Assembly (NCBI GenBank): GCA_001767455.1
Contig: MELC01000086.1
Coordinates: forward strand, 62,001 to 126,000
Reading direction: 5' to 3'
Source of the DNA: Acidobacteria bacterium RIFCSPLOWO2_12_FULL_66_21
Lineage (GTDB): Bacteria; Acidobacteriota; Vicinamibacteria; Vicinamibacterales; 2-12-FULL-66-21
DNA: 64,000 nt
Made by a program: the position numbers and the translations under genes. Shown here piece by piece: positions 1 to 64,000 of this stretch (within the stretch, counting starts at the first letter, position 1; every line of letters starts with the position of its first letter). Below the pieces are notes generated by a model, which was not told the DNA's origin, made no database searches, and worked only from the letters and a program-made list of their open reading frames with translations.

Positions 1-1921
1 GCGGCGGCACCTGCTGCTTCACGTCGCTGTACTTCGCGTTCTGCACGACGCCGACGATCTCGATCTCCAGCTTCTGGTCGGACCCCGTCCCCATGTGCTT
101 TTCGACGGCGTTCCTCCCGAGGTTGAATTTGTTCGCGAAGGCCTCGTTGACGATCGCCACCTTCGGCGCCTCCTTGCCGTCCGCGGCCGTGAAGTCGCGT
201 CCCGCCATGAGCGGCACGCCGAGCGTCCTGAAGTAGCCGGGACTGACGACATTGACGCGCGAACCGGCGTCGGTGTCGGGTCCCTTCTCGAAGCCCTCGA
301 CCGAGACGTCGTTGCCCCAGCTGCTCCCGGCCAGCAGCGGCACCATTGCCGCGCCGACGCCGGTCACGCCCGGCGCTCCCGCGAACTCCTCTTCCAGCCG
401 CTTGTAGAACGTCCGCGACCGCTCGGTATCGTAGCCGCTCAGGCTCGGCGAGATCGCGAACGTGACGACGTGGTCCACCTTGATGCCGAGATCGACGTGC
501 GAGATCTTCGCCAGGCTCTTGACGAAGAGTCCCGCGCAGATGAGCAGCGCCATCGACAGCGTGATCTGCGACGTGACCAGGATGCGGCGGAACCACGCCG
601 CGCCCCGAGCGCCCGACGGCTGTCCCGCCTGCGCCTTCAGCGTGGTCACGAGGTCCGCCCGCGTGCTGTGCAGCGCGGGAAAGATCCCGAACAGCACGCC
701 CGTCGCGAGCGCCACCACGCCCGCGAAGAGCACGACGCGTGTCTGGAGGTGGAAGTCGATGATGGTGGCCGCTTCCGGCGGCAGCAGCGTGGCGATGTAC
801 GCGAGCGTCCATCTCGACACGAGCAGTCCGGCCACGCCTCCCAGCACCGCGAGCAGACAGGACTCCATGAGGAGCTGCCTCAGGAGCTGCCACCGGCTGG
901 CCCCGATCGAGAGCCGCACGGCCATCTCCGTCGATCGGCCCGCCGCGCGGGCGAGCAGCAGGTTCGCGATGTTCGCGCAGGCGATGAGCAGGACAATCCC
1001 GGTCACCGTGAGCAGGAGAAGCATCGGGATCCGCGCCTCGGTGTGGACCGAGCTCTGGCCCCGGCGCCCCTCCGTGATCTCGAGCACCTTCGCCCTGAAC
1101 CGCTGCATCGTCTGCTCGCTCATGCCCTTCTGGAGCGGCGCCTCGACGGTGTTGATGATCGACGTGTACTGGCCGCCCAGCTGCGCGCGCGCCTGATCGA
1201 GGGTGACGCCGGGCTTGAGCCTCCCGAACAGGTACGCCCAGTAGCCGCGGCGATTGTCGAAGTCCTTCCGCCCGGGCACCACCTGCGCGCGCATCGTCAC
1301 CGGGACGAACACGGCGGGGTCGCTGCCGAGGACGGTGCCCTTGAAGCCGCGCGGCGCGACGCCGACAATCGTCATCGACTGGCCGTTGACGATGATCGTC
1401 TCGTTGAGGACCGAGGGGCTCGCCCCGAGATGGCTGGTCCAGAACCCGTGGCTCAGGACCGCCACGAAATGGCCGCCGATCGTCTGGTCGTCGCGCTCGT
1501 CGAGCAGGCGGCCGATTTCCGGCCGCAGGCCGAGGACCGGAAAGTACGAGCCGGACACGAGCATCAGCTCGCTGTTCATCGTCTCCGATCGGATCGCGAG
1601 GTTGGCCTCGAACGAGACGTGCGCGGCGAGACCGGTGAACACCTGCTGCGCCTTTTCCAGATCGCGGAACATCGGGTAGCTGAACACGTCGGTGCAGGCG
1701 CCGGCCTGGTTGCACGACGTGGATCCCGGCTTCGGCCCTGGCGCGGCGAGGTTGACCAGTTCGTCAGGCCGCGGCACGGGGATCGCCCGCAGCAGCGTCT
1801 GATCGAACAACGAGAAGATGGCGGCGTTCGCCCCGATCCCGAGCGCCAGCGACACGATGGCGACGGCGGTCACGAAGGGCGTCTTGAGCAGCCGGCGAAA
1901 GGCGAGTTTCAGATTGGTCAT
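1..1921 (-). CDS. ABC transporter permease of the ADOP/MacB-FtsX type, 3' end outside window
   Basis: The frame opens with ATG at 1921 and stays open to the window edge, giving about 640 residues of a protein that is normally about 800 long, so the C-terminus is missing. The N-terminus (NLKLAFRRLLKTPF, then ALGIGANAAIFSLFDQ) is the signature of acidobacterial duplicated orphan permeases: one N-terminal membrane helix, a MacB-like periplasmic domain (roughly residues 50-270), then a first FtsX block of three to four helices (about 285-440, with LLIACANIANLLLARA) and a second periplasmic domain. Such proteins are thought to work as MacB-like permeases, usually without an adjacent ATPase; none is visible here. 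The gene is transcribed divergently from the gene at 2295. The product assignment is firm, the substrate unknown. The long frame on the opposite strand is a shadow. Confidence 0.9.
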   Translation of the reverse strand, partial: MTNLKLAFRRLLKTPFVTAVAIVSLALGIGANAAIFSLFDQTLLRAIPVPRPDELVNLAAPGPKPGSTSCNQAGACTDVFSYPMFRDLEKAQQVFTGLAAHVSFEANLAIRSETMNSELMLVSGSYFPVLGLRPEIGRLLDERDDQTIGGHFVAVLSHGFWTSHLGASPSVLNETIIVNGQSMTIVGVAPRGFKGTVLGSDPAVFVPVTMRAQVVPGRKDFDNRRGYWAYLFGRLKPGVTLDQARAQLGGQYTSIINTVEAPLQKGMSEQTMQRFRAKVLEITEGRRGQSSVHTEARIPMLLLLTVTGIVLLIACANIANLLLARAAGRSTEMAVRLSIGASRWQLLRQLLMESCLLAVLGGVAGLLVSRWTLAYIATLLPPEAATIIDFHLQTRVVLFAGVVALATGVLFGIFPALHSTRADLVTTLKAQAGQPSGARGAAWFRRILVTSQITLSMALLICAGLFVKSLAKISHVDLGIKVDHVVTFAISPSLSGYDTERSRTFYKRLEEEFAGAPGVTGVGAAMVPLLAGSSWGNDVSVEGFEKGPDTDAGSRVNVVSPGYFRTLGVPLMAGRDFTAADGKEAPKVAIVNEAFANKFNLGRNAVEKHMGTGSDQKLEIEIVGVVQNAKYSDVKQQVPP

Positions 1922-2294
1922 GAGGCTTGATCGGAACATTACGCAGGACGCTGCCGGAGGTTTCAGCAGGCGATCCTGCAGATCGGGGCTCTCAGCCCCG
2001 GCGACTCTATCTTTGACGGAAGACGGGTCGCAGAGGTTGACCGGAACTCAGAGGGCGATCCCGTTTTCGCCGCGCGGGCGCGCGAGCCGGCAATAGGCGC
2101 CCGCCGATCACTGTACTGGGCGCATCATCGTGGCGCCAAACTGGGCGGGGCGGAATCGTCAGTACTAACTACGGGGCTTGCCGCGCCGACTTGTCCCGCC
2201 GAAGCGTTTCGCGAAGGCGGAAGCGCCGGAGGCGCGAAGGTGGGCTGTTCGGATCGGCTGAGCCGTGCGTTATGTCTTCACAGGGAGGCCAATG
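1922..2294. other. Divergent intergenic region, presumed promoters
   Basis: This 373-base stretch separates two divergently transcribed genes and must carry both promoters. No coding potential, repeat or convincing hexamer pair was recognised. The only clear signal is a GGGAGG Shine-Dalgarno at 2283-2288 for the right-hand gene. Confidence 0.4.
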
Positions 2295-3863
2295 ATGCAC
2301 AGGACAACCGCCGCGGCCATTTGCGCGGCCATGGCGCTCGTGTTTGCTCCGGGTCGTGCAGCTGCGGATGGCATGCCGGTTGCGCGGTTCGTGGTGATCT
2401 TCCTGCCCAACGTACCCGGCGAAGCCGCGGATCACCAGATTCGCGGCTTCCGCATCGAACAAATCTCGAGTACCGGCGACTTCACGTGTCCGGACGGGAC
2501 TCAGAGCACCACCCCCGCACCCAAGTACGGACTCAAGGACCTCAAGCGGCTGCTCGAGTGTGCCGCCTCGAAGGGCGACCTCTTTGGAAGCCCGGACACG
2601 ACCGAGCTGAAGGGGCTGCCGACGTCCATCGCCGCCCGCGCGGCGGCCGCGCACCTCGGACTGGAGGTGGCGAAAGCCGCGGAAAAACAGAGCTCCACGC
2701 GCGCTTTTGCCGGAAAGGGGCAGGGTATCCTGCTCGTGGCCTTTGTGAACGCACGCATGGTGACGGTCGACGGCGCGCCCGCGGTGGTCGAAGGTCCGAA
2801 GAGCGAATTCACATTCAAGGAGGACGCGCGAGAGAGCAGGTTTGCCGCCGATCTCCAGAGCCTTGCCACTGTCGCATTTGGCATCGCGACACGCGCCGCC
2901 GCCGAGGTGCCCGACGGCACGGTCGACAGCTTGGACGTGATCTGGATGGCAGCGTCGCTGCGGACCCAGGCAAACAACCGATCGGACATCACCGCCACTC
3001 ACAAGCTCGGTGCGGATGGCGAACTCGCTTCTGACTACGAGAAGAACGCCGTGGCCCGATGGCGCATCCGTGTGGCGGACGCGGAGGCCGCAAAACTCGA
3101 AGAGGCGAGCGAGTGCGCGAAAATACTGGAGCCGCCGCCGGCCGGCACCAACCCGGTGCAGGATCCCCCTGAGAATCTTGCGCGGCGCCAGAACCCCCTT
3201 GCGATTGCCGCGTGCCAGTTGGCCGGGCCGACGCCGGAAGCGGTGAAGATCGCGGCCGCCGAAGCGCTGAGCACCCGCCCGTCCGAGCTGACGACGATCC
3301 TCATCCGCCGGGCGCTCAAGGCGGCCAGCACCGACACGCTCAAAGCGGCGCTGACGAAAGCGCTCGCCGCTGGAGGCGCGGGAGGCGCACGCCAGGTCCC
3401 AGGCGGTTCGGGGGCGGATACTGACGCCGCCCGCACGACCACCGTGATCAGCGGGCCCCCCGAGCACTGGTTCATCTCGGCGGACGTGATGCTGTCGGAC
3501 GATTTGAAGATCGGCAGCACCGACAAGGGCGGACTCGAGGTGAAGGAAAAGCCGCCGACCTTCTACGTGGGAGTCGGTTACCTGCTCGGGGATTTGCTGG
3601 CCTCCAAACGGCCGCTCTGGAGCAACATCGTCCTGACGGCGTTCGTGAAGGGCACGAAGCGCCCGCAGGAATCAATCGGACTTGCGATTGGGCTGCGAGG
3701 GCAGTACCTGAAATGGCCGGCGCTGGATTTCGAAGCATTCTCGCCGTTCCTGGCGGTCACTTGGACCCGTACCGAAGCGGGCCAGGCCCTTCGGGAACGC
3801 AAGGCCGTGGCACGCGTGGGTGTAGCGGTCAACCTGGACAAAGCGATCGGTTGGGTGAAGTGA
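2295..3863 (+). CDS. Secreted protein of unknown function
   Basis: This encodes about 522 residues that I do not recognise. The start at ATG 2295 is chosen because GGGAGG (2283-2288) lies six bases upstream; an adjacent ATG at 2292 and an upstream GTG at 2265 are less likely. A signal peptide is visible (MHRTTAAAICAAMALVFAPG, cleavage near AAADG). The mature part is alanine-rich with a few cysteines, and its C-terminal third (after a Gly-rich linker near residue 365) alternates hydrophobic and polar residues (FYVGVGYLL, NIVLTAFVKG, GLAIGLRGQY) like a small outer-membrane beta structure. It is followed after a single base by a trypsin-like lipoprotein gene, so the two are co-transcribed and may act together in the envelope. 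Function is not assignable. Confidence 0.75.
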   Translation: MHRTTAAAICAAMALVFAPGRAAADGMPVARFVVIFLPNVPGEAADHQIRGFRIEQISSTGDFTCPDGTQSTTPAPKYGLKDLKRLLECAASKGDLFGSPDTTELKGLPTSIAARAAAAHLGLEVAKAAEKQSSTRAFAGKGQGILLVAFVNARMVTVDGAPAVVEGPKSEFTFKEDARESRFAADLQSLATVAFGIATRAAAEVPDGTVDSLDVIWMAASLRTQANNRSDITATHKLGADGELASDYEKNAVARWRIRVADAEAAKLEEASECAKILEPPPAGTNPVQDPPENLARRQNPLAIAACQLAGPTPEAVKIAAAEALSTRPSELTTILIRRALKAASTDTLKAALTKALAAGGAGGARQVPGGSGADTDAARTTTVISGPPEHWFISADVMLSDDLKIGSTDKGGLEVKEKPPTFYVGVGYLLGDLLASKRPLWSNIVLTAFVKGTKRPQESIGLAIGLRGQYLKWPALDFEAFSPFLAVTWTRTEAGQALRERKAVARVGVAVNLDKAIGWVK

Positions 3864-3864
3864 C

Positions 3865-4899
3865 ATGAGCACTGAATTGTCGCGTCGACTCATCCTGTGC
3901 CTCGTGGTGGCCGCGTGCGGATCCACGATGCCGCCGGAACGCGACGGCGTGCGGGCGCAGGATGCCACCGCGGACAATGTCGCGGCGCAGAGGCGCGCGG
4001 TAGATTACGCGAACCGTTTCGCGCGCCCGGGCACGCCCGAGTTCTACCATTTCTTTTACGAGGCACTGCGGTTGCCAGACACAAGTCGCGTGCTGGGACG
4101 ACGTGGCGAGTTGCCCCCGGGCGGGTCGGATCTCCCGTTCACCGGGACTGTCGACACGCTGTTTCAGGATCCGAGAATCCGCAAGAGTCTCGACAAGATG
4201 CTGGCGACCACGACCATCTGGAACGGGACGAAACCCCAGGCTGGCGAGCTGCTGGCCGTGGCGGGAGTGATCGGCCGCGAGACCTGCTCCGGCACGCTGA
4301 TCTCGTCGAACGCCGTCCTCACGGCAGCGCATTGCGGATGCGGCGGCGACCCGAAAACCATCGTGTTCGGAGGCGACCTGAACAGCAGCACACAGGCGCA
4401 CATCACGAGATTCGAGAAGATGACGCCCGGGTGCACGGAGAGCGACTGGCTCAACGGCGATCTTGCGCTCGCGTTTATCGAGCCGCAGTTGACCATCCAG
4501 CCCATGGCCATCGCCGATCTTTCCTGGATGGAGCCGGACGGGAAGCTGCTCGTCGCTGGGTTTGGCAACACAAAGCAAGGGGGAATCGGCGTCAAGATGA
4601 AGGCGGAAATCCCCGTCGTCTCGCGCGACTGCCAGGATCCGGATTCAAGCGCGTACGGGTGCAGCAAGGGGCGCGAGGCCGTTGCAGGGAAGTTCGCCCA
4701 GGCCGATACCTGCGTGGGCGACAGCGGCGGGCCTGCCATCGTGACTCGTTCCAGCGTCCAATATGTTGCGGCAACAACGTCGCGGAGCATCCGCGGGCGG
4801 CAGCATTGTGGATACGGAGGGATCTACGTGCGGCTTGATGGCGCCGCGCTCGCATGGATCAGGAGCCGGGGGATTACGCCCAAGATTGGAACTGACTGA
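3865..4899 (+). CDS. Trypsin-like (S1 family) serine protease lipoprotein
   Basis: This is a 344-residue secreted serine endopeptidase of the chymotrypsin fold. The catalytic triad is complete: His156 in LTAAHC, Asp199 in NGDLALAF and Ser287 in GDSGGP, with cysteines placed as in the family (Cys157, Cys283). The N-terminus ends in a lipobox (V15-A16-A17-C18), so the protein is probably lipid-anchored in the envelope. About 110 residues between the lipobox and the protease domain look like a pro- or linker segment containing DTSRVLGRRGELPPGG, which could hold an activation site. It starts one base after the stop of the unknown secreted protein upstream, implying a two-gene operon. It ends five bases from the convergent gene at 4905. 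Family assignment is firm; the substrate is unknown. Confidence 0.9.
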   Translation: MSTELSRRLILCLVVAACGSTMPPERDGVRAQDATADNVAAQRRAVDYANRFARPGTPEFYHFFYEALRLPDTSRVLGRRGELPPGGSDLPFTGTVDTLFQDPRIRKSLDKMLATTTIWNGTKPQAGELLAVAGVIGRETCSGTLISSNAVLTAAHCGCGGDPKTIVFGGDLNSSTQAHITRFEKMTPGCTESDWLNGDLALAFIEPQLTIQPMAIADLSWMEPDGKLLVAGFGNTKQGGIGVKMKAEIPVVSRDCQDPDSSAYGCSKGREAVAGKFAQADTCVGDSGGPAIVTRSSVQYVAATTSRSIRGRQHCGYGGIYVRLDGAALAWIRSRGITPKIGTD

Positions 4900-4904
4900 C
4901 GCCG

Positions 4905-5921
4905 CTATCGGGCGAACCACTCGCGGGCCGTCGGATCGGTCTTGACGAACGATAGCAGCGCCTGCGCGACCTTCTGGCGGCCGGTGGTGGATGGATGGGT
5001 GCCGTCAGAGGCGGACAGTTCGCTGCACGCCCAGGTCAGGCCGTCCGAGCGCGGCTTCGTGCCGTCGGCCCAAAGGTATGGTCCCCATGCGATCCATGGA
5101 GCGCGGGCCGAGGTAACCGGTTCGAACTGCAGGCCGGGCGAGCCGTCGATCTGATCCTCGATCGTCCACTTCACGGAGAATCCGCTCTCGTACGCGTACG
5201 GCTCTGGATTGAGCGATGAGGTCGCGTAGCCCGCGTAGATGCGGCTCGACAGATATGCGAGCTGCAGGTTCGGGTAGCGCGACTTCGCAATCTGCAGGAC
5301 CGTGACGGTCTCCTGCCGCAGCCGCTCCGCGTAGGCAGGCCAGCCTTCCGACGGCTGCGCGTCCGCAAGCTTGATCCACGCGGTCACGACCTGGCGCGCG
5401 GACACGCCCGCCGACTGCAGCCGCGCGTCGATGGTCGCCCAACACGGACACGCCGGGTTGATCCATTGCAGCGCGGTGACGCCGCCCTGCGCGCCATCGA
5501 CGATCGCGAGACGCGGATCCTTCGACGCGTCGGCGTCAGCCATGGGCTTGAACTGCGAGAACTCCTGCGTCGTGTTCGACATGCCGATCGAGATGAGCAC
5601 GTAGCGGCCCGCGGCCGACGCGCGCCCGTCTGAATCGAGCGGACCGATCGCGCGTGCGATCGCCAGGCCGGCAGACTGATGGAATCCGGGCATGACGCGG
5701 CTGCCGCCGGGATACAGCCCGCCTTGCAGGCCTTTGTACGTTCCACCGGCGAGATCGTCGAGTGGGGTCAGACCGACAGACGTACGGGCGCACCCGGTCG
5801 CGCCGGGCTGCGGAGTCGTGGTGACCGGGGTCGTCTGGGCCGGCGTGGGCGAGGCTGGCGTGCCGCCACAGGCCAGCACCGCCGCGGAGAACGCCAGTAC
5901 GCAGACGGTCGCGCGCATCAT
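4905..5921 (-). CDS. Putative SGNH/GDSL-like hydrolase lipoprotein
   Basis: This encodes a 338-residue lipoprotein: the N-terminus MMRATVCVLAFSAAVLACGG ends in a lipobox with Cys18, followed by a Thr/Pro-rich linker to about residue 45. The body has a hydrophobic strand followed by GMSNTTQEF near residue 113, which resembles block I of SGNH hydrolases, and a C-terminal DGTHPSTTGRQKVA motif resembling the Asp-x-x-His block V, so an esterase-like fold is plausible. It carries several cysteines (PACPCW). It is monocistronic as far as can be seen, convergent with the protease gene on its 3' side and separated by 230 bases from the end of the cytochrome operon. The fold call is an inference from two motifs only. 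Confidence 0.65.
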   Translation of the reverse strand: MMRATVCVLAFSAAVLACGGTPASPTPAQTTPVTTTPQPGATGCARTSVGLTPLDDLAGGTYKGLQGGLYPGGSRVMPGFHQSAGLAIARAIGPLDSDGRASAAGRYVLISIGMSNTTQEFSQFKPMADADASKDPRLAIVDGAQGGVTALQWINPACPCWATIDARLQSAGVSARQVVTAWIKLADAQPSEGWPAYAERLRQETVTVLQIAKSRYPNLQLAYLSSRIYAGYATSSLNPEPYAYESGFSVKWTIEDQIDGSPGLQFEPVTSARAPWIAWGPYLWADGTKPRSDGLTWACSELSASDGTHPSTTGRQKVAQALLSFVKTDPTAREWFAR

Positions 5922-6102
5922 CGACTATTGGACCACGCGGCGAGCACCGAAGTTGAATCGTCTTTGTTTACCCGCTGACGAAGGGCGCGTCGGCGGCACG
6001 CCTTGATGCATTGTGCTGCGACACCGTGACCCGCTTTCAGCCATGAGAGAGGTGGCGCACAAGAGCCGTCGGCGCGTGCAGCGTGACACCTCTTCGCGTA
6101 AG

Positions 6103-6131
6103 AAAAACGGGCCGGCGCGTGGCCGGCCCGT
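6103..6131 (-). terminator. Intrinsic terminator of the porin-cytochrome operon
   Basis: A perfect 10-bp stem (ACGGGCCGGC at 6107-6116 with its complement at 6122-6131, five-base loop) lies 21 bases past the stop codon of the last operon gene. Read on the minus strand it is followed directly by TTTTTCTT. Stem, GC content and U-tract all fit a Rho-independent terminator. Confidence 0.85.
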
Positions 6132-6151
6132 TGTCCACGTCAGCGATCCGT

Positions 6152-8518
6152 CTAGAAGCGATAGCTCAGTCTCAAGTAGCCGACGTTCGCCTTGTACGGT
6201 CCGTCGTTCGCCTTGAGGTAGGTCAGGACCGACTGCGGCAAGGCCGACGTCTCGGCATTGAAGGCATCCGCGTAGTCGTACTTCTCATACGCGTAGCCCA
6301 GGCTCAGTGTCGTCCTCGCGTTGGCGTTGTAGGCCAAGTCCACCATGACGTTGGTCAGCTTCGTGTCGTCGTAGTCGGTGATGTCCTGGGCCCCCCCGGT
6401 ACCCGCGGGAATGAGGGTCGTGCGGCCCGGCGTGTAGAACGAGCCGGCCTCCCTTGCCGTGATGTCCATGAGACCGTTCACCTTCTGGTGGGTCGCCGAC
6501 GTCGAGAAGGTCCACTTCTCCGGCACGAGGTGAATCACCGCGTTCACGCCGAAGGTGTTGCCCTTGTCGCTGCCGCGGTAGTTGAGTTGGTTGTTGAGCG
6601 CGGTGCCAGTGAGCGTGGCCCACTGGTTGGTCTCGACGGTCTTCTCATACGTATAGAAGGCGCTGAGCTCGGCGCGCTCGTTGGGCGTGAAGTCGAAGTC
6701 CACGCTGTAGGTGTCGTACTTCGCGTTGAGCAGGCCGCTCGGCGTGCCGGGTATTTCCGGCGAGCCGGCCGCCGTTGCCCGTCGGTTCGGCCGGTTCGGG
6801 TAGTCGTCGTTCCGGCGGAAGTACGCGAACGTCACACCGTACTTGCCCGACGGTGTCAGTTCGATGTCCAGGCCGGTGCGCGTCGCCTCGCGCTCGGCGT
6901 GATCCGCCATCACTCCCTGGGTGGCAGCGCGGGCGGTCGGTTCGAAGCCGCTGACCGTGCGCTTGGCCTGGTCGAAGGTCCCGCGGAATCCCACCCAGTC
7001 CCTGGCGTGGAACACGGCTGCCAGAGTGTAGCCGTTCTCTTTGTTATCTGTTCCGGACGAGAAGTTTCGGCCGACCCATGAGCTCTGGTGGTTGCGATAC
7101 CCGCCCTCGAGGGTGAGGTCCTTGATGTCGTAGCTGACCTGCGCGTCAAACCGCCCGGTGCTGGCGTCGGTCCGGTTCGCGGTCGCGTGACCGTAAGGAT
7201 CGTCCGCCGTCGGGGCGTCGGCGGCGCTCCACAACCGGTCCGGAGAGCCAGACGTGTGACCCGTGATGACGTAGCGCGCCGACTTGTCCTTGTAGCCGTA
7301 GCTGCGATAGCGCAGGCGGATCCCGAGCCCCTCGGCCGGGCGCGTGAGGAAGCCGAGGTTCACCGACGTCGTGTTGATCTTGCCGTTCAGCGACGGCCGC
7401 TGGAGCGACGCGGTGGAATTGGCCGGCAGCCCGGTGCCCGTCGCGATCACCGAGTTGATCGTGTACGGAAGGAACGGCGCATTCTGCGTCCACGTGCCGA
7501 GCGCCACGTCGGCCATGAGACGGGTCTGCCGGGCGAACTTCAATTGGGCACCGAACGCGCCGCGGCTGGCCTCGTTGTCCGGGGAGGTGCTGAAGCGCGC
7601 CTGCGCGGGCCCGCCGGGCACGGAAGTCGAGGTGTACGCCAGGTCCGTCGCGCGGAACGGATTGTCGATGACGAGCGCATCCAGGCGGTCGTTGTAGAGG
7701 TTGCGGTTGAACGTGGCGTGCACGTTGCCGGCCTTGAAGTTGTAGGCAGCGCGTACCCCGTAGTCCGTGGTGACCTCGTTCATCCGCTCTCCGGCGTCCA
7801 CGGAGGTGGTGACCACGCCCATCACGTCGCCGCCGCTCGCGCCGCGATATCCGGTCTTGACCTCCCGCATGTAGGTGAACGCTAGGTCGAACGGCAGGTT
7901 CTTGGTGATGTCCACGTTGACATTACCGCGCTGCCGCAAGCCGCTGAGGTCGAGGCTGTTGGCCGACGCGAAGGTCGAGGCCAGCAGGCTGGAGTAGAAC
8001 GGGTAGTTGCGGGCGCTTGTCGGGACGGCATCGACCGCGCTGCCCAGCGCCTGGCGCACCGTCGGGCTCATGGTCCACACGCCCGCACTCGTCTCGGTGA
8101 ACAGCGTCTGACCGTCGTTCCCCATGTTGTGGGGAACCTGGTTGTAATCGAACGCGACGGCGAGCCAGCCGGTGTTCGCCCGACCGGTGTACCGCTGGTC
8201 TTTCTGGGAGATGTTCTTCCCGGCCAGCGCGAACTCCTTGTCGTTGCGGCTTCCCTGGAGGGAGAACACCGGCATCGACATGCCATTCGGGACGACGCGG
8301 TATTCCTGGAACTTCGAGGAAGACACGTCGTCGCGACCGAGGGGCATCAGGTTGACGTCGCCCTGGAACCAGTTGGGCGCCGGCAGCGCCGGCACGTCGG
8401 GCGCCGGAGTGGTCTGGCCCGGCTTCGGCGGAACCGGGGCCGTCTGGGCGTACGCGGGGATGCTCGTGGCGAGGAGCCCACAAGCGAGAACCACGGCGGG
8501 AAGATTGGTTCGCTTCAT
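6152..8518 (-). CDS. MtrB/PioB-family outer-membrane beta-barrel (decaheme-associated), copy 1
   Basis: This encodes 788 residues with a signal peptide (MKRTNLPAVVLACGLLATSIPAYAQ) and a body made of many alternating beta strands ending in YLRLSYRF, whose terminal Phe is typical of outer-membrane barrels. Length, strand pattern and the immediately preceding decaheme cytochrome (three bases away) mark it as an MtrB/PioB/MtoB-type porin that holds a multiheme cytochrome inside the barrel and lets electrons cross the outer membrane. The N-terminal CxxC seen in some MtrB proteins is absent. It is the last gene of the cluster, followed by a strong terminator. A second homologue lies at 16504. The family is clear; the direction of electron flow is not. 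Confidence 0.9.
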   Translation of the reverse strand: MKRTNLPAVVLACGLLATSIPAYAQTAPVPPKPGQTTPAPDVPALPAPNWFQGDVNLMPLGRDDVSSSKFQEYRVVPNGMSMPVFSLQGSRNDKEFALAGKNISQKDQRYTGRANTGWLAVAFDYNQVPHNMGNDGQTLFTETSAGVWTMSPTVRQALGSAVDAVPTSARNYPFYSSLLASTFASANSLDLSGLRQRGNVNVDITKNLPFDLAFTYMREVKTGYRGASGGDVMGVVTTSVDAGERMNEVTTDYGVRAAYNFKAGNVHATFNRNLYNDRLDALVIDNPFRATDLAYTSTSVPGGPAQARFSTSPDNEASRGAFGAQLKFARQTRLMADVALGTWTQNAPFLPYTINSVIATGTGLPANSTASLQRPSLNGKINTTSVNLGFLTRPAEGLGIRLRYRSYGYKDKSARYVITGHTSGSPDRLWSAADAPTADDPYGHATANRTDASTGRFDAQVSYDIKDLTLEGGYRNHQSSWVGRNFSSGTDNKENGYTLAAVFHARDWVGFRGTFDQAKRTVSGFEPTARAATQGVMADHAEREATRTGLDIELTPSGKYGVTFAYFRRNDDYPNRPNRRATAAGSPEIPGTPSGLLNAKYDTYSVDFDFTPNERAELSAFYTYEKTVETNQWATLTGTALNNQLNYRGSDKGNTFGVNAVIHLVPEKWTFSTSATHQKVNGLMDITAREAGSFYTPGRTTLIPAGTGGAQDITDYDDTKLTNVMVDLAYNANARTTLSLGYAYEKYDYADAFNAETSALPQSVLTYLKANDGPYKANVGYLRLSYRF

Positions 8519-8521
8519 GGT

Positions 8522-9469
8522 CTACCTCAAAAAGAACGCGCCGGAGGGTTGGTTGGAGCCGTGGAGCTTGACGTGGCACTGCCGGCAGCTCCGCTCGATG
8601 AAGCGCGAACTCCTGGTCGGGTAGCCGCTCGGGGCTCCCGGCGGGGCGACCTGCACGCCCTTCTCGGTGTTGAGGTTGTCGCCCGACCCGAAGTGGCCCG
8701 AGCCCGAGAGGTGGCAGTTCCAGCAGAGATTCGGCATCTTTTGCGCCAGCAGCCGCGGGTGGTTGGTGCCGTGCGGTTCGTGGCACGTGATGCAGTCCTC
8801 TCGGACAGGCGCGTGCTCGAACAGGAACGGCCCGCGCTTCTCGGTGTGGCACGTGTAGCAGAGCTCGTTGACCGAGTCGGCCTTGATCATCTTCGGGCTC
8901 GCGCCGTCGTGCGGGTTGTGGCAGCTCGAGCAGCCCATCTTCCCCTCGCGCAACGGATGGTGCGAAGTGCGCATCGACTTCGCACGCTCGGACTTGTGGC
9001 ACGTGACGCAGGTTTCCGTATCGGTCCGCGTCTTCAACTGCGCCTTCTCGGACTTGAAGTTGTGGACGCTGTGGCACGACGTGCAGGCGACGTTGCGACG
9101 CGCATGCATGCTGCTCAGGAAGCTGGCCTGGTTGGCCTTCTCGTGGCAGGTCAGGCACGTGTCGTTGATCTGCTTCCCGGTCTTGTTCTTCAGCGTGGGC
9201 ACCGGCCCCTTCTCGCCAGCCATCTGACTCTTCGCGTGTTCGGCGACATCCGTGTGGCAGTTCGCGCAGCCTTGGTTGATGCCGGCGTGCTTGGTGCGCG
9301 CGAAGGGCGCGCCGACGACTTTGTCGTGACACGTCTGGCAGTCGGCGACGTTGAAAGCCGCGGGCGGCACCGCTGGCGGCGCCTGCGCGGCAGCCCGGAG
9401 GCCGCCGTTCAGCAGGACGGCCCCTCCGAGCAGCAGGGATATTCCGAGAACGGACAAACTCTGACGCAT
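8522..9469 (-). CDS. DmsE/MtrA-type decaheme c-type cytochrome, copy 1
   Basis: This encodes 315 residues from ATG 9469, which follows an AGGGGA ribosome site; a longer frame exists but lacks one. After a signal peptide come ten CxxCH heme motifs (CQTCH, CANCH, CLTCH, CTSCH, CVTCH, CSSCH, CYTCH, CITCH, CWNCH, CRQCH), the count of the DmsE/MtrA/PioA family, and the C-terminus GSNQPSGAFFLR matches the family ending. It should sit in the periplasm, inserted in the porin encoded three bases downstream. There is no gene for an extracellular MtrC-like cytochrome, so the pair is of the two-component PioAB kind. It is preceded by a 308-base gap that could hold an internal promoter. Confidence 0.92.
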   Translation of the reverse strand: MRQSLSVLGISLLLGGAVLLNGGLRAAAQAPPAVPPAAFNVADCQTCHDKVVGAPFARTKHAGINQGCANCHTDVAEHAKSQMAGEKGPVPTLKNKTGKQINDTCLTCHEKANQASFLSSMHARRNVACTSCHSVHNFKSEKAQLKTRTDTETCVTCHKSERAKSMRTSHHPLREGKMGCSSCHNPHDGASPKMIKADSVNELCYTCHTEKRGPFLFEHAPVREDCITCHEPHGTNHPRLLAQKMPNLCWNCHLSGSGHFGSGDNLNTEKGVQVAPPGAPSGYPTRSSRFIERSCRQCHVKLHGSNQPSGAFFLR

Positions 9470-9777
9470 AGGTCCCCTTTCGAGGCGGAGCGTTGTTACT
9501 GGTCCAACAGGGTCGAAGAGAAAGAAGCAGGCCGGACCCACCGGGACGCGGGCGGCCTGCGTTACGACGGCGTTTGTGCAAGCGGGACGCCCGCTGCGAA
9601 CCGGGGACAGGGCGTTTTTCGACGAGATTCCAGCCTGTTTCTGACCGTGGCCGGACGACTGATGAATTCGTCAACACCGATTCCATCGGGTTCCCGGCAA
9701 CGCGCCGGGCATCCGCCGGCAGTCGGCGGCCCGCGGTGTCGACGAACCGCAGGTCATCGGACTTTGAGGAGTGCTGG
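9470..9777. other. 308-base gap inside the cytochrome operon
   Basis: No gene is recognised here. The stretch contains small inverted repeats (for example CCGGCAACGCGCCGGG near 9693) and could hold an internal promoter or processing site separating the second decaheme-porin pair from the quinone module. Confidence 0.35.
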
Positions 9778-11022
9778 TCAGTGGGTCGGGTGTTTGGCGC
9801 GTTCGGCGAGCAGATAGGCGACGAGATCGGCGGAGTCGCCCGGTGCGAAGCGGGGCCACGTCTGCGCGCGGGCGCGCATCTGCTGCTCCATGCCGGCCGC
9901 GTGGTTCCACATCGCCGACAGCACGGCAAACGGCTCGTCGAGTCCCGGCAGCGCCGCCAGATCGGGACCGACGCGCGCGCCTCCGCCAATCGAGTGGCAC
10001 ACGCCGCAGTTCCGATCGAAGATCTCCTTGCCGTGCGCCGGCGTCCCGCGGACGGTCGCATAGTTCAAGAAATACAAGTACGCGATGATGTCGGCCATCT
10101 CCGGACCGGAGAACGTCACGCGGGGAATGCCGCGCCGCTGGAACTCGGCGATCATCGCCTGGCTGTGGTTCCACATCAGGCCGGCGATCTCCGACACGGA
10201 TCGCACGAGCTCCTGCGGCCGCGCGAGATCCGGACCGCCGTGGCCGCCGATCCCCGCGATCGAATGGCACGTCCTGCACTGCTTGCTCGCAAAGAGATCC
10301 CGGCCGCGCCGCGGGCTGCCCGGCTCGAAGTACACGCGCTCGCGGTTCGTGCCGACGCTGTCGGCCTGGAGGTACGCGAGCAGGTCGTTCATCTCCTGCC
10401 CGCTGAACTGCGGCCAGGGCACGCCGCTCGCGCGCATTGCCCGCGCCATCTCGGGGCCATGGTTCCACATGGCCTGCGCCAGGAAGATTGACGAGAAGCG
10501 GCCGCGGTACCGCTGCAGGCCCGGGCCGACCTTGAACCAGTTGGTGCTCGACTCGTCGTGGCAGCGGACGCACCCCTTGACGGCGAAGACCCGCGCGCCG
10601 GCCGTCGCGTTGCCTGGCTTGCCAATCTCCGTGAGGTAGTACCGGTACGCAGTGAGGAACGCCGCCAGGTCCGCCATCTCGCCGCTCGAGATCGTCGGCG
10701 GCTGGATCTTCATGTCGCGCATCTTCTCGCGCATCACCGGCGCGTGGTTCCAGAACGCGCCCGCGAGATCCAGCATGGTCCCCGAGAACAGCATGCGGCC
10801 GAGATCCGGGCCGACCGGCGATGGCTGGCCGAGCGAGTGGCATTTGACGCAGTTCTTCTGAACGAACAGCCGCGCGCCGGCCGTCGGCTGATCCGGGAGC
10901 TCCACCGACAGCACGACCGAGCCGGCCTGGTCGCCAATCGCCGCGCGCGACGCCACCGCGACGGGCCACGCCGCCACCGCGAGGACGAGCGCCGCGAATC
11001 GCAACCACCGTCCTTTTTGCAT
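9778..11022 (-). CDS. Tetraheme cytochrome c built from four tandem monoheme domains
   Basis: This encodes 414 residues with an N-terminal signal peptide. It consists of four tandem domains of about 95-100 residues, each with one heme motif (CVKCH, CVRCH, CRTCH, CGVCH) and each with a conserved WNH motif followed by methionine (AFWNHAPVM, AMWNHGPEM, LMWNHSQAM, AMWNHAAGM), then a short helix ending in DL/AYL. This is a cytochrome-c fold repeated by internal duplication, with the Met of the WNHxxxM motif as a likely axial ligand. ATG 11022 overlaps the upstream NrfD stop as TGATG, so translation is coupled; a TTG at 11025 is less likely. By position it is the periplasmic shuttle between the quinone module and the decaheme-porin conduit. 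The heme count is seen directly; the role is inferred. Confidence 0.88.
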   Translation of the reverse strand: MQKGRWLRFAALVLAVAAWPVAVASRAAIGDQAGSVVLSVELPDQPTAGARLFVQKNCVKCHSLGQPSPVGPDLGRMLFSGTMLDLAGAFWNHAPVMREKMRDMKIQPPTISSGEMADLAAFLTAYRYYLTEIGKPGNATAGARVFAVKGCVRCHDESSTNWFKVGPGLQRYRGRFSSIFLAQAMWNHGPEMARAMRASGVPWPQFSGQEMNDLLAYLQADSVGTNRERVYFEPGSPRRGRDLFASKQCRTCHSIAGIGGHGGPDLARPQELVRSVSEIAGLMWNHSQAMIAEFQRRGIPRVTFSGPEMADIIAYLYFLNYATVRGTPAHGKEIFDRNCGVCHSIGGGARVGPDLAALPGLDEPFAVLSAMWNHAAGMEQQMRARAQTWPRFAPGDSADLVAYLLAERAKHPTH

Positions 11023-12446
11023 CAACGATCACCGTACAGGGGGCCAGTCCCCAGCGAGTATGCCCCGCTGGGGACTGGCCCCTTGTGAACTGGAACCTGG
11101 GAACTGGAGACTGGAAACTGGAAACTGGAAACTGGAGACTCTTCCTGTAATTCCCAGATCGAGATAATCGGAAACAACTTCGTGAATCCCATGTAAAGCA
11201 GCGCGAAGGCCGCGAAGCAGCCGGCCATCAGCGACCACTCGACCCAGCTCGGGATGTACAGAAACGTGTGCAGCGGCGCGCGCGGGTTCGAGAGCGACGG
11301 CACGACAATCGTGAACCGCTCGAGCCACATGCCGATGTTCACGGAGATCGACGCGATGAGCGTGCCCTTGATCGTCCGCGTCCGCGGGTTGCACAGGATG
11401 GCGAACGGCACGACAAAGCACGTGACGAACATCGTCCAGAAGAGCGGCGCGAACTTGCCGAACAGCTTGGCGTTGAACACCGCGATCTCGTTCGGCTCCT
11501 GCGCGTACCAGGCGGTCAGGTGCTCGGCGAACGTGAAATAGAGCCACAGGCACGCCATCACGAGCAGCAGCTTGCCGAGGTTGCCGAAGTGCACCGGCGT
11601 CAGGTATTCCTCCAGCGAATACACCTTGCGCACGATCACCATGGCGGTGATGATGGCGGCGATCCCCGAGAAGATGGCGCCGACGACGAAGTACGGGCCG
11701 AAGATGGAGGAGTGCCACATCGGCTGGATCGTCATGCCGAAGACCCATGACACGACGGTGTGCACCGACACCGCGATCGGGATCACGACGATGGCCATGA
11801 CGCCAATGGCGCGCTCGAGGCGGTGCTTCTGCTGCGGCGTGCCGCGCCAGCCGAGCGCGAGGCGCGCGTAAAGCGTGTGCCGCCAGCCGGTGGTCCGATC
11901 GCGCAGGATGGCGATGTCGGGGATGAGGGGCAGGAACAGATAGAACGTGCTGGCCGTGAGATAGACGGAGATGCTGGAGACGTCCCACAGCAGCGGCGAT
12001 CGGAACTGCGGGTGCAGGATCACGTTCAGCGCGCGATCCGGCCGGCCGAGATCCAGCAGGACGTTGCCGACGCCGAAGAAGAGCACGAGAACGGTGATGA
12101 CCTCCGCCATGCGCGTGATCGGCCGCCGCCACTCGGCCTGCACGATCCGCAGGATTGCGGAGATGAGCGTGCCGGCGTGCGACACGCCGATGAAGAACAC
12201 GAAGTTCGTGATGTACAGGCCCCAGTAGATCGGCCGTCCAAGCCCGGTGACGCCGAGGCCATGGCTCAATTGCCACGTCCAGGCGAAGATCGCCCAGCCG
12301 ACCACGAGCGACAGGCCGAACGCCCAGCGCCGGAAGCTCGCACCGACGGTCAGCACCGGCGCGATGATCGGCTCGATGTTCACGCCGCCCGTGTCCGATG
12401 ACGTGCGGTGTCTCGCGGCCGGCTCGACCAGAGCAACAGTTCGCAC
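11022..12446 (-). CDS. NrfD/PsrC-family integral membrane quinone-binding subunit (QrcD/ActC-like)
   Basis: This encodes a polytopic protein of about 474 residues with roughly ten hydrophobic helices (for example GLYITNFVFFIGVSHAG and LLVMACLWLYFTF). Such subunits bind quinol in the membrane and deliver electrons to an adjacent FeS/molybdopterin-family pair. GTG 12446 is preferred because GGGAGG lies about nine bases upstream inside the end of the FeS gene; GTG 12455 is an alternative. The long form starting at 12560 is a shadow. The C-terminal 35 or so residues (after ISIWELQEE) are low complexity, with SSFQFPVSSSQVPV encoded by an interspersed repeat and the last residues by half of a 17-bp palindrome, so the tail is probably acquired and dispensable. 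Gene order and the companion subunits resemble Qrc and alternative complex III. Confidence 0.9.
   Translation of the reverse strand: MRTVALVEPAARHRTSSDTGGVNIEPIIAPVLTVGASFRRWAFGLSLVVGWAIFAWTWQLSHGLGVTGLGRPIYWGLYITNFVFFIGVSHAGTLISAILRIVQAEWRRPITRMAEVITVLVLFFGVGNVLLDLGRPDRALNVILHPQFRSPLLWDVSSISVYLTASTFYLFLPLIPDIAILRDRTTGWRHTLYARLALGWRGTPQQKHRLERAIGVMAIVVIPIAVSVHTVVSWVFGMTIQPMWHSSIFGPYFVVGAIFSGIAAIITAMVIVRKVYSLEEYLTPVHFGNLGKLLLVMACLWLYFTFAEHLTAWYAQEPNEIAVFNAKLFGKFAPLFWTMFVTCFVVPFAILCNPRTRTIKGTLIASISVNIGMWLERFTIVVPSLSNPRAPLHTFLYIPSWVEWSLMAGCFAAFALLYMGFTKLFPIISIWELQEESPVSSFQFPVSSSQVPVHKGPVPSGAYSLGTGPLYGDR
11040..11150. repeat. Palindrome plus GGAAACTGG-type repeat invading the NrfD 3' end
   Basis: A 17-bp perfect inverted repeat has arms at 11040-11056 and 11066-11082 (GGGGCCAGTCCCCAGCG and its complement). 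It is followed by tandem GGAACTGG/GGAAACTGG words to about 11140. The same word family occurs at 42.9, 44.3 and 45.3 kb. Both elements lie inside the NrfD reading frame. Confidence 0.85.
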
Positions 12447-12447
12447 G

Positions 12448-13125
12448 CTACTCACCCTCCCGGAGGTACACGACCTTGGGTTTCGTGCCCAGCTCTTCCA
12501 TCCAGCGGAACGCGCGCGGGCTCGACGCCAGGCTCGCCACTTCGCTGTGCGGGTCGTCAAGGTCGCCGAACGACATGGCCTCCGCGGGACACGTCTGCAC
12601 GCATGCCGGAACGTAATCCTCCGCCGCGAGCTCGCGTCCTTCGGCGGCGACCTGCTCCCGCGCCTGCATCAGCCGGTGATGACAGAACGTGCATTTCTCG
12701 ACGACCCCCGTGGGACGCAGCGAGACGTCGGGATTCTGCATCCCGGCCATCGACTCGGGCCATTCGGGCGCCGTCCAGTTGAACAGCTTGACGCCGTACG
12801 GGCACGCGTTCGTGCAGTAGCGGCAACCGATGCATCGCGGGTAGATCTGCGCGACGATGCCTTCCGGATTCAGGTAGGTGGCGCCGGTCGGGCAGACGTC
12901 GGCGCAGGGCGGACGATCGCAGTGCTGGCACATCAGCGGCAGCGCCGTGGGGGCGGCCCGTCCCGGCATTTCCACCGGCACGAGCTGCATCCACGTCATC
13001 AGTCGTCCGGCGGCGGCGACCGCGCTCGTCGACAGCGGCACGTTGTTCTCGTGCTTGCAGGCCACGACGCAGGCCTGGCAGCCCGTGCAGCGGTCGAGAT
13101 CGATGACGAGTCCCCAGCGTGGCAT
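12448..13125 (-). CDS. Four-cluster ferredoxin-like FeS subunit (QrcC/PsrB-like)
   Basis: This encodes 225 residues without a signal sequence of its own, carrying the cysteine pattern of a four [4Fe-4S] electron-transfer subunit: CTGCQACVVAC near residue 15, CQHCDRPPCADVC near 66, CIGCRYCTNAC near 97, then CTFC and CVQTC. Such proteins wire a membrane NrfD subunit to a molybdopterin-family subunit; when they lack a leader they are usually exported as a hitchhiker with the Tat-dependent partner, here the protein encoded at 13396. Its stop TAG overlaps the region of the NrfD start, implying coupling. The upstream side is separated from the molybdopterin-like gene by a repeat cluster. Family is firm; the exact complex is inferred. 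Confidence 0.92.
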   Translation of the reverse strand: MPRWGLVIDLDRCTGCQACVVACKHENNVPLSTSAVAAAGRLMTWMQLVPVEMPGRAAPTALPLMCQHCDRPPCADVCPTGATYLNPEGIVAQIYPRCIGCRYCTNACPYGVKLFNWTAPEWPESMAGMQNPDVSLRPTGVVEKCTFCHHRLMQAREQVAAEGRELAAEDYVPACVQTCPAEAMSFGDLDDPHSEVASLASSPRAFRWMEELGTKPKVVYLREGE

Positions 13126-13148
13126 CTGTGGGTTCCTGACCTAACTGC

Positions 13149-13395
13149 GCGTTGCGACGTTCCCTGTTGCGCAGCCCTTTAGGGCTGCCCGCGGCCGCTT
13201 GGTGCTGCCCGCGGCCGTCCGGCAGGCCTGAAGGCCTGCGCAACAAGGGCCGCGGTTGACCGCTCCAATCGTCGACGCCGTCGTGAACGGTGCGTTGCGA
13301 CGTTCCCTGTTGCGCAGCCCTTTAGGGCTGCCCGCGGCCGTCCGGCAAGCCTGAAGGCCTGCGCAACAAGGGCCGCGGTTGACCGCTCCAATCGT
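13149..13395. repeat. Duplicated REP/BIME unit inside the operon
   Basis: Two near-identical direct copies (about 13149-13271 and 13292-13395) each contain a pair of inverted REP half-sites, GTTGCGCAGCCCTTTAGGGC and GGCAGGCCTGAAGGCC followed by TGCGCAAC. The second copy abuts the stop codon of the molybdopterin-like gene at 13396. The half-site is related to the REP units around the RAYT transposase at 57.5-58.3 kb. The cluster fills the only large gap between the complex subunit genes and could act as a processing or attenuation site. Confidence 0.85.
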
Positions 13396-15591
13396 TCACA
13401 CACGTTCGAGGCGGACACGTGTGGCTGCGGCGCTGCCGGCGGCCATCAGTTGACGCGAGTCCGACCGAATCTCGCGCGCCCATCGGCCGCCTTCGGGCAG
13501 AGCCGGCACGTGCGCGAGTGCGACGACATCGGGCTGCATGCCGTGAACGACCATCACGATGGCCGACATGGCGCCGCCCGGGGACACCACCTTGACCTTC
13601 GCGCCGGTGTCGATCCCCAGGGAGCGCGCCGTCTCACCGGCGATCTCGACCCAGGGCTGCCAGGGGATCCCCTCGGGCTGGCCGAGCAGCTCGTACAGCA
13701 CAGGCAGGTTCGGATCGGCGGCGCGGCTCGCGCTGGTCTCGAAGATCAGGAGGCGGTAGGGGAACTGCGCGCCCGCTGAGGAAGACGCATGCAGCGCCGC
13801 GGCCGCGATCGCGGGGGCCGCACCCGGTGAGCTGAACGTCAGACCGTGGCGCGCATCGAGCGTCGAGCGGATTTCTCCGTCCTGGAAGAACGGATCGACC
13901 CAACCGCCCGCACCGAGCACCGCCTGGCGGAACGCCTGCGGCGTCTGGCTGCCCGACGTCCACCAGCCGCCTTTCTCGAGCTGGAGCAGCCACTCGGTCT
14001 CGTAGGCGCTCGTGTAGGCGCCGCCGCGGCGCATCTGTCCGACTCTTTCCAGCTCGCCGATCACGAGATCTTCAGCAGTGGTCCAGGGGCACGCAGCCGC
14101 CGCCGGACCGCCGAGCGCGCGTGCGACGTGCGCCAGCGTTTCGGCGGGATCCCGCGTGTCGAGGCGCGGCTTGACGACCGGCGCGGCGCACGCGATGGCT
14201 TCGCCCGGGGGAACCGCCGCGGCGCGCACGGCGTGCCACGATTCGATCGGCGTGTGCGCGGGCAGCAGGAGGTCGGCCAGCGTCGAGGTCTCGTCCAGAT
14301 ATGGCGAGAAGCTCACGATGAAGTCGGCCGACGCGAACGCCGCGTCCGGGCGCTCGACGAGCGACGAGCGGCGCAGGGCCGAGCCGTCGCGCAGCGCCAG
14401 CACCGCCGGCCTGATCCGTCCGGCTGCGATGGCCTCTATCGGCCCGGCCGCGTCCTCGATGCCGTCCGGCGGCGCCGTGGCGGCGGCGTAGATCCCCCCC
14501 GGCCGATCGTACGCGCCTACCAGCGCGTTGAGCGCGAAGACGGCATCGGTCAGCTCGCGGCTCGCGTCAGCCGCCACCGCGACGAGCGGCTGCGTGGTCG
14601 CGCTCAGCTCCCGCGCGAGGCGCAGGATGGTGACCACCGGAATACCGGTCAGCGCGGACACTTCGTCGGGAAGGTACGTGCGGACGACGTCGCGCTCGAA
14701 TTCGGCGTGGTTGCCGGCGAAGCGATCGAGAAACTGACGGTTGCCGCGGCTCTCGCGCGCGATGATCGCCGCGAGGCCATAGGCGAGAACCACCTGCTGC
14801 TCGGGCGTGAGCGCGAGCCATTCGTCGGCCTTGCGCGCCGTGGCGGAGCGCCGCGCGTCGACCTGCACCAGCCGCCCGCGCGATCGGCCCGCCTGCCGCC
14901 GGAATCGCCCGAAGCTGCGCTGCGCCCAGACGGGCGAGAGCCACGTTTCGGCAATCGGCGCCCCGAACGAGAGCACGTACGTGGCGTGCTCGAGATCGAA
15001 GAGCGGCTCGCGGTCGATACCGGTCAATGCGAGGAAGCCCGCGCGCAGGCGCGCCGAGGTCTGCGCCGGCGTCCACGCGACGCGCGCGTCGCACGCCGTC
15101 CAGAACTTCGTCCATCCATCGGCCAGCGGCCCGCGTTCTTCCATGCCGATCGCCAGCGGCCGCCGTTCCGTCGCCCGCGTCCCGGAGAGCCGCGAGGCGA
15201 GGATGGCTGTCGCCTCGTCCCAGGTAATCGCCGTCCAGCGATTCTCGCCGCGGGCGCCGGTTCGCTTCGCCGGTCCGATGAGCCGATCCGGATCGTAGTA
15301 CGCCTCGATGCCCGCCTGGCCGGACGCGCACAGGCGTCCGCGGCCGATCGGGCAGAGCGGGTTGCCTTCCACCTTCACCGGCGCGCCGTCCACCATGCGG
15401 ACGCGAATGCCGCACGCCGCTGCGCAGTCGCGGCAGACGCTCGGCGCCCACTCGGCGGGCAGCCGCGAGGGTCCACTCGCGAGCGCGTCGGCACGCGCGA
15501 GGTGGCGGCGGCCCCACTCGCCAAGCGTGATGCCGGCAAGCACCGAGCCGCTGTAGGTAAAGAAGTCGCGCCGGCTGAAGGAGGCGCTCAT
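13396..15591 (-). CDS. Molybdopterin-oxidoreductase-family subunit of a Qrc/ACIII-like complex
   Basis: This encodes 731 residues from ATG 15591, which overlaps the upstream stop as ATGA. A twin-arginine motif (SRRDFF, residues 6-11) directs folded export. An N-terminal FeS site is present (Cys53, Cys56, Cys60, Cys88), followed by the domains of the molybdopterin oxidoreductase family. Around residues 205-225 the sequence FGAPIAETWLSPVW stands where catalytic members of the family carry the metal ligand; it recalls QrcB and ActB proteins, which keep the fold but lack molybdenum and serve as electron-transfer subunits. A true substrate-reducing enzyme therefore seems less likely, but the cofactor cannot be settled by eye. 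Neighbours (pentaheme cytochrome upstream, FeS and NrfD subunits downstream) support the Qrc/ACIII-like view. The 849-residue frame starting at 15945 is an artefact of reading through the upstream gene. Confidence 0.85.
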   Translation of the reverse strand: MSASFSRRDFFTYSGSVLAGITLGEWGRRHLARADALASGPSRLPAEWAPSVCRDCAAACGIRVRMVDGAPVKVEGNPLCPIGRGRLCASGQAGIEAYYDPDRLIGPAKRTGARGENRWTAITWDEATAILASRLSGTRATERRPLAIGMEERGPLADGWTKFWTACDARVAWTPAQTSARLRAGFLALTGIDREPLFDLEHATYVLSFGAPIAETWLSPVWAQRSFGRFRRQAGRSRGRLVQVDARRSATARKADEWLALTPEQQVVLAYGLAAIIARESRGNRQFLDRFAGNHAEFERDVVRTYLPDEVSALTGIPVVTILRLARELSATTQPLVAVAADASRELTDAVFALNALVGAYDRPGGIYAAATAPPDGIEDAAGPIEAIAAGRIRPAVLALRDGSALRRSSLVERPDAAFASADFIVSFSPYLDETSTLADLLLPAHTPIESWHAVRAAAVPPGEAIACAAPVVKPRLDTRDPAETLAHVARALGGPAAAACPWTTAEDLVIGELERVGQMRRGGAYTSAYETEWLLQLEKGGWWTSGSQTPQAFRQAVLGAGGWVDPFFQDGEIRSTLDARHGLTFSSPGAAPAIAAAALHASSSAGAQFPYRLLIFETSASRAADPNLPVLYELLGQPEGIPWQPWVEIAGETARSLGIDTGAKVKVVSPGGAMSAIVMVVHGMQPDVVALAHVPALPEGGRWAREIRSDSRQLMAAGSAAATRVRLERV

Positions 15592-16070
15592 CGGTGGCAC
15601 GCCGCGCAGTCCTGGCTCGCGGCTTCCTGCTGGTGGCACGACACGCACGTCTTCATCTGCAGGCGGGCGGCCGCGCGAGGTGGCGGCGCGGTGCTCGCGC
15701 CGATCGTGCCGTGGCACGACCGGCAATCGAGCTGGCCGAGCACGACGTGACGCCGATGCGAGAACATCACGTGATCGGGCAGCCGCGTCAGCTTCACCCA
15801 GTCGATGTGTCCCGTCTTCGCCATCGCGTCCCACCGCGGCTGTGCCACGCCGGCCGGCGCCGTCGCGTGGCATTTCACGCAGACGGCCACCTGCGGCAGC
15901 GTCGCCCCCGCGGTGCGTTCGACGCCGGCGTGACAGAGGGCGCACGCCGCCCCCACATGCTTCGCGTGATTGAATGGAATCGGCTGCAGCGAGGAGGACG
16001 CGGGCAGCGCGACGATCCAGGCAATCGCGACGACGATGGTCACGCCGGCAAGCGCCAGCACCTTGCGCAT
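15588..16070 (-). CDS. Pentaheme class III-type cytochrome c (QrcA/ActA-like)
   Basis: This encodes 160 residues with an uncleaved-looking N-terminal membrane anchor (residues 4-22) and five heme motifs: CALCH 43-47, CVKCH 64-68, CRSCH 116-120, CVSCH 142-146 and CAACH 155-159. Additional histidines (FNHAKH, FSHRRH) provide distal ligands as in class III and cytochrome c7-like proteins. A membrane-anchored five- or six-heme cytochrome is the standard partner of the molybdopterin-like subunit in Qrc (hexaheme) and alternative complex III (pentaheme). Its stop overlaps the start of that subunit by the ATGA arrangement, so the two are translationally coupled. It probably passes electrons out of the complex into the periplasm. 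Confidence 0.9.
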   Translation of the reverse strand: MRKVLALAGVTIVVAIAWIVALPASSSLQPIPFNHAKHVGAACALCHAGVERTAGATLPQVAVCVKCHATAPAGVAQPRWDAMAKTGHIDWVKLTRLPDHVMFSHRRHVVLGQLDCRSCHGTIGASTAPPPRAAARLQMKTCVSCHQQEAASQDCAACHR

Positions 16071-16071
16071 G

Positions 16072-16494
16072 CTACCGATCCGATCCGGGTTTGCCCGCTT
16101 CCTTCAGCTTCTTGTCGTAGAGATCCTTCTTGCGGGTCTTCGAGTCGTACACGACGAACTCGTAGATCGCCTTGCCTTCGTCGGGCGTGATGTAGGAGCC
16201 GGCCTTCCGCATCATGCGCTTGACGTAGCGCTCCCACTCGTCGTCGAGCACGAAGTCGCAGTTGATCGCGCGCGCGGGCGTGTGGCAGTGCCCGCACTTC
16301 GCGAGGAACAGCTTGTAGCTCTTCTGCAGCGGCGCCGGGTACTTCGACACGTCGATCTTCGCGGGGCCCTTGTCGTACGCCAGGACCCGCGGTTCGAGCG
16401 GCGGATCCTGGTCCTGCGCGCGCGCGACGCGCATGAAGCCCGCGACCGCGAGTGCCGCCAGCATGGCGGTCGTTATGAGTCGTTTCATGGTCAC
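16072..16494 (-). CDS. Small monoheme c-type cytochrome
   Basis: This encodes 140 residues with a signal peptide (cleavage near RVARAQ) and one heme motif, CGHCH, in KCGHCHTPARAINC. The rest is short and charged (YVKRMMRKAGSYITPDEGKAIYEFVVYDSKT), as in small periplasmic cytochromes with DUF-type sequences near multiheme operons. It may start at the second ATG (16488). It lies nine bases after the porin stop and one base before the pentaheme cytochrome start, so it is an integral member of the operon. Likely role is a periplasmic carrier linking porin-bound decaheme cytochrome and the membrane complex. Confidence 0.82.
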   Translation of the reverse strand: MTMKRLITTAMLAALAVAGFMRVARAQDQDPPLEPRVLAYDKGPAKIDVSKYPAPLQKSYKLFLAKCGHCHTPARAINCDFVLDDEWERYVKRMMRKAGSYITPDEGKAIYEFVVYDSKTRKKDLYDKKLKEAGKPGSDR

Positions 16495-16503
16495 CCTCCG
16501 CAG

Positions 16504-18615
16504 CTACCAGAGATAAGTGAGGCGCAGCCACCCCGTGTGTGCCGCGTAGGGGCGGTAGACGTAACCGAGCATCAGCGTGCCCGGCATGTCGAGCCGGCTG
16601 ATGGTGGCCGGATCCATCGAGAAGTCGTTGACGGAGTACCGGTCGTAGGCGTAGACGAACCCGATGGCGACCCTCGGCGTCAGGAAGTAGCGCGCGTCGG
16701 CGGTCGCCCGCTGGAGCTCGTTCGTCACCGGCGGGAGCTGGCTCGGCGCCACAAGCGGGCTGTTCGGCGCCAGGGTGTAGCGGAACGTCGTCCTCGACCG
16801 GTTGAAGTTGTACGCGAAGCGCAGGTCTGTCTTCGGCGCGAGCTTCATGAGATCGAGGCTGGCGACGACGTTGTGCGCCTTGTCCGCGGAGTCGTCCGAC
16901 CAGTCGCGCGTCGGGTCGTTGAACTGCGCGGCATTCGCGGAGCGCGAGGTCTGCAGCGCGGCGTACTTCTCGAACGAGTACGAGAGCCCGGCGGAGACCG
17001 CCTCGTGCGGGACGAAGTCGGCCGTCACCGTGTACACGCGGTTCTCGTTGTTCCTCAGGCCGAAGCCCGTCCCGTTGTAGTCGTCCTTCCCGCGCGCCGC
17101 GGAAATCGAGAACCCGACGGCGGGTACTGGCGTGACCTGCACGAGGCCGGTGACGCGATCGCGGTTGCGGTCGGCGACGTCGTAGTGACGCATCGTGGGC
17201 TGCTCGTTTGCCTCGGTGAGCGCCCCGAGCTCGAACCCGGACCCGCGACGCACCGCGTGCTCGACAATCGCGCGCACGGTGAGCCACCCGAAGCTCGTGG
17301 CGTCGATCGACGTCCTGAAGACGTTGTCGGTCGTCGCCTCGAAGATGCGGAACGTGCGATCGACCTCTTCGCGGCCGTAGCCGACGCGAATCGCGGTGAA
17401 GGGAGCGGGCGTGAATGACGCGTCGAGGTCGATGTTGTGGCGCGTGGAGCTGATCGGCTCGCTCGTGTGGCCCGTCCCCACGTTCTGATCCATCACGACC
17501 ATGCCGGGCGAGGCCGAGAACGGCGCCGTGCGGTTGTCGAAGTCGTAGTAGCGATACCTCGCGTTGAACCACAAGAGCCGGTTCGGCCGTGACGTGAAGT
17601 TGTAGTTCATCGCCAGCGTGTTCGCCTTCGCGTCCGCGGTGGGACGCGGCAGCGACGCGGCGGCGGACACCGACGCCGAATTGATGGTGAACGGCAGGAG
17701 CTCCTGGTCCTGGTTCCAGCGGCCGACCGACACGTTGCCGGTCAGGCGGCTGCGCGCGGGCAGCTTGATCGAGGCCGCGGTGCTGATGCCGGTCATCGTG
17801 CTCGACGGGGGCAGCGAGTAGCGCCCCTGCGAGCCGGCGGTCGCGATGTCGGTGGCGCGGAGCGGGTTGTCCCAGGTGAGCGTCTCGATGTGGTTGGTGA
17901 ACCACGAGGCGTCGTACCCGATGCGCAGCATGCCCCGGGCGTTCGCCCATTCGACGCCGGCGTTCATATCGGTGGAGCGCGTGTCGATCGGCGCCGGGAG
18001 CTCCACGGCATTGCTGAAGCCGAAGGACGCGGCCATCGGCATCGAGCCCTCGCGCCTGGCGCTGCGGACGTTGACCTTCACGTCCACGTCGCGGACCGGC
18101 GTGTAGATGAACCTGAATTGCGCCGTATCGCGTCTCGAGCTGAGCTCCACCGGCGAGGCTCCGCCCACGACATCCCCGATCTTCAGGGTGCCGTCCTGGA
18201 TCGACTGCCGGAAGGTCCCGGCCAGGCGGTACTCGCCCGGTCGCGACGTCGAATACAGCGTGCGCGTGTCCCCGCTGATGAACAGCGGCACCTGGTCCCA
18301 CAGGAACAGCATCTTCACCTTGCCGTGGGCGACAAGTTCCGCCTGGTAGCGTTGATCGCGCCAGCCCACGCGGTCGGCCGACGCGGCGAACACCCAGCCG
18401 CTGCCGTTGCGTTGCAGGCGGAAGCGGTCCAGGAGCACGCCGCTGCCGAGATCGCGGAAGTGCTGCGCGCGGGCGGCATCCCCCTCGATGCTCGTGGCCC
18501 GAAAACCGATGTCGACGGACCCCGGCTGCGGCACCGGCTGCGGGGCCGGCTGCTGGGCCGCAAGCGGAGACGCGACGAGGAGCGCCGCCGTCAGGAGACC
18601 AAATCGATTGCGCAT
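16504..18615 (-). CDS. MtrB/PioB-family outer-membrane beta-barrel, copy 2
   Basis: This encodes 703 residues with a signal peptide (MRNRFGLLTAALLVASPLAAQ) and a long run of alternating amphipathic strands ending in WLRLTYLW, an aromatic C-terminus suited to barrel assembly. It is the homologue of the protein at 6152 but clearly divergent and 85 residues shorter, so the two copies are old paralogues or separately acquired. It follows the second decaheme cytochrome by 21 bases and so forms a porin-cytochrome pair with it. The family call rests on length, strand pattern and neighbours. Confidence 0.88.
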   Translation of the reverse strand: MRNRFGLLTAALLVASPLAAQQPAPQPVPQPGSVDIGFRATSIEGDAARAQHFRDLGSGVLLDRFRLQRNGSGWVFAASADRVGWRDQRYQAELVAHGKVKMLFLWDQVPLFISGDTRTLYSTSRPGEYRLAGTFRQSIQDGTLKIGDVVGGASPVELSSRRDTAQFRFIYTPVRDVDVKVNVRSARREGSMPMAASFGFSNAVELPAPIDTRSTDMNAGVEWANARGMLRIGYDASWFTNHIETLTWDNPLRATDIATAGSQGRYSLPPSSTMTGISTAASIKLPARSRLTGNVSVGRWNQDQELLPFTINSASVSAAASLPRPTADAKANTLAMNYNFTSRPNRLLWFNARYRYYDFDNRTAPFSASPGMVVMDQNVGTGHTSEPISSTRHNIDLDASFTPAPFTAIRVGYGREEVDRTFRIFEATTDNVFRTSIDATSFGWLTVRAIVEHAVRRGSGFELGALTEANEQPTMRHYDVADRNRDRVTGLVQVTPVPAVGFSISAARGKDDYNGTGFGLRNNENRVYTVTADFVPHEAVSAGLSYSFEKYAALQTSRSANAAQFNDPTRDWSDDSADKAHNVVASLDLMKLAPKTDLRFAYNFNRSRTTFRYTLAPNSPLVAPSQLPPVTNELQRATADARYFLTPRVAIGFVYAYDRYSVNDFSMDPATISRLDMPGTLMLGYVYRPYAAHTGWLRLTYLW

Positions 18616-18636
18616 GTTCGATTCCTCCGTCCGCGT

Positions 18637-19569
18637 CTACCGCTGAAAGAACTGACCCGACGGATGGTTCGATCCGTGGATGTTGGAATGACAGTTCACG
18701 CACGCGCGGCCGACGAGCCGGCTGCTCTTCGACGCGACCGCGTTCGCGTCATACACGCTCGCGGGGTGCTGCCTGTGAACATGGCAGCGCTGGCAGAGCA
18801 TCGGCGCGCGGGCGACGAGCATGCGGTCGTTCGACGAACCGTGCGGATCGTGGCAGGTCGCGCAGCTCTCCCGCGCCGGGGGGTGATCCCACAGGAACGG
18901 CCCGCGCTTCTCGGCGTGGCAGCTCGTGCAGAACTCGCTGACCGTGTTCCCCGCGCGCAGCATGCGGACGTTGGTCGAGCCGTGCTGGTTGTGGCAGCTC
19001 GTGCACTCCATCTTTCCTTCCCGCACCGGCATGTGCGACGAGCGCTGGATCTTCGCGGCCTTCTCGCGATGGCACTGTCCGCAGGTCGCGGTGACGGTTT
19101 CCTGCTTCAGTTGACCGGTCTCGGACTTCGGTGTGTGCACGCTGTGGCAGTTCACGCACGTGACGTTCCGCGCGTCGTGCATGCTGCCCTGCCACTGCGA
19201 GTGTTCTTCGCGGTTGTGGCACGTCATGCACGTCTCGCTCGCCTCGCGCGGCGTGATCTTCTTGAAGTTGCGGAGGCGGCCCTTGGCGCCGACGTCCTCG
19301 ATATGGCCGCTCCCTGGCCCGTGGCAGGTCTCGCAGGCGGAAGCGGCCGCCGGCGTGCGCGGGTCCCACGCGCGCGCGTGCGGGCTGTCCTTGTACCCCT
19401 TCGCCTGTACCTCGTGGCAGCTCATGCACTTCGCGGCGCCCACGTAGCCGGGCTTGAGCCCCGGCTGCGGCGTCTGCGCGGTGCCCGCGGTGTGCGCGGG
19501 CAGCAGCAGCAGCCCCACGGTCCCGAGGAGCAGCCCGCACATCCACGTTCCAAGCGTTCTGTTCGCCAT
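18637..19569 (-). CDS. DmsE/MtrA-type decaheme c-type cytochrome, copy 2
   Basis: This encodes 310 residues from ATG 19569 (a CGGAGA site lies upstream; an alternative start at 19596 would overlap the preceding gene). A signal peptide precedes ten heme motifs: CMSCH, CETCH, CMTCH, CVNCH, CGQCH, CTSCH, CTSCH, CATCH, CQRCH and CVNCH. The C-terminus GSNHPSGQFFQR is the same family signature as in copy 1. It should occupy the barrel encoded immediately downstream. The spacing of the first three hemes differs from copy 1 because of an insert (about residues 55-85), so the two conduits may have different potentials or partners. Confidence 0.92.
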   Translation of the reverse strand: MANRTLGTWMCGLLLGTVGLLLLPAHTAGTAQTPQPGLKPGYVGAAKCMSCHEVQAKGYKDSPHARAWDPRTPAAASACETCHGPGSGHIEDVGAKGRLRNFKKITPREASETCMTCHNREEHSQWQGSMHDARNVTCVNCHSVHTPKSETGQLKQETVTATCGQCHREKAAKIQRSSHMPVREGKMECTSCHNQHGSTNVRMLRAGNTVSEFCTSCHAEKRGPFLWDHPPARESCATCHDPHGSSNDRMLVARAPMLCQRCHVHRQHPASVYDANAVASKSSRLVGRACVNCHSNIHGSNHPSGQFFQR

Positions 19570-19586
19570 GTTCGTGTCTCCGCGGC

Positions 19587-20033
19587 TCAGCGCCATTTCG
19601 CGCCGTCCTTCTCCGGATTGAGGCTCATGAGGTATGCGATGAGATCGTCGAGCTCGCCCGGCGTCATGCGACCGCCGAAGCCCGGCATGCGGTACGGGGG
19701 ACGCGCCGCTTTGGAATCCGCTTTGCCCACCGTCGGTGTGCCCTCGATCAGCAGCTTGCGCAGTTCAGCCCGCGTGTAGCCTTCCGCCACGTAGATGACC
19801 GCCGGCACCTTGCCCTCGGTTTCGGCGTTCGGGTTGGCAAAGCCGCCGCGGCCTTCGGCCCCGTGGCAGAGGCCGCATCCGTAGCGGCGATACACCTCGC
19901 GGCCGCGCGCCCCGGGAGTGGCGTGCGCGGCCGGAGGTGCGGTGCGAACGACGGACGGCGCGGGAGGCCGCGTCAGGACGCGGACGCCGAAAGTGAGCGT
20001 GACGAGCGTCACCGCTGCGATCGCTCGAACCAT
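19587..20033 (-). CDS. Monoheme cytochrome c, first gene of the operon
   Basis: This encodes 148 residues with an N-terminal hydrophobic segment (signal or anchor) and a class I cytochrome c domain: heme motif CGLCH in RRYGCGLCHGAEGRGG, and MPGFGGRM about 65 residues later providing the axial Met, then a terminal helix DDLIAYLMSLNP. It is the promoter-proximal gene; the operon promoter must lie in the 190 bases upstream, next to a short-repeat tract and a receptor pseudogene. It stops 17 bases before the decaheme start. Likely a periplasmic electron carrier. Confidence 0.9.
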   Translation of the reverse strand: MVRAIAAVTLVTLTFGVRVLTRPPAPSVVRTAPPAAHATPGARGREVYRRYGCGLCHGAEGRGGFANPNAETEGKVPAVIYVAEGYTRAELRKLLIEGTPTVGKADSKAARPPYRMPGFGGRMTPGELDDLIAYLMSLNPEKDGAKWR

Positions 20034-20094
20034 GCCCGCACTATGACCGGGGAGAATGAAGGAACGATGAAAGTCCGGTTAAGAGGGGTTTCAC

Positions 20095-20175
20095 GAATTG
20101 CAGATTGCCGATTGCAGGTTGCCGATTGGGGGATTGTCGATTGGGGATTGCCGATCGACGCATTGTCGGACTGCC
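20095..20175. repeat. GATTGCCGATTG-type short repeat tract
   Basis: Degenerate words such as GATTGCCGATT, GGGGATTGTCGATT and GGGGATTGCCGATCG are repeated about eight times. The same word family occurs at 27.5, 47.0-47.2 and 54.1 kb. It sits in the promoter region of the cytochrome operon. Confidence 0.8.
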
Positions 20176-20226
20176 GATTGGCGAGGCCGCGCTCCGAGCC
20201 CCGAGCGCCCGGAGGACCTTACCGAT

Positions 20227-21207
20227 TTACCATGTGATGCGCCAAACGATCTGGCCGAGGCGGCCGCCGGGGTCGTTGACGTCGACGCCGGTGTCGCGGT
20301 AGGCGCTCGTCACCTGGAAGATCGAGGACCCCGAGCCGGGGTTGAACGCCGGGTTGAAGTTGACGTTGTCGAACAGGTTCATGAACTCGATGCTGATCTC
20401 GGCGGTCAGGTGGCCCGGCAGCGACACGCGCTTGCTGCCGCGCAGGTCGAACCGCACGAAGGTCGGCCCGTTGATCACGATCTGGCGCGGCGCAGCCGCA
20501 GTCGCCGGGATAGAGCGCCACGCAGTCGGCCGTGCTCGCCGGCGCGATATAGCGGCCGTCGGGAACGCCGAGAGCGCCGGAGCCGCTCGCCGACGTCGGG
20601 TCGACGCTGAAGGCCCGCCGCGTGTGTTCAGGATGATGTCGTCGGGCATGATCAGGATGATCGCCGCGCCCGTCGTCGGGTTCTGCGAACGCCCACCTTG
20701 AACGCCTTCTGCAGGTCGTCCTTCGTCATGCCGACCAGCCGGACGCCGTCGACCGAAAGTTCTGAATCTGCACCCGGCCCGTTCCCGACAATTCCCATCC
20801 GCCCACGATGGTGTTCCAGAACGAGTTCATGTTGCCGCCGAACCTGTGGCCGCGGCCGATCGGCAGGCCGTACGTCCAGTTCGTGCGAAACGCATGCGGC
20901 ACCCCCGCATCCTCGATGAAGAAGCGAGGCTGGTGGATCGTTTCGAGCGAGGTGCCGAACCGCCTGGCGAAGGTATAGCTGGCATTCACGAGCAGGCCGC
21001 GCGAGAGCCGGCGGCGACCACGTGCTCGACGGTGCCCGTGGCATTGTTCTTGACCTCGATTGTCGCGCCGGGGATCACGCCCCCGTCACGATCGATGACC
21101 GATCCGGTGAGAGAGGCGGCCGTGCCGCCGCCCTGTGCGAGGACCGGCGCGGCCAGGAGCAGCGCCAGTAACGGGAGCATCCACGAGAGTCTGGACAGGT
21201 GTCGCAT
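20227..21207 (-). pseudogene. TonB-dependent receptor pseudogene with large internal deletion
   Basis: The first 62 or so codons from ATG 21207 (signal peptide, ASLTGSVIDRDGGVIPG, KNNATGTVEHVV) match the intact receptor at 36790-40653. The sequence then jumps near 21010 straight to a segment equivalent to about residue 1060 of that receptor (VNASYTFARRFGTSLETIHQ), losing roughly 3 kb, and continues to the shared C-terminus (GGRLGQIVWRITW). Several small indels follow, for example two extra bases in GTGTGTT near 20620 and extra bases near 20495, so no frame stays open. Nucleotide identity to the intact copy remains very high, so the decay looks recent. It lies downstream of the PQQ dehydrogenase. 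Confidence 0.93.
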
Positions 21208-21325
21208 GAGTCTTCGTCCTCCTTCCCGATTTCCATCGGAGACGAGACATCGACGAACGCCGCCGCGGCGTTTGAGGTTGTGAGGGTAGTCGGCCTCCTC
21301 GGCCGCCGTCGCCAGCTACGGCGCG

Positions 21326-23551
21326 TCAGGACCCCGGCTTGCCGCCGGGCAGCGCCAGGGCGACGAGCGAGGTGTTCGCGCCGCCGCCGGTGGCGAACAC
21401 GATGTACTGCTTGCCCTTGTGCATGAACGTCATGGGGACGGCGGTCGTCTTCGAGGGAATCGGCACCGCGCCGAGCTGTTTCCCGGTGGCCTTGTCCACC
21501 GCGTAGAGCTGCGGCTCGACTTTCGGCGGGCCGCCGCTGCGGCCGGTGCCGTAGATCACCAGCGTCTTGGTCGTGATGACCTGCGCGTGGCCGCGCGTCG
21601 GGGGCGCCGGCGGGAGCTTCACGTCCTTGAACAGCGGATCCTCGGACGTGACGGGCACGAGCTGGCCGCCGTTCGGGGTCCACCACGCCTTGGCGCCGGT
21701 GCTCATGTCGTACGCGGTAATGCCGCCAAGCTGCTTCGGCTTCATGATCGACACGCCGCCCAGCGTGGTGCCGCCCCCGCGGCGCTCGAATCCGCCGACC
21801 GGCCCCACCGGCTTCTTGTACCCGGGCGGCGGCGCCGGCGCGCCGAGCTGCCCGCAGCTGTCGTGCACCGAGCTGTAGCGGAACTCGGAGCACGGGTCCT
21901 TCTGCACGGTCGCGGTGCTCAGACCTGACTGGGCGGCGACGTAGAGTTTTCCGGTCGTCGGATCGACCGTTGCCCCGCCATCGATATTGACGCCGCCGCT
22001 CGCGCCCGGCGCATACCAGGAGCACCTGTATCCGCTCGGCGCCGTGCCGTCGCCCGGCGACGGCGGAATGAAGTACGGCCCCATGCGGCACGCCTTCGCG
22101 AGCTTCAGCGCCGCCTCCTTGATCGCGGGCGTGTAGTCGATCAGGTCCTCCTCGACGAGTCCCTGCTGCGCGTACGGCGCCGGCTTCGACGGGATCGGCT
22201 GCGTCTTCGCCGCGACCTCGCCGGCGACTTCGCTCTGCAGCACCGGCGTCTCGACGATCGGCCAGATTTCCTTGCCGGTTACGCGGTCGAACACGTACAG
22301 CCATCCCTGCTTCGTGCTCTGCGCGACGATCTTTCGCGGCGTGCCGTCGATCGTGACGTCGAGCAGATTCGGCGCCATCGGCGCGTCGTAGTCCCAGATG
22401 TCGTGATGCACCATCTGGAAGTGCCACTTCTTCTTGCCGGTCTTCACGTCGAGCGCGACGAGGCTGGTGCCGTACAGGTTGTCGCCCGGCCGGTGACCGC
22501 CGTACTCGTCCATCAGCGGCATGCCGACGGGAATGTAGACGATGCCGAGCTCCGGATCCGCGGAATACGGCGCCCAGGCGTCAACCTTGCCGACGCCGGG
22601 CGTGCCCGGCTTCGTGCCGTTGAGCCAGGTCTCGGCGCCCGGCTCGCCGGGTTCCGGGATCAGGTTGAACTTCCAGAGCTGCCTGCCCGTGTGCACGTCG
22701 AACCCGCGGATGTAGCTCGGAAGATTCCGCAGGCGGATCGGGTAGTAGCCGTGAATGTGGGAGTTGCCGACGACGATCACGTCGTTGACGACGATCGCCG
22801 GGGAGCTGGCCGCGAGCTGGCCGAGCGCGGGGTCGATGCCGACCGTGCCGTCAGCGCCGGTCTTCGTCTTCTCGTCCCACGTTTCTCCTGGTCGCGCCTT
22901 CCTTGCGGGCGCCGCATCGCTGATGATGAGCGAACCCGTATCGTCCACGGCAAGCGGAACGAGCGGAAATCCGAGGCCGTCCATGAGATCGACAATGCCG
23001 TCCTTGCCGAACTTCGGGTCGGGGATCCCGGTCTTCGCGTCGAGCGATGCGAGGTGGTATCCGGGCGTGACCACGATGACGCGCTCGTCCTTCCCGTCGG
23101 TCCAGTAGGCCGGCCCGCGGCCGGAGAACCGGCGCGGGGCCTTCTGCCAGCGGATCCCTTCGTTCAGCCGCCACATCCACAGCGTCTCGCCGTTCTCCGG
23201 ATCGATCGCCGCGGCAATCCGCCGCGTCGTCGCCACCGTGAACAGGCGGCCGTTGGCGTAGAGCGGCGTGGTCCGATAGTACTCGTCGCTGCCGAACGCG
23301 CCGGCGTTCCATTGCCAGGCGAGCTTCAGCGCGCCGAAGTTCGACGCGTCGATCTGATCGAGGGGGGAGTAGCGCGTGCTCCAGGCGTCGCCTCCCCAGT
23401 ATCGCCATTCGCCCGGTTTGTTGCCGCGCGCGAGGTCCGGTTGACGGTCGCCAGGCTGCTGGTCCGCCCGCGGCGTGAACGCCGCGAGGGCGATCAGCCC
23501 GAGACCCAGAGCAGCGGTTGCGGTGCGCCGGACGGTGTGGCGGTGCGGCAT
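21326..23551 (-). CDS. PQQ-dependent dehydrogenase (quinoprotein, eight-bladed propeller)
   Basis: This encodes 741 residues with a signal peptide (cleavage near AAFTPRA). The start region GEWRYWGGDAWSTRYSPLDQI is the usual N-terminal blade of quinoprotein glucose/alcohol dehydrogenases, and later blades carry tryptophan-docking motifs such as GWLYVFDRVTGKEIW and AYDMSTGAKAWW. It lacks a C-terminal cytochrome domain; a separate cytochrome c gene lies 22 bases upstream, which can serve as electron acceptor. It would oxidise a sugar or alcohol in the periplasm using PQQ. A Pro- and Gly-rich insertion with two cysteines (near residues 590-620) is unusual. No pqq biosynthesis genes are in the window. 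The substrate cannot be predicted. Confidence 0.9.
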   Translation of the reverse strand: MPHRHTVRRTATAALGLGLIALAAFTPRADQQPGDRQPDLARGNKPGEWRYWGGDAWSTRYSPLDQIDASNFGALKLAWQWNAGAFGSDEYYRTTPLYANGRLFTVATTRRIAAAIDPENGETLWMWRLNEGIRWQKAPRRFSGRGPAYWTDGKDERVIVVTPGYHLASLDAKTGIPDPKFGKDGIVDLMDGLGFPLVPLAVDDTGSLIISDAAPARKARPGETWDEKTKTGADGTVGIDPALGQLAASSPAIVVNDVIVVGNSHIHGYYPIRLRNLPSYIRGFDVHTGRQLWKFNLIPEPGEPGAETWLNGTKPGTPGVGKVDAWAPYSADPELGIVYIPVGMPLMDEYGGHRPGDNLYGTSLVALDVKTGKKKWHFQMVHHDIWDYDAPMAPNLLDVTIDGTPRKIVAQSTKQGWLYVFDRVTGKEIWPIVETPVLQSEVAGEVAAKTQPIPSKPAPYAQQGLVEEDLIDYTPAIKEAALKLAKACRMGPYFIPPSPGDGTAPSGYRCSWYAPGASGGVNIDGGATVDPTTGKLYVAAQSGLSTATVQKDPCSEFRYSSVHDSCGQLGAPAPPPGYKKPVGPVGGFERRGGGTTLGGVSIMKPKQLGGITAYDMSTGAKAWWTPNGGQLVPVTSEDPLFKDVKLPPAPPTRGHAQVITTKTLVIYGTGRSGGPPKVEPQLYAVDKATGKQLGAVPIPSKTTAVPMTFMHKGKQYIVFATGGGANTSLVALALPGGKPGS

Positions 23552-23573
23552 CTTGCTTCCTCCTGGTTCCTGC

Positions 23574-23993
23574 TCACTTCGCCGTGGGGATCGAGATCCG
23601 GATTCGCTTGAGCGCCTTCACGTCGGCGGGGAGATCCTGCTTGCCAGCCGGCACGCCGTTGATCTTCAGGAGATAGGCAATCACCTGCGCGTATTCTTCC
23701 GGCTCCAGGCTGCCCGGCTCCAGTTTCGGCATCGACGCCTTCAGGAACTGGAAGAAGTCCGAGGCCAGAGACCCGTTCCATTTTTCCCTGAACGCCGGCG
23801 CCGTGTACGTGCCGGCCGGGTGACACGCGACGCAGATGCTCATGTAGGTCTGCTCGCCGCGCGCCGCCTGCGCCGTCGTGTACACGCCGGTTGACGACGA
23901 GATGATCTTCGTTGGGGCCTGCGCCGCGCCGCTGGCGATCGCGACTGCCAGCACCAGGCCGGCGACAGTGAGAAGCCGGGTCGTGGGGATCAT
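23574..23993 (-). CDS. Monoheme cytochrome c partner of the PQQ dehydrogenase
   Basis: This encodes 139 residues with a signal peptide (cleavage near ASGAAQA) and one heme motif, CVACH, in YMSICVACHPAG, with downstream methionine (SMPKLEPG) and a terminal helix (EYAQVIAYLLKING), a class I cytochrome c. ATG 23993 overlaps the propeller gene's stop as ATGA. The PQQ dehydrogenase starts 22 bases downstream, so this is its probable electron acceptor. The 233-residue frame starting at 24275 is an overextension. Confidence 0.9.
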   Translation of the reverse strand: MIPTTRLLTVAGLVLAVAIASGAAQAPTKIISSSTGVYTTAQAARGEQTYMSICVACHPAGTYTAPAFREKWNGSLASDFFQFLKASMPKLEPGSLEPEEYAQVIAYLLKINGVPAGKQDLPADVKALKRIRISIPTAK

Positions 23994-25018
23994 TTGACGT
24001 ACTTCTTCAGCGCTCTCGGTCCGACTTCGGCGCCGTAGATGTTGCCCGCGGCGTCGGCCGCGACGCCCTCCGCCGCGCTGGTGTTGGTCGCCTTCTCGTT
24101 GGGATCGGGAATGAAGGCGATCACCTTCCCGTCGCTCACGCTGCCGACCCGGATCCCGCGCTTCCAGTCCGTCCGGTCGCGCGCGCCGCCCACCGATCCC
24201 GACTCCGAGTCGGCGACGTAAATCATGTCGTTCCTGTCGATGTAGATCCCGCTCGGCCGGCTGAATTGACGCCACTCCTCGAGGAACCGCCCGTCGCGGT
24301 CGAGAATCTGGATCCGGTTGTTGCTCCGATCGGCGACGAACAGCCGTCCCTTCGCGTCGAACGCGAGGCCGTGCGGCTGATCGAACTCCACCGGACCGGT
24401 GCCCTTCCTGCCGAACTCGCGAAGGTACTTTCCGTCCTTGTCGAACAGCACGATGCGCGCGTTGTCGCCGCCGTGCCCTTCGGCGACGTAAATCGTGCCG
24501 TCGGGTCCGACGACGAGGTCGTTCGGCTGAAAGAAGCCGGCGGCGCCGGTGCCGCCGCCCGCCGCGCCGAGCGTCATCAGCAGCGTCCCGTCGCGGCTGA
24601 ACTTGAAGACCTGATGTCCCTTCTTGTTCTCGGTCGAGTACGGCCGTCCGCGGCCGGTGCAGGCGCAGTCGGTGACCCAGACGCTGCCGTCCCGCCCGAC
24701 GAATATTCCATGCGGGGAGAGGATGTAGCCCGCGCCGAAGCTCTTGACGAGGGTCCCTTCGGCGTCGAAGCGGAGGACGGGATCCAGCCTGGACTCGACG
24801 CAGTCGTTCGCCCCGCAGCGCTCGGCGACCCAGACGGACCGTCCGTCGGGGTCGATTTCGACGGCGCTCGTCGCGCCCCAGACCCGCCCGTCGGGCATTT
24901 TCGCCCAGCCCTCGACGGTGCGATAGGGATTCGGCTGGGCGGCCGTGAGCGTCGCGGCGCCAAGCACAGCAGTTAGGGCGAGCGCGACCCGCCGGCGCCC
25001 GGGTGTCCTCAAGGCCAT
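23990..25018 (-). CDS. Exported NHL-repeat beta-propeller protein
   Basis: This encodes 342 residues from ATG 25018 with a signal peptide (cleavage near TLTAAQ). Repeated blades contain the NHL-type pattern, for example SPHGIFVGRDGSVWVTD, QPHGLAFDAKGRLFVAD and NRIQILDRDG, as in six-bladed propellers related to the peptidyl-alpha-hydroxyglycine lyase group. It is first of a coupled three-gene operon (propeller, cytochrome c, PQQ dehydrogenase). Cysteine pairs (CGANDC, CAC) may form disulfides in the periplasm. An enzymatic or scaffold role cannot be distinguished. Confidence 0.85.
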   Translation of the reverse strand: MALRTPGRRRVALALTAVLGAATLTAAQPNPYRTVEGWAKMPDGRVWGATSAVEIDPDGRSVWVAERCGANDCVESRLDPVLRFDAEGTLVKSFGAGYILSPHGIFVGRDGSVWVTDCACTGRGRPYSTENKKGHQVFKFSRDGTLLMTLGAAGGGTGAAGFFQPNDLVVGPDGTIYVAEGHGGDNARIVLFDKDGKYLREFGRKGTGPVEFDQPHGLAFDAKGRLFVADRSNNRIQILDRDGRFLEEWRQFSRPSGIYIDRNDMIYVADSESGSVGGARDRTDWKRGIRVGSVSDGKVIAFIPDPNEKATNTSAAEGVAADAAGNIYGAEVGPRALKKYVK

Positions 25019-25115
25019 AGTGCCGCGTAATCTAGCACGGCCGGGCCCGCAAGAGATCGTGTTTGACGTGCCCCCAGCCTGAGGTACAATCGCGCCCCTG
25101 CCGAAGGAGGCTGCC

Positions 25116-26306
25116 ATGCTCCGAACGCGTCGCGGGTTTTTCGACGTCCTGGCTGGAGGCCGCTCGGATACGGGGACGGCCGCGCTGCTGGCCGCTCGCG
25201 GCCATGAAGCGTACGTAGCGGAGCTGCAGGCCCGGGGCGCGAACGCGCGCCCGCCGCTGCCGCCGGGCGTCAACGAGATCCGCATCAGCAGCAACGAGAA
25301 CCCGCTCGGCCCCGGCCGGAAGGTGCTCGACGCGATCACGGGCAAGTTCCCGGAGACGGGCCGCTATCCGTTCAACAGCACGCCCGCGGACAGCCATCTC
25401 GCCGCCGCGATAGCCGCGCACTACAAGGTCAAACCCGAAAACGTCGTCCTCGGCGCCGGCTCGCAGGAGATCCTGAAGAACGCCGTGCGCGCGTTCACGG
25501 CGCCCGGACGCGGTCTCGTCACCGCGTCCCCCACGTTCGAGAACCCGACGTCGATCGTCAAGAGGCTCAATCATCCGCTGACGGAGGTGCGCGTCGATTC
25601 CGCGTTCAGGCTGGACGTCGAAGCGATGATTACGGCGTCGCCGGGCGCGGGGCTGGTCTTCTTCAACAACCCCAACAACCCGACCGCGACGGTGCACGGC
25701 GCGAAGGCGGTCGCCGATTTCGTCGAACGCGTCAGGAAGGCATCGCCCGAGACGGTGATCCTGATAGACGAGGCGTACCACGACTACGTGACCGACCCGT
25801 CGTACGCGAGCGCTGTGCCGCTGGCCATCGCGACGCCGAACGTCATCGTCGCGCGGACGTTCTCGAAGGCGTACGGCATGGCCGGCATGCGCATCGGCTA
25901 CGCCGTCGGCCGCGCGGAGACGATCAAGCGGCTCGCGCGCTTCAAGATGCCGTACAACGTCAGCGTCTTCGGCGTGGCGGCGGCGATCGCCGCGCTCGAG
26001 GATCCGGCGCACATCGAGGCGGAGCGGCAGCGCAACACCGAGGTGCGGAGCTTCACGGTGAAGGTGCTCGAGGAGCTCGGCTGCGCGTGCACGGCGTCGC
26101 AGGGGAATTTCCTGTTCGTCAACATCCGCCGGCCCGCGAAGGACCTCCGCGACGCGTGCGCGAAGCAGGGGGTCATGATCGGGCGCGACTTCCCGCCGTT
26201 CGAGAGGACGCACGCGCGCATCTCGATCGGGACGATGGACGAAATGAAAAAGGCAGCCGACGTGTTCCGCGGCGTGCTGAAGCCGGTCACCACGGCATCA
26301 CGGTAG
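25116..26306 (+). CDS. Exported class I/II aminotransferase (histidinol-phosphate aminotransferase-like), copy 1
   Basis: This encodes 396 residues; AAGGAGG lies eight bases before ATG 25116. The body is a fold-type I PLP aminotransferase of the HisC-like branch: SNENPLGP near the start, GAGSQEIL for phosphate binding, FFNNPNNPT, VILIDEAYHDYV, and the PLP lysine in TFSKAYGMAGMRIGY. Unusually for this family, the N-terminus carries TRRGFF, a twin-arginine-like motif followed by a hydrophobic Ala/Leu stretch, so it may be exported folded with its cofactor. A second copy follows nine bases downstream. No histidine biosynthesis genes are near, so a role in His synthesis is unlikely. Substrate unknown. 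Confidence 0.88.
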   Translation: MLRTRRGFFDVLAGGRSDTGTAALLAARGHEAYVAELQARGANARPPLPPGVNEIRISSNENPLGPGRKVLDAITGKFPETGRYPFNSTPADSHLAAAIAAHYKVKPENVVLGAGSQEILKNAVRAFTAPGRGLVTASPTFENPTSIVKRLNHPLTEVRVDSAFRLDVEAMITASPGAGLVFFNNPNNPTATVHGAKAVADFVERVRKASPETVILIDEAYHDYVTDPSYASAVPLAIATPNVIVARTFSKAYGMAGMRIGYAVGRAETIKRLARFKMPYNVSVFGVAAAIAALEDPAHIEAERQRNTEVRSFTVKVLEELGCACTASQGNFLFVNIRRPAKDLRDACAKQGVMIGRDFPPFERTHARISIGTMDEMKKAADVFRGVLKPVTTASR

Positions 26307-26314
26307 GAGGAGCC

Positions 26315-27493
26315 ATGGCGCTGTCACGACGCCACTTCGTACGGACCGCCGGCATGGGCGCGCTGACCACGTCCTTCATTGCCGCGCGCGGCCGCGAGAA
26401 CCTTGTCTGGTCCGCGTTCGAGCCCGCCCTGGAAGCGGCCGATGCCGCGACGATCATCATCAGCAGCAACGAGAACCCGATGGGCCCGGGCCAGAAGGTG
26501 CTCGATGCCATCACGGCGGCGTTCGGACCGGACGGCGGCCGTCCCGGCCGCTACTCGGGCACCGCGCGGGATCTCATCGACGCGCTCGCGAAGAAGCACG
26601 GGGTCAAGACGGAGAACATCGTCCTCGGCTGCGGGTCGACCCAGATCCTGCGCAGCGTCACGCACGTGTTCACGGCGAAGGACAAGCCGCTCGTCGCGAC
26701 GATCCCCACGTACGAGGAATGCGCGGACTACGCGACGCTGATGGGGAACAAGGTCGTCGGCGTCCCGCTCGACAGCGAGTTCAGGCCCGACCTGGACCGC
26801 TTCGCGGCCGCGTCGCGCGGCGCCGGCCTCGTCTTCTACTGCAATCCGAGCAACCCGTCGTCGACGTTCGTGCCCGCCAGCGCGACGCGCGACTTCGTGG
26901 CGAAGCTGAACAGCCAGTCGCCCGCGACGACGATCCTGGTCGACGAGGCGTACTTCGAGTACGTGACCAACCCGGATCACGAGACGTTCATTCCGCTCGC
27001 GGTGCAGAACCCGCGCGTCATCGTGGCGCGGACGTTCTCGAAGTGCTACGGGATGGCGGGCATGCGCGTCGGGTACGCCGTCGGGCACGCGGACACGATC
27101 AAGAGGCTGTCCGAGTGGGATGCGGGGGTCGGAACGAGCACGATGAACGTCCTCGCGCTGCACGCCGGGATCGCCGCGATTCAGCAGGACGACTCGTTCG
27201 TCAAGAACGAGCGCGCGCGCAACACGGCCGTGCGGGACTTCTCGCTGAAGTGGTTCGCCGGCCGCAACATGAAACCGGCCGACTCGCAGGCGAACTTCAT
27301 GTTCGTGAACATCGGCCGGCCGGTGAAGGCGTTCCGCGAGGCGTGCGCGGCGAAGGGCGTCCGCGTCGCGCGCGACTTCCCGCCGTTCGAGAAGACGCAC
27401 TGCCGGATCGCCTTCGGCACGATGGACGAGATGCAGCGCGCGGTGAAGGTCTTCGAGGAAGTGCTCGCCAAGCCTGCCACGGCGGCGGCCTAG
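26315..27493 (+). CDS. Exported class I/II aminotransferase, copy 2
   Basis: This encodes 392 residues from ATG 26315, which follows TAGGAGGAG. It is a paralogue of the preceding gene with the same PLP motifs (SNENPMGPG, YCNPSNPSST, DEAYFEYV, TFSKCYGMAGMRVGY). The twin-arginine signal is clearer: SRRHFVRTAGMGALTTSFIAA. The two genes are in tandem with eight bases between them, so they are an operon formed by duplication. Export of PLP aminotransferases is uncommon; folded export would preserve the bound cofactor. The substrate is unknown, but exported RidA and FAH-type proteins nearby hint at periplasmic amino-acid or amine metabolism. Confidence 0.88.
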   Translation: MALSRRHFVRTAGMGALTTSFIAARGRENLVWSAFEPALEAADAATIIISSNENPMGPGQKVLDAITAAFGPDGGRPGRYSGTARDLIDALAKKHGVKTENIVLGCGSTQILRSVTHVFTAKDKPLVATIPTYEECADYATLMGNKVVGVPLDSEFRPDLDRFAAASRGAGLVFYCNPSNPSSTFVPASATRDFVAKLNSQSPATTILVDEAYFEYVTNPDHETFIPLAVQNPRVIVARTFSKCYGMAGMRVGYAVGHADTIKRLSEWDAGVGTSTMNVLALHAGIAAIQQDDSFVKNERARNTAVRDFSLKWFAGRNMKPADSQANFMFVNIGRPVKAFREACAAKGVRVARDFPPFEKTHCRIAFGTMDEMQRAVKVFEEVLAKPATAAA

Positions 27494-27819
27494 ATGTCAC
27501 TGCCGAGTGCCGATTTCCGAGTGCCGACTGACGGATTGCCGAGTGTCGATTGCCGATCGACGGAGTGTTGATGGCGGATTGCCCAGCTGTCGCGCACGGC
27601 AGCCAGCCAATCGACAATCGCCCAAATCGGTGTGCTTCCGTGCCCTTCCGTGGTTGAGAATCAGTGTGTCTCCATGTCCTTCCGTGGTTGAAATCTCCGC
27701 GGCTCTGACCTTGTCACGCGCTGCAACGGTGCAGTTTCTGCGCTCACAAACGATGAATAGTTCGAATTCGGCGGAAACCGTGGCGGCATCGCCCTGGCAA
27801 GTGACGATGCTAAAATGCC
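27494..27819. repeat. Intergenic short-repeat region
   Basis: This 326-base gap holds two word-type repeats: GATTGCCGAGTG/GATCGACGGAG words at about 27505-27620, and two copies of a TTCCGTGGTTGA word at about 27640-27690. No gene is seen. Confidence 0.75.
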
Positions 27820-28380
27820 ATGCGGAACGACGGCACGATGTCCGAGACGGCACGCCTCATCACGGCGGAGGAACTGGAACACTTCCCGACTGACGAGCGA
27901 TACGAGCTGGTGGAAGGCAGGCTCGTTCGCATGACGCCGGTCGGGTACCTTCATGGACGAACCGTCGTCCGGCTCGCCTCGATGCTGGAGCGCCACGCGC
28001 GCGCGACCGGCGCTGGCGAGGTGCTGACGGAGGTCGGATTCACACTGAAGTCCGATCCCGACACGGTTCTTGCTCCTGATATCGCCTTCATCCGGCGCGA
28101 CCGCCTTCCGGCTTCCACTCCGCGAGGGTTCTGGAGGGGACCCGCCGATCTTGCGATCGAAGTTCTGTCGCCCGAAGACACGCCATCAAAGATTCGCCAG
28201 AAAATCGATGAGTACTTGTTGCGTGGAACCTCGTGCGTCGTCGTCATCGATCCGGAGAAGCGCATCGCCACGGTGTTCCGCCGCGCGAGGCAGCCGGTCA
28301 CATTGAGATCTGAAGAGACCCTGGACCTGAGCGAGGTGGTTCCTGGCTTCGCGTGTCAGGTTCGCGCGATCGTCGAGTAG
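27820..28380 (+). CDS. Uma2-family (DUF820) restriction-endonuclease-like protein
   Basis: This encodes about 186 residues of the Uma2/DUF820 family, a PD-(D/E)XK nuclease fold found in many copies in cyanobacteria, Planctomycetes and Acidobacteria. Characteristic parts are RYELVEGRLVRMTP near the N-terminus, VLAPDIAFIRRDRLP (active-site Asp), DLAIEVLSPEDTPSKIRQKIDEYL (Glu plus distal helix) and VVVIDPEKRIATVFR. Neither ATG 27820 nor ATG 27838 has a convincing ribosome site. Real biological function is unknown. It ends next to a single REP-like hairpin. Confidence 0.85.
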   Translation: MRNDGTMSETARLITAEELEHFPTDERYELVEGRLVRMTPVGYLHGRTVVRLASMLERHARATGAGEVLTEVGFTLKSDPDTVLAPDIAFIRRDRLPASTPRGFWRGPADLAIEVLSPEDTPSKIRQKIDEYLLRGTSCVVVIDPEKRIATVFRRARQPVTLRSEETLDLSEVVPGFACQVRAIVE

Positions 28381-28407
28381 CGGCAGGGCCGACGCCCTGC
28401 GCAACAC
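28381..28407. repeat. Single REP-like hairpin between convergent genes
   Basis: GCAGGGC, four bases, GCCCTGC followed by GCAAC resembles one REP half-unit of the kind found at 13.2 and 58.1 kb. It lies just after the Uma2 stop and before the convergent RidA stop, and may act as a transcript end. Confidence 0.55.
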
Positions 28408-28428
28408 GACTTTCAAACCCGGGACGGA

Positions 28429-28887
28429 CTATTTTCGCAGGACCGCGATCGCCTGCATCTCGAAACGGGCGTTGAAGAGCAGCGTCCCCGCGCCGACGAA
28501 CGCGCGGGCGGGGAACTCCTTCTTGAAATACGTGCGGTAGACCTTGTTGAAGGCGTCGTAGTGCTTCACGTCTGAGCAGAACACCTGGACGAAGACCAGG
28601 TCGTCCATCGTGAAGCCCGCGTCGCGAAGCGTCTTCTGAACGGCGTCGAGCAGCAGCCGTGCCTCGGCGTCGGCCGTGTCCGGCACCCTTCTGTTCTCGT
28701 CCAGCCCGATGTTTCCCGACAGGTACAACGTGTTGCCGACCTGGACCGCCCCGCTGAACGGCGGCTTGGCGGCCTCGGCGGCGGTGCTCGGCGCGATGTA
28801 GCGCCGGACCTCCTGCGCCCCGGACCTCACAGGCGCCAGCGCGAGGCACACGAGCACGAATGCGATCGTAGAAGGCGTTTTCGACAT
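28429..28887 (-). CDS. RidA/YjgF-family protein with signal peptide
   Basis: This encodes 152 residues: a signal peptide (cleavage near RSGAQ) followed by a complete RidA/YjgF/UK114 domain, with YLSGNIGLDE, AVQKTLRDAGFTMDDLVFVQVF and the C-terminal ARFEMQAIAVLRK where cytosolic family members have the Arg and Glu used to hydrolyse reactive imines. Classical RidA is cytosolic, about 130 residues, and removes 2-aminoacrylate formed by PLP enzymes. Export here is unusual and fits the neighbouring exported aminotransferases and FAH-type hydrolase. It is downstream of two propeller genes with a 30-base gap and probably co-transcribed. Confidence 0.88.
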   Translation of the reverse strand: MSKTPSTIAFVLVCLALAPVRSGAQEVRRYIAPSTAAEAAKPPFSGAVQVGNTLYLSGNIGLDENRRVPDTADAEARLLLDAVQKTLRDAGFTMDDLVFVQVFCSDVKHYDAFNKVYRTYFKKEFPARAFVGAGTLLFNARFEMQAIAVLRK

Positions 28888-28917
28888 TGGCAGCTCCTGC
28901 GGCCGGGCAATACGCCG

Positions 28918-30105
28918 TTACCGGCGCGGCCAGACGGTTCCCTGATCCTTCTTCGTGACCGGACCGACCCCCTTGAACACGAACTTCTGCAGCCGGCGCC
29001 CCTCGTACGTCTCCGTCGTGAAGATATTCCCCTTCGAGTCGGTCGCCATGCTGTGGACGGCGAAGAACTGCCCGGGCTGGCGGCCGCCGTCGCCGAAGCT
29101 GGTGAGGATTTCGAGCGACTGCCGGTCGAGCACGTAGATCTTCTCGTTCTTGCCGTCCGCGAGGTACAGGTGCTTCTGCTGCGGATCTTTCGAGAACGCC
29201 ACATCCCACGTGGACCCGTCGCCCAATGTCTTCGGTGCGATGAACACTTCCTTGACGAACGTGCCGTCCGGCCTGAACACCTGCAGCCGATCGTTCGGGC
29301 GATCGCACACGTACAGGAACCCGTCGTTCGACAGGTCGGCGCAGTGGACCGGGTTGCGGAACTGCTTCACGGGCGGTGCAGCCGGATCGTAGGGGCCGAG
29401 GTTCGTGTCGTCGGGCTTGTTGCCGTACGCGCCCCAATACCGCTTGAACGCGCCGGTGTCCGCGTCGATGACGGCGACGCGCTTGTTGCCGTACCCGTCG
29501 GCGATGTACGCCTCGTTCATCTTCGGGTCCACGTAGATCTTCGCGACGCGCCCGAAGTTCACCGTGTCGTGGCTGCCGCCGCTCTTTCCCTGGTGCCCGA
29601 ACTGCATCAGGAACCGGCCGGCGCGCGTGAACTTCAGGACGTGCGCGTCCTTCGCGTCGTTGCCGCCGATCCAGACGTTGTCCTTGTGGTCGACGAAGAT
29701 GCCGTGATTCGAGAGCGGCCACTCGTATCCTTCGCCCGGACCGCCCCAGTGGCCGACGAGGTTGCCGGCCGGATCGAACTCCAGGACCGGCGGCGCCTTC
29801 CGGCAGCACGACGCCGTGGGCGGATTCTGATCGGCGGCCGCTTCGAGCGGCGACAGCGTGTCGGCGCGGTGCACGATCCACACGTGATCGCGCGAGTCGA
29901 CGGCGACGCCGATCGCCATGCCGAGCACCCAGCCGTTGGGCAGCGGCTTCGGCCAGAACGGATCCACCTCGAATCTCGGCGCCTGCACCGAGGGCTGCGC
30001 GGACGCCTCACGCACGAGCAGTCTCTCGACCGCGACGAGCGCGAGCAGGGTGCACGCGAAGATGGTCCCGACGAGCACGTTGCGGCGTCCGGCACTCGCG
30101 TTCAT
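28918..30105 (-). CDS. Exported NHL-type beta-propeller protein, paralogue A
   Basis: This encodes 395 residues from ATG 30105 with an N-terminal signal or anchor (residues 10-35). Blades carry NHL-like motifs such as GIFVDHKDNVWIGGND, DGFLYVCDRPNDRLQVF and HLYLADGKNEKIYVLDR. A conserved start, FEVDPFWPKPLPNGWVLG, and a Cys-Cys pair (ASCCRKAP) are shared with the next gene. The start overlaps the upstream paralogue's stop as ATGA. Function is unknown; such proteins are abundant in Acidobacteria. Confidence 0.83.
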   Translation of the reverse strand: MNASAGRRNVLVGTIFACTLLALVAVERLLVREASAQPSVQAPRFEVDPFWPKPLPNGWVLGMAIGVAVDSRDHVWIVHRADTLSPLEAAADQNPPTASCCRKAPPVLEFDPAGNLVGHWGGPGEGYEWPLSNHGIFVDHKDNVWIGGNDAKDAHVLKFTRAGRFLMQFGHQGKSGGSHDTVNFGRVAKIYVDPKMNEAYIADGYGNKRVAVIDADTGAFKRYWGAYGNKPDDTNLGPYDPAAPPVKQFRNPVHCADLSNDGFLYVCDRPNDRLQVFRPDGTFVKEVFIAPKTLGDGSTWDVAFSKDPQQKHLYLADGKNEKIYVLDRQSLEILTSFGDGGRQPGQFFAVHSMATDSKGNIFTTETYEGRRLQKFVFKGVGPVTKKDQGTVWPRR

Positions 30106-31301
30106 CGCTGCTCCTTCGCGTTCGGCCGCCCGGGGCCCTTGAAGACGAACTTCTGCAGGCGCTTGCCTTCGTACGTCTCGCCCGTGTATACGTTGCCCGC
30201 CGAATCGACGGCCACGCTGCCGACGCCGTAGAAGTACCCGGGCCACCGGCCGCCCGCGCCGATGCTCGAGACGACCGCGAGCGTGTCGCGCTGAAGGACC
30301 CACACTTTCTGGTTGGAACCGTCCGCGACGTACACGAACTGCTGGCGTGGATCGCTCGAGAACGCGATGGCCCAGACCGACCCCTGGCCGCGCGTCTCTT
30401 TCGCGACGACCGCTTCCTTGACGAACGTACCGTCCTTGCGGAAGACCTGGAGGCGGTTGTTCCGGCGATCGCAGACGTAGACGATGCCGTCTCTCGACAG
30501 CTTCACGCACGCGGGCACGCGGAACTGCTTCGCGGGGGGCGCCGCCGGATCGTACGGACCGATGTCGACGTCCTCAGGCCTGGCCCCGTATGCACCCCAG
30601 TGCCGTTTGTACGCGCCCGTCTCCGAGTCGAACACGACGATGCGGCGGTTGATCACGCCGTCGGCGACGTACACCTCGCTGGCGGCGACGTCGACATCAA
30701 CGGCCGCGGGACGGTTCAAGCCGGTCGTGCTGGTGCTGTCGCCGGTCCTTCCGGCCTTGCCGATCTGCAGGAGGAAGCGGCCGCTGGAACTGAACTTGAG
30801 CACGTGCGCGTCGGGTGGCGGAGGCGGCGCGCCTGCTCCGCGGCCGCGTGCGCCGGGCAGTGGGTCGGCGGGCCCCGAAGCCGCGATCCACACGTTGCCC
30901 TTCGCGTCCACGGTGAGGCCGCCCGGCGACTGCGGCCAGTCGTAGCCCTCGCCGGGCCCGCCCCAGTTGCTGACGACGTCCCCGGCGGCGTTGAACTGCA
31001 GGACGAGCGGCGCGGGCAGGCAGCAGGATTCCGCGGTTGGAGGAGTGGCAGCCAGCCCGATTTCAGTGCGGGCCGTCATGGAGGGACCGCCTCGGTGCAC
31101 GAGCCAGACGTGGTCGCGCGCATCCACGGCGACGCCCGTGATGGATCCGAGCAGCCAGTGGTTCGGCAGCGGCCGCGGCCAGAACGGATCGACCTGGAAG
31201 GTGGGCGCCGTGTCCGGCGGGCCTGGAGAGGCCCGGCCCACAAGAGAGAAGATGCTGGCAGCGAGCGCCGCACCGATCGCGAGGGTCCTCGTTCGTGCCA
31301 T
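30102..31301 (-). CDS. Exported NHL-type beta-propeller protein, paralogue B
   Basis: This encodes 399 residues from ATG 31301, preceded by GAAGGAGGAG. A signal peptide precedes FQVDPFWPRPLPNHWLLG, which matches the paralogue at 28918, and the same ESCC pair. A Gly/Pro/Ala-rich loop (GARGRGAGAPPPPP) is inserted near residue 150 and is absent from the other copy. Tandem duplication plus ATGA coupling suggests both are made in similar amounts. It starts 55 bases from the divergent HupE-like gene, so both promoters share that short gap. Confidence 0.83.
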   Translation of the reverse strand: MARTRTLAIGAALAASIFSLVGRASPGPPDTAPTFQVDPFWPRPLPNHWLLGSITGVAVDARDHVWLVHRGGPSMTARTEIGLAATPPTAESCCLPAPLVLQFNAAGDVVSNWGGPGEGYDWPQSPGGLTVDAKGNVWIAASGPADPLPGARGRGAGAPPPPPDAHVLKFSSSGRFLLQIGKAGRTGDSTSTTGLNRPAAVDVDVAASEVYVADGVINRRIVVFDSETGAYKRHWGAYGARPEDVDIGPYDPAAPPAKQFRVPACVKLSRDGIVYVCDRRNNRLQVFRKDGTFVKEAVVAKETRGQGSVWAIAFSSDPRQQFVYVADGSNQKVWVLQRDTLAVVSSIGAGGRWPGYFYGVGSVAVDSAGNVYTGETYEGKRLQKFVFKGPGRPNAKEQR

Positions 31302-31356
31302 GCGCCCTCCTCCTTCAGGTGGCGATGAAAACGGGCGGCAGTATACACTGCGCCGC

Positions 31357-32829
31357 ATGAGACGGGCTCGCTTTCTTGCGGCGGCCGTATTGTTCGCGTT
31401 CGTCGCGCCAGCCCAGCCGGCGGCGCACGAGATTCCGCGGAGCGTGACCGTCCACATTCTCGTCAAGCCGGACGCGGATCGCCTCCGGGTCGTCGTCCGT
31501 GTGCCGCTCGGCGCGCTGCGCGATATCGAGTGGCCGCAGCGCGACGGGTTCCTCGACATCGCGCGCGCCGAGGCGGCCGCGCGCGACGGCGTCGCGCAGT
31601 GGATCGTTCCCGATCTGCATGTGTTCGCGGGAGACGGCGCTCTCCCGCCGCCGGCTATCGCCGCCGTACGAATCTCGCTGCCGTCCGACCGTTCGTTCGG
31701 CTCGTACGATGAGGCCGTTGCTCACGTCAGGGGAGCCGGACTTCCGGACACCACCCGTCTCCCGCCGGAACAAGCGGTCGTCGACGCCCTGCTCGAGTAC
31801 GCGAACGCCGCGCCGCAGGCCGCGCTGTCGATCAGACCGGGGGTCGAGCGGCTCGGCGTCGACGTGGCCACCGCGCTCCGGTTCGTCGGTCCTCGCGGTG
31901 TGCGCGCGTTCGAATTCCACGGCGATCCGGGTGTCGTACGGCTCGATCCGCGATGGTACCAGGCGGCGGCGCGCTTCGTGCGGCTCGGCTTTCTCCATGT
32001 CACCGGCGGGTTCGATCACCTGCTCTTTCTCGCGTGCCTCGTGATTCCACTGCGGCGCCTCCGCCCGCTCGTGCTCGTCGTGACCTCGTTCACGCTGGCG
32101 CACTCGACGACGCTGATGGCGTCCGCCCTGGATGCCGCTCCGGGCGGCTTGTGGTTTCCACCGCTCGTCGAGATGCTGATTGCCGCCTCGATCGTGTACG
32201 TCGCCATCGAGAACGTCGTCGCGGCTCCGTCGGTGCCGCGGCGATGCGCGCTGGCCTTCGGCTTCGGCCTCGTGCATGGGTTCGGCTTCTCGTTCGCGCT
32301 GAGGGACACGCTGCAGTTCGCGGGCTCGCACCTGCTGGCGTCGCTGGTGTCGTTCAACGTGGGGATCGAGCTCGGTCAGGTGCTGGTCCTGCTGACGCTC
32401 GTGCCGGCGGCGCACCTGCTGTTTCGTTTCGTCGTCGCCGAGCGGATTGGAACGATCGTGCTCTCGGTGCTGATCGGTCACACCGCCTGGCACTGGATGG
32501 CCGATCGGTGGACCGCGCTGCGACAGTTTCCCGTGCCCGCGTTCGACGCTCCGGCGCTCGTCACGCTGGCGCGGCTCATGCTGGCCGTCGTCGCGGGGAC
32601 CGCGGCGATGTGGCTGATCGGCAGGTTCGTGTCATCGCGCCGCCGACGTCCGGTTGCGCAGCACGCCGATGCCCTCGATCTCCACCTCGACGACGTCGCC
32701 CGGCTTCATCGGCCGGGTGGCGCCGGGCGTGCCGGTGTAGATGACGTCACCGGGCTCCAGCGTGACGAACCGGCTGACGTAGCTGACGATCGCGTGCACG
32801 TCGAAGATCAGGTCCTTCGTCCGCTGTGA
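31357..32829 (+). CDS. HupE/UreJ-family membrane protein with periplasmic N-terminal domain
   Basis: This encodes up to 490 residues. A signal peptide (cleavage near PAQPAAH) is followed by a periplasmic domain of about 190 residues and a HupE/UreJ_2 membrane domain of about seven helices that begins with HVTGGFDHLLFLACLVIPL and includes LAHSTTLMASAL and FGFGLVHGFGFSFAL, histidine-bearing helices suited to metal (Ni/Co/Cu) passage. The recognisable protein ends near 32640; the last 60 or so codons are Arg/Asp/His-rich and run antisense through the FAH-type gene, so they may be a readthrough tail left by loss of the original stop. The longer frame from 30967 is an overextension. Confidence 0.78.
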   Translation: MRRARFLAAAVLFAFVAPAQPAAHEIPRSVTVHILVKPDADRLRVVVRVPLGALRDIEWPQRDGFLDIARAEAAARDGVAQWIVPDLHVFAGDGALPPPAIAAVRISLPSDRSFGSYDEAVAHVRGAGLPDTTRLPPEQAVVDALLEYANAAPQAALSIRPGVERLGVDVATALRFVGPRGVRAFEFHGDPGVVRLDPRWYQAAARFVRLGFLHVTGGFDHLLFLACLVIPLRRLRPLVLVVTSFTLAHSTTLMASALDAAPGGLWFPPLVEMLIAASIVYVAIENVVAAPSVPRRCALAFGFGLVHGFGFSFALRDTLQFAGSHLLASLVSFNVGIELGQVLVLLTLVPAAHLLFRFVVAERIGTIVLSVLIGHTAWHWMADRWTALRQFPVPAFDAPALVTLARLMLAVVAGTAAMWLIGRFVSSRRRRPVAQHADALDLHLDDVARLHRPGGAGRAGVDDVTGLQRDEPADVADDRVHVEDQVLRPL

Positions 32830-33456
32830 CTGGACGACTTCGCCGTTCAGGCGGGTCTGCAGCAGCAGATCGTTGTAGTTCAAGCCCTTGACGATCGCGG
32901 GCCCGAGCGGCCCGAAGGTGTCCGACGCCTTCGCGCGGAACCATTGCAGGTCCTGCTTCTGCCAGTCGCGCTCGCTGACGTCGTTGCCGGCGGTCACCCC
33001 GAAGATATACTGCGCCGCGTCGGCCGCCGCGACGTTGTGCGCGCGCCTGCCGATCACGACGACCAGCTCGCCTTCGTAGTGCACGTTGCCGGCGCCTTCC
33101 GGGTACACGATCGTGGCGTCCGGTCCGATGATCGACGTCGGCAGCTTCGCGAACAGCCCCGGATAAGCCGCGGCCGGCCGCTCGCCCAGGTGGGTCTTGT
33201 AGTTCAGGCCGACCGCGATCACCTTCTTCGGCTCGCACGGCGCGAGGAGCTTGACCGCCGCCAGCTTCAGCGTCGTGCCGGTCGGCGCCGGGGAGGCGAA
33301 CAGGTCGCCCGACAGCTCGCGGATGGTGTCGCCTTCGAGCACGCCGTACGAGATCTTCCCGCCGGATTCGTACCGCACGTACTTCGTCACCTCGGCGCCG
33401 GCGGACGCGACGAAGAGAAGCGTGATCAAAGCCGCCGCTGAAATTTGTCTCGTCAT
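32632..33456 (-). CDS. Exported fumarylacetoacetate hydrolase (FAH)-family protein
   Basis: This encodes 274 residues with a clear signal peptide ([20 protein letters not shown]). The mature part is a complete FAH domain: [10 protein letters not shown], the metal-binding [11 protein letters not shown] with its glutamates, [11 protein letters not shown] with the metal-binding Asp, and the C-terminal [20 protein letters not shown]. Family members cleave C-C bonds or decarboxylate/isomerise oxo-acids and are normally cytosolic, so the leader is unusual. The start overlaps the upstream kinase stop as ATGA, which places it in an operon with a Ser/Thr kinase. Substrate is unknown. Confidence 0.87.
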
Positions 33457-36400
33457 GATGTGACCTTGCGTCTGGCCTCGGCGACCTCAGGCAGATCCGG
33501 GTCCGCGTGCTTCCACAAGTCGAGGAACCGCCGGTACTCGGCGCGCGCGCGGGCGGCGTCGCCGCTCTGCTCGAGGAGACGGGCGAGCTCGAGGACGTAC
33601 CGCGGCTCGAGGACGGCAGTCCATTTGGAGCTGATATCCGGCACAAGCAGCTTGCGATAGATCTCAATCGCGCCGCGCAGGTCCCCCCGCGCCTTCTTCA
33701 CGCGCGCGAGGCCGTCGCGCGAGGGAGAGTAATTGGACAAGATCGTCGGAGGCAGCGCGGACAGGTTGAACTCCATCTTGATTCGAGGCTCACCTGCCGT
33801 GAACGCCGTCTCCGCCGTCGAGAGATCGCCGCCGGCCAGCGCGATTTCACCCTCGATCGACGGAACCAGCCAGTTGTTGTCCGGCCGCCCCGCGTCCGAG
33901 ACCTTCTTCAGCTCCTCGAGCCGGGCGCGCGCGGCCGGGAGCCTGCCGCTCTGAACCTCGGTCAGCACTTCGAGCGCGGGAAGCATCATCGCCTCGATGC
34001 TCCGCCGGATCTCGGCATTGTCGACCCCCGGCAGATCGCGTCGCGCGCGTTGCAGCGCCTGTTGCGTGGCGCCGGTCTCGCGCCGCTCATGATGCAGCAA
34101 CGCCGCGAGCATATGAACGCTCACGTTCCCCAGGGGGTTCTTGAGGGCCTCCGACTCGTCGAGAGCCTCCGCCATGACGGCGTACGCCTGACTGTAACGC
34201 CCGATTCGCGAGAGCAGGTACCCCGTCAGGAAATGCGAGACGAACGAGAATCCTTTCGCGGATGTTTCGGTGCCGGCGGATTTCCGCGCTTCCTCGAGCG
34301 CCTCGTCATAGCGGCCGAGCATGGCGAACCCCCAGGCACGTCCGCGATTGGAGCCCACGAACCTGGGATCGAGCTGGAGCGCGCGCCCGTATCCCTCGAG
34401 CGCCTTGTCCGGTTGCCCGGCAACCAGATACGCCTCGGCCAGGCTGTCCAGCGGATTCGGCTCGATCGGGCGCAGGCTGACATACGCTTCGAACTCGCGG
34501 ATCGCTTCGGGGTACCGCCCCTGCTTCAGCCAGAAGTATCCGTACGCGTTGTGCAGCACCCCGGATGAGGGGATCGCTTTGATACCCCGCTCGTACGCGG
34601 CGGCCGCCTTCTCCATGTCGCCGGCGTTCTCCTGGACGATGCTGAGCCGCCGGTAGGCCTCTTCCTCGTCCGGATAGCGCGCCAGCAGCGATTCGTACAT
34701 CTCGATGGCTTTCGAGCGGTCCCCTTTCAATTGCGCGTCGAACGCCTCGAACAGCATGTGCTGCCTCTCTGGCAGCCGGTCGGCATGCGCCCGCATCTGG
34801 GCTTCGTACTTCATGGCGGCTGCGAGGTCGCCGACCGAACGTGCAATCCGAGAGAGGTAGTAATAAGTTGAGGCGAACCCCGGGTCGAGTTGGGCGGCTC
34901 GAGTCATGCGGTCCGCCGCATCGCGGTAACGGACGTTCCCGTAGGCTTCGGTCCCTTCGACGTACAAACGATACGCCTCCGGGTTGTTCGACGTAATGTC
35001 GGCGACGGCGGGGCCAGCGGCAGCGACCGCGACGTTGAGGCTGCGGCGGATGCGCTGCGTGAGATCGTCGGCCAGCGGGAATACATCGGCGCCGCGCACC
35101 GTGTAGGCGCCAAGGAGGCGGCCGGTCACGACGTCCTGCACCTGCGCATCGATACGCAGCGCGGTCCCTTCCTTGAAGACAGAACCGACGACGAGCGCGC
35201 CCGCGCCCGCGCGCCGGGCCACTTCCAGCATGCGGCTCTTCTCGAGCGGGCCCGCTTGCCCGAGATTCTTCAGAACTTCGTCAACACGCTGGCTGCCGAC
35301 GACGTCGAGTCCCGGCGTCTGCCCGAGGCTGGTGATGAGCAGGTTGGGGAGACCTGACGTCAGCCACTGGGTTTCAGCGAGGCCGCTCGGATTCTCGAAC
35401 GACATGACGGCGACGGCGGGCCGCCCGGCGGCGCCGATGCCGACGACCGCCGTCCCGCGGCGCGCCCCGATCATGTAGAACACCGCGGCGACAACGGCGA
35501 GGAGCGCGGCCGCGATTCCCGCCGGCCGGATCCAGCGCCGGTCCGTCCTGCGCGAGCCTCGCGCGGCGGCAGAGCCGGACCACGTCGCCTTCTGCCGTCC
35601 GGACCGAGGGGTCTCCCCTCTGGGTTTCCTGGATTTGATCGGCCGGGCGCGTGGCCGCGCCGGTGCGACCGGCGCCGACGCCTCCTGTGGTCCCGAGCCG
35701 AGCTGCCGCTGCAGCTTCTTGAGATCGGCACGAATGTCCGCCGCGTGCTGATAGCGGGTCTCCGGATCCTTGTCGAGCGCCTTGTTGATGATGCGCTCGA
35801 GTTCCGGCGGCACCTGCGGGTTGAGCCTGACGGGCGCGGCCGGCGCGCGATGGAGGATCGCATCGAAGATGACGGCGGACGTGCGGCCGGCGAACGCCGG
35901 CTGGCCCGTTGCCATCTCGTAGAGCACGAGGCCGAATGAAAAGAGATCGGTGCGCGCGTCGAGTGGCTCGCCGCGGGCCTGTTCCGGAGACATGTACGCG
36001 ACGGTGCCCATGGCCACGCCCGGGCCGGTCAGATGCTGTTCGTCATCGGTGATCGTCGGCAGGTTCGCCGCTGCCGCGGACGGCACGGCGCCGTCTTTCC
36101 GCGCGACCTTCGCGAGACCGAAGTCGAGGATCTTCGCGTGCGCGCGGCGGGTCACGAAGATGTTCGCGGGCTTGATGTCGCGGTGAACGATTCCGCCGGC
36201 ATGCGCCGCGTCGAGCGCGTCGGCAATCTGGCCGCCCAGTTCCACCAGCACGTCCATCGGCAGCGGCTGCCCTTCGAGCCGGTGCTTCAGCGTCTGTCCC
36301 TCGAGCAGCTCCATCACGATGTAGTGCTGTCCGCCGTGGTCCTGCGCCTGGCCGATGTCGTAGATCGTGCAGATGTGCGGGTGGTTCAGCGCCGAGGCCG

Positions 36401-36578
36401 CGCGCGCTTCGCGCTGAAAGCGTTCGATGGCCAGCGGGTCGGCGGAGAGTTCGGGGGGCAGGAACTTCAGCGCGACCTGTCGGCCGAGCCGGATGTCTTC
36501 CGCGCGGTAGACGACGCCCATCCCGCCACCGCCGAGCGTGTCCAGGACGCGATAGTGCGAGATCGTCTGGCCGATCAC
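33453..36578 (-). CDS. Ser/Thr protein kinase with TolB-like and TPR regions
   Basis: This encodes 1041 residues. A Hanks-type kinase domain covers about residues 8-290 with a Gly-rich loop ([10 protein letters not shown], 15-24), Lys38, HRD at 132-134 and DFG at 152-154, so it should be active. A basic Pro/Ala-rich linker leads to one membrane helix near 345-368. Outside follow a FlgO/TolB-like nucleotide-binding-fold segment ([11 protein letters not shown], about 385-510) and about ten TPR-like repeats to the C-terminus. This arrangement is common in Acidobacteria and Planctomycetes and links an extracytoplasmic protein-binding module to a cytoplasmic kinase. It precedes the FAH-type gene by a 4-base overlap. 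Confidence 0.92.
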
Positions 36579-36740
36579 GACGTGAGCTTAGGGTGCGGGA
36601 TGGGCCAAGTCAACGCCGGCCCGCCGCCGTGCTGCTGAGCTTGTCGTCGCATTGACGCGGCGCTCTTCTTCGAGGTTTGGCGTTTGGAGTTGTCAGACGA
36701 CTGCGGTCTTCGTGCTGCCGCCTGCGGTTTCATGCCTGTG

Positions 36741-36773
36741 AGCGCTGGCGTCGCAGCAGGCGGCGCCAGCGCT
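36741..36773 (-). terminator. Possible terminator hairpin downstream of the TonB receptor gene
   Basis: A perfect 10-bp inverted repeat (AGCGCTGGCG at 36741-36750, complement at 36764-36773, 13-base loop) lies 17 bases past the receptor stop. No T-tract follows, so it may be a Rho-dependent or purely structural element. Confidence 0.35.
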
Positions 36774-36789
36774 CGAGACGCTTACCGGC

Positions 36790-39700
36790 TTACCAGGTGA
36801 TGCGCCAGACGATCTGGCCGAGGCGGCCGCCCGGGTCGTTGACGTCGACGCCGGTGTCGCGGTAGGCGCTGGTCACCTGGAAGATCGAGGACCCCGAGCC
36901 GGGGTTGAACGCCGGGTTGAAGTTGACGTTGTCGAACAGGTTCATGAACTCGATGCTGAACTCGGCGGTCAGGTGGCCCGGTAGCGACATTCGCTTGCTG
37001 CCGCGCAGGTCGAACCGCACGAAGGTCGGCCCGTTGATCACGATCTGGCGCGGCGCGCCGCAGTCGCCCGGATAGAGCGCCACGCAGTCGGCCGTGCTCG
37101 CCGGCGCGATGTAGCGCCCGTCGGGAACCCCGAGCGCGCCGTAGCCGGTCGCCGACGTCGGGTCGACACTGAACGCCCGCCGCGTGTTCAGGATGATGTC
37201 GTCGGGCATCATCAGGATGATCGTCGCGCCCGTCGTCGCGTTCTGCGAGCGGCGCACCGTGAACGCCTTCTGCAGGTCGTCCTTCGACATGCCGACGAGC
37301 CGGACGCCGTCGACCGAGAAGTTCTGGATCTGGACGCGGCCCGTGCCCGACAGCTCCCATCCGCCCGCGATGGCGTTCAGGATCGATCCCATGTTGCGGC
37401 CGAACCGCTGGTTGCGGCCGATGGGCAGGGCGTACGTCCAGTTCGTCCGGAACGCATGCGGCACCCCGGCGTCCTCGATGAAGAAGCGAGGCTGGTGGAT
37501 CGTCTCGAGGGACGTGCCGAACCGCCTGGCGAAGGTGTAGCTGGCGTTCACGAGCAGGCCCCGCGAGAGCCGGCGCCGGTACTCGACCTGAAGCGAGTTG
37601 TATCGGCTGCCTGCCGCCGCCCGCAGGATGTTCGCGTTGCCGATGGACGGGTTCATCACGAAGAAGTTCGGCGCAAGCCCCGCATTCAGGGCGTTCTGCC
37701 GGAACGTCGCGTCGCCGTGCAGATCGTTGGCGGCCCCGAGCGGACTTGGACTGTAGGCACTCAGACGCCCGAGGAACGACGTGTTGGCGAAGCTGGTCGA
37801 CGAGTACCGCGCCGGGTCGGTCGCCACGGACGCGCCCAGGCCTGTGAAGTACGCCAGGTAGGTCGGCAGCGGCGCCGTGCCGGTGTTCGGACCGAAATAC
37901 CGGAAATTGGCGCCGCGTCCGGCCGCGATGTTCGCGCGCAGATTCGCCCGCGCGAGGTTGAACTCGTCGAGGAACCCGTTCTCGACCAGGTTCCGCTCGT
38001 TCCAGTTCTCCGTCGTCCAGGCGTGCAGGTTCCGGTTGCCGACGTAGCGCACCTCGACGGCGGAATCGCGCCCGATCGATCGCTGGAAGCCGGCGGTCCA
38101 CGACTGGGTGTACGGCAGCCTGATCTCAGGGTTGAAGATGTTCAGGTTGTTCGCGGTGGTCGCGATGATCGGATAGTTCGGACCCTCCTGCACGCAGGAG
38201 GCCGTCACCACGCCCGGCGCGCAGGTCGGAGGCGGACCGAGGCGGGCCGTGTCGCGCAGCAGCACCGGCCAGGTCTCGCCCGGGTAGACGAGGTTCCCGT
38301 TGGTGACATTGCGATTCGCGCTGACGGTTCCACCGGGGTTGTTGCCGAAGATCCCGGTGAACCGATCCATGCGTTCGCGGTTGAAGCTCACAGAGAAGCC
38401 GGCGCGCACGGTCGCCTGCTCGGGGTCGCCGAGCACGCGGCGAAGCCACCCGTGCTGGACGTTGGGTCTCCAGGCGCCGCCGACGTTCGGCGCGAAGTTG
38501 GCCCAGTGCGTCTTGTACCCGGGGTTCGCGGGATCGTAGAGCGTGTATTGCGGAACGATCGTTCCGCCGGCCAGATTCCCCGGCTGGAACAGATTGCATT
38601 GCCGCCCCTCCGGCCCGGAACCAATCCCGGAGATGCCGCAGAGGTCCGCGAGCGTCGACGTGGAGTACGTCTTCGTGATCGGCGCGAAAGGCAGCGCAAC
38701 CTCCCACCGCAGGCCGTAGTTGAGCGTCAAGGAGGGCGACATCCTCCAGGAGTCCTGCGCGAAAACGCCGAACTCTTTCTGGCCCGCTCGCTGCTCGAGG
38801 TTGCCGAGGTAGTCGTACTTGCCGGTGGCGGCGTTGAGCCGAGAGGTGGCGCCGACCTGCGACACCCGGCCGGTCAGCAGCGCGTAGAGCGCCCGCGCGT
38901 TGTTCAGGTCTCCCGTCGAGGCGCCGGAAAAATTCGTGGATGAGAACAAGGACGCCGCCGGATCGTTGGCGGTGTTGAAGCCGAGCGTGATCGCCGGCGC
39001 GATGTTCCAGCTCTCGCTCGTGTTCGTGATGCGGGTGAACGAGCCGCCGAGCCGGTAGCTGTGATGCCCCTTCAGCCAGCTCAGGGACTCCTCGATGTTC
39101 GTGCTCGGCGTGTTGCGCAGGTTGGGCGCATTGACGATCGTGGGGCCGGTGAGGCCGAACCCGAAGGCGATCGACCGCCCGTTCTGGTTGTCGAACGTAT
39201 CCTTGGTCAAGCCGCTGTAGAAGTCCACCGGCGACCACTGGAAGCCGACCTTGGCCTCGTTCACCATGTTGGAGGAAAGCGTGGACCGCAGCGTCGCCGA
39301 GCCGGTCGTGCGGTAGGAGTACTGCCAGCCGAAATTCGGGAAGCCGGGGAACGCAGGCTCGCTCGAATTCAGGAAGTCGGGGGTCGTCTTGATGCGCTGC
39401 CACAGGTAGGTGCCCGTGATGCGATGGCGCCCGGTCAGGTTGACGTCGACGCGGGTTGTCGGCGCGTACTCGTTGCGCTTGGAGATCGGCTGAAACACGT
39501 ACTGTTGCGTGTTCAGGCCCGTCGTCGTGCTGATGGTGCCGGTCGTGCCGGCCGCGGTGCGGATGCTGGCGAGCAGCGCGGCGATCGTCGGGTCGATCGA
39601 CGCGAGCTGGCCGGAGGCCGCCGCGAGGTCGAGGACGTTCTTCTGGCGGATATCGCCCGCGACGTCCCACCGGAACAGGCCCGCCTGCGCATCGGGGTTG

Positions 39701-40653
39701 ATGATGGTGCGCGTGCGCGTCGCCTGGTTCGGCAGATAGAACTGCTCGTAGTTGAAGAAGAAGAACGCCTTGTTGGGCACGATCGGGCCGCCGACGCGGC
39801 CGCCGAACTGGTGGACCGTGACATCGTTCTTCGGCAGGCGGTTCAGTTCGTTGAAGAAGTAGTTCGTGTTCAGTTTCGGCGTGCGGTAGTAGTGGTAGAT
39901 GCTCCGCACGAACCGGTTGGTGCCGGATCGCGTCGCAAAGGCCACCTGCACCGATCCCTGCGCGCCGCTGCCGGCGTCAGGCGTGGCGCCGGTCACCGTC
40001 ACCTCCTCGATGGCATCCATGCGCGGAAACACCTGCGTGTAGAAACCGTCTCCCGACTGGAGGTTGTTGCCGATCCCGATGCCGTCGAGGGTGATGTTGA
40101 TCGTGTTCTGCGGCAAGCCGTTGATCGTCGAGGCCCGGTAGCCGCCGATCTGCTGCACGCCGGGCAGGAACATGACCGAGGCCAACCCGTTGCGCGACAC
40201 GAGCGGCAGCTTCGTGATCTGTTCCGAGAGCATCCGCGACTGGACGGTCGTGCTCTGCGTCTGGACCAGTTCAGCGGCCGCGGCCACGACGACGGTCTCG
40301 GCCAGGCTGCCGATCTCCAGCGTCACCTTGACCGTGGTCGGTGCGGCGGCGACGACGCGCACGTCGCTCAGGACGTAGGCCTTGAACCCCTCGAGCGAGA
40401 CGGTCACCGTGTACGTCCCCGGGCTCAACGCGGGCACCGAGAACGCGCCCGACGTGTTGGTCACCACGCGCTCGATGGTGCCGGTCGCGTTGTTCTTCAC
40501 CTCGATTGTCGCGCCGGGAATCACGCCGCCGTCACGATCGACGACCGATCCGGTGAGAGAGGCAGCCGTGCCGCCGCCTTGTGCGAAGGCCGGCGCGGCC
40601 AGAAGCAGCGCCAGCACAGGGAGCATCCACGAACGTCTGCACAGGTGTCGCAT
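36790..40653 (-). CDS. TonB-dependent receptor with carboxypeptidase-regulatory-like N-terminal domain
   Basis: This encodes 1287 residues from ATG 40653, which follows GGAAGGAGG; the frame extends further upstream without a start signal. A signal peptide (cleavage near PAFAQ) is followed by a CarboxypepD_reg-like domain (ASLTGSVVDRDGGVIPGATI, about 30-115), a plug domain with the conserved KLPLVSRNGLASVMFLPGV and INGLPQNTINITLDGI, and a large barrel ending in GQIVWRITW. This is the expanded Oar/SusC-like receptor class abundant in Acidobacteria and probably imports oligosaccharides or peptides with TonB energy. No SusD partner is present. A recently broken copy lies at 20227-21207. Many Asn/Thr-rich loops suggest surface exposure. 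Confidence 0.92.
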   Translation of the reverse strand: MRHLCRRSWMLPVLALLLAAPAFAQGGGTAASLTGSVVDRDGGVIPGATIEVKNNATGTIERVVTNTSGAFSVPALSPGTYTVTVSLEGFKAYVLSDVRVVAAAPTTVKVTLEIGSLAETVVVAAAAELVQTQSTTVQSRMLSEQITKLPLVSRNGLASVMFLPGVQQIGGYRASTINGLPQNTINITLDGIGIGNNLQSGDGFYTQVFPRMDAIEEVTVTGATPDAGSGAQGSVQVAFATRSGTNRFVRSIYHYYRTPKLNTNYFFNELNRLPKNDVTVHQFGGRVGGPIVPNKAFFFFNYEQFYLPNQATRTRTIINPDAQAGLFRWDVAGDIRQKNVLDLAAASGQLASIDPTIAALLASIRTAAGTTGTISTTTGLNTQQYVFQPISKRNEYAPTTRVDVNLTGRHRITGTYLWQRIKTTPDFLNSSEPAFPGFPNFGWQYSYRTTGSATLRSTLSSNMVNEAKVGFQWSPVDFYSGLTKDTFDNQNGRSIAFGFGLTGPTIVNAPNLRNTPSTNIEESLSWLKGHHSYRLGGSFTRITNTSESWNIAPAITLGFNTANDPAASLFSSTNFSGASTGDLNNARALYALLTGRVSQVGATSRLNAATGKYDYLGNLEQRAGQKEFGVFAQDSWRMSPSLTLNYGLRWEVALPFAPITKTYSTSTLADLCGISGIGSGPEGRQCNLFQPGNLAGGTIVPQYTLYDPANPGYKTHWANFAPNVGGAWRPNVQHGWLRRVLGDPEQATVRAGFSVSFNRERMDRFTGIFGNNPGGTVSANRNVTNGNLVYPGETWPVLLRDTARLGPPPTCAPGVVTASCVQEGPNYPIIATTANNLNIFNPEIRLPYTQSWTAGFQRSIGRDSAVEVRYVGNRNLHAWTTENWNERNLVENGFLDEFNLARANLRANIAAGRGANFRYFGPNTGTAPLPTYLAYFTGLGASVATDPARYSSTSFANTSFLGRLSAYSPSPLGAANDLHGDATFRQNALNAGLAPNFFVMNPSIGNANILRAAAGSRYNSLQVEYRRRLSRGLLVNASYTFARRFGTSLETIHQPRFFIEDAGVPHAFRTNWTYALPIGRNQRFGRNMGSILNAIAGGWELSGTGRVQIQNFSVDGVRLVGMSKDDLQKAFTVRRSQNATTGATIILMMPDDIILNTRRAFSVDPTSATGYGALGVPDGRYIAPASTADCVALYPGDCGAPRQIVINGPTFVRFDLRGSKRMSLPGHLTAEFSIEFMNLFDNVNFNPAFNPGSGSSIFQVTSAYRDTGVDVNDPGGRLGQIVWRITW

Positions 40654-40811
40654 GAGTCTCTGTCCTCCTTCCCGATTTTCATCGGTGACCAGAGATCGAT
40701 GAACGCCGCCGCGCCGTGTGTGTGAGAGTGGAAGTAGCCGGCTCGGACAATACGTTGCGCTGGCGATGGTGTCAATGCTTTCCGCGTTGCACCTATCGCG
40801 CCGCGTGGCCG

Positions 40812-42224
40812 CTATCCCCCGAGCGGCAGTGAGACGATGAACCGCGATCCGACCCCCGGCGTGCTCCGCACGTCGATCAGGCCGCCATGCACGCGGACGA
40901 TCTGATCGACGATGGCGAGACCCAGGCCGGTGCCGCCGGTTTCGCGCGCGCGGGCGGAATCGGCGCGGTAGAAGGGCTCGAAGATGTGAGGGAGGTCCGT
41001 GTCTGAGATGCCGCACCCCGCGTCCTCCACCGACAGCAGCGCGTGGCTGGCGTCCGAGCGGAGCGAGATCTCGATCGTGCCCCCTTCCGGCGAATACTGC
41101 ACGGCGTTACCTGCCAGGTTCAGGAAGACGCGGCGCAGGTGAAGCGGCGATCCGGTCACCGCGATGCCGGGGGCGACGCGGCTGACGACGCGTATGCGCT
41201 TCGGCTCAGCCATTGCCCGCGCGATGTCCTCGCAGTCGCTGGTGAGCGACGACAGGTCGCAACGCTCCGGCGCGCTCAGCAGGGTCCCCGATTCGGCCAG
41301 CGCAAGCAGCCGCAGGTCGCGCACCAGCATCGACAGCCGTTCCACCTCCAGCAGCAGGTCCGCGGTGTCCTGCTCGCGTTCGGCGGGGGCCAGGCCGCCG
41401 CGGGCGAGCGCCTCGAGGCCGGAGCGGATGACGGCGATCGGCGTCTGCAGCTCGTGCGAGGCGTCGGCGGCGAACCGGCGCGCGCTCCGAATCGATCCGT
41501 CGATCCGGTCCAGCATCTCGTTCAGCGTGGTCACCAGTTTGTCGATTTCATCGGTGCCCGCCCGGACGTCGAGGCGCTCGCCGAGTCCGCCTGTCTGGAT
41601 CGCGCGGACCCGCTCGACAATCGCATCGACGGGCGCCAGCGCCTGGCGCGCCGTGAACCCGCTCCCGTAACTCGCAATGACCAGCACCACCGCGATGCAC
41701 ATCACCATCGTGAGGGCGAGCTGCCTGAGCGCGTGCCGCACGGGTTCGACCGGCAGGGCCGTCTGCACCAGCAGCGGCGCGGCACCCGGACGAAGCACGG
41801 GGGCGGTCGCCACGCGGAACAGCGCCCCCTGGCGATCGCGCACGTCGAGGAGACCGTCCTCGTCGCGGCCCGCGCGCGCGAGATCCCGTTCGGATGTCCA
41901 CGAGAGCACGGGTGATGCGGGAGAGCGGAAGACCACGCTGCCGGAACGGGCGCGGACGACAACCGGTTCGTCCGTCGTCCGCGAGTCGGCCGCCAGCGCG
42001 GCCTCGACGTCGAGCGCGAGCAGCCCCTGGCGAAACTGATCGACGAACTCGTGCGCGCGGCCCTGCGCCTGGACGTCGAGCTCGCGATAGAGCGTCCCCG
42101 CGCGGACGATGTAGAGGAAGATCGCGAAGCCGGTCAGCGACACGCCGAGCGTGACCAGATACCAGAAGGTCAGCCGGGCGCGGACGCTTCTAAGCCTCAG
42201 CGCCGTCTGGATGGCGGAAAACAT
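40812..42224 (-). CDS. OmpR-type two-component sensor histidine kinase
   Basis: This encodes 470 residues: helix about 18-40, a periplasmic domain of about 125 residues, second helix about 168-188, HAMP (about 190-243), HisKA with phospho-accepting His257 (ASHELQTPIAV) and a HATPase_c domain with N-box NLAGNAVQY, DAGCGIS and GGTGLGLAI. It partners with the response regulator encoded just upstream, overlapping it by 35 bases, so the true start could be slightly later. The pair resembles heavy-metal or envelope-stress sensors (CusS-like) but the input is unknown. Confidence 0.92.
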   Translation of the reverse strand: MFSAIQTALRLRSVRARLTFWYLVTLGVSLTGFAIFLYIVRAGTLYRELDVQAQGRAHEFVDQFRQGLLALDVEAALAADSRTTDEPVVVRARSGSVVFRSPASPVLSWTSERDLARAGRDEDGLLDVRDRQGALFRVATAPVLRPGAAPLLVQTALPVEPVRHALRQLALTMVMCIAVVLVIASYGSGFTARQALAPVDAIVERVRAIQTGGLGERLDVRAGTDEIDKLVTTLNEMLDRIDGSIRSARRFAADASHELQTPIAVIRSGLEALARGGLAPAEREQDTADLLLEVERLSMLVRDLRLLALAESGTLLSAPERCDLSSLTSDCEDIARAMAEPKRIRVVSRVAPGIAVTGSPLHLRRVFLNLAGNAVQYSPEGGTIEISLRSDASHALLSVEDAGCGISDTDLPHIFEPFYRADSARARETGGTGLGLAIVDQIVRVHGGLIDVRSTPGVGSRFIVSLPLGG

Positions 42225-42873
42225 AACCCACGCCCCGGACCGACTGGATGAACGCCGACCCGTCGCCGGCCAGCTTGTCCCGGAGATGCTTCACGTACAC
42301 GTCGACGACGTTGCTGGCCTGATCGAGCCCGAATTCCCAGACGTGTTCCGCGATCATCGACCGCGTCAGGACGACGCCGGGCCGGCGCATGAAGCATTCG
42401 AGGAGCGCGTATTCACGCGGCGTCAGCGTGACGGCGCGGCCCGAGTACCGGACCTGCCGCGCCGCCGGATCGAGGGTCAGGTCGCCCACCTGCAGCACCG
42501 CGCTGTGCTTGTCGGACCCGCGGCGCAGGAGCGCGCGCAGCCGCGCCGCGAGCTCCTCCATCGCGAAGGGCTTGACCATGTAGTCGTCGGCCCCCGCATC
42601 GAGCCCCTGCACGCGGTCCTGCACCATGTCGCGCGCGGACAGGACCAGGACCGGGGTCGTCCGTCCGGATTCGCGCAGCCGCCGGCACACGGACAGGCCG
42701 TCGAGCCGCGGCAGCATGATGTCGAGGACGATGGCGTCGTAGGCATGGAGGCGCGCGAGCTCGAGTCCGGTCTCACCGTCGTGGGCGAGATCGACGGCAA
42801 AGGAGTCCTGCGTGAGGGCCCGCGCGATGTGCGCCGCCATGCGGCGCTCGTCTTCCACGATGAGAACGCGCAT
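42190..42873 (-). CDS. OmpR/PhoB-family response regulator
   Basis: This encodes 227 residues: receiver domain with Asp51 as phospho-acceptor and Lys101, then a winged-helix DNA-binding domain (LTPREYALLECFMRRPGVVLTR, YVKHLRDKL, VRGVGYVF). It is first of a two-gene operon with the kinase at 40812. It lies downstream of the second electron-transfer module, across a repeat-filled gap of 110 bases, and could regulate it; no binding site was recognised. Confidence 0.94.
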   Translation of the reverse strand: MRVLIVEDERRMAAHIARALTQDSFAVDLAHDGETGLELARLHAYDAIVLDIMLPRLDGLSVCRRLRESGRTTPVLVLSARDMVQDRVQGLDAGADDYMVKPFAMEELAARLRALLRRGSDKHSAVLQVGDLTLDPAARQVRYSGRAVTLTPREYALLECFMRRPGVVLTRSMIAEHVWEFGLDQASNVVDVYVKHLRDKLAGDGSAFIQSVRGVGYVFRHPDGAEA

Positions 42874-42879
42874 AGTGAA

Positions 42880-42980
42880 CTCCGCTTCCAGTTGCCAGCT
42901 TCCAGCTTCCAGCCCGTTCTTCAGTTTCGAGTCTCCAGTTCCAGCATCAGCTGGGAACTGGACGCTGGGAGCTGGACGCT
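42880..42980. repeat. CCAGCTTCCAG-type repeat tract
   Basis: Words CCAGCTTCCAG and the opposed TGGGAACTGGACGCTGGGA form an imperfect inverted structure between the response regulator and NrfD genes. It belongs to the same family as tracts at 11.1, 44.3 and 45.3 kb. Confidence 0.8.
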
Positions 42981-42983
42981 CGT

Positions 42984-44255
42984 TTAGTGCACCGCTGCCG
43001 TCTGGGGCACTCTCGCCCGACTCGGCTCGCCGTCAGGTGCCGAGTCCACCGTGAACTCGCTCAACAGGATCGGGACCGCCACTTTCAACATCAGCGTGAA
43101 CACCAGGAACCCGATCGCGAAGATGCCTGCGGCGACGCGGAGCTCGTTGAACGACGGCGCGTACTCGTAGATCTCGCCGAGCGTGTCGGGCGTGAGGCCG
43201 GGAATGATGAGGCCCATGCCCTTCTCGATGTAGCAGCCGGCGTACGTCGCCAGGCAGCCGATATTCAGGGTCACCCAGTTGCGCCGCGTCGCGGGCGTGA
43301 TGAACAGCGAGAACGCGACGATGTTCAGCGTGACCGCGCTCCAGGCGAACGGCACGAGCGTGCGATGCCCATCCAGCCCCTGGAACCAGTACTGCGTGTA
43401 GAGCAGATGCTCGGTCGCCGAGTAGTACTCCTTGAACGCCTCAGCGCCGTGGAGGAACAGGTTCAGGAACATCGCGTACGCCATCAGCTCGGCGATCTTG
43501 TGCAGCGCCTCGTCCTGGATCTCGAAATGGGTGAACTTGCGCAGCAATTGCAGCGCGAACAGCAGGATCGCAGGGCCGGCGCAGAACGCCGAGGCGAGGA
43601 ACTGCGGCGCCAGGATCGACGAGTTCCAGTACGGCCGCGCGCTGAGGCCGTTGTACAGAAACGCCGTCACCGTGTGGATGCCGATCGCCATGGGAATCGA
43701 CAGCAGCACGAGCGGCACGACGAGCCGCTTCGAGTAGGCGCGCTTCCAGAACGCGCGGTAGAGGATGTGCGTGACGACGACGAAGTTCACCGCGAAGTAC
43801 AGGTTCAGCACGATCATGTCCCACGCGAGGATCGAGCGCGGGAAGTTCAGGTAGCCGAGCGGCGGCATCAGGTGCCAGAAGCGATCGGGCCGGCCGATAT
43901 CGGCCATCACGAACAGCAGGCACATGAGGATCGCGCTCACGGCGAGCAGCTCTCCGAATATCGCGACCTCCCGGATGGGCTTCCAGTGATAGACGTAGGC
44001 CGGAATGACCAGGACGACCGCCGCGGCAGCGACGCCGACCAGGAAGGTGAAGTTGCCGATGTAGAAGCCCCAGCTCACCTGGTCGCGCATCGAGGTGACG
44101 ATCAGGCCGCGATGGAGCTGGTTCGTGTAGGCCATGGCGCCGGACACGATGAGCGCGAGCAGCACGCAGATCCAGCCCCAGTACAGCGGCTCGCCTCGCC
44201 GCACGATCTGGATGCTGCCCGAGACGAACCTGGAGAAACGCCAGAGGGTGGACAC
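42984..44255 (-). CDS. NrfD/DsrP-type membrane quinone-interacting subunit of a second redox module
   Basis: This encodes a polytopic protein of about 423 residues with around ten helices (for example YWGWICVLLALIVSGAMAY, GFYIGNFTFLVGVAAAAVVLVI, LLSIPMAIGIHTVTAFLY). The start is placed at GTG 44255, eight bases after ACGAGG; the longest frame begins at a TTG (44279) lacking a ribosome site. It groups with DsrP, HmeB and PsrC-like subunits that exchange electrons with menaquinone and a periplasmic FeS protein, here the Tat-exported protein encoded upstream. It is clearly different from the subunit at 11022. Family is firm, physiological partner unknown. Confidence 0.88.
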   Translation of the reverse strand: MSTLWRFSRFVSGSIQIVRRGEPLYWGWICVLLALIVSGAMAYTNQLHRGLIVTSMRDQVSWGFYIGNFTFLVGVAAAAVVLVIPAYVYHWKPIREVAIFGELLAVSAILMCLLFVMADIGRPDRFWHLMPPLGYLNFPRSILAWDMIVLNLYFAVNFVVVTHILYRAFWKRAYSKRLVVPLVLLSIPMAIGIHTVTAFLYNGLSARPYWNSSILAPQFLASAFCAGPAILLFALQLLRKFTHFEIQDEALHKIAELMAYAMFLNLFLHGAEAFKEYYSATEHLLYTQYWFQGLDGHRTLVPFAWSAVTLNIVAFSLFITPATRRNWVTLNIGCLATYAGCYIEKGMGLIIPGLTPDTLGEIYEYAPSFNELRVAAGIFAIGFLVFTLMLKVAVPILLSEFTVDSAPDGEPSRARVPQTAAVH

Positions 44256-44274
44256 GAATAAGACCTCGTTGATT

Positions 44275-44390
44275 GGCAAGTTGCCAGTTACCAGCTACCA
44301 GCTTCCAGCTACCAGCTTCCAGCTTCCAGCTTCCAGAGGATCACGCTCTCAGCCGGAAACTGGGAGCTGGAAACTGGAAACTGGAACCTA
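44275..44390. repeat. Inverted CCAGCTTCCAG / GGAAACTGG repeat in operon gap
   Basis: About six CCAGCTTCCAG-type words (44283-44338) are followed by opposed GGAAACTGG words (44350-44390), so the RNA can fold into a long hairpin between the FeS and NrfD genes. Confidence 0.82.
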
Positions 44391-45269
44391 CGTCGCGTAG
44401 AAGTAAAAGAACTTCGGAACCGTGTTCAGCTCCTCTTTCAACACCATCACCCGCTTGTGCTCGATGATGTAGCGGATCTCGCTGTCGGGGTCGAGCAGGT
44501 TGCCGAATTTGCGCGCGCCGACGGGGCAGACTTCAACGCACGCCGGGTAGCGGCCGTTGCGCGTCCGCTGGATGCACCAGGTGCATTTCTCGACGACCCC
44601 CTTCGGCCGCGGCCGGTTGCCGAGATAGTGCGTCTCGGTGTTCAGCACGCCGCTCGGAATCGTCGGTTCGCCCCAGTTGAAGTGACGCGCGCCGTACGGG
44701 CACGCGGCCATGCAGCAGCGGCAGCCGATGCACCAGTCGTAGTCGATGACGACGATGCCGTCCTTCTCCGTCCAGGTGGCGCCGGTGGGGCAGACCTTGG
44801 TGCAGGGAGGATTGCGACACTGCTGGCACGCCACGGGCACGTAGAAGTGCCCGTCCTCCGGAACGGTTGCCGGCTCGTAATAGGGATTGGCGTGCCCGAA
44901 GTCGACGCCCTTTTCCTTTTCCATCTGCAGCACGCGGATCCACTGGACCTCCGGGTCGCGCGACTGGTTGTTCTCGTCGACGCACGCGTGCACGCACCGG
45001 CGGCAGCCGACGCAGCGCGAGATGTCGAGCGCGTAGGCGAAGAGCACGCCGGGGATCGCGGGCGTGTCGGCGACGTGAACGGCCTTGCCGAACTTGGCGC
45101 GGTACTCGCGCTCCATGGCGGCGAGGGCCAGTTTCAGCCGGTCCGTCGGGACTTCGTGCAGCCGGCGCGGGCCGCAGGCGGTCAGCACGAAGCCGGCCGC
45201 GGCCGCCGCGGCGCAGCTCGCGAACTGGCGTCGCGTCACCTGTGGTTTCTTCTCGAGGGTCGAGTCCAT
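44388..45269 (-). CDS. Tat-exported FeS electron-transfer protein (DsrO/HmcB-like)
   Basis: This encodes 293 residues from ATG 45269. A twin-arginine signal (TRRQFA, residues 12-17, then a hydrophobic Ala-rich stretch and LTACG, which may also be a lipobox) precedes a four-cluster ferredoxin-type domain: CVGCRRCVHAC, CQQCRNPPCTKVC, CIGCRCCMAAC, CTWC and CVEVC. Such periplasmic FeS proteins connect multiheme cytochromes to an NrfD-type membrane subunit, as DsrO does between DsrJ and DsrP. Gaps on both sides are filled by the same repeat family. The longer frame to 45377 is repeat-encoded and rejected. Confidence 0.9.
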   Translation of the reverse strand: MDSTLEKKPQVTRRQFASCAAAAAAGFVLTACGPRRLHEVPTDRLKLALAAMEREYRAKFGKAVHVADTPAIPGVLFAYALDISRCVGCRRCVHACVDENNQSRDPEVQWIRVLQMEKEKGVDFGHANPYYEPATVPEDGHFYVPVACQQCRNPPCTKVCPTGATWTEKDGIVVIDYDWCIGCRCCMAACPYGARHFNWGEPTIPSGVLNTETHYLGNRPRPKGVVEKCTWCIQRTRNGRYPACVEVCPVGARKFGNLLDPDSEIRYIIEHKRVMVLKEELNTVPKFFYFYAT

Positions 45270-45284
45270 TCTGCGTGTCCTCAC

Positions 45285-45415
45285 GTCAGCGTCCAGCTTC
45301 CAGTTCCCAGCTTCCAGCTTCCAGCAGCCACCAGTGGTCAGCGTCCAGTTCCGAACTTCCAGCTTCCAGCGAGACACCGCTGAAAGCTGGCGACTGGAAA
45401 CTGGCAGCTGTCACC
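45285..45415. repeat. Inverted CCAGCTTCCAG repeat in operon gap
   Basis: About seven CCAGCTTCCAG-like words (45288-45375) face opposed AAAGCTGG and GACTGGAAACTGG words (45381-45412). It is the third such tract within one operon. Confidence 0.8.
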
Positions 45416-46010
45416 GTCCCGCCCGCGTCGGCCGCTTCGGGGCCGGCTTCGGCTCGATCGGCTGGAAATGCGGCTGGTGCGGGCTGTGGCAATGCGCGCA
45501 GAGCAGGTACGACTTGTGGCCGTTCCACTGGCCGCTGCGCCGCCCGTGCACGCCCGCTCGCCAGTCGCGGTACTTCTCGCCGTGGCACTGGCCGCAGAGC
45601 CGGTACGACTCGTCGAACGACACGAGCTCGCCGCTCGCCAGGTGCAATTTGTCGCGGTCGCTCGCGTCGTGGCAGTCCAGGCACCACCGGTGCTCCTCGT
45701 CGTGCTTCAGGACGATGTCCTGGTGCATGTCGGTGAGCACGCGCCGCGTGCGGTTGGGCGTCAACTGCGCGTGGCACTCCGAGCAGGGGAAGATGCCGTC
45801 GGAAAACGGCGGGGGCGGCACTTCGACGCGCTGTCCGGGAGCGTCGGCTTTCGGCGCGGCGGACGGCACGGGCGCGGGTTGCGCCGGCGCACCTGCCTGC
45901 GCCGGCGCGGTCTGGACGGTCGCCGGGGCCGACGCCTCGCCGCGCCCAGCCGCAAAGTACAAGCCCGATGCCGCCGCCGCGATCCCGAGGGTGATGAGGG
46001 CGCTACGCAT
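45411..46010 (-). CDS. Tetraheme c-type cytochrome of the second redox module
   Basis: This encodes 199 residues with an N-terminal anchor or signal (residues 3-21), a long Ala/Pro-rich linker to about residue 70, and four heme motifs: CSECH, CLDCH, CGQCH and CAHCH, with extra histidines (DMHQD, KHDEEHRW, GVHGRRSG) as distal ligands. It fits the DsrJ/NrfH-like role of passing electrons between periplasm and the FeS/NrfD pair. ATG 46010 overlaps the CNBD stop by eight bases. The linker suggests a tethered, mobile heme domain. Confidence 0.88.
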   Translation of the reverse strand: MRSALITLGIAAAASGLYFAAGRGEASAPATVQTAPAQAGAPAQPAPVPSAAPKADAPGQRVEVPPPPFSDGIFPCSECHAQLTPNRTRRVLTDMHQDIVLKHDEEHRWCLDCHDASDRDKLHLASGELVSFDESYRLCGQCHGEKYRDWRAGVHGRRSGQWNGHKSYLLCAHCHSPHQPHFQPIEPKPAPKRPTRAGR

Positions 46011-46473
46011 AGCTCAATTTCACGAGGCGCTGCATCTCGCGCAGCCACATGGCCTGGAAGACCTCGAGGCGCTGGCCGATCACCGTGGCGATGTTGCGCG
46101 TCACGGCGTAGCCGACGTCCGGGTTGCCCGTGAAGTACTCGACGAGCGCCGCGCGCGGCAGCGCGATGACCTCGGTCTCGACGAGCGCCGCGGCCGTGAG
46201 CGAGAAGCGGTGCGGCGGGATGAGCGCCGACCAGCCCACCGTCTGGCCCGCGGCGCGCTCCTCGATGAGGATGTTCTCGTCGCGATCGCGCACGGCCATC
46301 GGCATCGTCAGCGCGATACGGCCGCGGTTGATCGAGAACAGGTGGTCCGCCTCGTCGCCGAGCCGGAACAGCTTGTCGCCGGTCGCGAGCGCGACGGTGT
46401 GCCCGAGCGACAGGACCGCGGCCACATCACGCGGATGCAGCCCGGCCAGCAACTCCAGGTCGCGGTTCATCAT
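46003..46473 (-). CDS. Cyclic-nucleotide-binding-domain (Crp-like) protein without DNA-binding domain
   Basis: This encodes 156 residues comprising only a CNBD: TGDKLFRLGDEADHLFSINRGRIAL and, in the phosphate-cassette region, ERAAGQTVGWSALIPPHRFSLTAAA, followed by a C-helix. There is no HTH, so it is not a classical Crp/Fnr regulator. The cassette lacks the usual GE...R signature in its strict form, so it may sense a redox state or ligand other than cAMP, or act as an assembly factor. It lies between the small membrane protein and the tetraheme cytochrome in the same operon. Confidence 0.85.
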   Translation of the reverse strand: MMNRDLELLAGLHPRDVAAVLSLGHTVALATGDKLFRLGDEADHLFSINRGRIALTMPMAVRDRDENILIEERAAGQTVGWSALIPPHRFSLTAAALVETEVIALPRAALVEYFTGNPDVGYAVTRNIATVIGQRLEVFQAMWLREMQRLVKLSYA

Positions 46474-46484
46474 GATCGTGTCCC

Positions 46485-46787
46485 TCAGTGCACGAGCGGC
46501 GACGCCGAGCGGCTGTGCAGCGACTCCGCGGTCGGCGCGTAGTGGAAGGATTCCGCGGCCGCCTGCTCCAGGCGGACGTGCCGCTCGATCTGCAGCAGCA
46601 GCGCTTCAATCGGAATGCGGTCGGCCGGCGTGGCGATCTCGGGTGCGAAGAACTGCGGGGCGTTCTGCGCGGGCTGGTTCGCCTGGCGCTCGGCCTGGCG
46701 GACGTCGTGCGTGGCCGCCGCGAACAGCGCGACGCAGACGCCGACGCCGAGGAGGCTCATCGCCGCGATCATCAGGAACATCTCCAT
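46485..46787 (-). CDS. Small single-span membrane protein, first gene of the second redox operon
   Basis: This encodes 100 residues preceded by AAGGAG at proper distance from ATG 46787. One N-terminal helix (MFLMIAAMSLLGVGVCVALFAAA) is followed by an Ala/Gln-rich soluble segment with FFAPEIATPADRIPIEALLLQIERHVRLEQAAAESF. I do not recognise the family. Position next to the CNBD gene suggests an accessory subunit of the electron-transfer complex. Confidence 0.7.
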   Translation of the reverse strand: MEMFLMIAAMSLLGVGVCVALFAAATHDVRQAERQANQPAQNAPQFFAPEIATPADRIPIEALLLQIERHVRLEQAAAESFHYAPTAESLHSRSASPLVH

Positions 46788-47221
46788 CTCTGTCAGCTCC
46801 TTACTTGAATCGTCGGGGGCCCTGGCACCCCGACTGGCGGCCTTCGTTCCGCTCGCTCCACTCCGGTCGCAGTTGAAACTCGTCCCGAATTTCTGTCGGT
46901 GCGGCCTGCATGAGCACGGCGGATGCCACAGCGCAAAACCATGGAAAGTGGAGCAATTTCGCGGGATCGCGCCCGTTGGGAGGAGGGCGGCTGACAGGCT
47001 GTCAGGTCGGCGACTGACGGATCGTCATGTCATTGCCGATTGGCGACTGCCGATTGACGGAACGTTGATTGCTGATTGGCGATCGACGGATTGACGAATG
47101 TCGATCAGGTGGCCATCTCGCGAGACAGCTCACCAATCGGCAATCAACAATGCGTCGATCGGCAATCCGTCAATCAGCAATCCGTCATTCGGCAATCGGC
47201 AGTCGCCAATCGGCAATGACA
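46788..47221. repeat. Intergenic region with 25-bp perfect inverted GATTG-type repeat
   Basis: The gap upstream of the redox operon holds no gene. At 47031-47055 and 47194-47218 it has a perfect 25-bp inverted repeat built from GATTGGCGACTGCC-type words, and between the arms further degenerate words of the same family. The left half (46788-47020) presumably carries the operon promoter; none was identified. Confidence 0.82.
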
Positions 47222-47689
47222 TCAACGCAGTACAACCTCGTTCAATGGCACATCCCAGTGAGAATCGAGGATTTCGAACCGGCGCTGTTCTTCGCGCTGG
47301 AACGTCGATTGATCGGGGTAGAGTCGCTTGACGATCTCGTCCTCGCCTGACGGGCCGACCATCGCGGCCGTGTCCTTGTAGGTGATGACGACGGCGAAGG
47401 TCCAGTCGGCGCGCCCGTCGCCGTGATAGGTCGGGACGTACGTGCGGACGTCCGTGATCCGGCCCGTCTTCATCTCCTCGCGCAGCACAGGCAGGTGGTT
47501 CTTGGCGAACAGCCGGACGAACTCGTCCTGGAAGCCCCACTTCACGCGGTAGAAGTACCAGACCGTGCGCTCGGGCCGCGCGGCGCTCTGGGCCGCCGGC
47601 GCCTGCGCGCGGACGGCGATGGCCTGGTTGGCAGGGATGCCGGACAGCAGGAAGAGCGCTGCCAGCGTTGAGATCGCCCTTTTCGTCAT
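47222..47689 (-). CDS. Small secreted protein, possible dimeric alpha/beta-barrel fold
   Basis: This encodes 155 residues from ATG 47689 (GAGG just upstream), with a signal peptide (cleavage near AIAVRAQ). The mature part begins RTVWYFYRVKWGFQDEFVRLFAKNHLPVL and continues TYVPTYHGDGRADWTFAVVITYKD, an alternation typical of small ferredoxin-like dimeric barrels (EthD/ABM type). No catalytic residues can be named. It neighbours the pseudogene at 47722 and a large inverted repeat. Confidence 0.68.
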   Translation of the reverse strand: MTKRAISTLAALFLLSGIPANQAIAVRAQAPAAQSAARPERTVWYFYRVKWGFQDEFVRLFAKNHLPVLREEMKTGRITDVRTYVPTYHGDGRADWTFAVVITYKDTAAMVGPSGEDEIVKRLYPDQSTFQREEQRRFEILDSHWDVPLNEVVLR

Positions 47690-47721
47690 TGGCGTGCCTC
47701 CGGCCGGATCGTAGCACTGGA

Positions 47722-50632
47722 TCACGCGGGCTCATCCAACGCCCCCCTGACCTTCGCGGCAAGGTCGGCGGCGCTGAACGGTTTCGCGAGGAAGTGTCGA
47801 TCATCAGGATCGCCGTTGGCTGCAAGCACGGCGATGTCGCTGTACCCCGACATGAACAGCGCGCGCAGGGCCGGATCGCGCCGCCGCAGGGCGGCGACGA
47901 GGTCCGGACCGGTGCCGCCGGGCATCCGAATGTCTGTCACGACGATTGAGATATGAGCGTTCTGTCCGGCGGTCCGGAGGGCTTCGGCCGGGTTGGCCGT
48001 TGAGAGCACCTGATAGCCATAGTGCTCGAGCACTCTCGCCACAAACGCGCGGACCGGCGCCTCGTCCTCCACGACGAGCACCGTCTCGTGGCCACCGGCA
48101 ACCTGTTGCGGCGTGCCGGTCCCCTCCCCCGCAGTCGCCGCCGCCTCTACGTGACGCGGGAAGTAGAGCCGAAAAGTGGACCCGGCCCCCGGCTCGCTGT
48201 ACACCCAGATCGTGCCGCGCATCTGCTTGACGATGCCGTAGACGGTTGACAGACCCAGACCCGTCCCCCGCCCGAGGGGCTTCGTGGTGAAGAACGGCTC
48301 GAAGATCCGCGCGCGCGTCGTCTCATCCATGCCGGCGCCGGTATCGATGACCTCGAGCGTCGAATAAGTACCAGGCACGACGTCGAAGTGCGACCCGGCA
48401 AAAGCCTCGTCCAGATCCGCGTGCCCGGTGCGAAGCGTCAATACGCCACCACCGGCCATGGCGTCGCCTGCGTTGATCGCGAGGTTCAGGACGATCTGCT
48501 CGAGCTGCGTCACGTCCCCGAAGACAGGCGGATCGCGCTCGTCCTCCGACGCGGCGATCTCGATGTGCTCCCCCAGTATCCGGCGCAGCATCGGCAGCAG
48601 GTTCGTGACAACCTCCGAGATCCTGACGACGCGCGGCTGTCGTACCTGGTGGCGGCTGAAGGCGAGCAACTGCTGCGTCAGGCTCGCCGCGCGCTCGCCG
48701 GCGGCGCGGATCTGGGATACGTCCTCGCGCTGGTCTTCCGTGAGCGCCGGTTCGGCCAGCAGTAGCTCGGCGTATCCCATAATCGCCGTCAGCATGTTGT
48801 TGAAGTCGTGCGCCACTCCGCCCGCGAGCTGGCCGATGGCGTCCATCTTCTGCGACTGCCGCAACTGGCCCTCGAGCAGCCGCGTCACGCGAAATGGTGG
48901 ACAACGAGACGACGCGTCCCTCGGCGTCCTTGTGGGCCACGGAGACCTGCGAGACGGGGATGACGCGGCCGTTCCTGGCCACGTACTCTGTCTCGCCTCG
49001 CCAGACGCCATCACGGGCTGCGGCCGGCAGGATCGTGGCTTCCAAATATTCCTTGAACCCCTGGGGACGGAACGCCAGAAGGGACTCGACGTGTTCGGTG
49101 GGCCCGATGCCCAGCGCCTGGCGCGCGGCGGGGTTGACATACTCGGCCGGGCCCTCCAGCCGGCCGATCGTCACGAGATCGACGGCCGCATCCAGGATGC
49201 CGGCGAGCGCGGCCCGGGATTCTTCGAGCTGCTTGCGCTCGATCGCGAGCGCGATCGAGTGCGCCACCGATCCCAGCACCTCCATCGAGTGGTCCGGCAA
49301 CGGGGCGGACGCCAACATGCTCAGCACGCCGAACACCTTCCCGTTGAGAATCAACGGCTGGCCGCCGAAGCTGGCGAGCCCCTCCCGTTTCACCCACTCC
49401 CCGTCGAGCATCTCAGGATGGCCGGCGGCGCGATCCAGGGTGAGCGGCCGGCCTTCCGCGGCAATGCGACCGATGGGGAAGCTGCCCATCGCAACGCTGT
49501 CCCGCTCCGAAGCGGGGGCAGAGGCGGGATCGGCGTACGCAACCGCCTGCCGTTCCAGGACGGGCTTAGTGGCGCTCCGCGTCCACACGCACGCCCGTGC
49601 CGCGTGGAGATGGCGCACGACGGCCCCGGCACAGCCGCCGAGCATGTCGCGCAGCGATCCTTCGACGGTCAAGGCGGTCGCGATGTCGGCGACAAACGCG
49701 GCCGCGCGCGCGCGTTCCCGCAGGTCGGCGTCCGCCGCCCGCCGTTCAGCGGCAATCGATCCGGCAATCAGGGAGGACAGGGTGGCAAGACCGAGATAGG
49801 TGTAAATCCGCAGGGCTTCATCGGTGGGCGGGCGGCCCGGCTGCATGAACGGCCCGAGCGCGCGGCTCGCGCTCCACATCGTCACGCCGGCGAGCACGAG
49901 GTTCGCGGCCGCCGCCCCGCGCGGGCCGAATCGCAGCGCAATCCAGAAAAGAAGCGGAAGGACCATGTAGGGATCGAGGCCGAACGCACGGGACTGGTCG
50001 GCGTGCTCACTGAGCGCCAGATGCGCGAGCCCGATCATCAGCCCGAAGGCGAGGAGGGCTTCCACGACGCTCCACCGGCGGAGCGCTCGCCACGGAATGG
50101 TCCGGCCGGTCCAACTCAGGATCACCGGAGCGACGATCAGCATGCCCATGCCGTCGCCGGTCCACTAGGCGAACAACGAGGTGCCGAAACGCATCCGCCA
50201 TCCGTAGCTCAGGACTGTCGCGCCGATGAGCGCCGTGACGGCATTGCTGACCACCGCCGCTCCGAGGATCAGGGCCGCGACCTCCCGAAGGGTACTCAGC
50301 GTGACGGGGGAGCCTGCCAGGCGAATCAGCAGCCACGCCGCCAGAGCGACTTCGATCGAATTGGCCAGCCCCGCCGCAAGCGCCAGGGAGACCGGCGCGC
50401 CGTGAATCAGATCCGCCGACACGTTGCCGAGCATGCCGGCGGCGAGCGCGACCGGCCAGTCGCGCTTGTCGAGTCGTACAAGGCATCGCCAGCATGAAAC
50501 CGCTGGCGGGCCAGATCACCGCAAAGCCCGCCCCCTGCAGTGCGAACGTATACCAAGCCAGGCGCAGAGGTGGTATCCCAGGATCGCCAGCCAGGCGATC
50601 GCGAAGCGCCTAGGGAAGGACGTTCCGTACAT
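47722..50632 (-). pseudogene. MASE1-GAF-PAS hybrid histidine kinase, multiply disrupted
   Basis: Pieces of one hybrid kinase lie in order but in different frames: N-terminal membrane segment from ATG 50632 (FAIAWLAILGYHLCAW), frame change near 50555, then FALQGAGFAVIWPASGFMLAMP, frame change near 50485, then VALAAGMLGNVSADLIHG and on to GTSLFA, where an in-frame TAG at 50165 replaces the usual Trp codon, then WTGDGMGMLIVAPVILSW and GAF and PAS domains to STISRD, frame change near 48890, then VTRLLEGQLRQSQKMDAIGQ, HisKA (AHDFNNMLTAIMGY), HATPase (GRGTGLGLSTVYG) and a receiver domain to 47722. Three frameshifts plus a nonsense codon argue for true decay rather than a single sequencing slip. Confidence 0.88.
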
Positions 50633-50796
50633 CACATCAACGGCGAGCCAAGCTCATCAGGACGCGGTGACAACACTCTGCGGTTATGGGCGGGATTGTA
50701 ACTCACAGACGAGTGCGCACATTCACGGGATCGGCGACACGGATCGCGCGCACCATGGCGCGGAAAGATGTCTCTCCGAAGGGTGTGGGGTCCGAA

Positions 50797-50915
50797 TTTT
50801 CGTGATTCAGTACTTCATCAATCGCGCCGGCAAGAGGCTGTCACCCGCTCGTGGTCGGGAGCTCGAACGCGCCAAACGAATCCTGCAGCGCCGCGCCGCT
50901 GCACGCCGGAGCTGA
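50797..50915 (+). pseudogene. C-terminal remnant resembling DUF3175
   Basis: A short in-frame stretch, VIQYFINRAGKRLSPARGRE, followed by LERAKRILQ and a stop at 50915, resembles the C-terminal end of DUF3175 proteins as I recall them. No N-terminal part is visible upstream, so only a fragment would remain. Confidence 0.4.
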
Positions 50916-50925
50916 CCCCGGCACG

Positions 50926-51177
50926 ATGAGACTCGAGCCAGAGCGGCGCGGCGAACCGCGACATGACAAGGAACACGCGCCGGACCAGCTCAAGCGGCTG
51001 CGCGACATGCGTGCCCCGTGGCTCTGGACGAACGCGACGGTCATCCTGCTCGGGTTCTGGCTGGTCCGTCGCCGTGGACGTTCGGCTATCGCCACGCCGC
51101 GATGACGCGGAGCGATGTCGCCAGCGGCGTGCTCCTCGTCGTCTTCGCAGGCGGGGCGTTTCTGCCGTGCGACAGAG
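50926..51177 (+). pseudogene. SPW-repeat membrane protein remnant with frameshift
   Basis: From ATG 50926 the frame reads a charged N-terminus, then APWLWTNATVILLGFWLV; near 51065 it shifts to SPWTFGYRH and SDVASGVLLVVFAG. The two SPW-like halves form the start of an SPW-repeat protein. After the second helix the similarity ends where an SRPBCC fragment begins. Confidence 0.55.
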
Positions 51178-51705
51178 TTCCAATTGGAAAACATCCGTTG
51201 CGCCGTTGACGTGACGCTCCCGCCCGAACGTGCGTTCGCGTTCTTCGCGGAGCATTTGGCGATGTGGTGGCCACGCGACTACACCTGGGGACAAGACGTT
51301 CTCGAGGACATCGCAATCGAACCGCGAGTCGGAGGACTGTGCTCTGAGCGTGGACCCTATGGCTTCCGGTGCGATTGGGGCCGCGTGCTGGCGTGGGAGC
51401 CCCCGCATCGTATCGCGCTCGCGTGGCAGATCGGCCCTCGCCGCGAGCCTGAACCGAATCCCGCGAAGGCGAGCACGCTTGAAGTCACGTTTGTGCCTGA
51501 CACACCAGCGCGCACGCGGGTGGTCCGCGTCGAATCCACCATTGGTGCAGGCACAACGTTCTTTCTCGAACTGCCCGCCGTAGCGGAAGTTGACCCTTCC
51601 GCTATCGGAACCTCACTGCGCCGGTTCGGCCGACGCACGGTGCCGGACCACCTCGACCGAACAGGGCGCGTGCCGCACGGTCGACTCGGTCACGCTCCCG
51701 AGTAG
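51178..51705 (+). pseudogene. SRPBCC-domain fragment fused to a histidine-kinase C-terminal fragment
   Basis: The reading frame open from 51115 gives an SRPBCC/AHSA1-like domain from about 51178 (VTLPPERAFAFFAEHLAMWW, VLAWEPPHRIALAWQI, TLEVTFVPD). At about 51529 it switches without a gap to VESTIGAGTTFFLELPAV, the G2 box that ends a HATPase domain. The SRPBCC C-terminal helix and the rest of the kinase are missing. The last 40 codons run antisense through the USP remnant. It looks like a deletion joint between two decayed genes. Confidence 0.6.
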
Positions 51706-52054
51706 CAGCCGTTTCAGACCCGTGCGGCCGTGTGAGCCCATGACGATCAGTTCCGCCCCCCATTCCGTCGCCTCGTCGGTGGGGGTTGCCAGCGCGGACC
51801 TTCGTCTCGACCTGGACGTTCGTGGACTGCAGAGAGGCCGCAGCGCGGGCGGTCAGCACTTCAGCCTGCGTCGCACGCGACCGGTCGATCTCCTCCCACG
51901 AAGGCGTCAGGCCGAGCTCGGCCACCGGCGGAGTGAACGGCTCGATCACCGAGAGAATCCGCACGACGCTCGCCGGCGGCCACGGTCTCTGCCGTATCTC
52001 GTCCAAGGCCGCATCGGAATGGGGCGAGCCGTCCAGGGCGAGCAGGATCTTCAT
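51613..52054 (-). pseudogene. Universal stress protein (UspA family) with a single frameshift
   Basis: From ATG 52054 the product begins MKILLALDGSPHSDAALDEI and continues to [10 protein letters not shown]; in a C5 run at about 51781-51785 the frame changes and then reads [41 protein letters not shown] to a TGA at 51613. All UspA features (ATP-binding GSHGRTG followed by GSVTE) are present, so one base too many in the homopolymer breaks an otherwise whole gene of about 147 residues. A sequencing error in the homopolymer is possible, but neighbouring genes are also broken. Confidence 0.75.
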
Positions 52055-52085
52055 GAGGTGGTCGACACCGAACGACGAGTCGCAC

Positions 52086-52244
52086 TCACGCGGACAGGCC
52101 GTCTCCCGTGCGGAGCATGTCCCGTGCCCACCATTCGTGCTTCTCGTGGATTTGCACGAACTTCGAGAACACGTCCATCGTCCCGGGATCGCCGAGCGCG
52201 AGGCGCCAGGGCGGCGCCGTCGCAACCAGGCTGAGCCGTGACAT
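52086..52244 (-). pseudogene. Possible Dps/ferritin-like C-terminal remnant
   Basis: A 52-codon frame (ATG 52244 to TGA 52086) contains LGDPGTMDVFSKFVQIHEKH followed by EWWARDML, which resembles the last helix of Dps-type proteins (an Asp-x-x-Thr start and a Trp near the end). Nothing upstream continues the fold. It lies 30 bases upstream of the USP gene, a common stress-gene pairing. The assignment is tentative. Confidence 0.35.
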
Positions 52245-52453
52245 TCAGGCGCGTCGCTGCGATCGGCCTGCCGGCGATCGCGGTCTTGGCGGCTCTGGTC
52301 ATCCACCGCCCGCGTCACCGGCCGTCACCGGCTGCCACGGATCAACCCGACACGGGATGGGACCTCGCGGACGATCTCACGCAGGCCGCCGCCAACGCGT
52401 TACCGGACGAAAGCGGCGCGTGCAACATTCCCATTCCCCAACCAGAGCGCTGA
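52238..52453 (+). CDS. Possible small membrane or secreted peptide
   Basis: A 71-codon frame starts at GTG 52238 with one hydrophobic segment (VAAIGLPAIAVLAALVI) and a polar C-terminus with one Cys (GACNIPIP). No ribosome site and no recognised family; given the decayed surroundings it may be a remnant or a chance frame. Otherwise the gap 52245-52480 holds nothing recognisable. Confidence 0.22.
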   Translation: MTFRRVAAIGLPAIAVLAALVIHRPRHRPSPAATDQPDTGWDLADDLTQAAANALPDESGACNIPIPQPER

Positions 52454-52480
52454 CTGCAGCACTGCCGGCGATTGGTGGTT

Positions 52481-52621
52481 CTATCCTGAGCGGCTCACAC
52501 CACCGGGGGAGGCGGTGGGAGGGGTCTGATTCGGATCCGGCCGCGGCTGGGGTGTTTGGGCGTTGACGGCCATCGCAAACGCGATGGCTCCGACCAGAAT
52601 CGCCGCTGACAGGTTACGCAT
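52481..52621 (-). CDS. 46-residue secreted proline-rich peptide
   Basis: This encodes 46 residues from ATG 52621, preceded by a strong AAGGAGGAG site. The first 22 residues are a signal peptide (LSAAILVGAIAFAMAVNAQ) and the mature part is a short Pro/Thr/Gln-rich tail (PQPRPDPNQTPPTASPGG). The good ribosome site and signal make it more than a chance frame. Family unknown. Confidence 0.55.
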   Translation of the reverse strand: MRNLSAAILVGAIAFAMAVNAQTPQPRPDPNQTPPTASPGGVSRSG

Positions 52622-52691
52622 CAGTCTCCTCCTTCTGCACCTGAGGAGTGACGGAGGCTCTGCGAAGTGCAAGGCGGAGACCAAGCGACCT

Positions 52692-53924
52692 CTACAACAC
52701 GCGCCACCAAGGGGCGGACAGGATGCCTGGCGCGAGCCACTCAGTGCGATCGCCGGCATGCAGCAGAAGGCCGGTCCGCGTCCGGGCCTTGTACTCGTCT
52801 CGGAACGATCGCAGGTGGCGGGCGTCCTCGACCCGGGGATGCCGTGTCGCTTTTACCTCGATTGGGACGAGCGTCCGGCCGATTTCGAGGACGAAATCCA
52901 CCTCCTCGCCGGTGGCCGTACGCCAATACAGGATTTCAGGCGGCTTCGACTGGCTTTCGCGCCATACCAGCAGATCGCCGAGCACGAGGTTCTCGAGATG
53001 GGCCCCTTCGGGTTCATCGACACCCGCAAGATGCAGGGCGAGGCCGGTGTCGGCCCAGTAGAGCTTCGGCGTCTTGATGAGCCGCTTGGTCCGGTTCACG
53101 GCGTATGCGGGAACGCGCACGAGTTGGTACGACGTCTCGAGCAGATTGAGGTAGCGGTGGACCGTCGGCTGCGGCAGCGCCACGTCGCGTCCGAGCTCCG
53201 TCTGGTTCGTCAACTGCCCAAGGCGGAGACATGCCGCGCGCATCAGGCGGCGCAGATCCGGCAGCGCCGTGACGCTCGAGATTTCCTGCAGGTCTCTCTC
53301 GAGGTACGTGCGGACGTATCCCGCGAACCAGGTCGCGCGAGCGTCACGCGACTCGAGCTCCAGGGCCGGCGTCGGGTAGCCGCCGCGGAACGCGAGCGGC
53401 CGCCAGTCCTCCGCCTCGAGCCGCTGATCCTGCACCACGTCGAGCCACCGATCGTCGGCTGCCTCGAGCAGCTCGCCCCAGATTCCCGCCCGACCGAGCC
53501 CGCGTTGCTCGCGGCGCGTCATCGGCCACAGCGTCAGGTAGCTGGCGCGTCCAGCCAGGCTCTCCGAGACCCGGCGCATCAGCAGCAGGTTCGCGGATCC
53601 GGTGAGCAGAAACCGTCCCCGCGTGCGCCGTTCGTCGATGGCGCGCTTGACGGCACGCAACAGCGAGGGCTGACGCTGGATCTCGTCGATGGTGATTCGC
53701 CGCGCGCGGCCGAGCAGATCGTCGGGCCGGTCCCCCGCCTGCTCGAGCACGTCCAGATCGTCCAGCGTGAGGTACAGCCGATCGCCGGCGGGCACGAGGT
53801 CGCGGACGAGCGTGCTCTTGCCGGTCTGGCGTGCCCCGGTGACGACGACCGCGGGCATGGTTTGCATTGCCGCGGCGAGCGTGCGCTGAAGGAGCCGGGG
53901 CAGCGCGGCCCCGCGGGCGTCCAT
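52692..53924 (-). CDS. AAA-family ATP-binding protein with C-terminal DUF4143
   Basis: This encodes 410 residues if started at ATG 53924. The N-terminal AAA_14 domain has a Walker A (TGARQTGKST), a Walker B-like ITIDEIQRQPSLL and the sensor GSANLLLM; the C-terminal DUF4143 domain has the PD-(D/E)XK-like pattern GEEVDFVLEIG...PIEVKAT. Such proteins are widespread and lateral in bacteria and archaea; their role is not settled, with suggestions of mobile or toxin-like nuclease activity. A Fur-like palindrome sits directly upstream. It borders the decay zone on one side and the heme-sensor system on the other. Confidence 0.9.
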   Translation of the reverse strand: MDARGAALPRLLQRTLAAAMQTMPAVVVTGARQTGKSTLVRDLVPAGDRLYLTLDDLDVLEQAGDRPDDLLGRARRITIDEIQRQPSLLRAVKRAIDERRTRGRFLLTGSANLLLMRRVSESLAGRASYLTLWPMTRREQRGLGRAGIWGELLEAADDRWLDVVQDQRLEAEDWRPLAFRGGYPTPALELESRDARATWFAGYVRTYLERDLQEISSVTALPDLRRLMRAACLRLGQLTNQTELGRDVALPQPTVHRYLNLLETSYQLVRVPAYAVNRTKRLIKTPKLYWADTGLALHLAGVDEPEGAHLENLVLGDLLVWRESQSKPPEILYWRTATGEEVDFVLEIGRTLVPIEVKATRHPRVEDARHLRSFRDEYKARTRTGLLLHAGDRTEWLAPGILSAPWWRVL

Positions 53925-53937
53925 AATATTCACGATA

Positions 53938-53954
53938 TGAATGATAATCATTCA
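53938..53954. promoter_or_regulatory. Fur-box-like palindrome upstream of the DUF4143 ATPase
   Basis: TGAATGATAATCATTCA is a near-perfect palindrome whose core AATGATAATCATT is identical to the centre of the classical Fur box. It ends 13 bases before the ATPase start codon, a place where a repressor could block transcription or translation. Low GC here stands out from the surroundings. Whether Fur binds is unknown. Confidence 0.4.
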
Positions 53955-54084
53955 CACCGTGAGTAACAAGCCACCTGTTCGTGGCCAATCAGATGGCCGA
54001 TGAGCTCGTACGCGGAACGCGACTTCGGGTGCGACGTCTCCGGGAGGACGCGGCGACGCGATGTTTGCCGACGACGAGCTCGCC

Positions 54085-54175
54085 AGCCGGCAATCCACAC
54101 TGCGGCGATCGACAATCTGCACTCGACAATCCGTGAATCTGCAGTCTGCAATCGGCAGTCGCCAATGGCGCGGCC
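54085..54175. repeat. GATTG-type repeat tract upstream of the heme-sensor kinase
   Basis: Words such as CGGCAATCCACACTG, GATCGACAATC and CAATCGGCAGTCGCCAATGG belong to the same family as tracts at 20.1, 27.5 and 47.1 kb, here in the opposite orientation. The kinase promoter must lie within or next to it. Confidence 0.75.
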
Positions 54176-54234
54176 GCCATTGACTCGGCCGCGCCCCTCT
54201 GCCACTATTCCTCCGTCTCCCCCGAGCCACGTCA

Positions 54235-56103
54235 ATGAAGCTGCGTCTGACCAGCATGACCGCTGGTCTCGCCATCGGGATCACCGGCGCGGTCGCGATT
54301 GCCTTCGCGGCCGGGGCGTACTTCTATTCGGTCCACCACTTCCAGACGCTGCTCGAGAACGAGCGCAGCACCGCTCTCGCCCAGGGGGAGCTGATGCGCG
54401 TCGCGCTCGAGCACCAGATGATCGAGAACGACCGCAGCCTGATCGCGGCGATGATCAAGAGCTTCGGCAGCGAGCCGCGCGTCGCCAACGTCGTCCTGCT
54501 CGATCGCACCGGACAGATCCGGCAGTCGAGCGCGCCCACGGGGCCGCCGGAGGATTACCAGATCCCGTCGCCCACCTGCCAGGCGTGCCATCGGCACCCT
54601 CCGGACGACCGCGGCTCGAGCCGCGTCATCGAGACGCGCGGCGGGACGATGCTGCGCACGGTCATCCCGTTCCGCAACCGCGAGGCCTGTTACGGCTGCC
54701 ACGATCCCAAGCACCGCATCAACGGGATCATGATCCTCGACCTCGACGCGGGCGGGCTGCGCGCGACGATGAACACGGACCTGCGATGGATGGTCGCGGG
54801 CAGCGGCGGCCTGGCGCTGCTGCTCGTCGCGGCCATCGCGCTCATGGTCCGCCTCTTCGTGCTGCGGCGCCTCCAGCGGTTCGAGACGACGGCGCGCCTG
54901 ATCGCCAAGGGGGATCTCGGGCGCCGGGTGCCCGCGGACGGCTCGTCGGACACGATCTCGTGGCTCGCCAGCGAGTTCAACACGATGGCGGACTCGATGA
55001 CGGGCCTCGTGGGGGAGATTCGCAGCCAGCGCGAGCGCCTCGAGACCGTGATCAACAGCATCGACGACGGGATCGTCGTGCTCGACGAGAAGCGGAAGGT
55101 GATTGCCGCCAACGATGCGTTCCTGCACCGCTCCGGCACGGTGCGCGAGCAGGCGCTCGGCTGCTTCTGCAAGGATGTCGCTCCGGGCATCTGCACGACC
55201 GCGGAATGCCCGACGCTCGCCTGCCTGCACACCGGCGAGCGGCAGGTCCGGATCTGCGAGCGTCACACCGCGGAGGGCACGGTCTGCTGGGAAGAGGTGC
55301 ACGCCTCGCCCATTCGCGGTCCTTCAGGCGCCCTCGTGCAGGTGGTCGAGGTCTGGCGCGACATCACGGACCGCCGCGCGGCGGAAGCCAGGCTCGCCGA
55401 ATCGCATCGTCTCGCGTCGCTGGGGCTGCTGGCGTCCGGATTCTCGCACGAGCTGAACACGCCGCTGGCCACCGTGCTGATGTGCGTCGAAGGGATTCTG
55501 CGCGAGGCCTCCGCCGCGGGCCCGGACGCCTCGACCGGCATCGCCGAGAGCGCCACGATCGCGCGCGAGCAGATCCTGCGGTGCCGGGCCGTCACCCAAC
55601 AGTTCCTACGCATGTCGCGCGGGCAGACCGGCACGCCCGACGTCGTCGAGCTGCAGGCGGCGGTCGCGGCGGCGGGGCGGCTGATCGAGCCCACCGCCCG
55701 AGCGCACTCGGTGACGATCGCCGTCGAGCAGCCGGGCCACCCGGTTCACGTCCGCGCGGAGGAGTCAGAGCTCCAGCACGCGCTCATCAATCTGCTGCTC
55801 AACGCCGTCCAGGCCTGCGCCGACGGAGGGCGTGTCGTGCTCGCGCTCACCGACAGCGACGACATCCACGTGCGCATCCGTGACAACGGGTGCGGCATCG
55901 CGCCTGAGCACCAGAAGCGGATTTTCGAGCCGTTCTTCAGCCTTCGTAAAGGAGGCACGGGCCTCGGCCTGTTCCTGTCGCTCAACTTCATCCGCCGGTG
56001 GGGAGGCGACATCCTGGTGCACAGCGAACCGGGCGCCGGATCGACCTTCGACGTCGTGCTTCCGCCGGCGATGGCCGCCGCCGAATACCGCCCTGCCTCA
56101 TGA
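54235..56103 (+). CDS. Sensor histidine kinase with two c-type heme motifs in its periplasmic domain
   Basis: This encodes 622 residues. Membrane helices at about 10-30 and 187-210 enclose a periplasmic domain holding two c-type heme motifs, CQACH (115-119) and CYGCH (152-156, followed by DPKH), so it probably binds covalent heme and senses redox state or a gas. Inside follow HAMP (211-263), a PAS domain (265-380) rich in cysteines (Cys310, 312, 320, 325, 330, 341, 351), HisKA with His405 (GFSHELNTPLATV) and a HATPase domain (NGCGIA, GGTGLGLFLS). The cysteine cluster could bind a metal or FeS centre as a second, cytoplasmic redox input. The stop overlaps the regulator start as ATGA. Heme-carrying kinases are known in metal-reducing bacteria; here a link to the cytochrome operons is inferred only. 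Confidence 0.9.
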   Translation: MKLRLTSMTAGLAIGITGAVAIAFAAGAYFYSVHHFQTLLENERSTALAQGELMRVALEHQMIENDRSLIAAMIKSFGSEPRVANVVLLDRTGQIRQSSAPTGPPEDYQIPSPTCQACHRHPPDDRGSSRVIETRGGTMLRTVIPFRNREACYGCHDPKHRINGIMILDLDAGGLRATMNTDLRWMVAGSGGLALLLVAAIALMVRLFVLRRLQRFETTARLIAKGDLGRRVPADGSSDTISWLASEFNTMADSMTGLVGEIRSQRERLETVINSIDDGIVVLDEKRKVIAANDAFLHRSGTVREQALGCFCKDVAPGICTTAECPTLACLHTGERQVRICERHTAEGTVCWEEVHASPIRGPSGALVQVVEVWRDITDRRAAEARLAESHRLASLGLLASGFSHELNTPLATVLMCVEGILREASAAGPDASTGIAESATIAREQILRCRAVTQQFLRMSRGQTGTPDVVELQAAVAAAGRLIEPTARAHSVTIAVEQPGHPVHVRAEESELQHALINLLLNAVQACADGGRVVLALTDSDDIHVRIRDNGCGIAPEHQKRIFEPFFSLRKGGTGLGLFLSLNFIRRWGGDILVHSEPGAGSTFDVVLPPAMAAAEYRPAS

Positions 56104-57458
56104 AGTCTCAGAGGATCTCGCTTCTCCTGGTCGACGACGACGATGCCTTCCGCGCGGTGATGGGGCGCGAGCTGGAGCGGCTGGGGTTCGCGGTGAGCGC
56201 GGCGGGCTCGGGCCGCGAGGCGATCCAGCGCGTGTCGGAGGAGCACGACATCGTGCTGCTCGACCTGCGGCTGCCGGATCTCGACGGCATGGAAGTGCTG
56301 AAAGCCATCCGCGAGAAGACGCCCGGCGCGGACGTCATCATGCTCACGGGTCACGGGTCCATCGACACGGCGATCGAGGCCATCCGGGCAGGCGCGTTCG
56401 ACTACATCGCGAAGCCGTGCCCGCTCGGCGAGCTGGAGGTGCGGATTACCCGCGCGGTCGAGCGGCAATCGCTGCGGCGCCGCGCCAGCCTGCTCGAGCG
56501 CGGGCTCACGCCGCCCGACGTCAGCGGCGGCTTCGTCGGCGCGAGCGACGAGTTCACGCGTCTCCTGCAGATGATGGAGCGCGTGGCCGCGAGCAATGCA
56601 ACCGTGCTGGTGACGGGCGAGACCGGATCGGGCAAGGAGATGGTCGCCAAGTGGATCCACGCGCACGGCGCGCGGCGCGACCGCCCGTTCGTCGTCGTCG
56701 AATGCGCGGCGCTGCAGGAAAGCCTGCTCCAGAGCGAGCTGTTCGGCCACGAGCGCGGCGCGTTCACCGGCGCCGACCGCGCGAAGCCCGGCCTGTTCGA
56801 GGTGGCGCACGGCGGCACGATCTTCCTCGATGAGATTGGCGAAGTCAGCCAGGCGACGCAGGTGAAGCTGCTGCGCGTGCTCGACACGTCGACGTTCCGG
56901 CACGTCGGCGGCACGCAGGAGATCCGCGTGGACGTCCGCGTGGTCGCGGCGACGAACCGCGATCTCGAGGCGATGGTGCGGCAGGGCCTGATCCGCGAGG
57001 ATTTGTACTACCGGCTCAGCACGATCACGCTGAAGGTGCCCGCGCTCCGCGAGCGCCGCGCCGACATCGCGCTGCTGGCCGAATACTTCACGGCGCAGTT
57101 CAACGGCCGCTTCGGCTTCACCAAGCGGATCGGACCGGAGGCGCTGGCCGCGCTGGCGCGTCACAACTGGCCCGGCAACGTGCGCGAGCTCCTGCACGTC
57201 ATCGAAGGGGCGATGGTCGTGTGCGACGGACCGGAGATCCAGCCGGAGCACCTGCCCGCGTCGGTGCGCGCGGCGGCCGCGGCCCTGTCGCGCGACGACG
57301 GGCCGGCGGGGCAGCTCCAGACGCTCGAACAGATGGAGCGCGCCCACATCGAGCGCGCGCTCCGCACGACGAACGGCCATCGAGGCAACGCCGCCGCGAT
57401 CCTCGGCATCTCCGAACGGAACCTGTACCGCAAGCTGCATGAGTACGGACTCGAGTAG
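56100..57458 (+). CDS. NtrC-type sigma-54-dependent response regulator
   Basis: This encodes 452 residues from ATG 56100. Receiver domain with Asp55 and Lys105; AAA+ domain with Walker A GETGSGKE (173-180), the sigma-54-contact loop GAFTGA (220-225), Walker B IFLDEIGE (241-248) and DLYYRLSTI; and a C-terminal Fis-type HTH (NAAAILGISERNLYRKLHEYGL). It is translationally coupled to the heme-sensor kinase and so activates sigma-54 promoters in response to a redox or heme-ligand signal. No clear minus-24/minus-12 promoter was identified next to the operons in the window. Confidence 0.95.
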   Translation: MKSQRISLLLVDDDDAFRAVMGRELERLGFAVSAAGSGREAIQRVSEEHDIVLLDLRLPDLDGMEVLKAIREKTPGADVIMLTGHGSIDTAIEAIRAGAFDYIAKPCPLGELEVRITRAVERQSLRRRASLLERGLTPPDVSGGFVGASDEFTRLLQMMERVAASNATVLVTGETGSGKEMVAKWIHAHGARRDRPFVVVECAALQESLLQSELFGHERGAFTGADRAKPGLFEVAHGGTIFLDEIGEVSQATQVKLLRVLDTSTFRHVGGTQEIRVDVRVVAATNRDLEAMVRQGLIREDLYYRLSTITLKVPALRERRADIALLAEYFTAQFNGRFGFTKRIGPEALAALARHNWPGNVRELLHVIEGAMVVCDGPEIQPEHLPASVRAAAAALSRDDGPAGQLQTLEQMERAHIERALRTTNGHRGNAAAILGISERNLYRKLHEYGLE

Positions 57459-57478
57459 GCGCTGCGCAGCCGAAGACT

Positions 57479-57538
57479 GTTGCGCAGCCCTTTCGGGCTG
57501 CCGCCCGCGGCTCCTGTTGCGCAGCCCTTTCGGGCTGC
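57479..57538. repeat. Two REP units downstream of the RAYT gene
   Basis: GTTGCGCAGCCCTTTCGGGC followed by TGC occurs at 57479-57501 and 57516-57538. They are inverted relative to the seven-unit array at 58081, so the transposase remnant is bracketed by REPs pointing outward from it. Confidence 0.88.
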
Positions 57539-57539
57539 C

Positions 57540-58047
57540 TCATGGCAGTAGTAACAGCGGCGCAAATTCCCGCAACACCCGCAGCATCTCCTCACGTCCG
57601 AGAGTCAACGAGCCGAGCAATGCATAATCCTCCGGTCGTTTTGCGAGTCCGGCCACGACCGGGTTCATCGCGATGTACGCCATGAACCCGAGCACGTCCT
57701 CGCCCTCCCTTACGAGGTGATCGTAGTAACTCGGCTGCCACAGCCTTTGTCCGCGCGCTCGGGAGTACTCGTATGCGGAGAACTGCTTTGCGCGAGAGGC
57801 AAATGCCCGCAGGTCCGCCGTCTCAGACAACCCGTGCACGAGCATATGGAGGTGGTCAGGCATGAACACGTACGAAATAATTTCAAAGTCGCATTGTGTT
57901 GCGGATCGCACTATTTACTAGCGCCTGGTCGACGACTGCGGCGTGTGTGAATACGATCTGCTTGCCGTGCGTGCCGAAATTCAGGAAATAGTGATGACGG
58001 CCGCGATAATCGAATTTCTCCAGACGGGGGCGCTTGGGAGCATGCAA
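57540..58047 (-). pseudogene. RAYT (REP-associated tyrosine transposase), frameshifted
   Basis: The N-terminal part (PRLEKFDYRGRHHYFLNFGT) is read from about 58047, where only a TTG start is available, to about 57900; then the frame shifts to CDFEIISYVFMPDHLHMLVH, with the HLH metal-binding motif, and ends with PSYYDHLVREGEDV and AYIAMNPVVAGLAKR, the region with the catalytic tyrosine of IS200/IS605-like Y1 transposases. All family parts are present, about 170 residues in total, but split. REP units flank both sides, the usual setting of RAYT genes. Programmed frameshifting cannot be excluded. Confidence 0.82.
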
Positions 58048-58080
58048 TGGAGTAATGCAATCGAGCGGTCCTGAGGAGAG

Positions 58081-58336
58081 GCAGCCCTGAAGGGCTGCGC
58101 AACAGGAACGCGAGAGGCAGCCCTGAAGGGCCGCGCAACAGGAACGCGAGAGGCAGCCCTGAAGGGCCGCGCAACAGGAACCGCGAGCGGCAGCCCTGAA
58201 GGGCCGCGCAACAGGAACCGCGAGAGGCAGCCCTGAAGGGCTGCGCAACAGGAACCGCGAGAGGCAGCCCTGAAGGGCTGCGCAACAGGAACGCGAGAGG
58301 CAGCCCTGAAGGGCCGCGCAACAGGAACCGCGGGAA
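58081..58336. repeat. Array of seven REP units, 36-37 bp period
   Basis: Units beginning GCAGCCCTGAAGGGCTGCGC or the variant with CCGCGC start at 58081, 58117, 58153, 58190, 58227, 58264 and 58300, each followed by AACAGGAACCGCGAGAG or a one-base-shorter form. Each can form a hairpin. No variable spacers exist, so this is not CRISPR. It lies upstream of the RAYT remnant, between it and the VWFA gene. Confidence 0.92.
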
Positions 58337-58401
58337 GCAGGTCCGAGCTCAGTTGGGGTTTGAAGTTTGGCGTTTGAATTTGGCAAGCGTACACTCTGAA
58401 G

Positions 58402-60201
58402 ATGTGGGTCGCCGCATTCGCGCTTGTCGGGCCGCTGCTGCAGGCGCCTGCGCAGCCGGCCGCCCCGCACGACCCTGCGGGCGACCCCGTTCCTCCCTCC
58501 GTGCGCATGGACGTCGTCGTGCGCGATGGCAACGGGCGGCCGATTGCCGATCTGCGGCCGCAGGATTTCGAGCTGCAGGACAACGGCGTCGGCCAGAAGG
58601 TCTTCGCGGTGGAGCGGCGGGTGGGCGTACCGGCCGCGCGGGCCGATACCGCGCCCATCCGATCGGGTGAAGACGAGGCGCGCGCGGCCGCCGAGCCGGG
58701 GACGCGCGTGTTCGCCATCGTCCTCGACGAGTTCCACGTCGGCCCCGGCGCGGCGACCGAGCGCGTACGCGCGGCGTTGACGGACTTCGTCGAGCACGAC
58801 CTGCGCCCGTCGGATCTTGCCGTCGTCTTCAAGCCGCTCGACGCGGTCACCGCAATCCGCTTCACGCGGGATCGCGCCGCGCTCGTCGCGGCCATCGCCT
58901 CGTTCGCCGGGCGCAAGGGCGACTACACCCCGCGCACGGCGTTCGAGCACGAGTACTTCGGGACCGCGGAGCCGGCCGTCACCGCCGCCCGCGCGCAGAT
59001 TGCGACCGCGGCCCTGCGCGAGCTGGCGATCCGCATGGGCGAGCTGAACGCCGACCGCGGCGTGATCCTGCTCGTCAGCGAGGGGTTCGACCGCGCGCTG
59101 GCGAGCGCGCGCCAGACCCGGCTGCCGGATCTGCAGGGTGTCGTGCGCGCGGCGAGCCGCTTCCATCAGGTCGTCTACACATTCAACCCGGCGGACGGAT
59201 CCGCGCCGGCCACCGGCGGACGCGATCGCGAGCTGTCGACGCTCACGTGGCTGGCAAGTCAAACGGGAGGAACCGCGACCCTCGACGGCACCGACATGGA
59301 ACACGCGCTCGACCGGATGGCCGAGGATCTCGGCACGTACTACGCGCTCACGTATCAGCCCGCGAAGGCTGACGGCAGATTCCACGCCGTCGACGTGCGC
59401 GCCAAACGCAAGGACGCGCAGGTGCTCGCGCGCCCCGGCTACTGGGCACCGCTCGCGAGCGAGGTGCGCGCGATGATGGCGCGGACGCCCGGTCGTGTTC
59501 CCTCGTCACGCCGGATGCTGCGGCGAAGCGCCGCCATCACCGTCTGGACCGGCCTGACTCGCGGCGACGGCGCGAGCATCCGGCTGGTCCTGACCTGGCA
59601 GGCGCGGTCGCGCGCCGCGCGTTCCGTCATCGTCCACGCGCGGACGGAGGGCGGCAGGCCGCTCTTCGACGGCCCGCTCGCGCCGATCGGGGAGGAAGGG
59701 GATGTGCCGGACAGCGTCCGTTTCGATGTGCCGTCCGGGCGAATCCAGGTGGATCTCGACGTCCGGTCGATCACGGGCGCCACGGTCGATTCGGACGAGC
59801 GCGACATCGACGTGCCGGATCTGTCCGCGCGCAAGGGACCGGTGATCCTCACACCGGAGATCGTGCGCGCCGGGAGCGCGCGCCAGTACCGCTCGTTGAT
59901 TTCCAAGCGGGACGCGTCTCCCGCTCCGTCGCGCGTGTTCACGCGCGGCGATCGGCTGCTCATCCGTGTTCCCGTGTGGGAATCCACCGGCGCGCCGGTC
60001 GACGTGACGGCGAAGGTCGCCAGCCAGTGGGGGCAGGCAATGCGCGAGGTGGACCGCGCCGCGCCGGCCGGCCCTGGCGTGCCGCAGTTCGACCTGCCGC
60101 TGTCGTGGCTCGCGCCCGGCGATTATCTGCTGGAACTGGTGGGAAAGAGCGCCACCGGAGAAGCGCGCGAGCGGGTCGCGTTCACGGTGGCACGCCAGTA
60201 G
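58402..60201 (+). CDS. Acidobacterial VWFA-related secreted protein
   Basis: This encodes 599 residues with a short leader. The beginning, MDVVVRDGNGRPIADLRPQD followed by FELQDNG, is the hallmark of the VWFA-related domain family typical of Acidobacteria. The integrin-like domain (about 95-320) has FAIVLDEFHV in place of the canonical DxSxS metal site, so metal binding may be altered. The C-terminal half (about 370-599) is beta-rich with IQVDLDVRSITGATV. It is convergent with the large propeller gene. Function is unknown; extracellular adhesion or protein interaction is likely. Confidence 0.88.
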   Translation: MWVAAFALVGPLLQAPAQPAAPHDPAGDPVPPSVRMDVVVRDGNGRPIADLRPQDFELQDNGVGQKVFAVERRVGVPAARADTAPIRSGEDEARAAAEPGTRVFAIVLDEFHVGPGAATERVRAALTDFVEHDLRPSDLAVVFKPLDAVTAIRFTRDRAALVAAIASFAGRKGDYTPRTAFEHEYFGTAEPAVTAARAQIATAALRELAIRMGELNADRGVILLVSEGFDRALASARQTRLPDLQGVVRAASRFHQVVYTFNPADGSAPATGGRDRELSTLTWLASQTGGTATLDGTDMEHALDRMAEDLGTYYALTYQPAKADGRFHAVDVRAKRKDAQVLARPGYWAPLASEVRAMMARTPGRVPSSRRMLRRSAAITVWTGLTRGDGASIRLVLTWQARSRAARSVIVHARTEGGRPLFDGPLAPIGEEGDVPDSVRFDVPSGRIQVDLDVRSITGATVDSDERDIDVPDLSARKGPVILTPEIVRAGSARQYRSLISKRDASPAPSRVFTRGDRLLIRVPVWESTGAPVDVTAKVASQWGQAMREVDRAAPAGPGVPQFDLPLSWLAPGDYLLELVGKSATGEARERVAFTVARQ

Positions 60202-60286
60202 TTCCAGAGGTTCTCGAGGTTCGAGGCCGCGCTCGATAATCAGCGCCCGGCCCAGAACGCCCGAGAACCCTAGAACCTGTAGACCT
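60202..60286. repeat. Convergent-gene gap with GGTTCTCGAGGTTC-type inverted words
   Basis: AGAGGTTCTCGAGGTTCGAG faces GAGAACCCTAGAACCTG. The imperfect hairpin between two converging stops may serve as a bidirectional transcript end. Confidence 0.45.
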
Positions 60287-63268
60287 TCACTTCGGCAAAG
60301 CGACCACGCCGAAGGACTGTGGCTGTCCGATCGCGGTGAACGTATCACCGGTCAGCTTGCCGATCGTCGCGCGGTAGCGGCCCGTCGCAGCGGCAGGGCC
60401 ACCCGCGCGGCCGCCGCGGCCGAAGAGCTGCGCACTCTGCTGAGCGCCGCCGCCTGCCGCACCGGCGCGGCCACCCGGCGCAGCCGGCGGGTCGCCGCGC
60501 AGATCCCAGGCGACGCGGTGCACACCGGGCTCCTTCGACAACTCGAGGCGCCGGACGTGCTTGCCGCTGTCGTCGGCGATGTTGAGCACGAGCTTCGTGT
60601 CGTCTGACGGCGGCCGCCCGACGCTGTAGGTCAACACCGCGCCGTACGGCGGGTTGGGCGTCGCGGGATCGCCCCACGTCGCGCGCACCTGTCCGAGCTC
60701 GTCGAACTGATACGCGTCGCGGAGCGGGAACACCCGCGCCTCTTCGGCAAGCGCCTGCGGCGTCACATCGCGCAGCGCCGAGTAGTCGTCGAGGATGTAC
60801 GCGCCGCGCCCGAAGCTGGCGACGACGAGGTCGTTCTCGCGCCTCTGGATGATGAGGTCGCGCGCCTGGGTCGTCGGGATGCCACCCTTCAACTGCAGCC
60901 AGTGGACCCCGCCGTCGGTGGTGAAGAATACGCCGGTCTCCGTCCCCGCGAACAGCAGGTTCGGATTGACGTGATCCTGCGCGACGCTCCACGCGTCCGA
61001 GCGAGCGGGCAGGTCGCCCGCGATCGACGTCCACGTGCGGCCGCGGTCGGTCGTCTTCAGCACGTACGGCTTGAAGTCGCCACGCTGGTAGTTGTTGACC
61101 GTCACGAAGGCGGTGTCCGAATCGCGCGGCGATGCGAAGACGTCGGTCACGTAGGTGTTCTCCGGCACGCCGGGGAGCGCGCCGACCTTGCGCCAGTTCT
61201 TCCCCCCGTCCTCGGTCACCTGCAGGTTCCCATCGTCTGTCCCGACGTAGAGAAACCCCTCGAGGAGCGGCGACTCGTCCACGGTCGTGATGACGCTGAG
61301 CATGCTGGTCGCCTGATTGAAGGCGACCGAATCGGGCGGCCACACCTTGCCCATGATCGGCAGCTTGGCGGCGTCGAGCTGACGCGTGAGGTCGGGACTC
61401 ACCGCCGTCCACGAGTCGCCGCGGTTGTCGCTGCGATAGAGCCGCTCGCCGCCGAAGTACAACCGGCGCGGCGAGTGCGGGCTGACGATCACAGGCGAGT
61501 CCCACTGCCAGCGGCCGAAGCGTCCGACACCACCGCCACGCCCGCCGCCGCGGCCACCCTGCGCCGCCTGGGCCTTCGCCGCCTCGGCCAGCGCCGCCAG
61601 CGCCTGCTCGCGGCTGATCGGACCGCCCACGGCGTTCATCGCGTTCGGACGGATGCTCACACTCTGCCCCGTGCGCAGGTCGAGCCGCTGCAGCGCGCCT
61701 TCCTGCGACTGTGCGTAGACGATGCTCGGGTCCTCCGGATCCATGCGCGGGCCGAAGCCGTCGCCGCCGCCGACGGTATACCAGTCGCTCGTACGGATGC
61801 CCGCACGGTTCAGCGTGCGCGAGGGTCCGCAGATCGTGCCGTTGTCCTGCGCGCCGCCGCAGACGTGGTAGAACGGCTTCGCGTTGTCGGCCGACGCGCG
61901 GTAGAACTGCGAGAGCGGCAGGTTCGTGAAGTGCCGGAACGTCTGGAACGCGTCGTAGGTCTCGTAGAGCCCGCCGTCGTTGCCGATGATGTAGTGCCTC
62001 TTGTCGGCGCGATCCGCGATGATATCGTGATGATCGACGTGAACGCCCGGCAGCGGCTGCGTCTTCCAGGTCTTCCCGCCGTCTCGGCTCACGTACATGT
62101 TCGTCTGCGGCGACCAGATCGTCTCCGGGTCGTTCTCGTCCACGAAGATCTCGTTGTAATACCCGGGATCGCCGCCGCGATAGCAGTCGTCGTTCGTCTG
62201 CTGCCCGCCCGCCGCCGCCTGCTCTCCGGCCGAGGGGCCTGACGGCGCGGCGTCGGTTCCGGCCGGCTTGGCCGCGCCGACTGGCGCGCACGCGGTCGGC
62301 GGCGTCGCATCGCCACCGCCCGCTCCGCCCCGGCCCGCGCCGCGTCCGCCGCCTTCGCTCACCGTCCTGCCGATGCGCGTCCACGTGGCCCCCGCGTCAT
62401 CCGAACGGAAGAAGCCTCCCTGTCCCTTCTGCGCGGTCACGAGCGCATACACGGTGTTCGAGGTCTTCCAGTTGATGCCGAGGCCGATGCGGCCCATCTC
62501 GACGGTGGGCAGGCCCTTCGTGAGCTTTGTCCACTTCACGCCGCCGTCGATCGACTTGTAGAGACCGCTGCCCGGTCCGCCGCCAACGAGCTGGCCGGTG
62601 TGGCGGCGCCGCTGGTGCATCGCCGCGTAGATGACGTCGGGCTTCTTCGGATCCATCACCATGTCGGTGGCGCCCGTGTCGGCGTCAACCGTCAGGATCG
62701 CCTTCCACGTCGCGCCGCCATCCGTCGTCTTGTAGACGCCGCGATCGCCGCCGCTCGTCCAGAGCGGGCCGATCGCCGTCACGAAGACGACGTTCGAGTT
62801 GCGCGGATCGACGACGATGTTCTGGATGTGCTCGGAGTTCTCGAGGCCCATGCGCTTGAACGTCTTGCCGGCGTCGGTCGACTTGTAGACGCCGTCGCCG
62901 TAGCTGACGCTGCGCTGGTTGGCGTTCTCGCCGGTCCCGACCCACACGATGTTCGAGTCCTTTGGATCGACGACGACCGCGCCGAGGGAGAAGGAGCCGT
63001 AGTCGTCGAAGATCGGCGTCCACGTGTTGCCACGGTTCTCGGTCTTCCACAAATTGCCCGAGGCGGCGGCCACGTACCACACGCTCGGGTTCTTCGGATC
63101 GATGGCGACGTCCTGGATACGCCCGGTCGTCAGGCCGGGACCGATCGACCGGAACGCAACGCCGTTGAAGGTGTCGGCGGTCATGCGGCCGGCCTGACCG
63201 TGAACGGCCACGGCCGCGGCTATACCGGCAGCCGCCACTATGAGGGCACGCCAGAGTCTGCGTTTCAT
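60287..63268 (-). CDS. Large secreted VPS10/sortilin-type BNR beta-propeller protein
   Basis: This encodes 993 residues; GGGAG precedes ATG 63268. A signal peptide (cleavage near VAVHGQA) is followed by repeated BNR/Asp-box blades, for example DGVYKSTDAGKTFKRMG, RGVYKTTDGGATWKAI, NLWKTENRGNTWTPIF and VLKTTDRGRTWTSIAG, as in VPS10/sortilin-like or photosystem-assembly-like propellers. Low-complexity Gly/Ala-rich loops (near residues 300-350 and 560-590) interrupt the blades, and a C-terminal domain (about 890-993) contains DLRGDPPAAPGG. Many copies of this family occur in Acidobacteria and Bacteroidota; a glycosidase role has not been shown. Followed by convergent VWFA gene. Confidence 0.88.
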   Translation of the reverse strand: MKRRLWRALIVAAAGIAAAVAVHGQAGRMTADTFNGVAFRSIGPGLTTGRIQDVAIDPKNPSVWYVAAASGNLWKTENRGNTWTPIFDDYGSFSLGAVVVDPKDSNIVWVGTGENANQRSVSYGDGVYKSTDAGKTFKRMGLENSEHIQNIVVDPRNSNVVFVTAIGPLWTSGGDRGVYKTTDGGATWKAILTVDADTGATDMVMDPKKPDVIYAAMHQRRRHTGQLVGGGPGSGLYKSIDGGVKWTKLTKGLPTVEMGRIGLGINWKTSNTVYALVTAQKGQGGFFRSDDAGATWTRIGRTVSEGGGRGAGRGGAGGGDATPPTACAPVGAAKPAGTDAAPSGPSAGEQAAAGGQQTNDDCYRGGDPGYYNEIFVDENDPETIWSPQTNMYVSRDGGKTWKTQPLPGVHVDHHDIIADRADKRHYIIGNDGGLYETYDAFQTFRHFTNLPLSQFYRASADNAKPFYHVCGGAQDNGTICGPSRTLNRAGIRTSDWYTVGGGDGFGPRMDPEDPSIVYAQSQEGALQRLDLRTGQSVSIRPNAMNAVGGPISREQALAALAEAAKAQAAQGGRGGGRGGGVGRFGRWQWDSPVIVSPHSPRRLYFGGERLYRSDNRGDSWTAVSPDLTRQLDAAKLPIMGKVWPPDSVAFNQATSMLSVITTVDESPLLEGFLYVGTDDGNLQVTEDGGKNWRKVGALPGVPENTYVTDVFASPRDSDTAFVTVNNYQRGDFKPYVLKTTDRGRTWTSIAGDLPARSDAWSVAQDHVNPNLLFAGTETGVFFTTDGGVHWLQLKGGIPTTQARDLIIQRRENDLVVASFGRGAYILDDYSALRDVTPQALAEEARVFPLRDAYQFDELGQVRATWGDPATPNPPYGAVLTYSVGRPPSDDTKLVLNIADDSGKHVRRLELSKEPGVHRVAWDLRGDPPAAPGGRAGAAGGGAQQSAQLFGRGGRAGGPAAATGRYRATIGKLTGDTFTAIGQPQSFGVVALPK

Positions 63269-63339
63269 TGCTCACTCCCGGAGAAAGGATGGACGGGAAA
63301 CGGCGCATTGTCCCACGCGGAGCGCTGGCGAGCAACCGG

Positions 63340-63475
63340 CGGCCAGCCTGAATAGCTGGCAGCGGACAGCAGGCAGCGGGCAGTAGGCAGGCAGCAGGCA
63401 GCGGGCAGCTCGCAGCAGGCAGTAGGCAGTAGGCAGGCAGCAAGCAGCGGGCAGCAGGCAGTGAGTCTAGCTGTC
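63340..63475. repeat. GGCAGCA/GGCAGTA tandem repeat tract
   Basis: About fifteen degenerate copies of a 7-bp word (GGCAGCA, GGCAGCG, GGCAGTA) fill the gap between the propeller and amidase genes. A distinct word family from the others in the window. Confidence 0.85.
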
Positions 63476-63555
63476 GAACTGTATCAGCGCGACGGCGTGA
63501 TCCGCTGCCAGCCGCATGCTGCGAGCTGCGAGCTGCGGGCGACGGCCTGCCGTGA

Positions 63556-64000
63556 CTACAGAGCAGGCCGTTTGAGGTGCACGTCCGTATGCGCCTGGAA
63601 CTGGTGCGCCACCGAGAGAACGAGGTCGTCGGCAAACAGGTTGCCGACAATCACGGCGCAGATCGGCTGCGCCTTGAGCTCGAGCGGCGGCTGCGCCGCG
63701 CCGCCGCGTCCTCCCCCCTGCTGCGGCACGTCGAACTTGTAGGGCACGACGACGCACGGGTGGCCGGTCTGAGCGTTCGCCCCCACGTCCGCCGACGGGC
63801 TGGCGATGAACATGTCGAGGTCCTTCATGTAATCGGCCCACTTCTGGATCAGCATGTACCGGCGCCGCTGGCTCTGCACGTACTCGAACGCGCGGGTCCT
63901 GCGCCCGTTCACGAATCGGGGATTCCAGTCGGCCGGCGCCATCGGGTTCGCGGGCGCCCCGCCACGTCCGGCGTCGCCTCCCGCTCCTGCTCCGCGGCCC
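63556..64000 (-). CDS. Amidase-family protein, C-terminal part
   Basis: The last 148 or so codons are visible; the gene continues beyond the window edge. PADWNPRFVNGRRTRAFEYV and DMFIASPSADVGANAQTGHP followed by CVVVPYKF match the C-terminal region of amidase-signature (GatA-like) enzymes, in a secreted or peripheral acidobacterial subtype with a Gly-rich loop (QQGGGRGGAAQ). The Ser-Ser-Lys catalytic region would lie outside. Family call is moderately strong. Confidence 0.78.
   Translation of the reverse strand, partial: GRGAGAGGDAGRGGAPANPMAPADWNPRFVNGRRTRAFEYVQSQRRRYMLIQKWADYMKDLDMFIASPSADVGANAQTGHPCVVVPYKFDVPQQGGGRGGAAQPPLELKAQPICAVIVGNLFADDLVLSVAHQFQAHTDVHLKRPAL

Follow-up and report, generated by a model that had tools for sequence, protein, structure and literature searches.

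In the best-known model organisms, an outer-membrane conduit and its partner quinone enzyme are often encoded by separate genes, so that matching one with the other needs genetics. The locus described here, in a window of 64,000 nucleotides from an acidobacterium of soil or groundwater, raises the question whether both halves can be encoded together, and in which direction electrons would then flow. An earlier, sequence-only reading had seen eleven minus-strand genes with about 32 haem motifs, most junctions overlapping or shorter than 25 bases, and a strong terminator at the end. All eleven open reading frames (g1 to g11) are present on the minus strand from 20033 to 6152, and their order and families were borne out. 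The numbers of CXXCH motifs from g1 to g11 are 1, 10, 0, 1, 5, 0, (1), 0, 4, 10 and 0; since the motif in g7 (CTFCH) belongs to the 16-cysteine pattern of a four-cluster Fe-S protein, the total is 31 haem motifs rather than 32. Eight of the ten junctions measure -10 to +21 bp, including all those between g1 and g6. The exceptions are g9-g10 (308 bp) and g6-g7 (270 bp), the latter opened by a REP-like repeat cluster (13143..13395, no strand assigned; repeats of 55-83 nt in direct and inverted orientation), of which a second copy of the unit lies at 57480-58321. Of the strong terminator, the hairpin itself was found 3' of g11 (6106..6132, minus strand; an 11-bp stem with 9 G-C pairs and a T-rich tail), but terminator-like sites as a class are not commoner than chance (8 versus 7.7 in shuffled sequences). 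This hairpin is the longest of these sites and is rightly placed at the end of the cluster.

Both decahaem-porin pairs that had been recognised consist of a DmsE/MtrA-type decahaem cytochrome and an MtrB/PioB-type porin. In conduit A, the cytochrome g2 (18637..19596, minus strand) has 10 CXXCH motifs, scores 249 bits against TIGR03508 (cut-off 192) and matches MtrA (6r2q_A) with E = 1.6e-59, and the porin g3 (16504..18615, minus strand) matches PF11854 (E = 2e-103) and TIGR03509 (268 bits, above the cut-off). In conduit B, the second DmsE-family cytochrome g10 (8522..9469, minus strand) also has 10 CXXCH motifs and scores 229 bits against TIGR03508 (cut-off 192); the second porin g11 (6152..8518, minus strand) matches PF11854 (E = 5e-51), and the best PDB match of its predicted structure is MtrB (6r2q_B, E = 1.8e-25). 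Both g2 and g10 have a hydrophobic N-terminal segment, and they lie 21 bp and 3 bp, respectively, from their porins. Each pair thus combines what defines the MtrAB, PioAB and MtoAB conduits, that is, an exported ten-CXXCH decahaem cytochrome of the DmsE/MtrA type and an adjacent MtrB/PioB barrel. The sequence-only reading had allowed for unrelated barrels; the PF11854 matches and the g11 model identify true MtrB-type porins. A search of the genome for a surface decahaem cytochrome of the MtrC/OmcA type (TIGR03507) gave no match, and we reject a surface cytochrome of the MtrC type on this ground.

Between the two conduits lies what had been described as a Qrc/ACIII-like set of NrfD, Fe-S and molybdopterin-like proteins (ACIII, alternative complex III), all on the minus strand. 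The best NCBIfam matches of g5, g6 and g7 are indeed QrcA, QrcB and QrcC, and g8 is an NrfD protein (PF03916). The QrcA/ActA-like g5 (15588..16070) is a cytochrome anchored by a single N-terminal transmembrane segment, and it has five CXXCH motifs, as its relatives do. The QrcB/ActB1-like g6 (13396..15591) begins with a Tat signal (SRRDFF), the QrcC/ActB2-like g7 (12448..13125) has 16 cysteines in four sets, for four Fe-S clusters, and g8 (11022..12446) is a quinone-binding membrane subunit most like ActC (6f0k_C, E = 2e-70). All four stay under the equivalog cut-offs of QrcA-D, with 82 of 180 bits for g5 (NF041781), 222 of 440 for g6, 268 of 400 for g7 and 52 of 570 for g8. In g8, all 13 N-side and five of the six P-side channel residues of ActC are kept. 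At the quinone site S164 and D169 are kept, but H139 is changed to D and D253 to V in all nine members of the clade described below. We were not able to find ActD, ActE or ActF beside the ActABC-like genes; there is no second NrfD in the unit, and g8 is followed by g9 and conduit B. Canonical ACIII-like sets are present at other loci of the source genome. The likeness to Qrc and ACIII therefore holds, but the module is neither of them: the equivalog scores, the haem number of g5, the missing ActDEF and the changed quinone site speak against a canonical complex of either kind.

The four cysteines of the [4Fe-4S] cluster FS0 in g6 (C53, C56, C60 and C88) are invariant. On the other hand, the position aligned to the Mo-ligand cysteine of ArrA and PsrA is Q177 in g6 and A, D, P or E in its relatives. 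As the Mo ligand is missing in all homologues checked and the [4Fe-4S] site is kept, g6 would be an electron relay and not a reductase; by its residues, it appears to be a molybdoenzyme relic that serves as scaffold and relay.

Three small cytochromes complete the cluster, all on the minus strand. The first, g1 (19587..20033), is a membrane-anchored or exported monohaem cytochrome c (CGLCH; PF00034, E = 7e-11) with homologues in the same cassette of most relatives. The tetrahaem g9 (9778..11025) consists of four consecutive PF00034 stretches with 4 CXXCH motifs, and a gene of this type comes after NrfD in clade members. The third, g4 (16072..16494), is a small monohaem cytochrome of a family without a name, with zero matches in Pfam and NCBIfam. 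Its model is all-helical and of low confidence (pLDDT 64), and a fold search with it returned nothing significant, the best weak match being Chlorobium cytochrome cz. The gene g4 is a conserved marker of the cassette (61-67% identity across clade members) and is elsewhere paired with Cyc2-like genes: in other families of Acidobacteria, its relatives come after Cyc2-like genes and before Rieske/cytochrome b or QrcAB.

The close clade of the g6/NrfD module, which has full support in g6, was found in nine of the 162 genomes of the order, patchily across several families; those relatives that bear a name are uncultured MAGs. A porin-decahaem pair lies near the Qrc-like genes in eight of the nine clade members with readable flanks, and the ninth has a Cyc2-like port. 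The order g4 - QrcA - QrcB - QrcC - NrfD, with or without the tetrahaem gene behind it, and a g1-type cytochrome are constant, whereas the outer membrane is served by differing ports, drawn from three kinds of MtrAB-type pair and a Cyc2-like fusion of cytochrome and porin. Pairs of the A type occur in the window and in G013, G023 and G012, pairs of a C type (about 900 aa) in G033, G039 and G125, a Cyc2-like port alone in G099, and A-type, C-type and Cyc2-like ports together in G094; at two loci (L043 and L050) the ports are located at contig ends. Furthermore, two clusters of Qrc genes with a port belong to other branches (G035/G018 and G274).

The Cyc2-like proteins are longer than 400 aa, and their fused barrel is putative. 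As criteria for Cyc2 we used AXPXFAR[QK][TY] before a single CXXCH, PXL after it, a fused barrel and a length of at least 365 aa. The strict motif is found at three loci (L172, L173 and L176). The two one-haem reading frames of the clade, of 521 aa (L044) and 488 aa (L045), are Cyc2-like and differ from the motif by one residue (FARKF instead of FAR[QK][TY]).

A gene-order search in Acidobacteriota, proposed in the sequence-only reading, thus shows that the linkage of the Q-module (g5-g8) to an outer-membrane conduit is conserved among relatives. Of the continuous wire from the quinone pool to the surface in a single operon this linkage stands, but conduit B has to be taken out of it. A pair of the g10-g11 type occurs alone, without the Q-module, in six genomes with readable flanks (G004, G022, G033, G038, G040 and G048) and in G080 on a short contig; only in the source genome does it adjoin the module, 308 bp from g9. 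The notion of two exits of one operon is given up accordingly, and we reject a conserved two-port operon. The neighbours of the solitary pairs (penicillin amidase, OsmC, a sortilin-like protein and a peptidase) gave no clue to a substrate. Conduit B would be an extra, normally independent port that here came to lie next to the module and may use its periplasmic pool as well.

We infer that the cluster probably encodes a respiratory circuit dedicated to linking the menaquinone pool with the cell exterior, a judgement that leaves direction aside. In such a circuit, g8 would provide the inner-membrane quinone site; on the periplasmic face, the Fe-S clusters of g7 and g6, followed by the g5 haems, would conduct the electrons; the next carriers would be g4, g9 and g1, small cytochromes that are soluble or anchored; and the decahaem g2, threaded inside the barrel g3, would cross the outer membrane. 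The Q-module and g4 would form the constant core, with an exchangeable port (one of three decahaem-porin pair types or a Cyc2-like protein). It is consistent with this circuit that the genome has no OmcA/MtrC-type cytochrome, as in the two-protein MtoAB and PioAB systems of iron oxidisers. The extracellular partner is likely Fe(II)/Fe(III) or a redox equivalent, for example humic quinones.

As to direction, flow to the surface had been assumed, whereas the Cyc2-like proteins that replace the MtrAB pair in the cassette of relatives speak more for inward flow; Fe(II) oxidation is the activity of characterised Cyc2 proteins (PMC8406198). The absence of an MtrC/OmcA-type terminal reductase also argues against outward flow. 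We favour inward flow and give it about an even chance. On the other hand, a chance somewhat short of even goes to a circuit in which g8 oxidises menaquinol and g2-g3 release electrons to Fe(III), Mn(IV), humics or a partner cell. The 13 retained N-side residues fit this, because ActC belongs to the quinol-oxidising ACIII (PMC8076601); quinol oxidation is the usual reaction of ActC relatives, and a role in iron reduction was proposed for the ActABCD-tetrahaem clusters of MBNT15 (PMC9386147). The one-residue deviation of the clade's Cyc2-like proteins also has to be counted against inward flow. Moreover, RuBisCO was sought in the genome and not found, and there are two haem-copper oxidases; both would suit a heterotroph, in which electrons could just as reasonably flow outward to Fe(III) or humics. 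We know of no lithotrophy in the source lineage. With inward flow, one could tentatively go further and suppose, though we would not bet on the whole of it, that Acidobacteriota possess a standard "quinone terminal" (g4 and a Qrc/ACIII hybrid whose quinone site is of the Asp type) into which MtrAB- or Cyc2-type ports were plugged in evolution, and that it serves iron oxidation or electron uptake, with the Qrc-like complex reducing menaquinone.

Alternatively, two unrelated units may have come together, a Qrc-like complex for ordinary periplasmic donors and conduit genes adjacent by chance or shared transfer. Conduit B is already such an independent unit, and many Qrc-like loci of the phylum have no conduit nearby. 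However, the source genome contains about six porin-decahaem pairs in 6.5 Mb, so that a random gene would be expected to have only about 0.02 of them within 10 kb, and a conduit is found in every member of the g6 clade with readable flanks; the type of conduit changes while the linkage stays, and the gaps from g1 to g6 measure -10 to +21 bp. We consider this explanation improbable. Still harder to believe is a system of the DmsEFAB kind, in which g6 acts on a soluble substrate (iodate, DMSO or arsenate) and is exported or wired via the decahaem-porin pair: the decahaems are DmsE-family by name and g6 combines a Tat signal with molybdopterin domains, but Q, A, D, P or E replaces the Mo-ligand cysteine across the clade, g6 matches QrcB best and not DmsA, ArrA or PsrA, and the QrcA-type pentahaem partner is conserved, so that we reject the soluble-substrate molybdoreductase that had been considered before.

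In the probable circuit, conduit and quinone enzyme are co-encoded, and their pairing is conserved though the port changes. Together with the replacement of MtrAB by Cyc2-like proteins, this suggests g4 as a common periplasmic carrier to which either port delivers. The cassette may serve as a marker by which extracellular electron transfer can be recognised in genomes of a phylum abundant in soil and groundwater, and it opens to experiment the standing question whether electrons from outside the cell can be used by Qrc/ACIII-type complexes to reduce quinone.

Among known systems, MtrCAB, DmsEF and Geobacter Pcc/Ext share the multihaem cytochrome within an outer-membrane barrel; the present cluster has no extracellular cytochrome or molybdoreductase and co-encodes its quinone complex. 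Also comparable are the ACIII-like clusters of MBNT15, with ActABCD and a tetrahaem cytochrome (PMC9386147), and one Oslofjord MAG, OFTM248, in which a porin-cytochrome complex is followed downstream by ACIII-like genes (PMC10732223); the available portions of these two papers describe neither the conserved cassette nor g4 nor port exchange. ACIII itself (ActABCDEF) has in common the ActC-like membrane subunit, a pentahaem ActA, and a Mo-free B1 with an Fe-S B2, whereas here B1 and B2 are separate genes, ActD, ActE and the second NrfD (ActF) are not adjacent, and His139 and Asp253 of the quinone site are replaced. QrcABCD of Desulfovibrio, a menaquinone reductase, has the same subunit set (multihaem A, cofactor-poor molybdo-like B, four-cluster C and NrfD-type D); g6 shares the lack of a Mo site with QrcB, and g8 has an Asp at the quinone-site position as QrcD does (Asp120). 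However, QrcA has six haems and g5 five, g8 is ActC-like and far from the QrcD model, QrcB is described as cofactor-less while g6 retains its four FS0 cysteines, and the partner of Qrc is TpIc3/hydrogenase instead of an outer-membrane port. The Cyc2 - Cyc1 - ACIII/bc1 pathway of iron oxidation resembles those relatives in which a Cyc2-like port stands beside g4 and the Q-module or beside g4 and a bc complex, though the port of the window is MtrAB-type and the Cyc2-like proteins of the clade deviate from the motif. Finally, MtoAB-MtoD-CymA of Sideroxydans lithotrophicus and PioABC of Rhodopseudomonas palustris likewise have a decahaem cytochrome with an MtrB-type porin, no surface cytochrome, a small periplasmic carrier and an operon-like arrangement, and Mto also has a linked quinone-reactive protein. 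In Mto this is the tetrahaem CymA, whereas here the inner-membrane partner is a four-subunit Qrc/ACIII-like complex, the carrier g4 stands outside any named family, and the ports are exchangeable.

The linkage between the quinone module (the Qrc-like genes g5, g6 and g7 with the NrfD gene g8) and an outer-membrane conduit, or port, is conserved while the port itself changes, since the ports of close relatives fall into distinct groups in the decahaem and porin trees. A gene-order search in Acidobacteriota, proposed by the sequence-only reading, found the linkage kept in relatives and the port type not constant. When all 162 genomes of the order were searched, g6 relatives of at least 50% identity occurred in nine genomes from several families, and a tenth (G023) has a g6 fragment only; 396 genomes sampled across the phylum yielded none beyond the order. 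In a 35-sequence tree this g6 clade sits on a long stem and is supported at 100%. Its members with named records are MAGs of Acidobacteria or Terriglobia, and their isolate names point to permafrost, groundwater and soil.

The order is g1-decaA-porA-g4-QrcABC-NrfD-tetrahaem in the window (deca, decahaem; por, porin; cyt1, g1-type cytochrome), (decaA-)porA-g4-Qrc in G013 and G023, decaA'-porA'-cyt1-g4-Qrc-tetrahaem in G012 and decaC-porC-cyt1-g4-Qrc in G039. A divergent decaC-porC adjoins g4-Qrc in G033 and G125; G099 has cyt1-Cyc2-like-g4-Qrc, and G094 has cyt1-decaA'-porA'-cytochrome-Cyc2-like-g4-Qrc-tetrahaem plus a divergent decaC-porC, while the order in G080 is cut off. With some six decahaem-porin pairs in a 6.5-Mb genome, about 0.02 would be expected by chance within 10 kb. 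In the QrcB tree, two further branches (G035/G018 and G274) have an adjoining port of their own; near most other Qrc-like loci the flank scan found none. The G274 locus (L084:3226-14352), from another branch of the phylum, is operon-like and reads tetrahaem-pentahaem-tetrahaem-QrcB-QrcC-NrfD-decahaem-923-aa porin. Cyc2-like fused cytochrome-porin genes replace or join the decahaem-porin pair within the cassette of two relatives (L044:12139-13704, minus strand; L045:9949-11415, plus strand).

The cluster itself comprises eleven minus-strand genes, from 20033 to 6152 of the window, with 31 haem motifs (g1 1, g2 10, g4 1, g5 5, g9 4, g10 10); CTFCH in g7 was rejected as a haem motif, being part of the g7 Fe-S pattern. 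The intergenic distances from g1 to g11 are -10, 21, 9, 1, -4, 270, 1, -4, 308 and 3 bp, and a terminator-like hairpin (6132-6106) marks the end. REP-like palindromic repeats (TTGCGCAGCCCTTTAGGGCTGC) occupy the 270-bp gap between g6 and g7 (13143-13395) and are clustered again at 57480-58321; in relatives with both genes called, the g6-g7 junction varies between an overlap and a gap of 144 bp. About 1.3 kb upstream, on the same strand, lies a PQQ-dependent dehydrogenase (21326-23551; PF01011, E = 1e-148). A second NrfD gene and an Fe-S subunit gene (42984-45377, minus strand) adjoin a two-component system (40812-42873) and are by position unrelated to the cassette.

In family-model searches both decahaems, g2 and g10, passed the DmsE-family cut-off. 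Among solved structures, g2 comes closest to MtrA from the Mtr complex (6r2q_A, E = 1.6e-59). The porins are MtrB-type, as had been proposed, and not unrelated barrels, because g3 and g11 belong to the MtrB/PioB family and a model of g11, the weaker match (14 sequences, mean pLDDT 65), best matches MtrB in the PDB (6r2q_B, E = 1.8e-25; runner-up 5e-10). The window's genome has six MtrB-type porins in all; elsewhere it carries three more decahaem-porin pairs (contigs C29, C30 and C58), a porin at the end of contig C77 and a decahaem close to an end of C38.

The second pair, g10-g11, forms a lineage of its own. Relatives of g11 occur in eight genomes (51-61% identity), with a weaker one (36%) in G125. 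Wherever flanks were readable, no quinone module was found beside such pairs in other genomes, and in G033 the two are on different contigs. Since the pair stands alone elsewhere and a 308-bp gap precedes g10, g10-g11 is an independent two-gene conduit that is here a neighbour of the module, and the earlier idea of two exits of a single operon was not upheld.

The small monohaem g4 matched no named family in family-model searches; its conservation is strong (61-67% identity), and by profile search it has relatives in further families of Acidobacteria. At L171, L172, L173, L176 and probably L178, the g4 relative comes after a protein of 411-487 aa that has a single haem at its N terminus and the Cyc2 motif (as described in PMC8406198), strict in three of them. 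Several g4 relatives in other families lie before Rieske/cytochrome b or QrcAB, and in G035 a large MtrB-type porin is followed by two g4 copies. We infer that g4 is the periplasmic carrier common to MtrB-type and Cyc2-like ports. The five loci, where the g4 relative lies together with a Cyc2-like gene and with either QrcAB or a bc complex, are candidate iron-oxidation clusters; some adjoin sigma-54-type response regulators.

The solved structure nearest to g8 is ActC of alternative complex III (6f0k_C, E = 2e-70). Mapping the ActC residue list of PMC8076601 onto g8 and its relatives, we find 13 of 13 N-side and 5 of 6 P-side channel residues kept in g8, with one N-side Asp being Glu in L041. 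At the quinone site all nine clade members keep Ser164 and Asp169 and have His139 changed to Asp and Asp253 to Val; L047, L056, L058, L088 and L091 retain His and Asp at 139 and 253. Asp at the His139 position is the state in QrcD and several other NrfD proteins (PMC8076601).

The carriers would be ordered in the circuit by their family roles. Inward electron flow seems slightly favoured, at about an even chance, because of the Cyc2-like replacement of the port, the QrcD-like Asp in g8, and a conduit that, like MtoAB and PioAB, has two proteins and no surface cytochrome (none of the MtrC/OmcA type was found in the genome). Outward flow, which we hold to be somewhat short of an even chance, draws support from the ActC ancestry of g8, oxidases that are those of an aerobic heterotroph, the failure to find RuBisCO, the one carbon-fixation marker searched for in the genome, and a proposal that similar clusters serve iron reduction (PMC9386147).

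We found no description of the cassette or of port exchange in the literature covered, which excludes most subscription papers, and their novelty is provisional. The best NCBIfam models are QrcA for g5, QrcB for g6 and QrcC for g7, all under the equivalog cut-offs, and g5-g8 together form a hybrid of Qrc and ACIII that lacks ActDEF. ACIII-like clusters occur elsewhere in the genome (contigs C37 and C90). At L055 and L054 lies a third type of Qrc-like complex, whose A subunit has seven haems; the Mo position is occupied by Ser, and Gly replaces one FS0 Cys. Q177 of g6 aligns with the Cys that ligates Mo in ArrA and PsrA, and relatives carry A, D, P or E. QrcB has been described as cofactor-less (PMC6303296), whereas g6 and its aligned relatives all keep the four Cys of their N-terminal cluster, and therefore g6 is not simply a QrcB.
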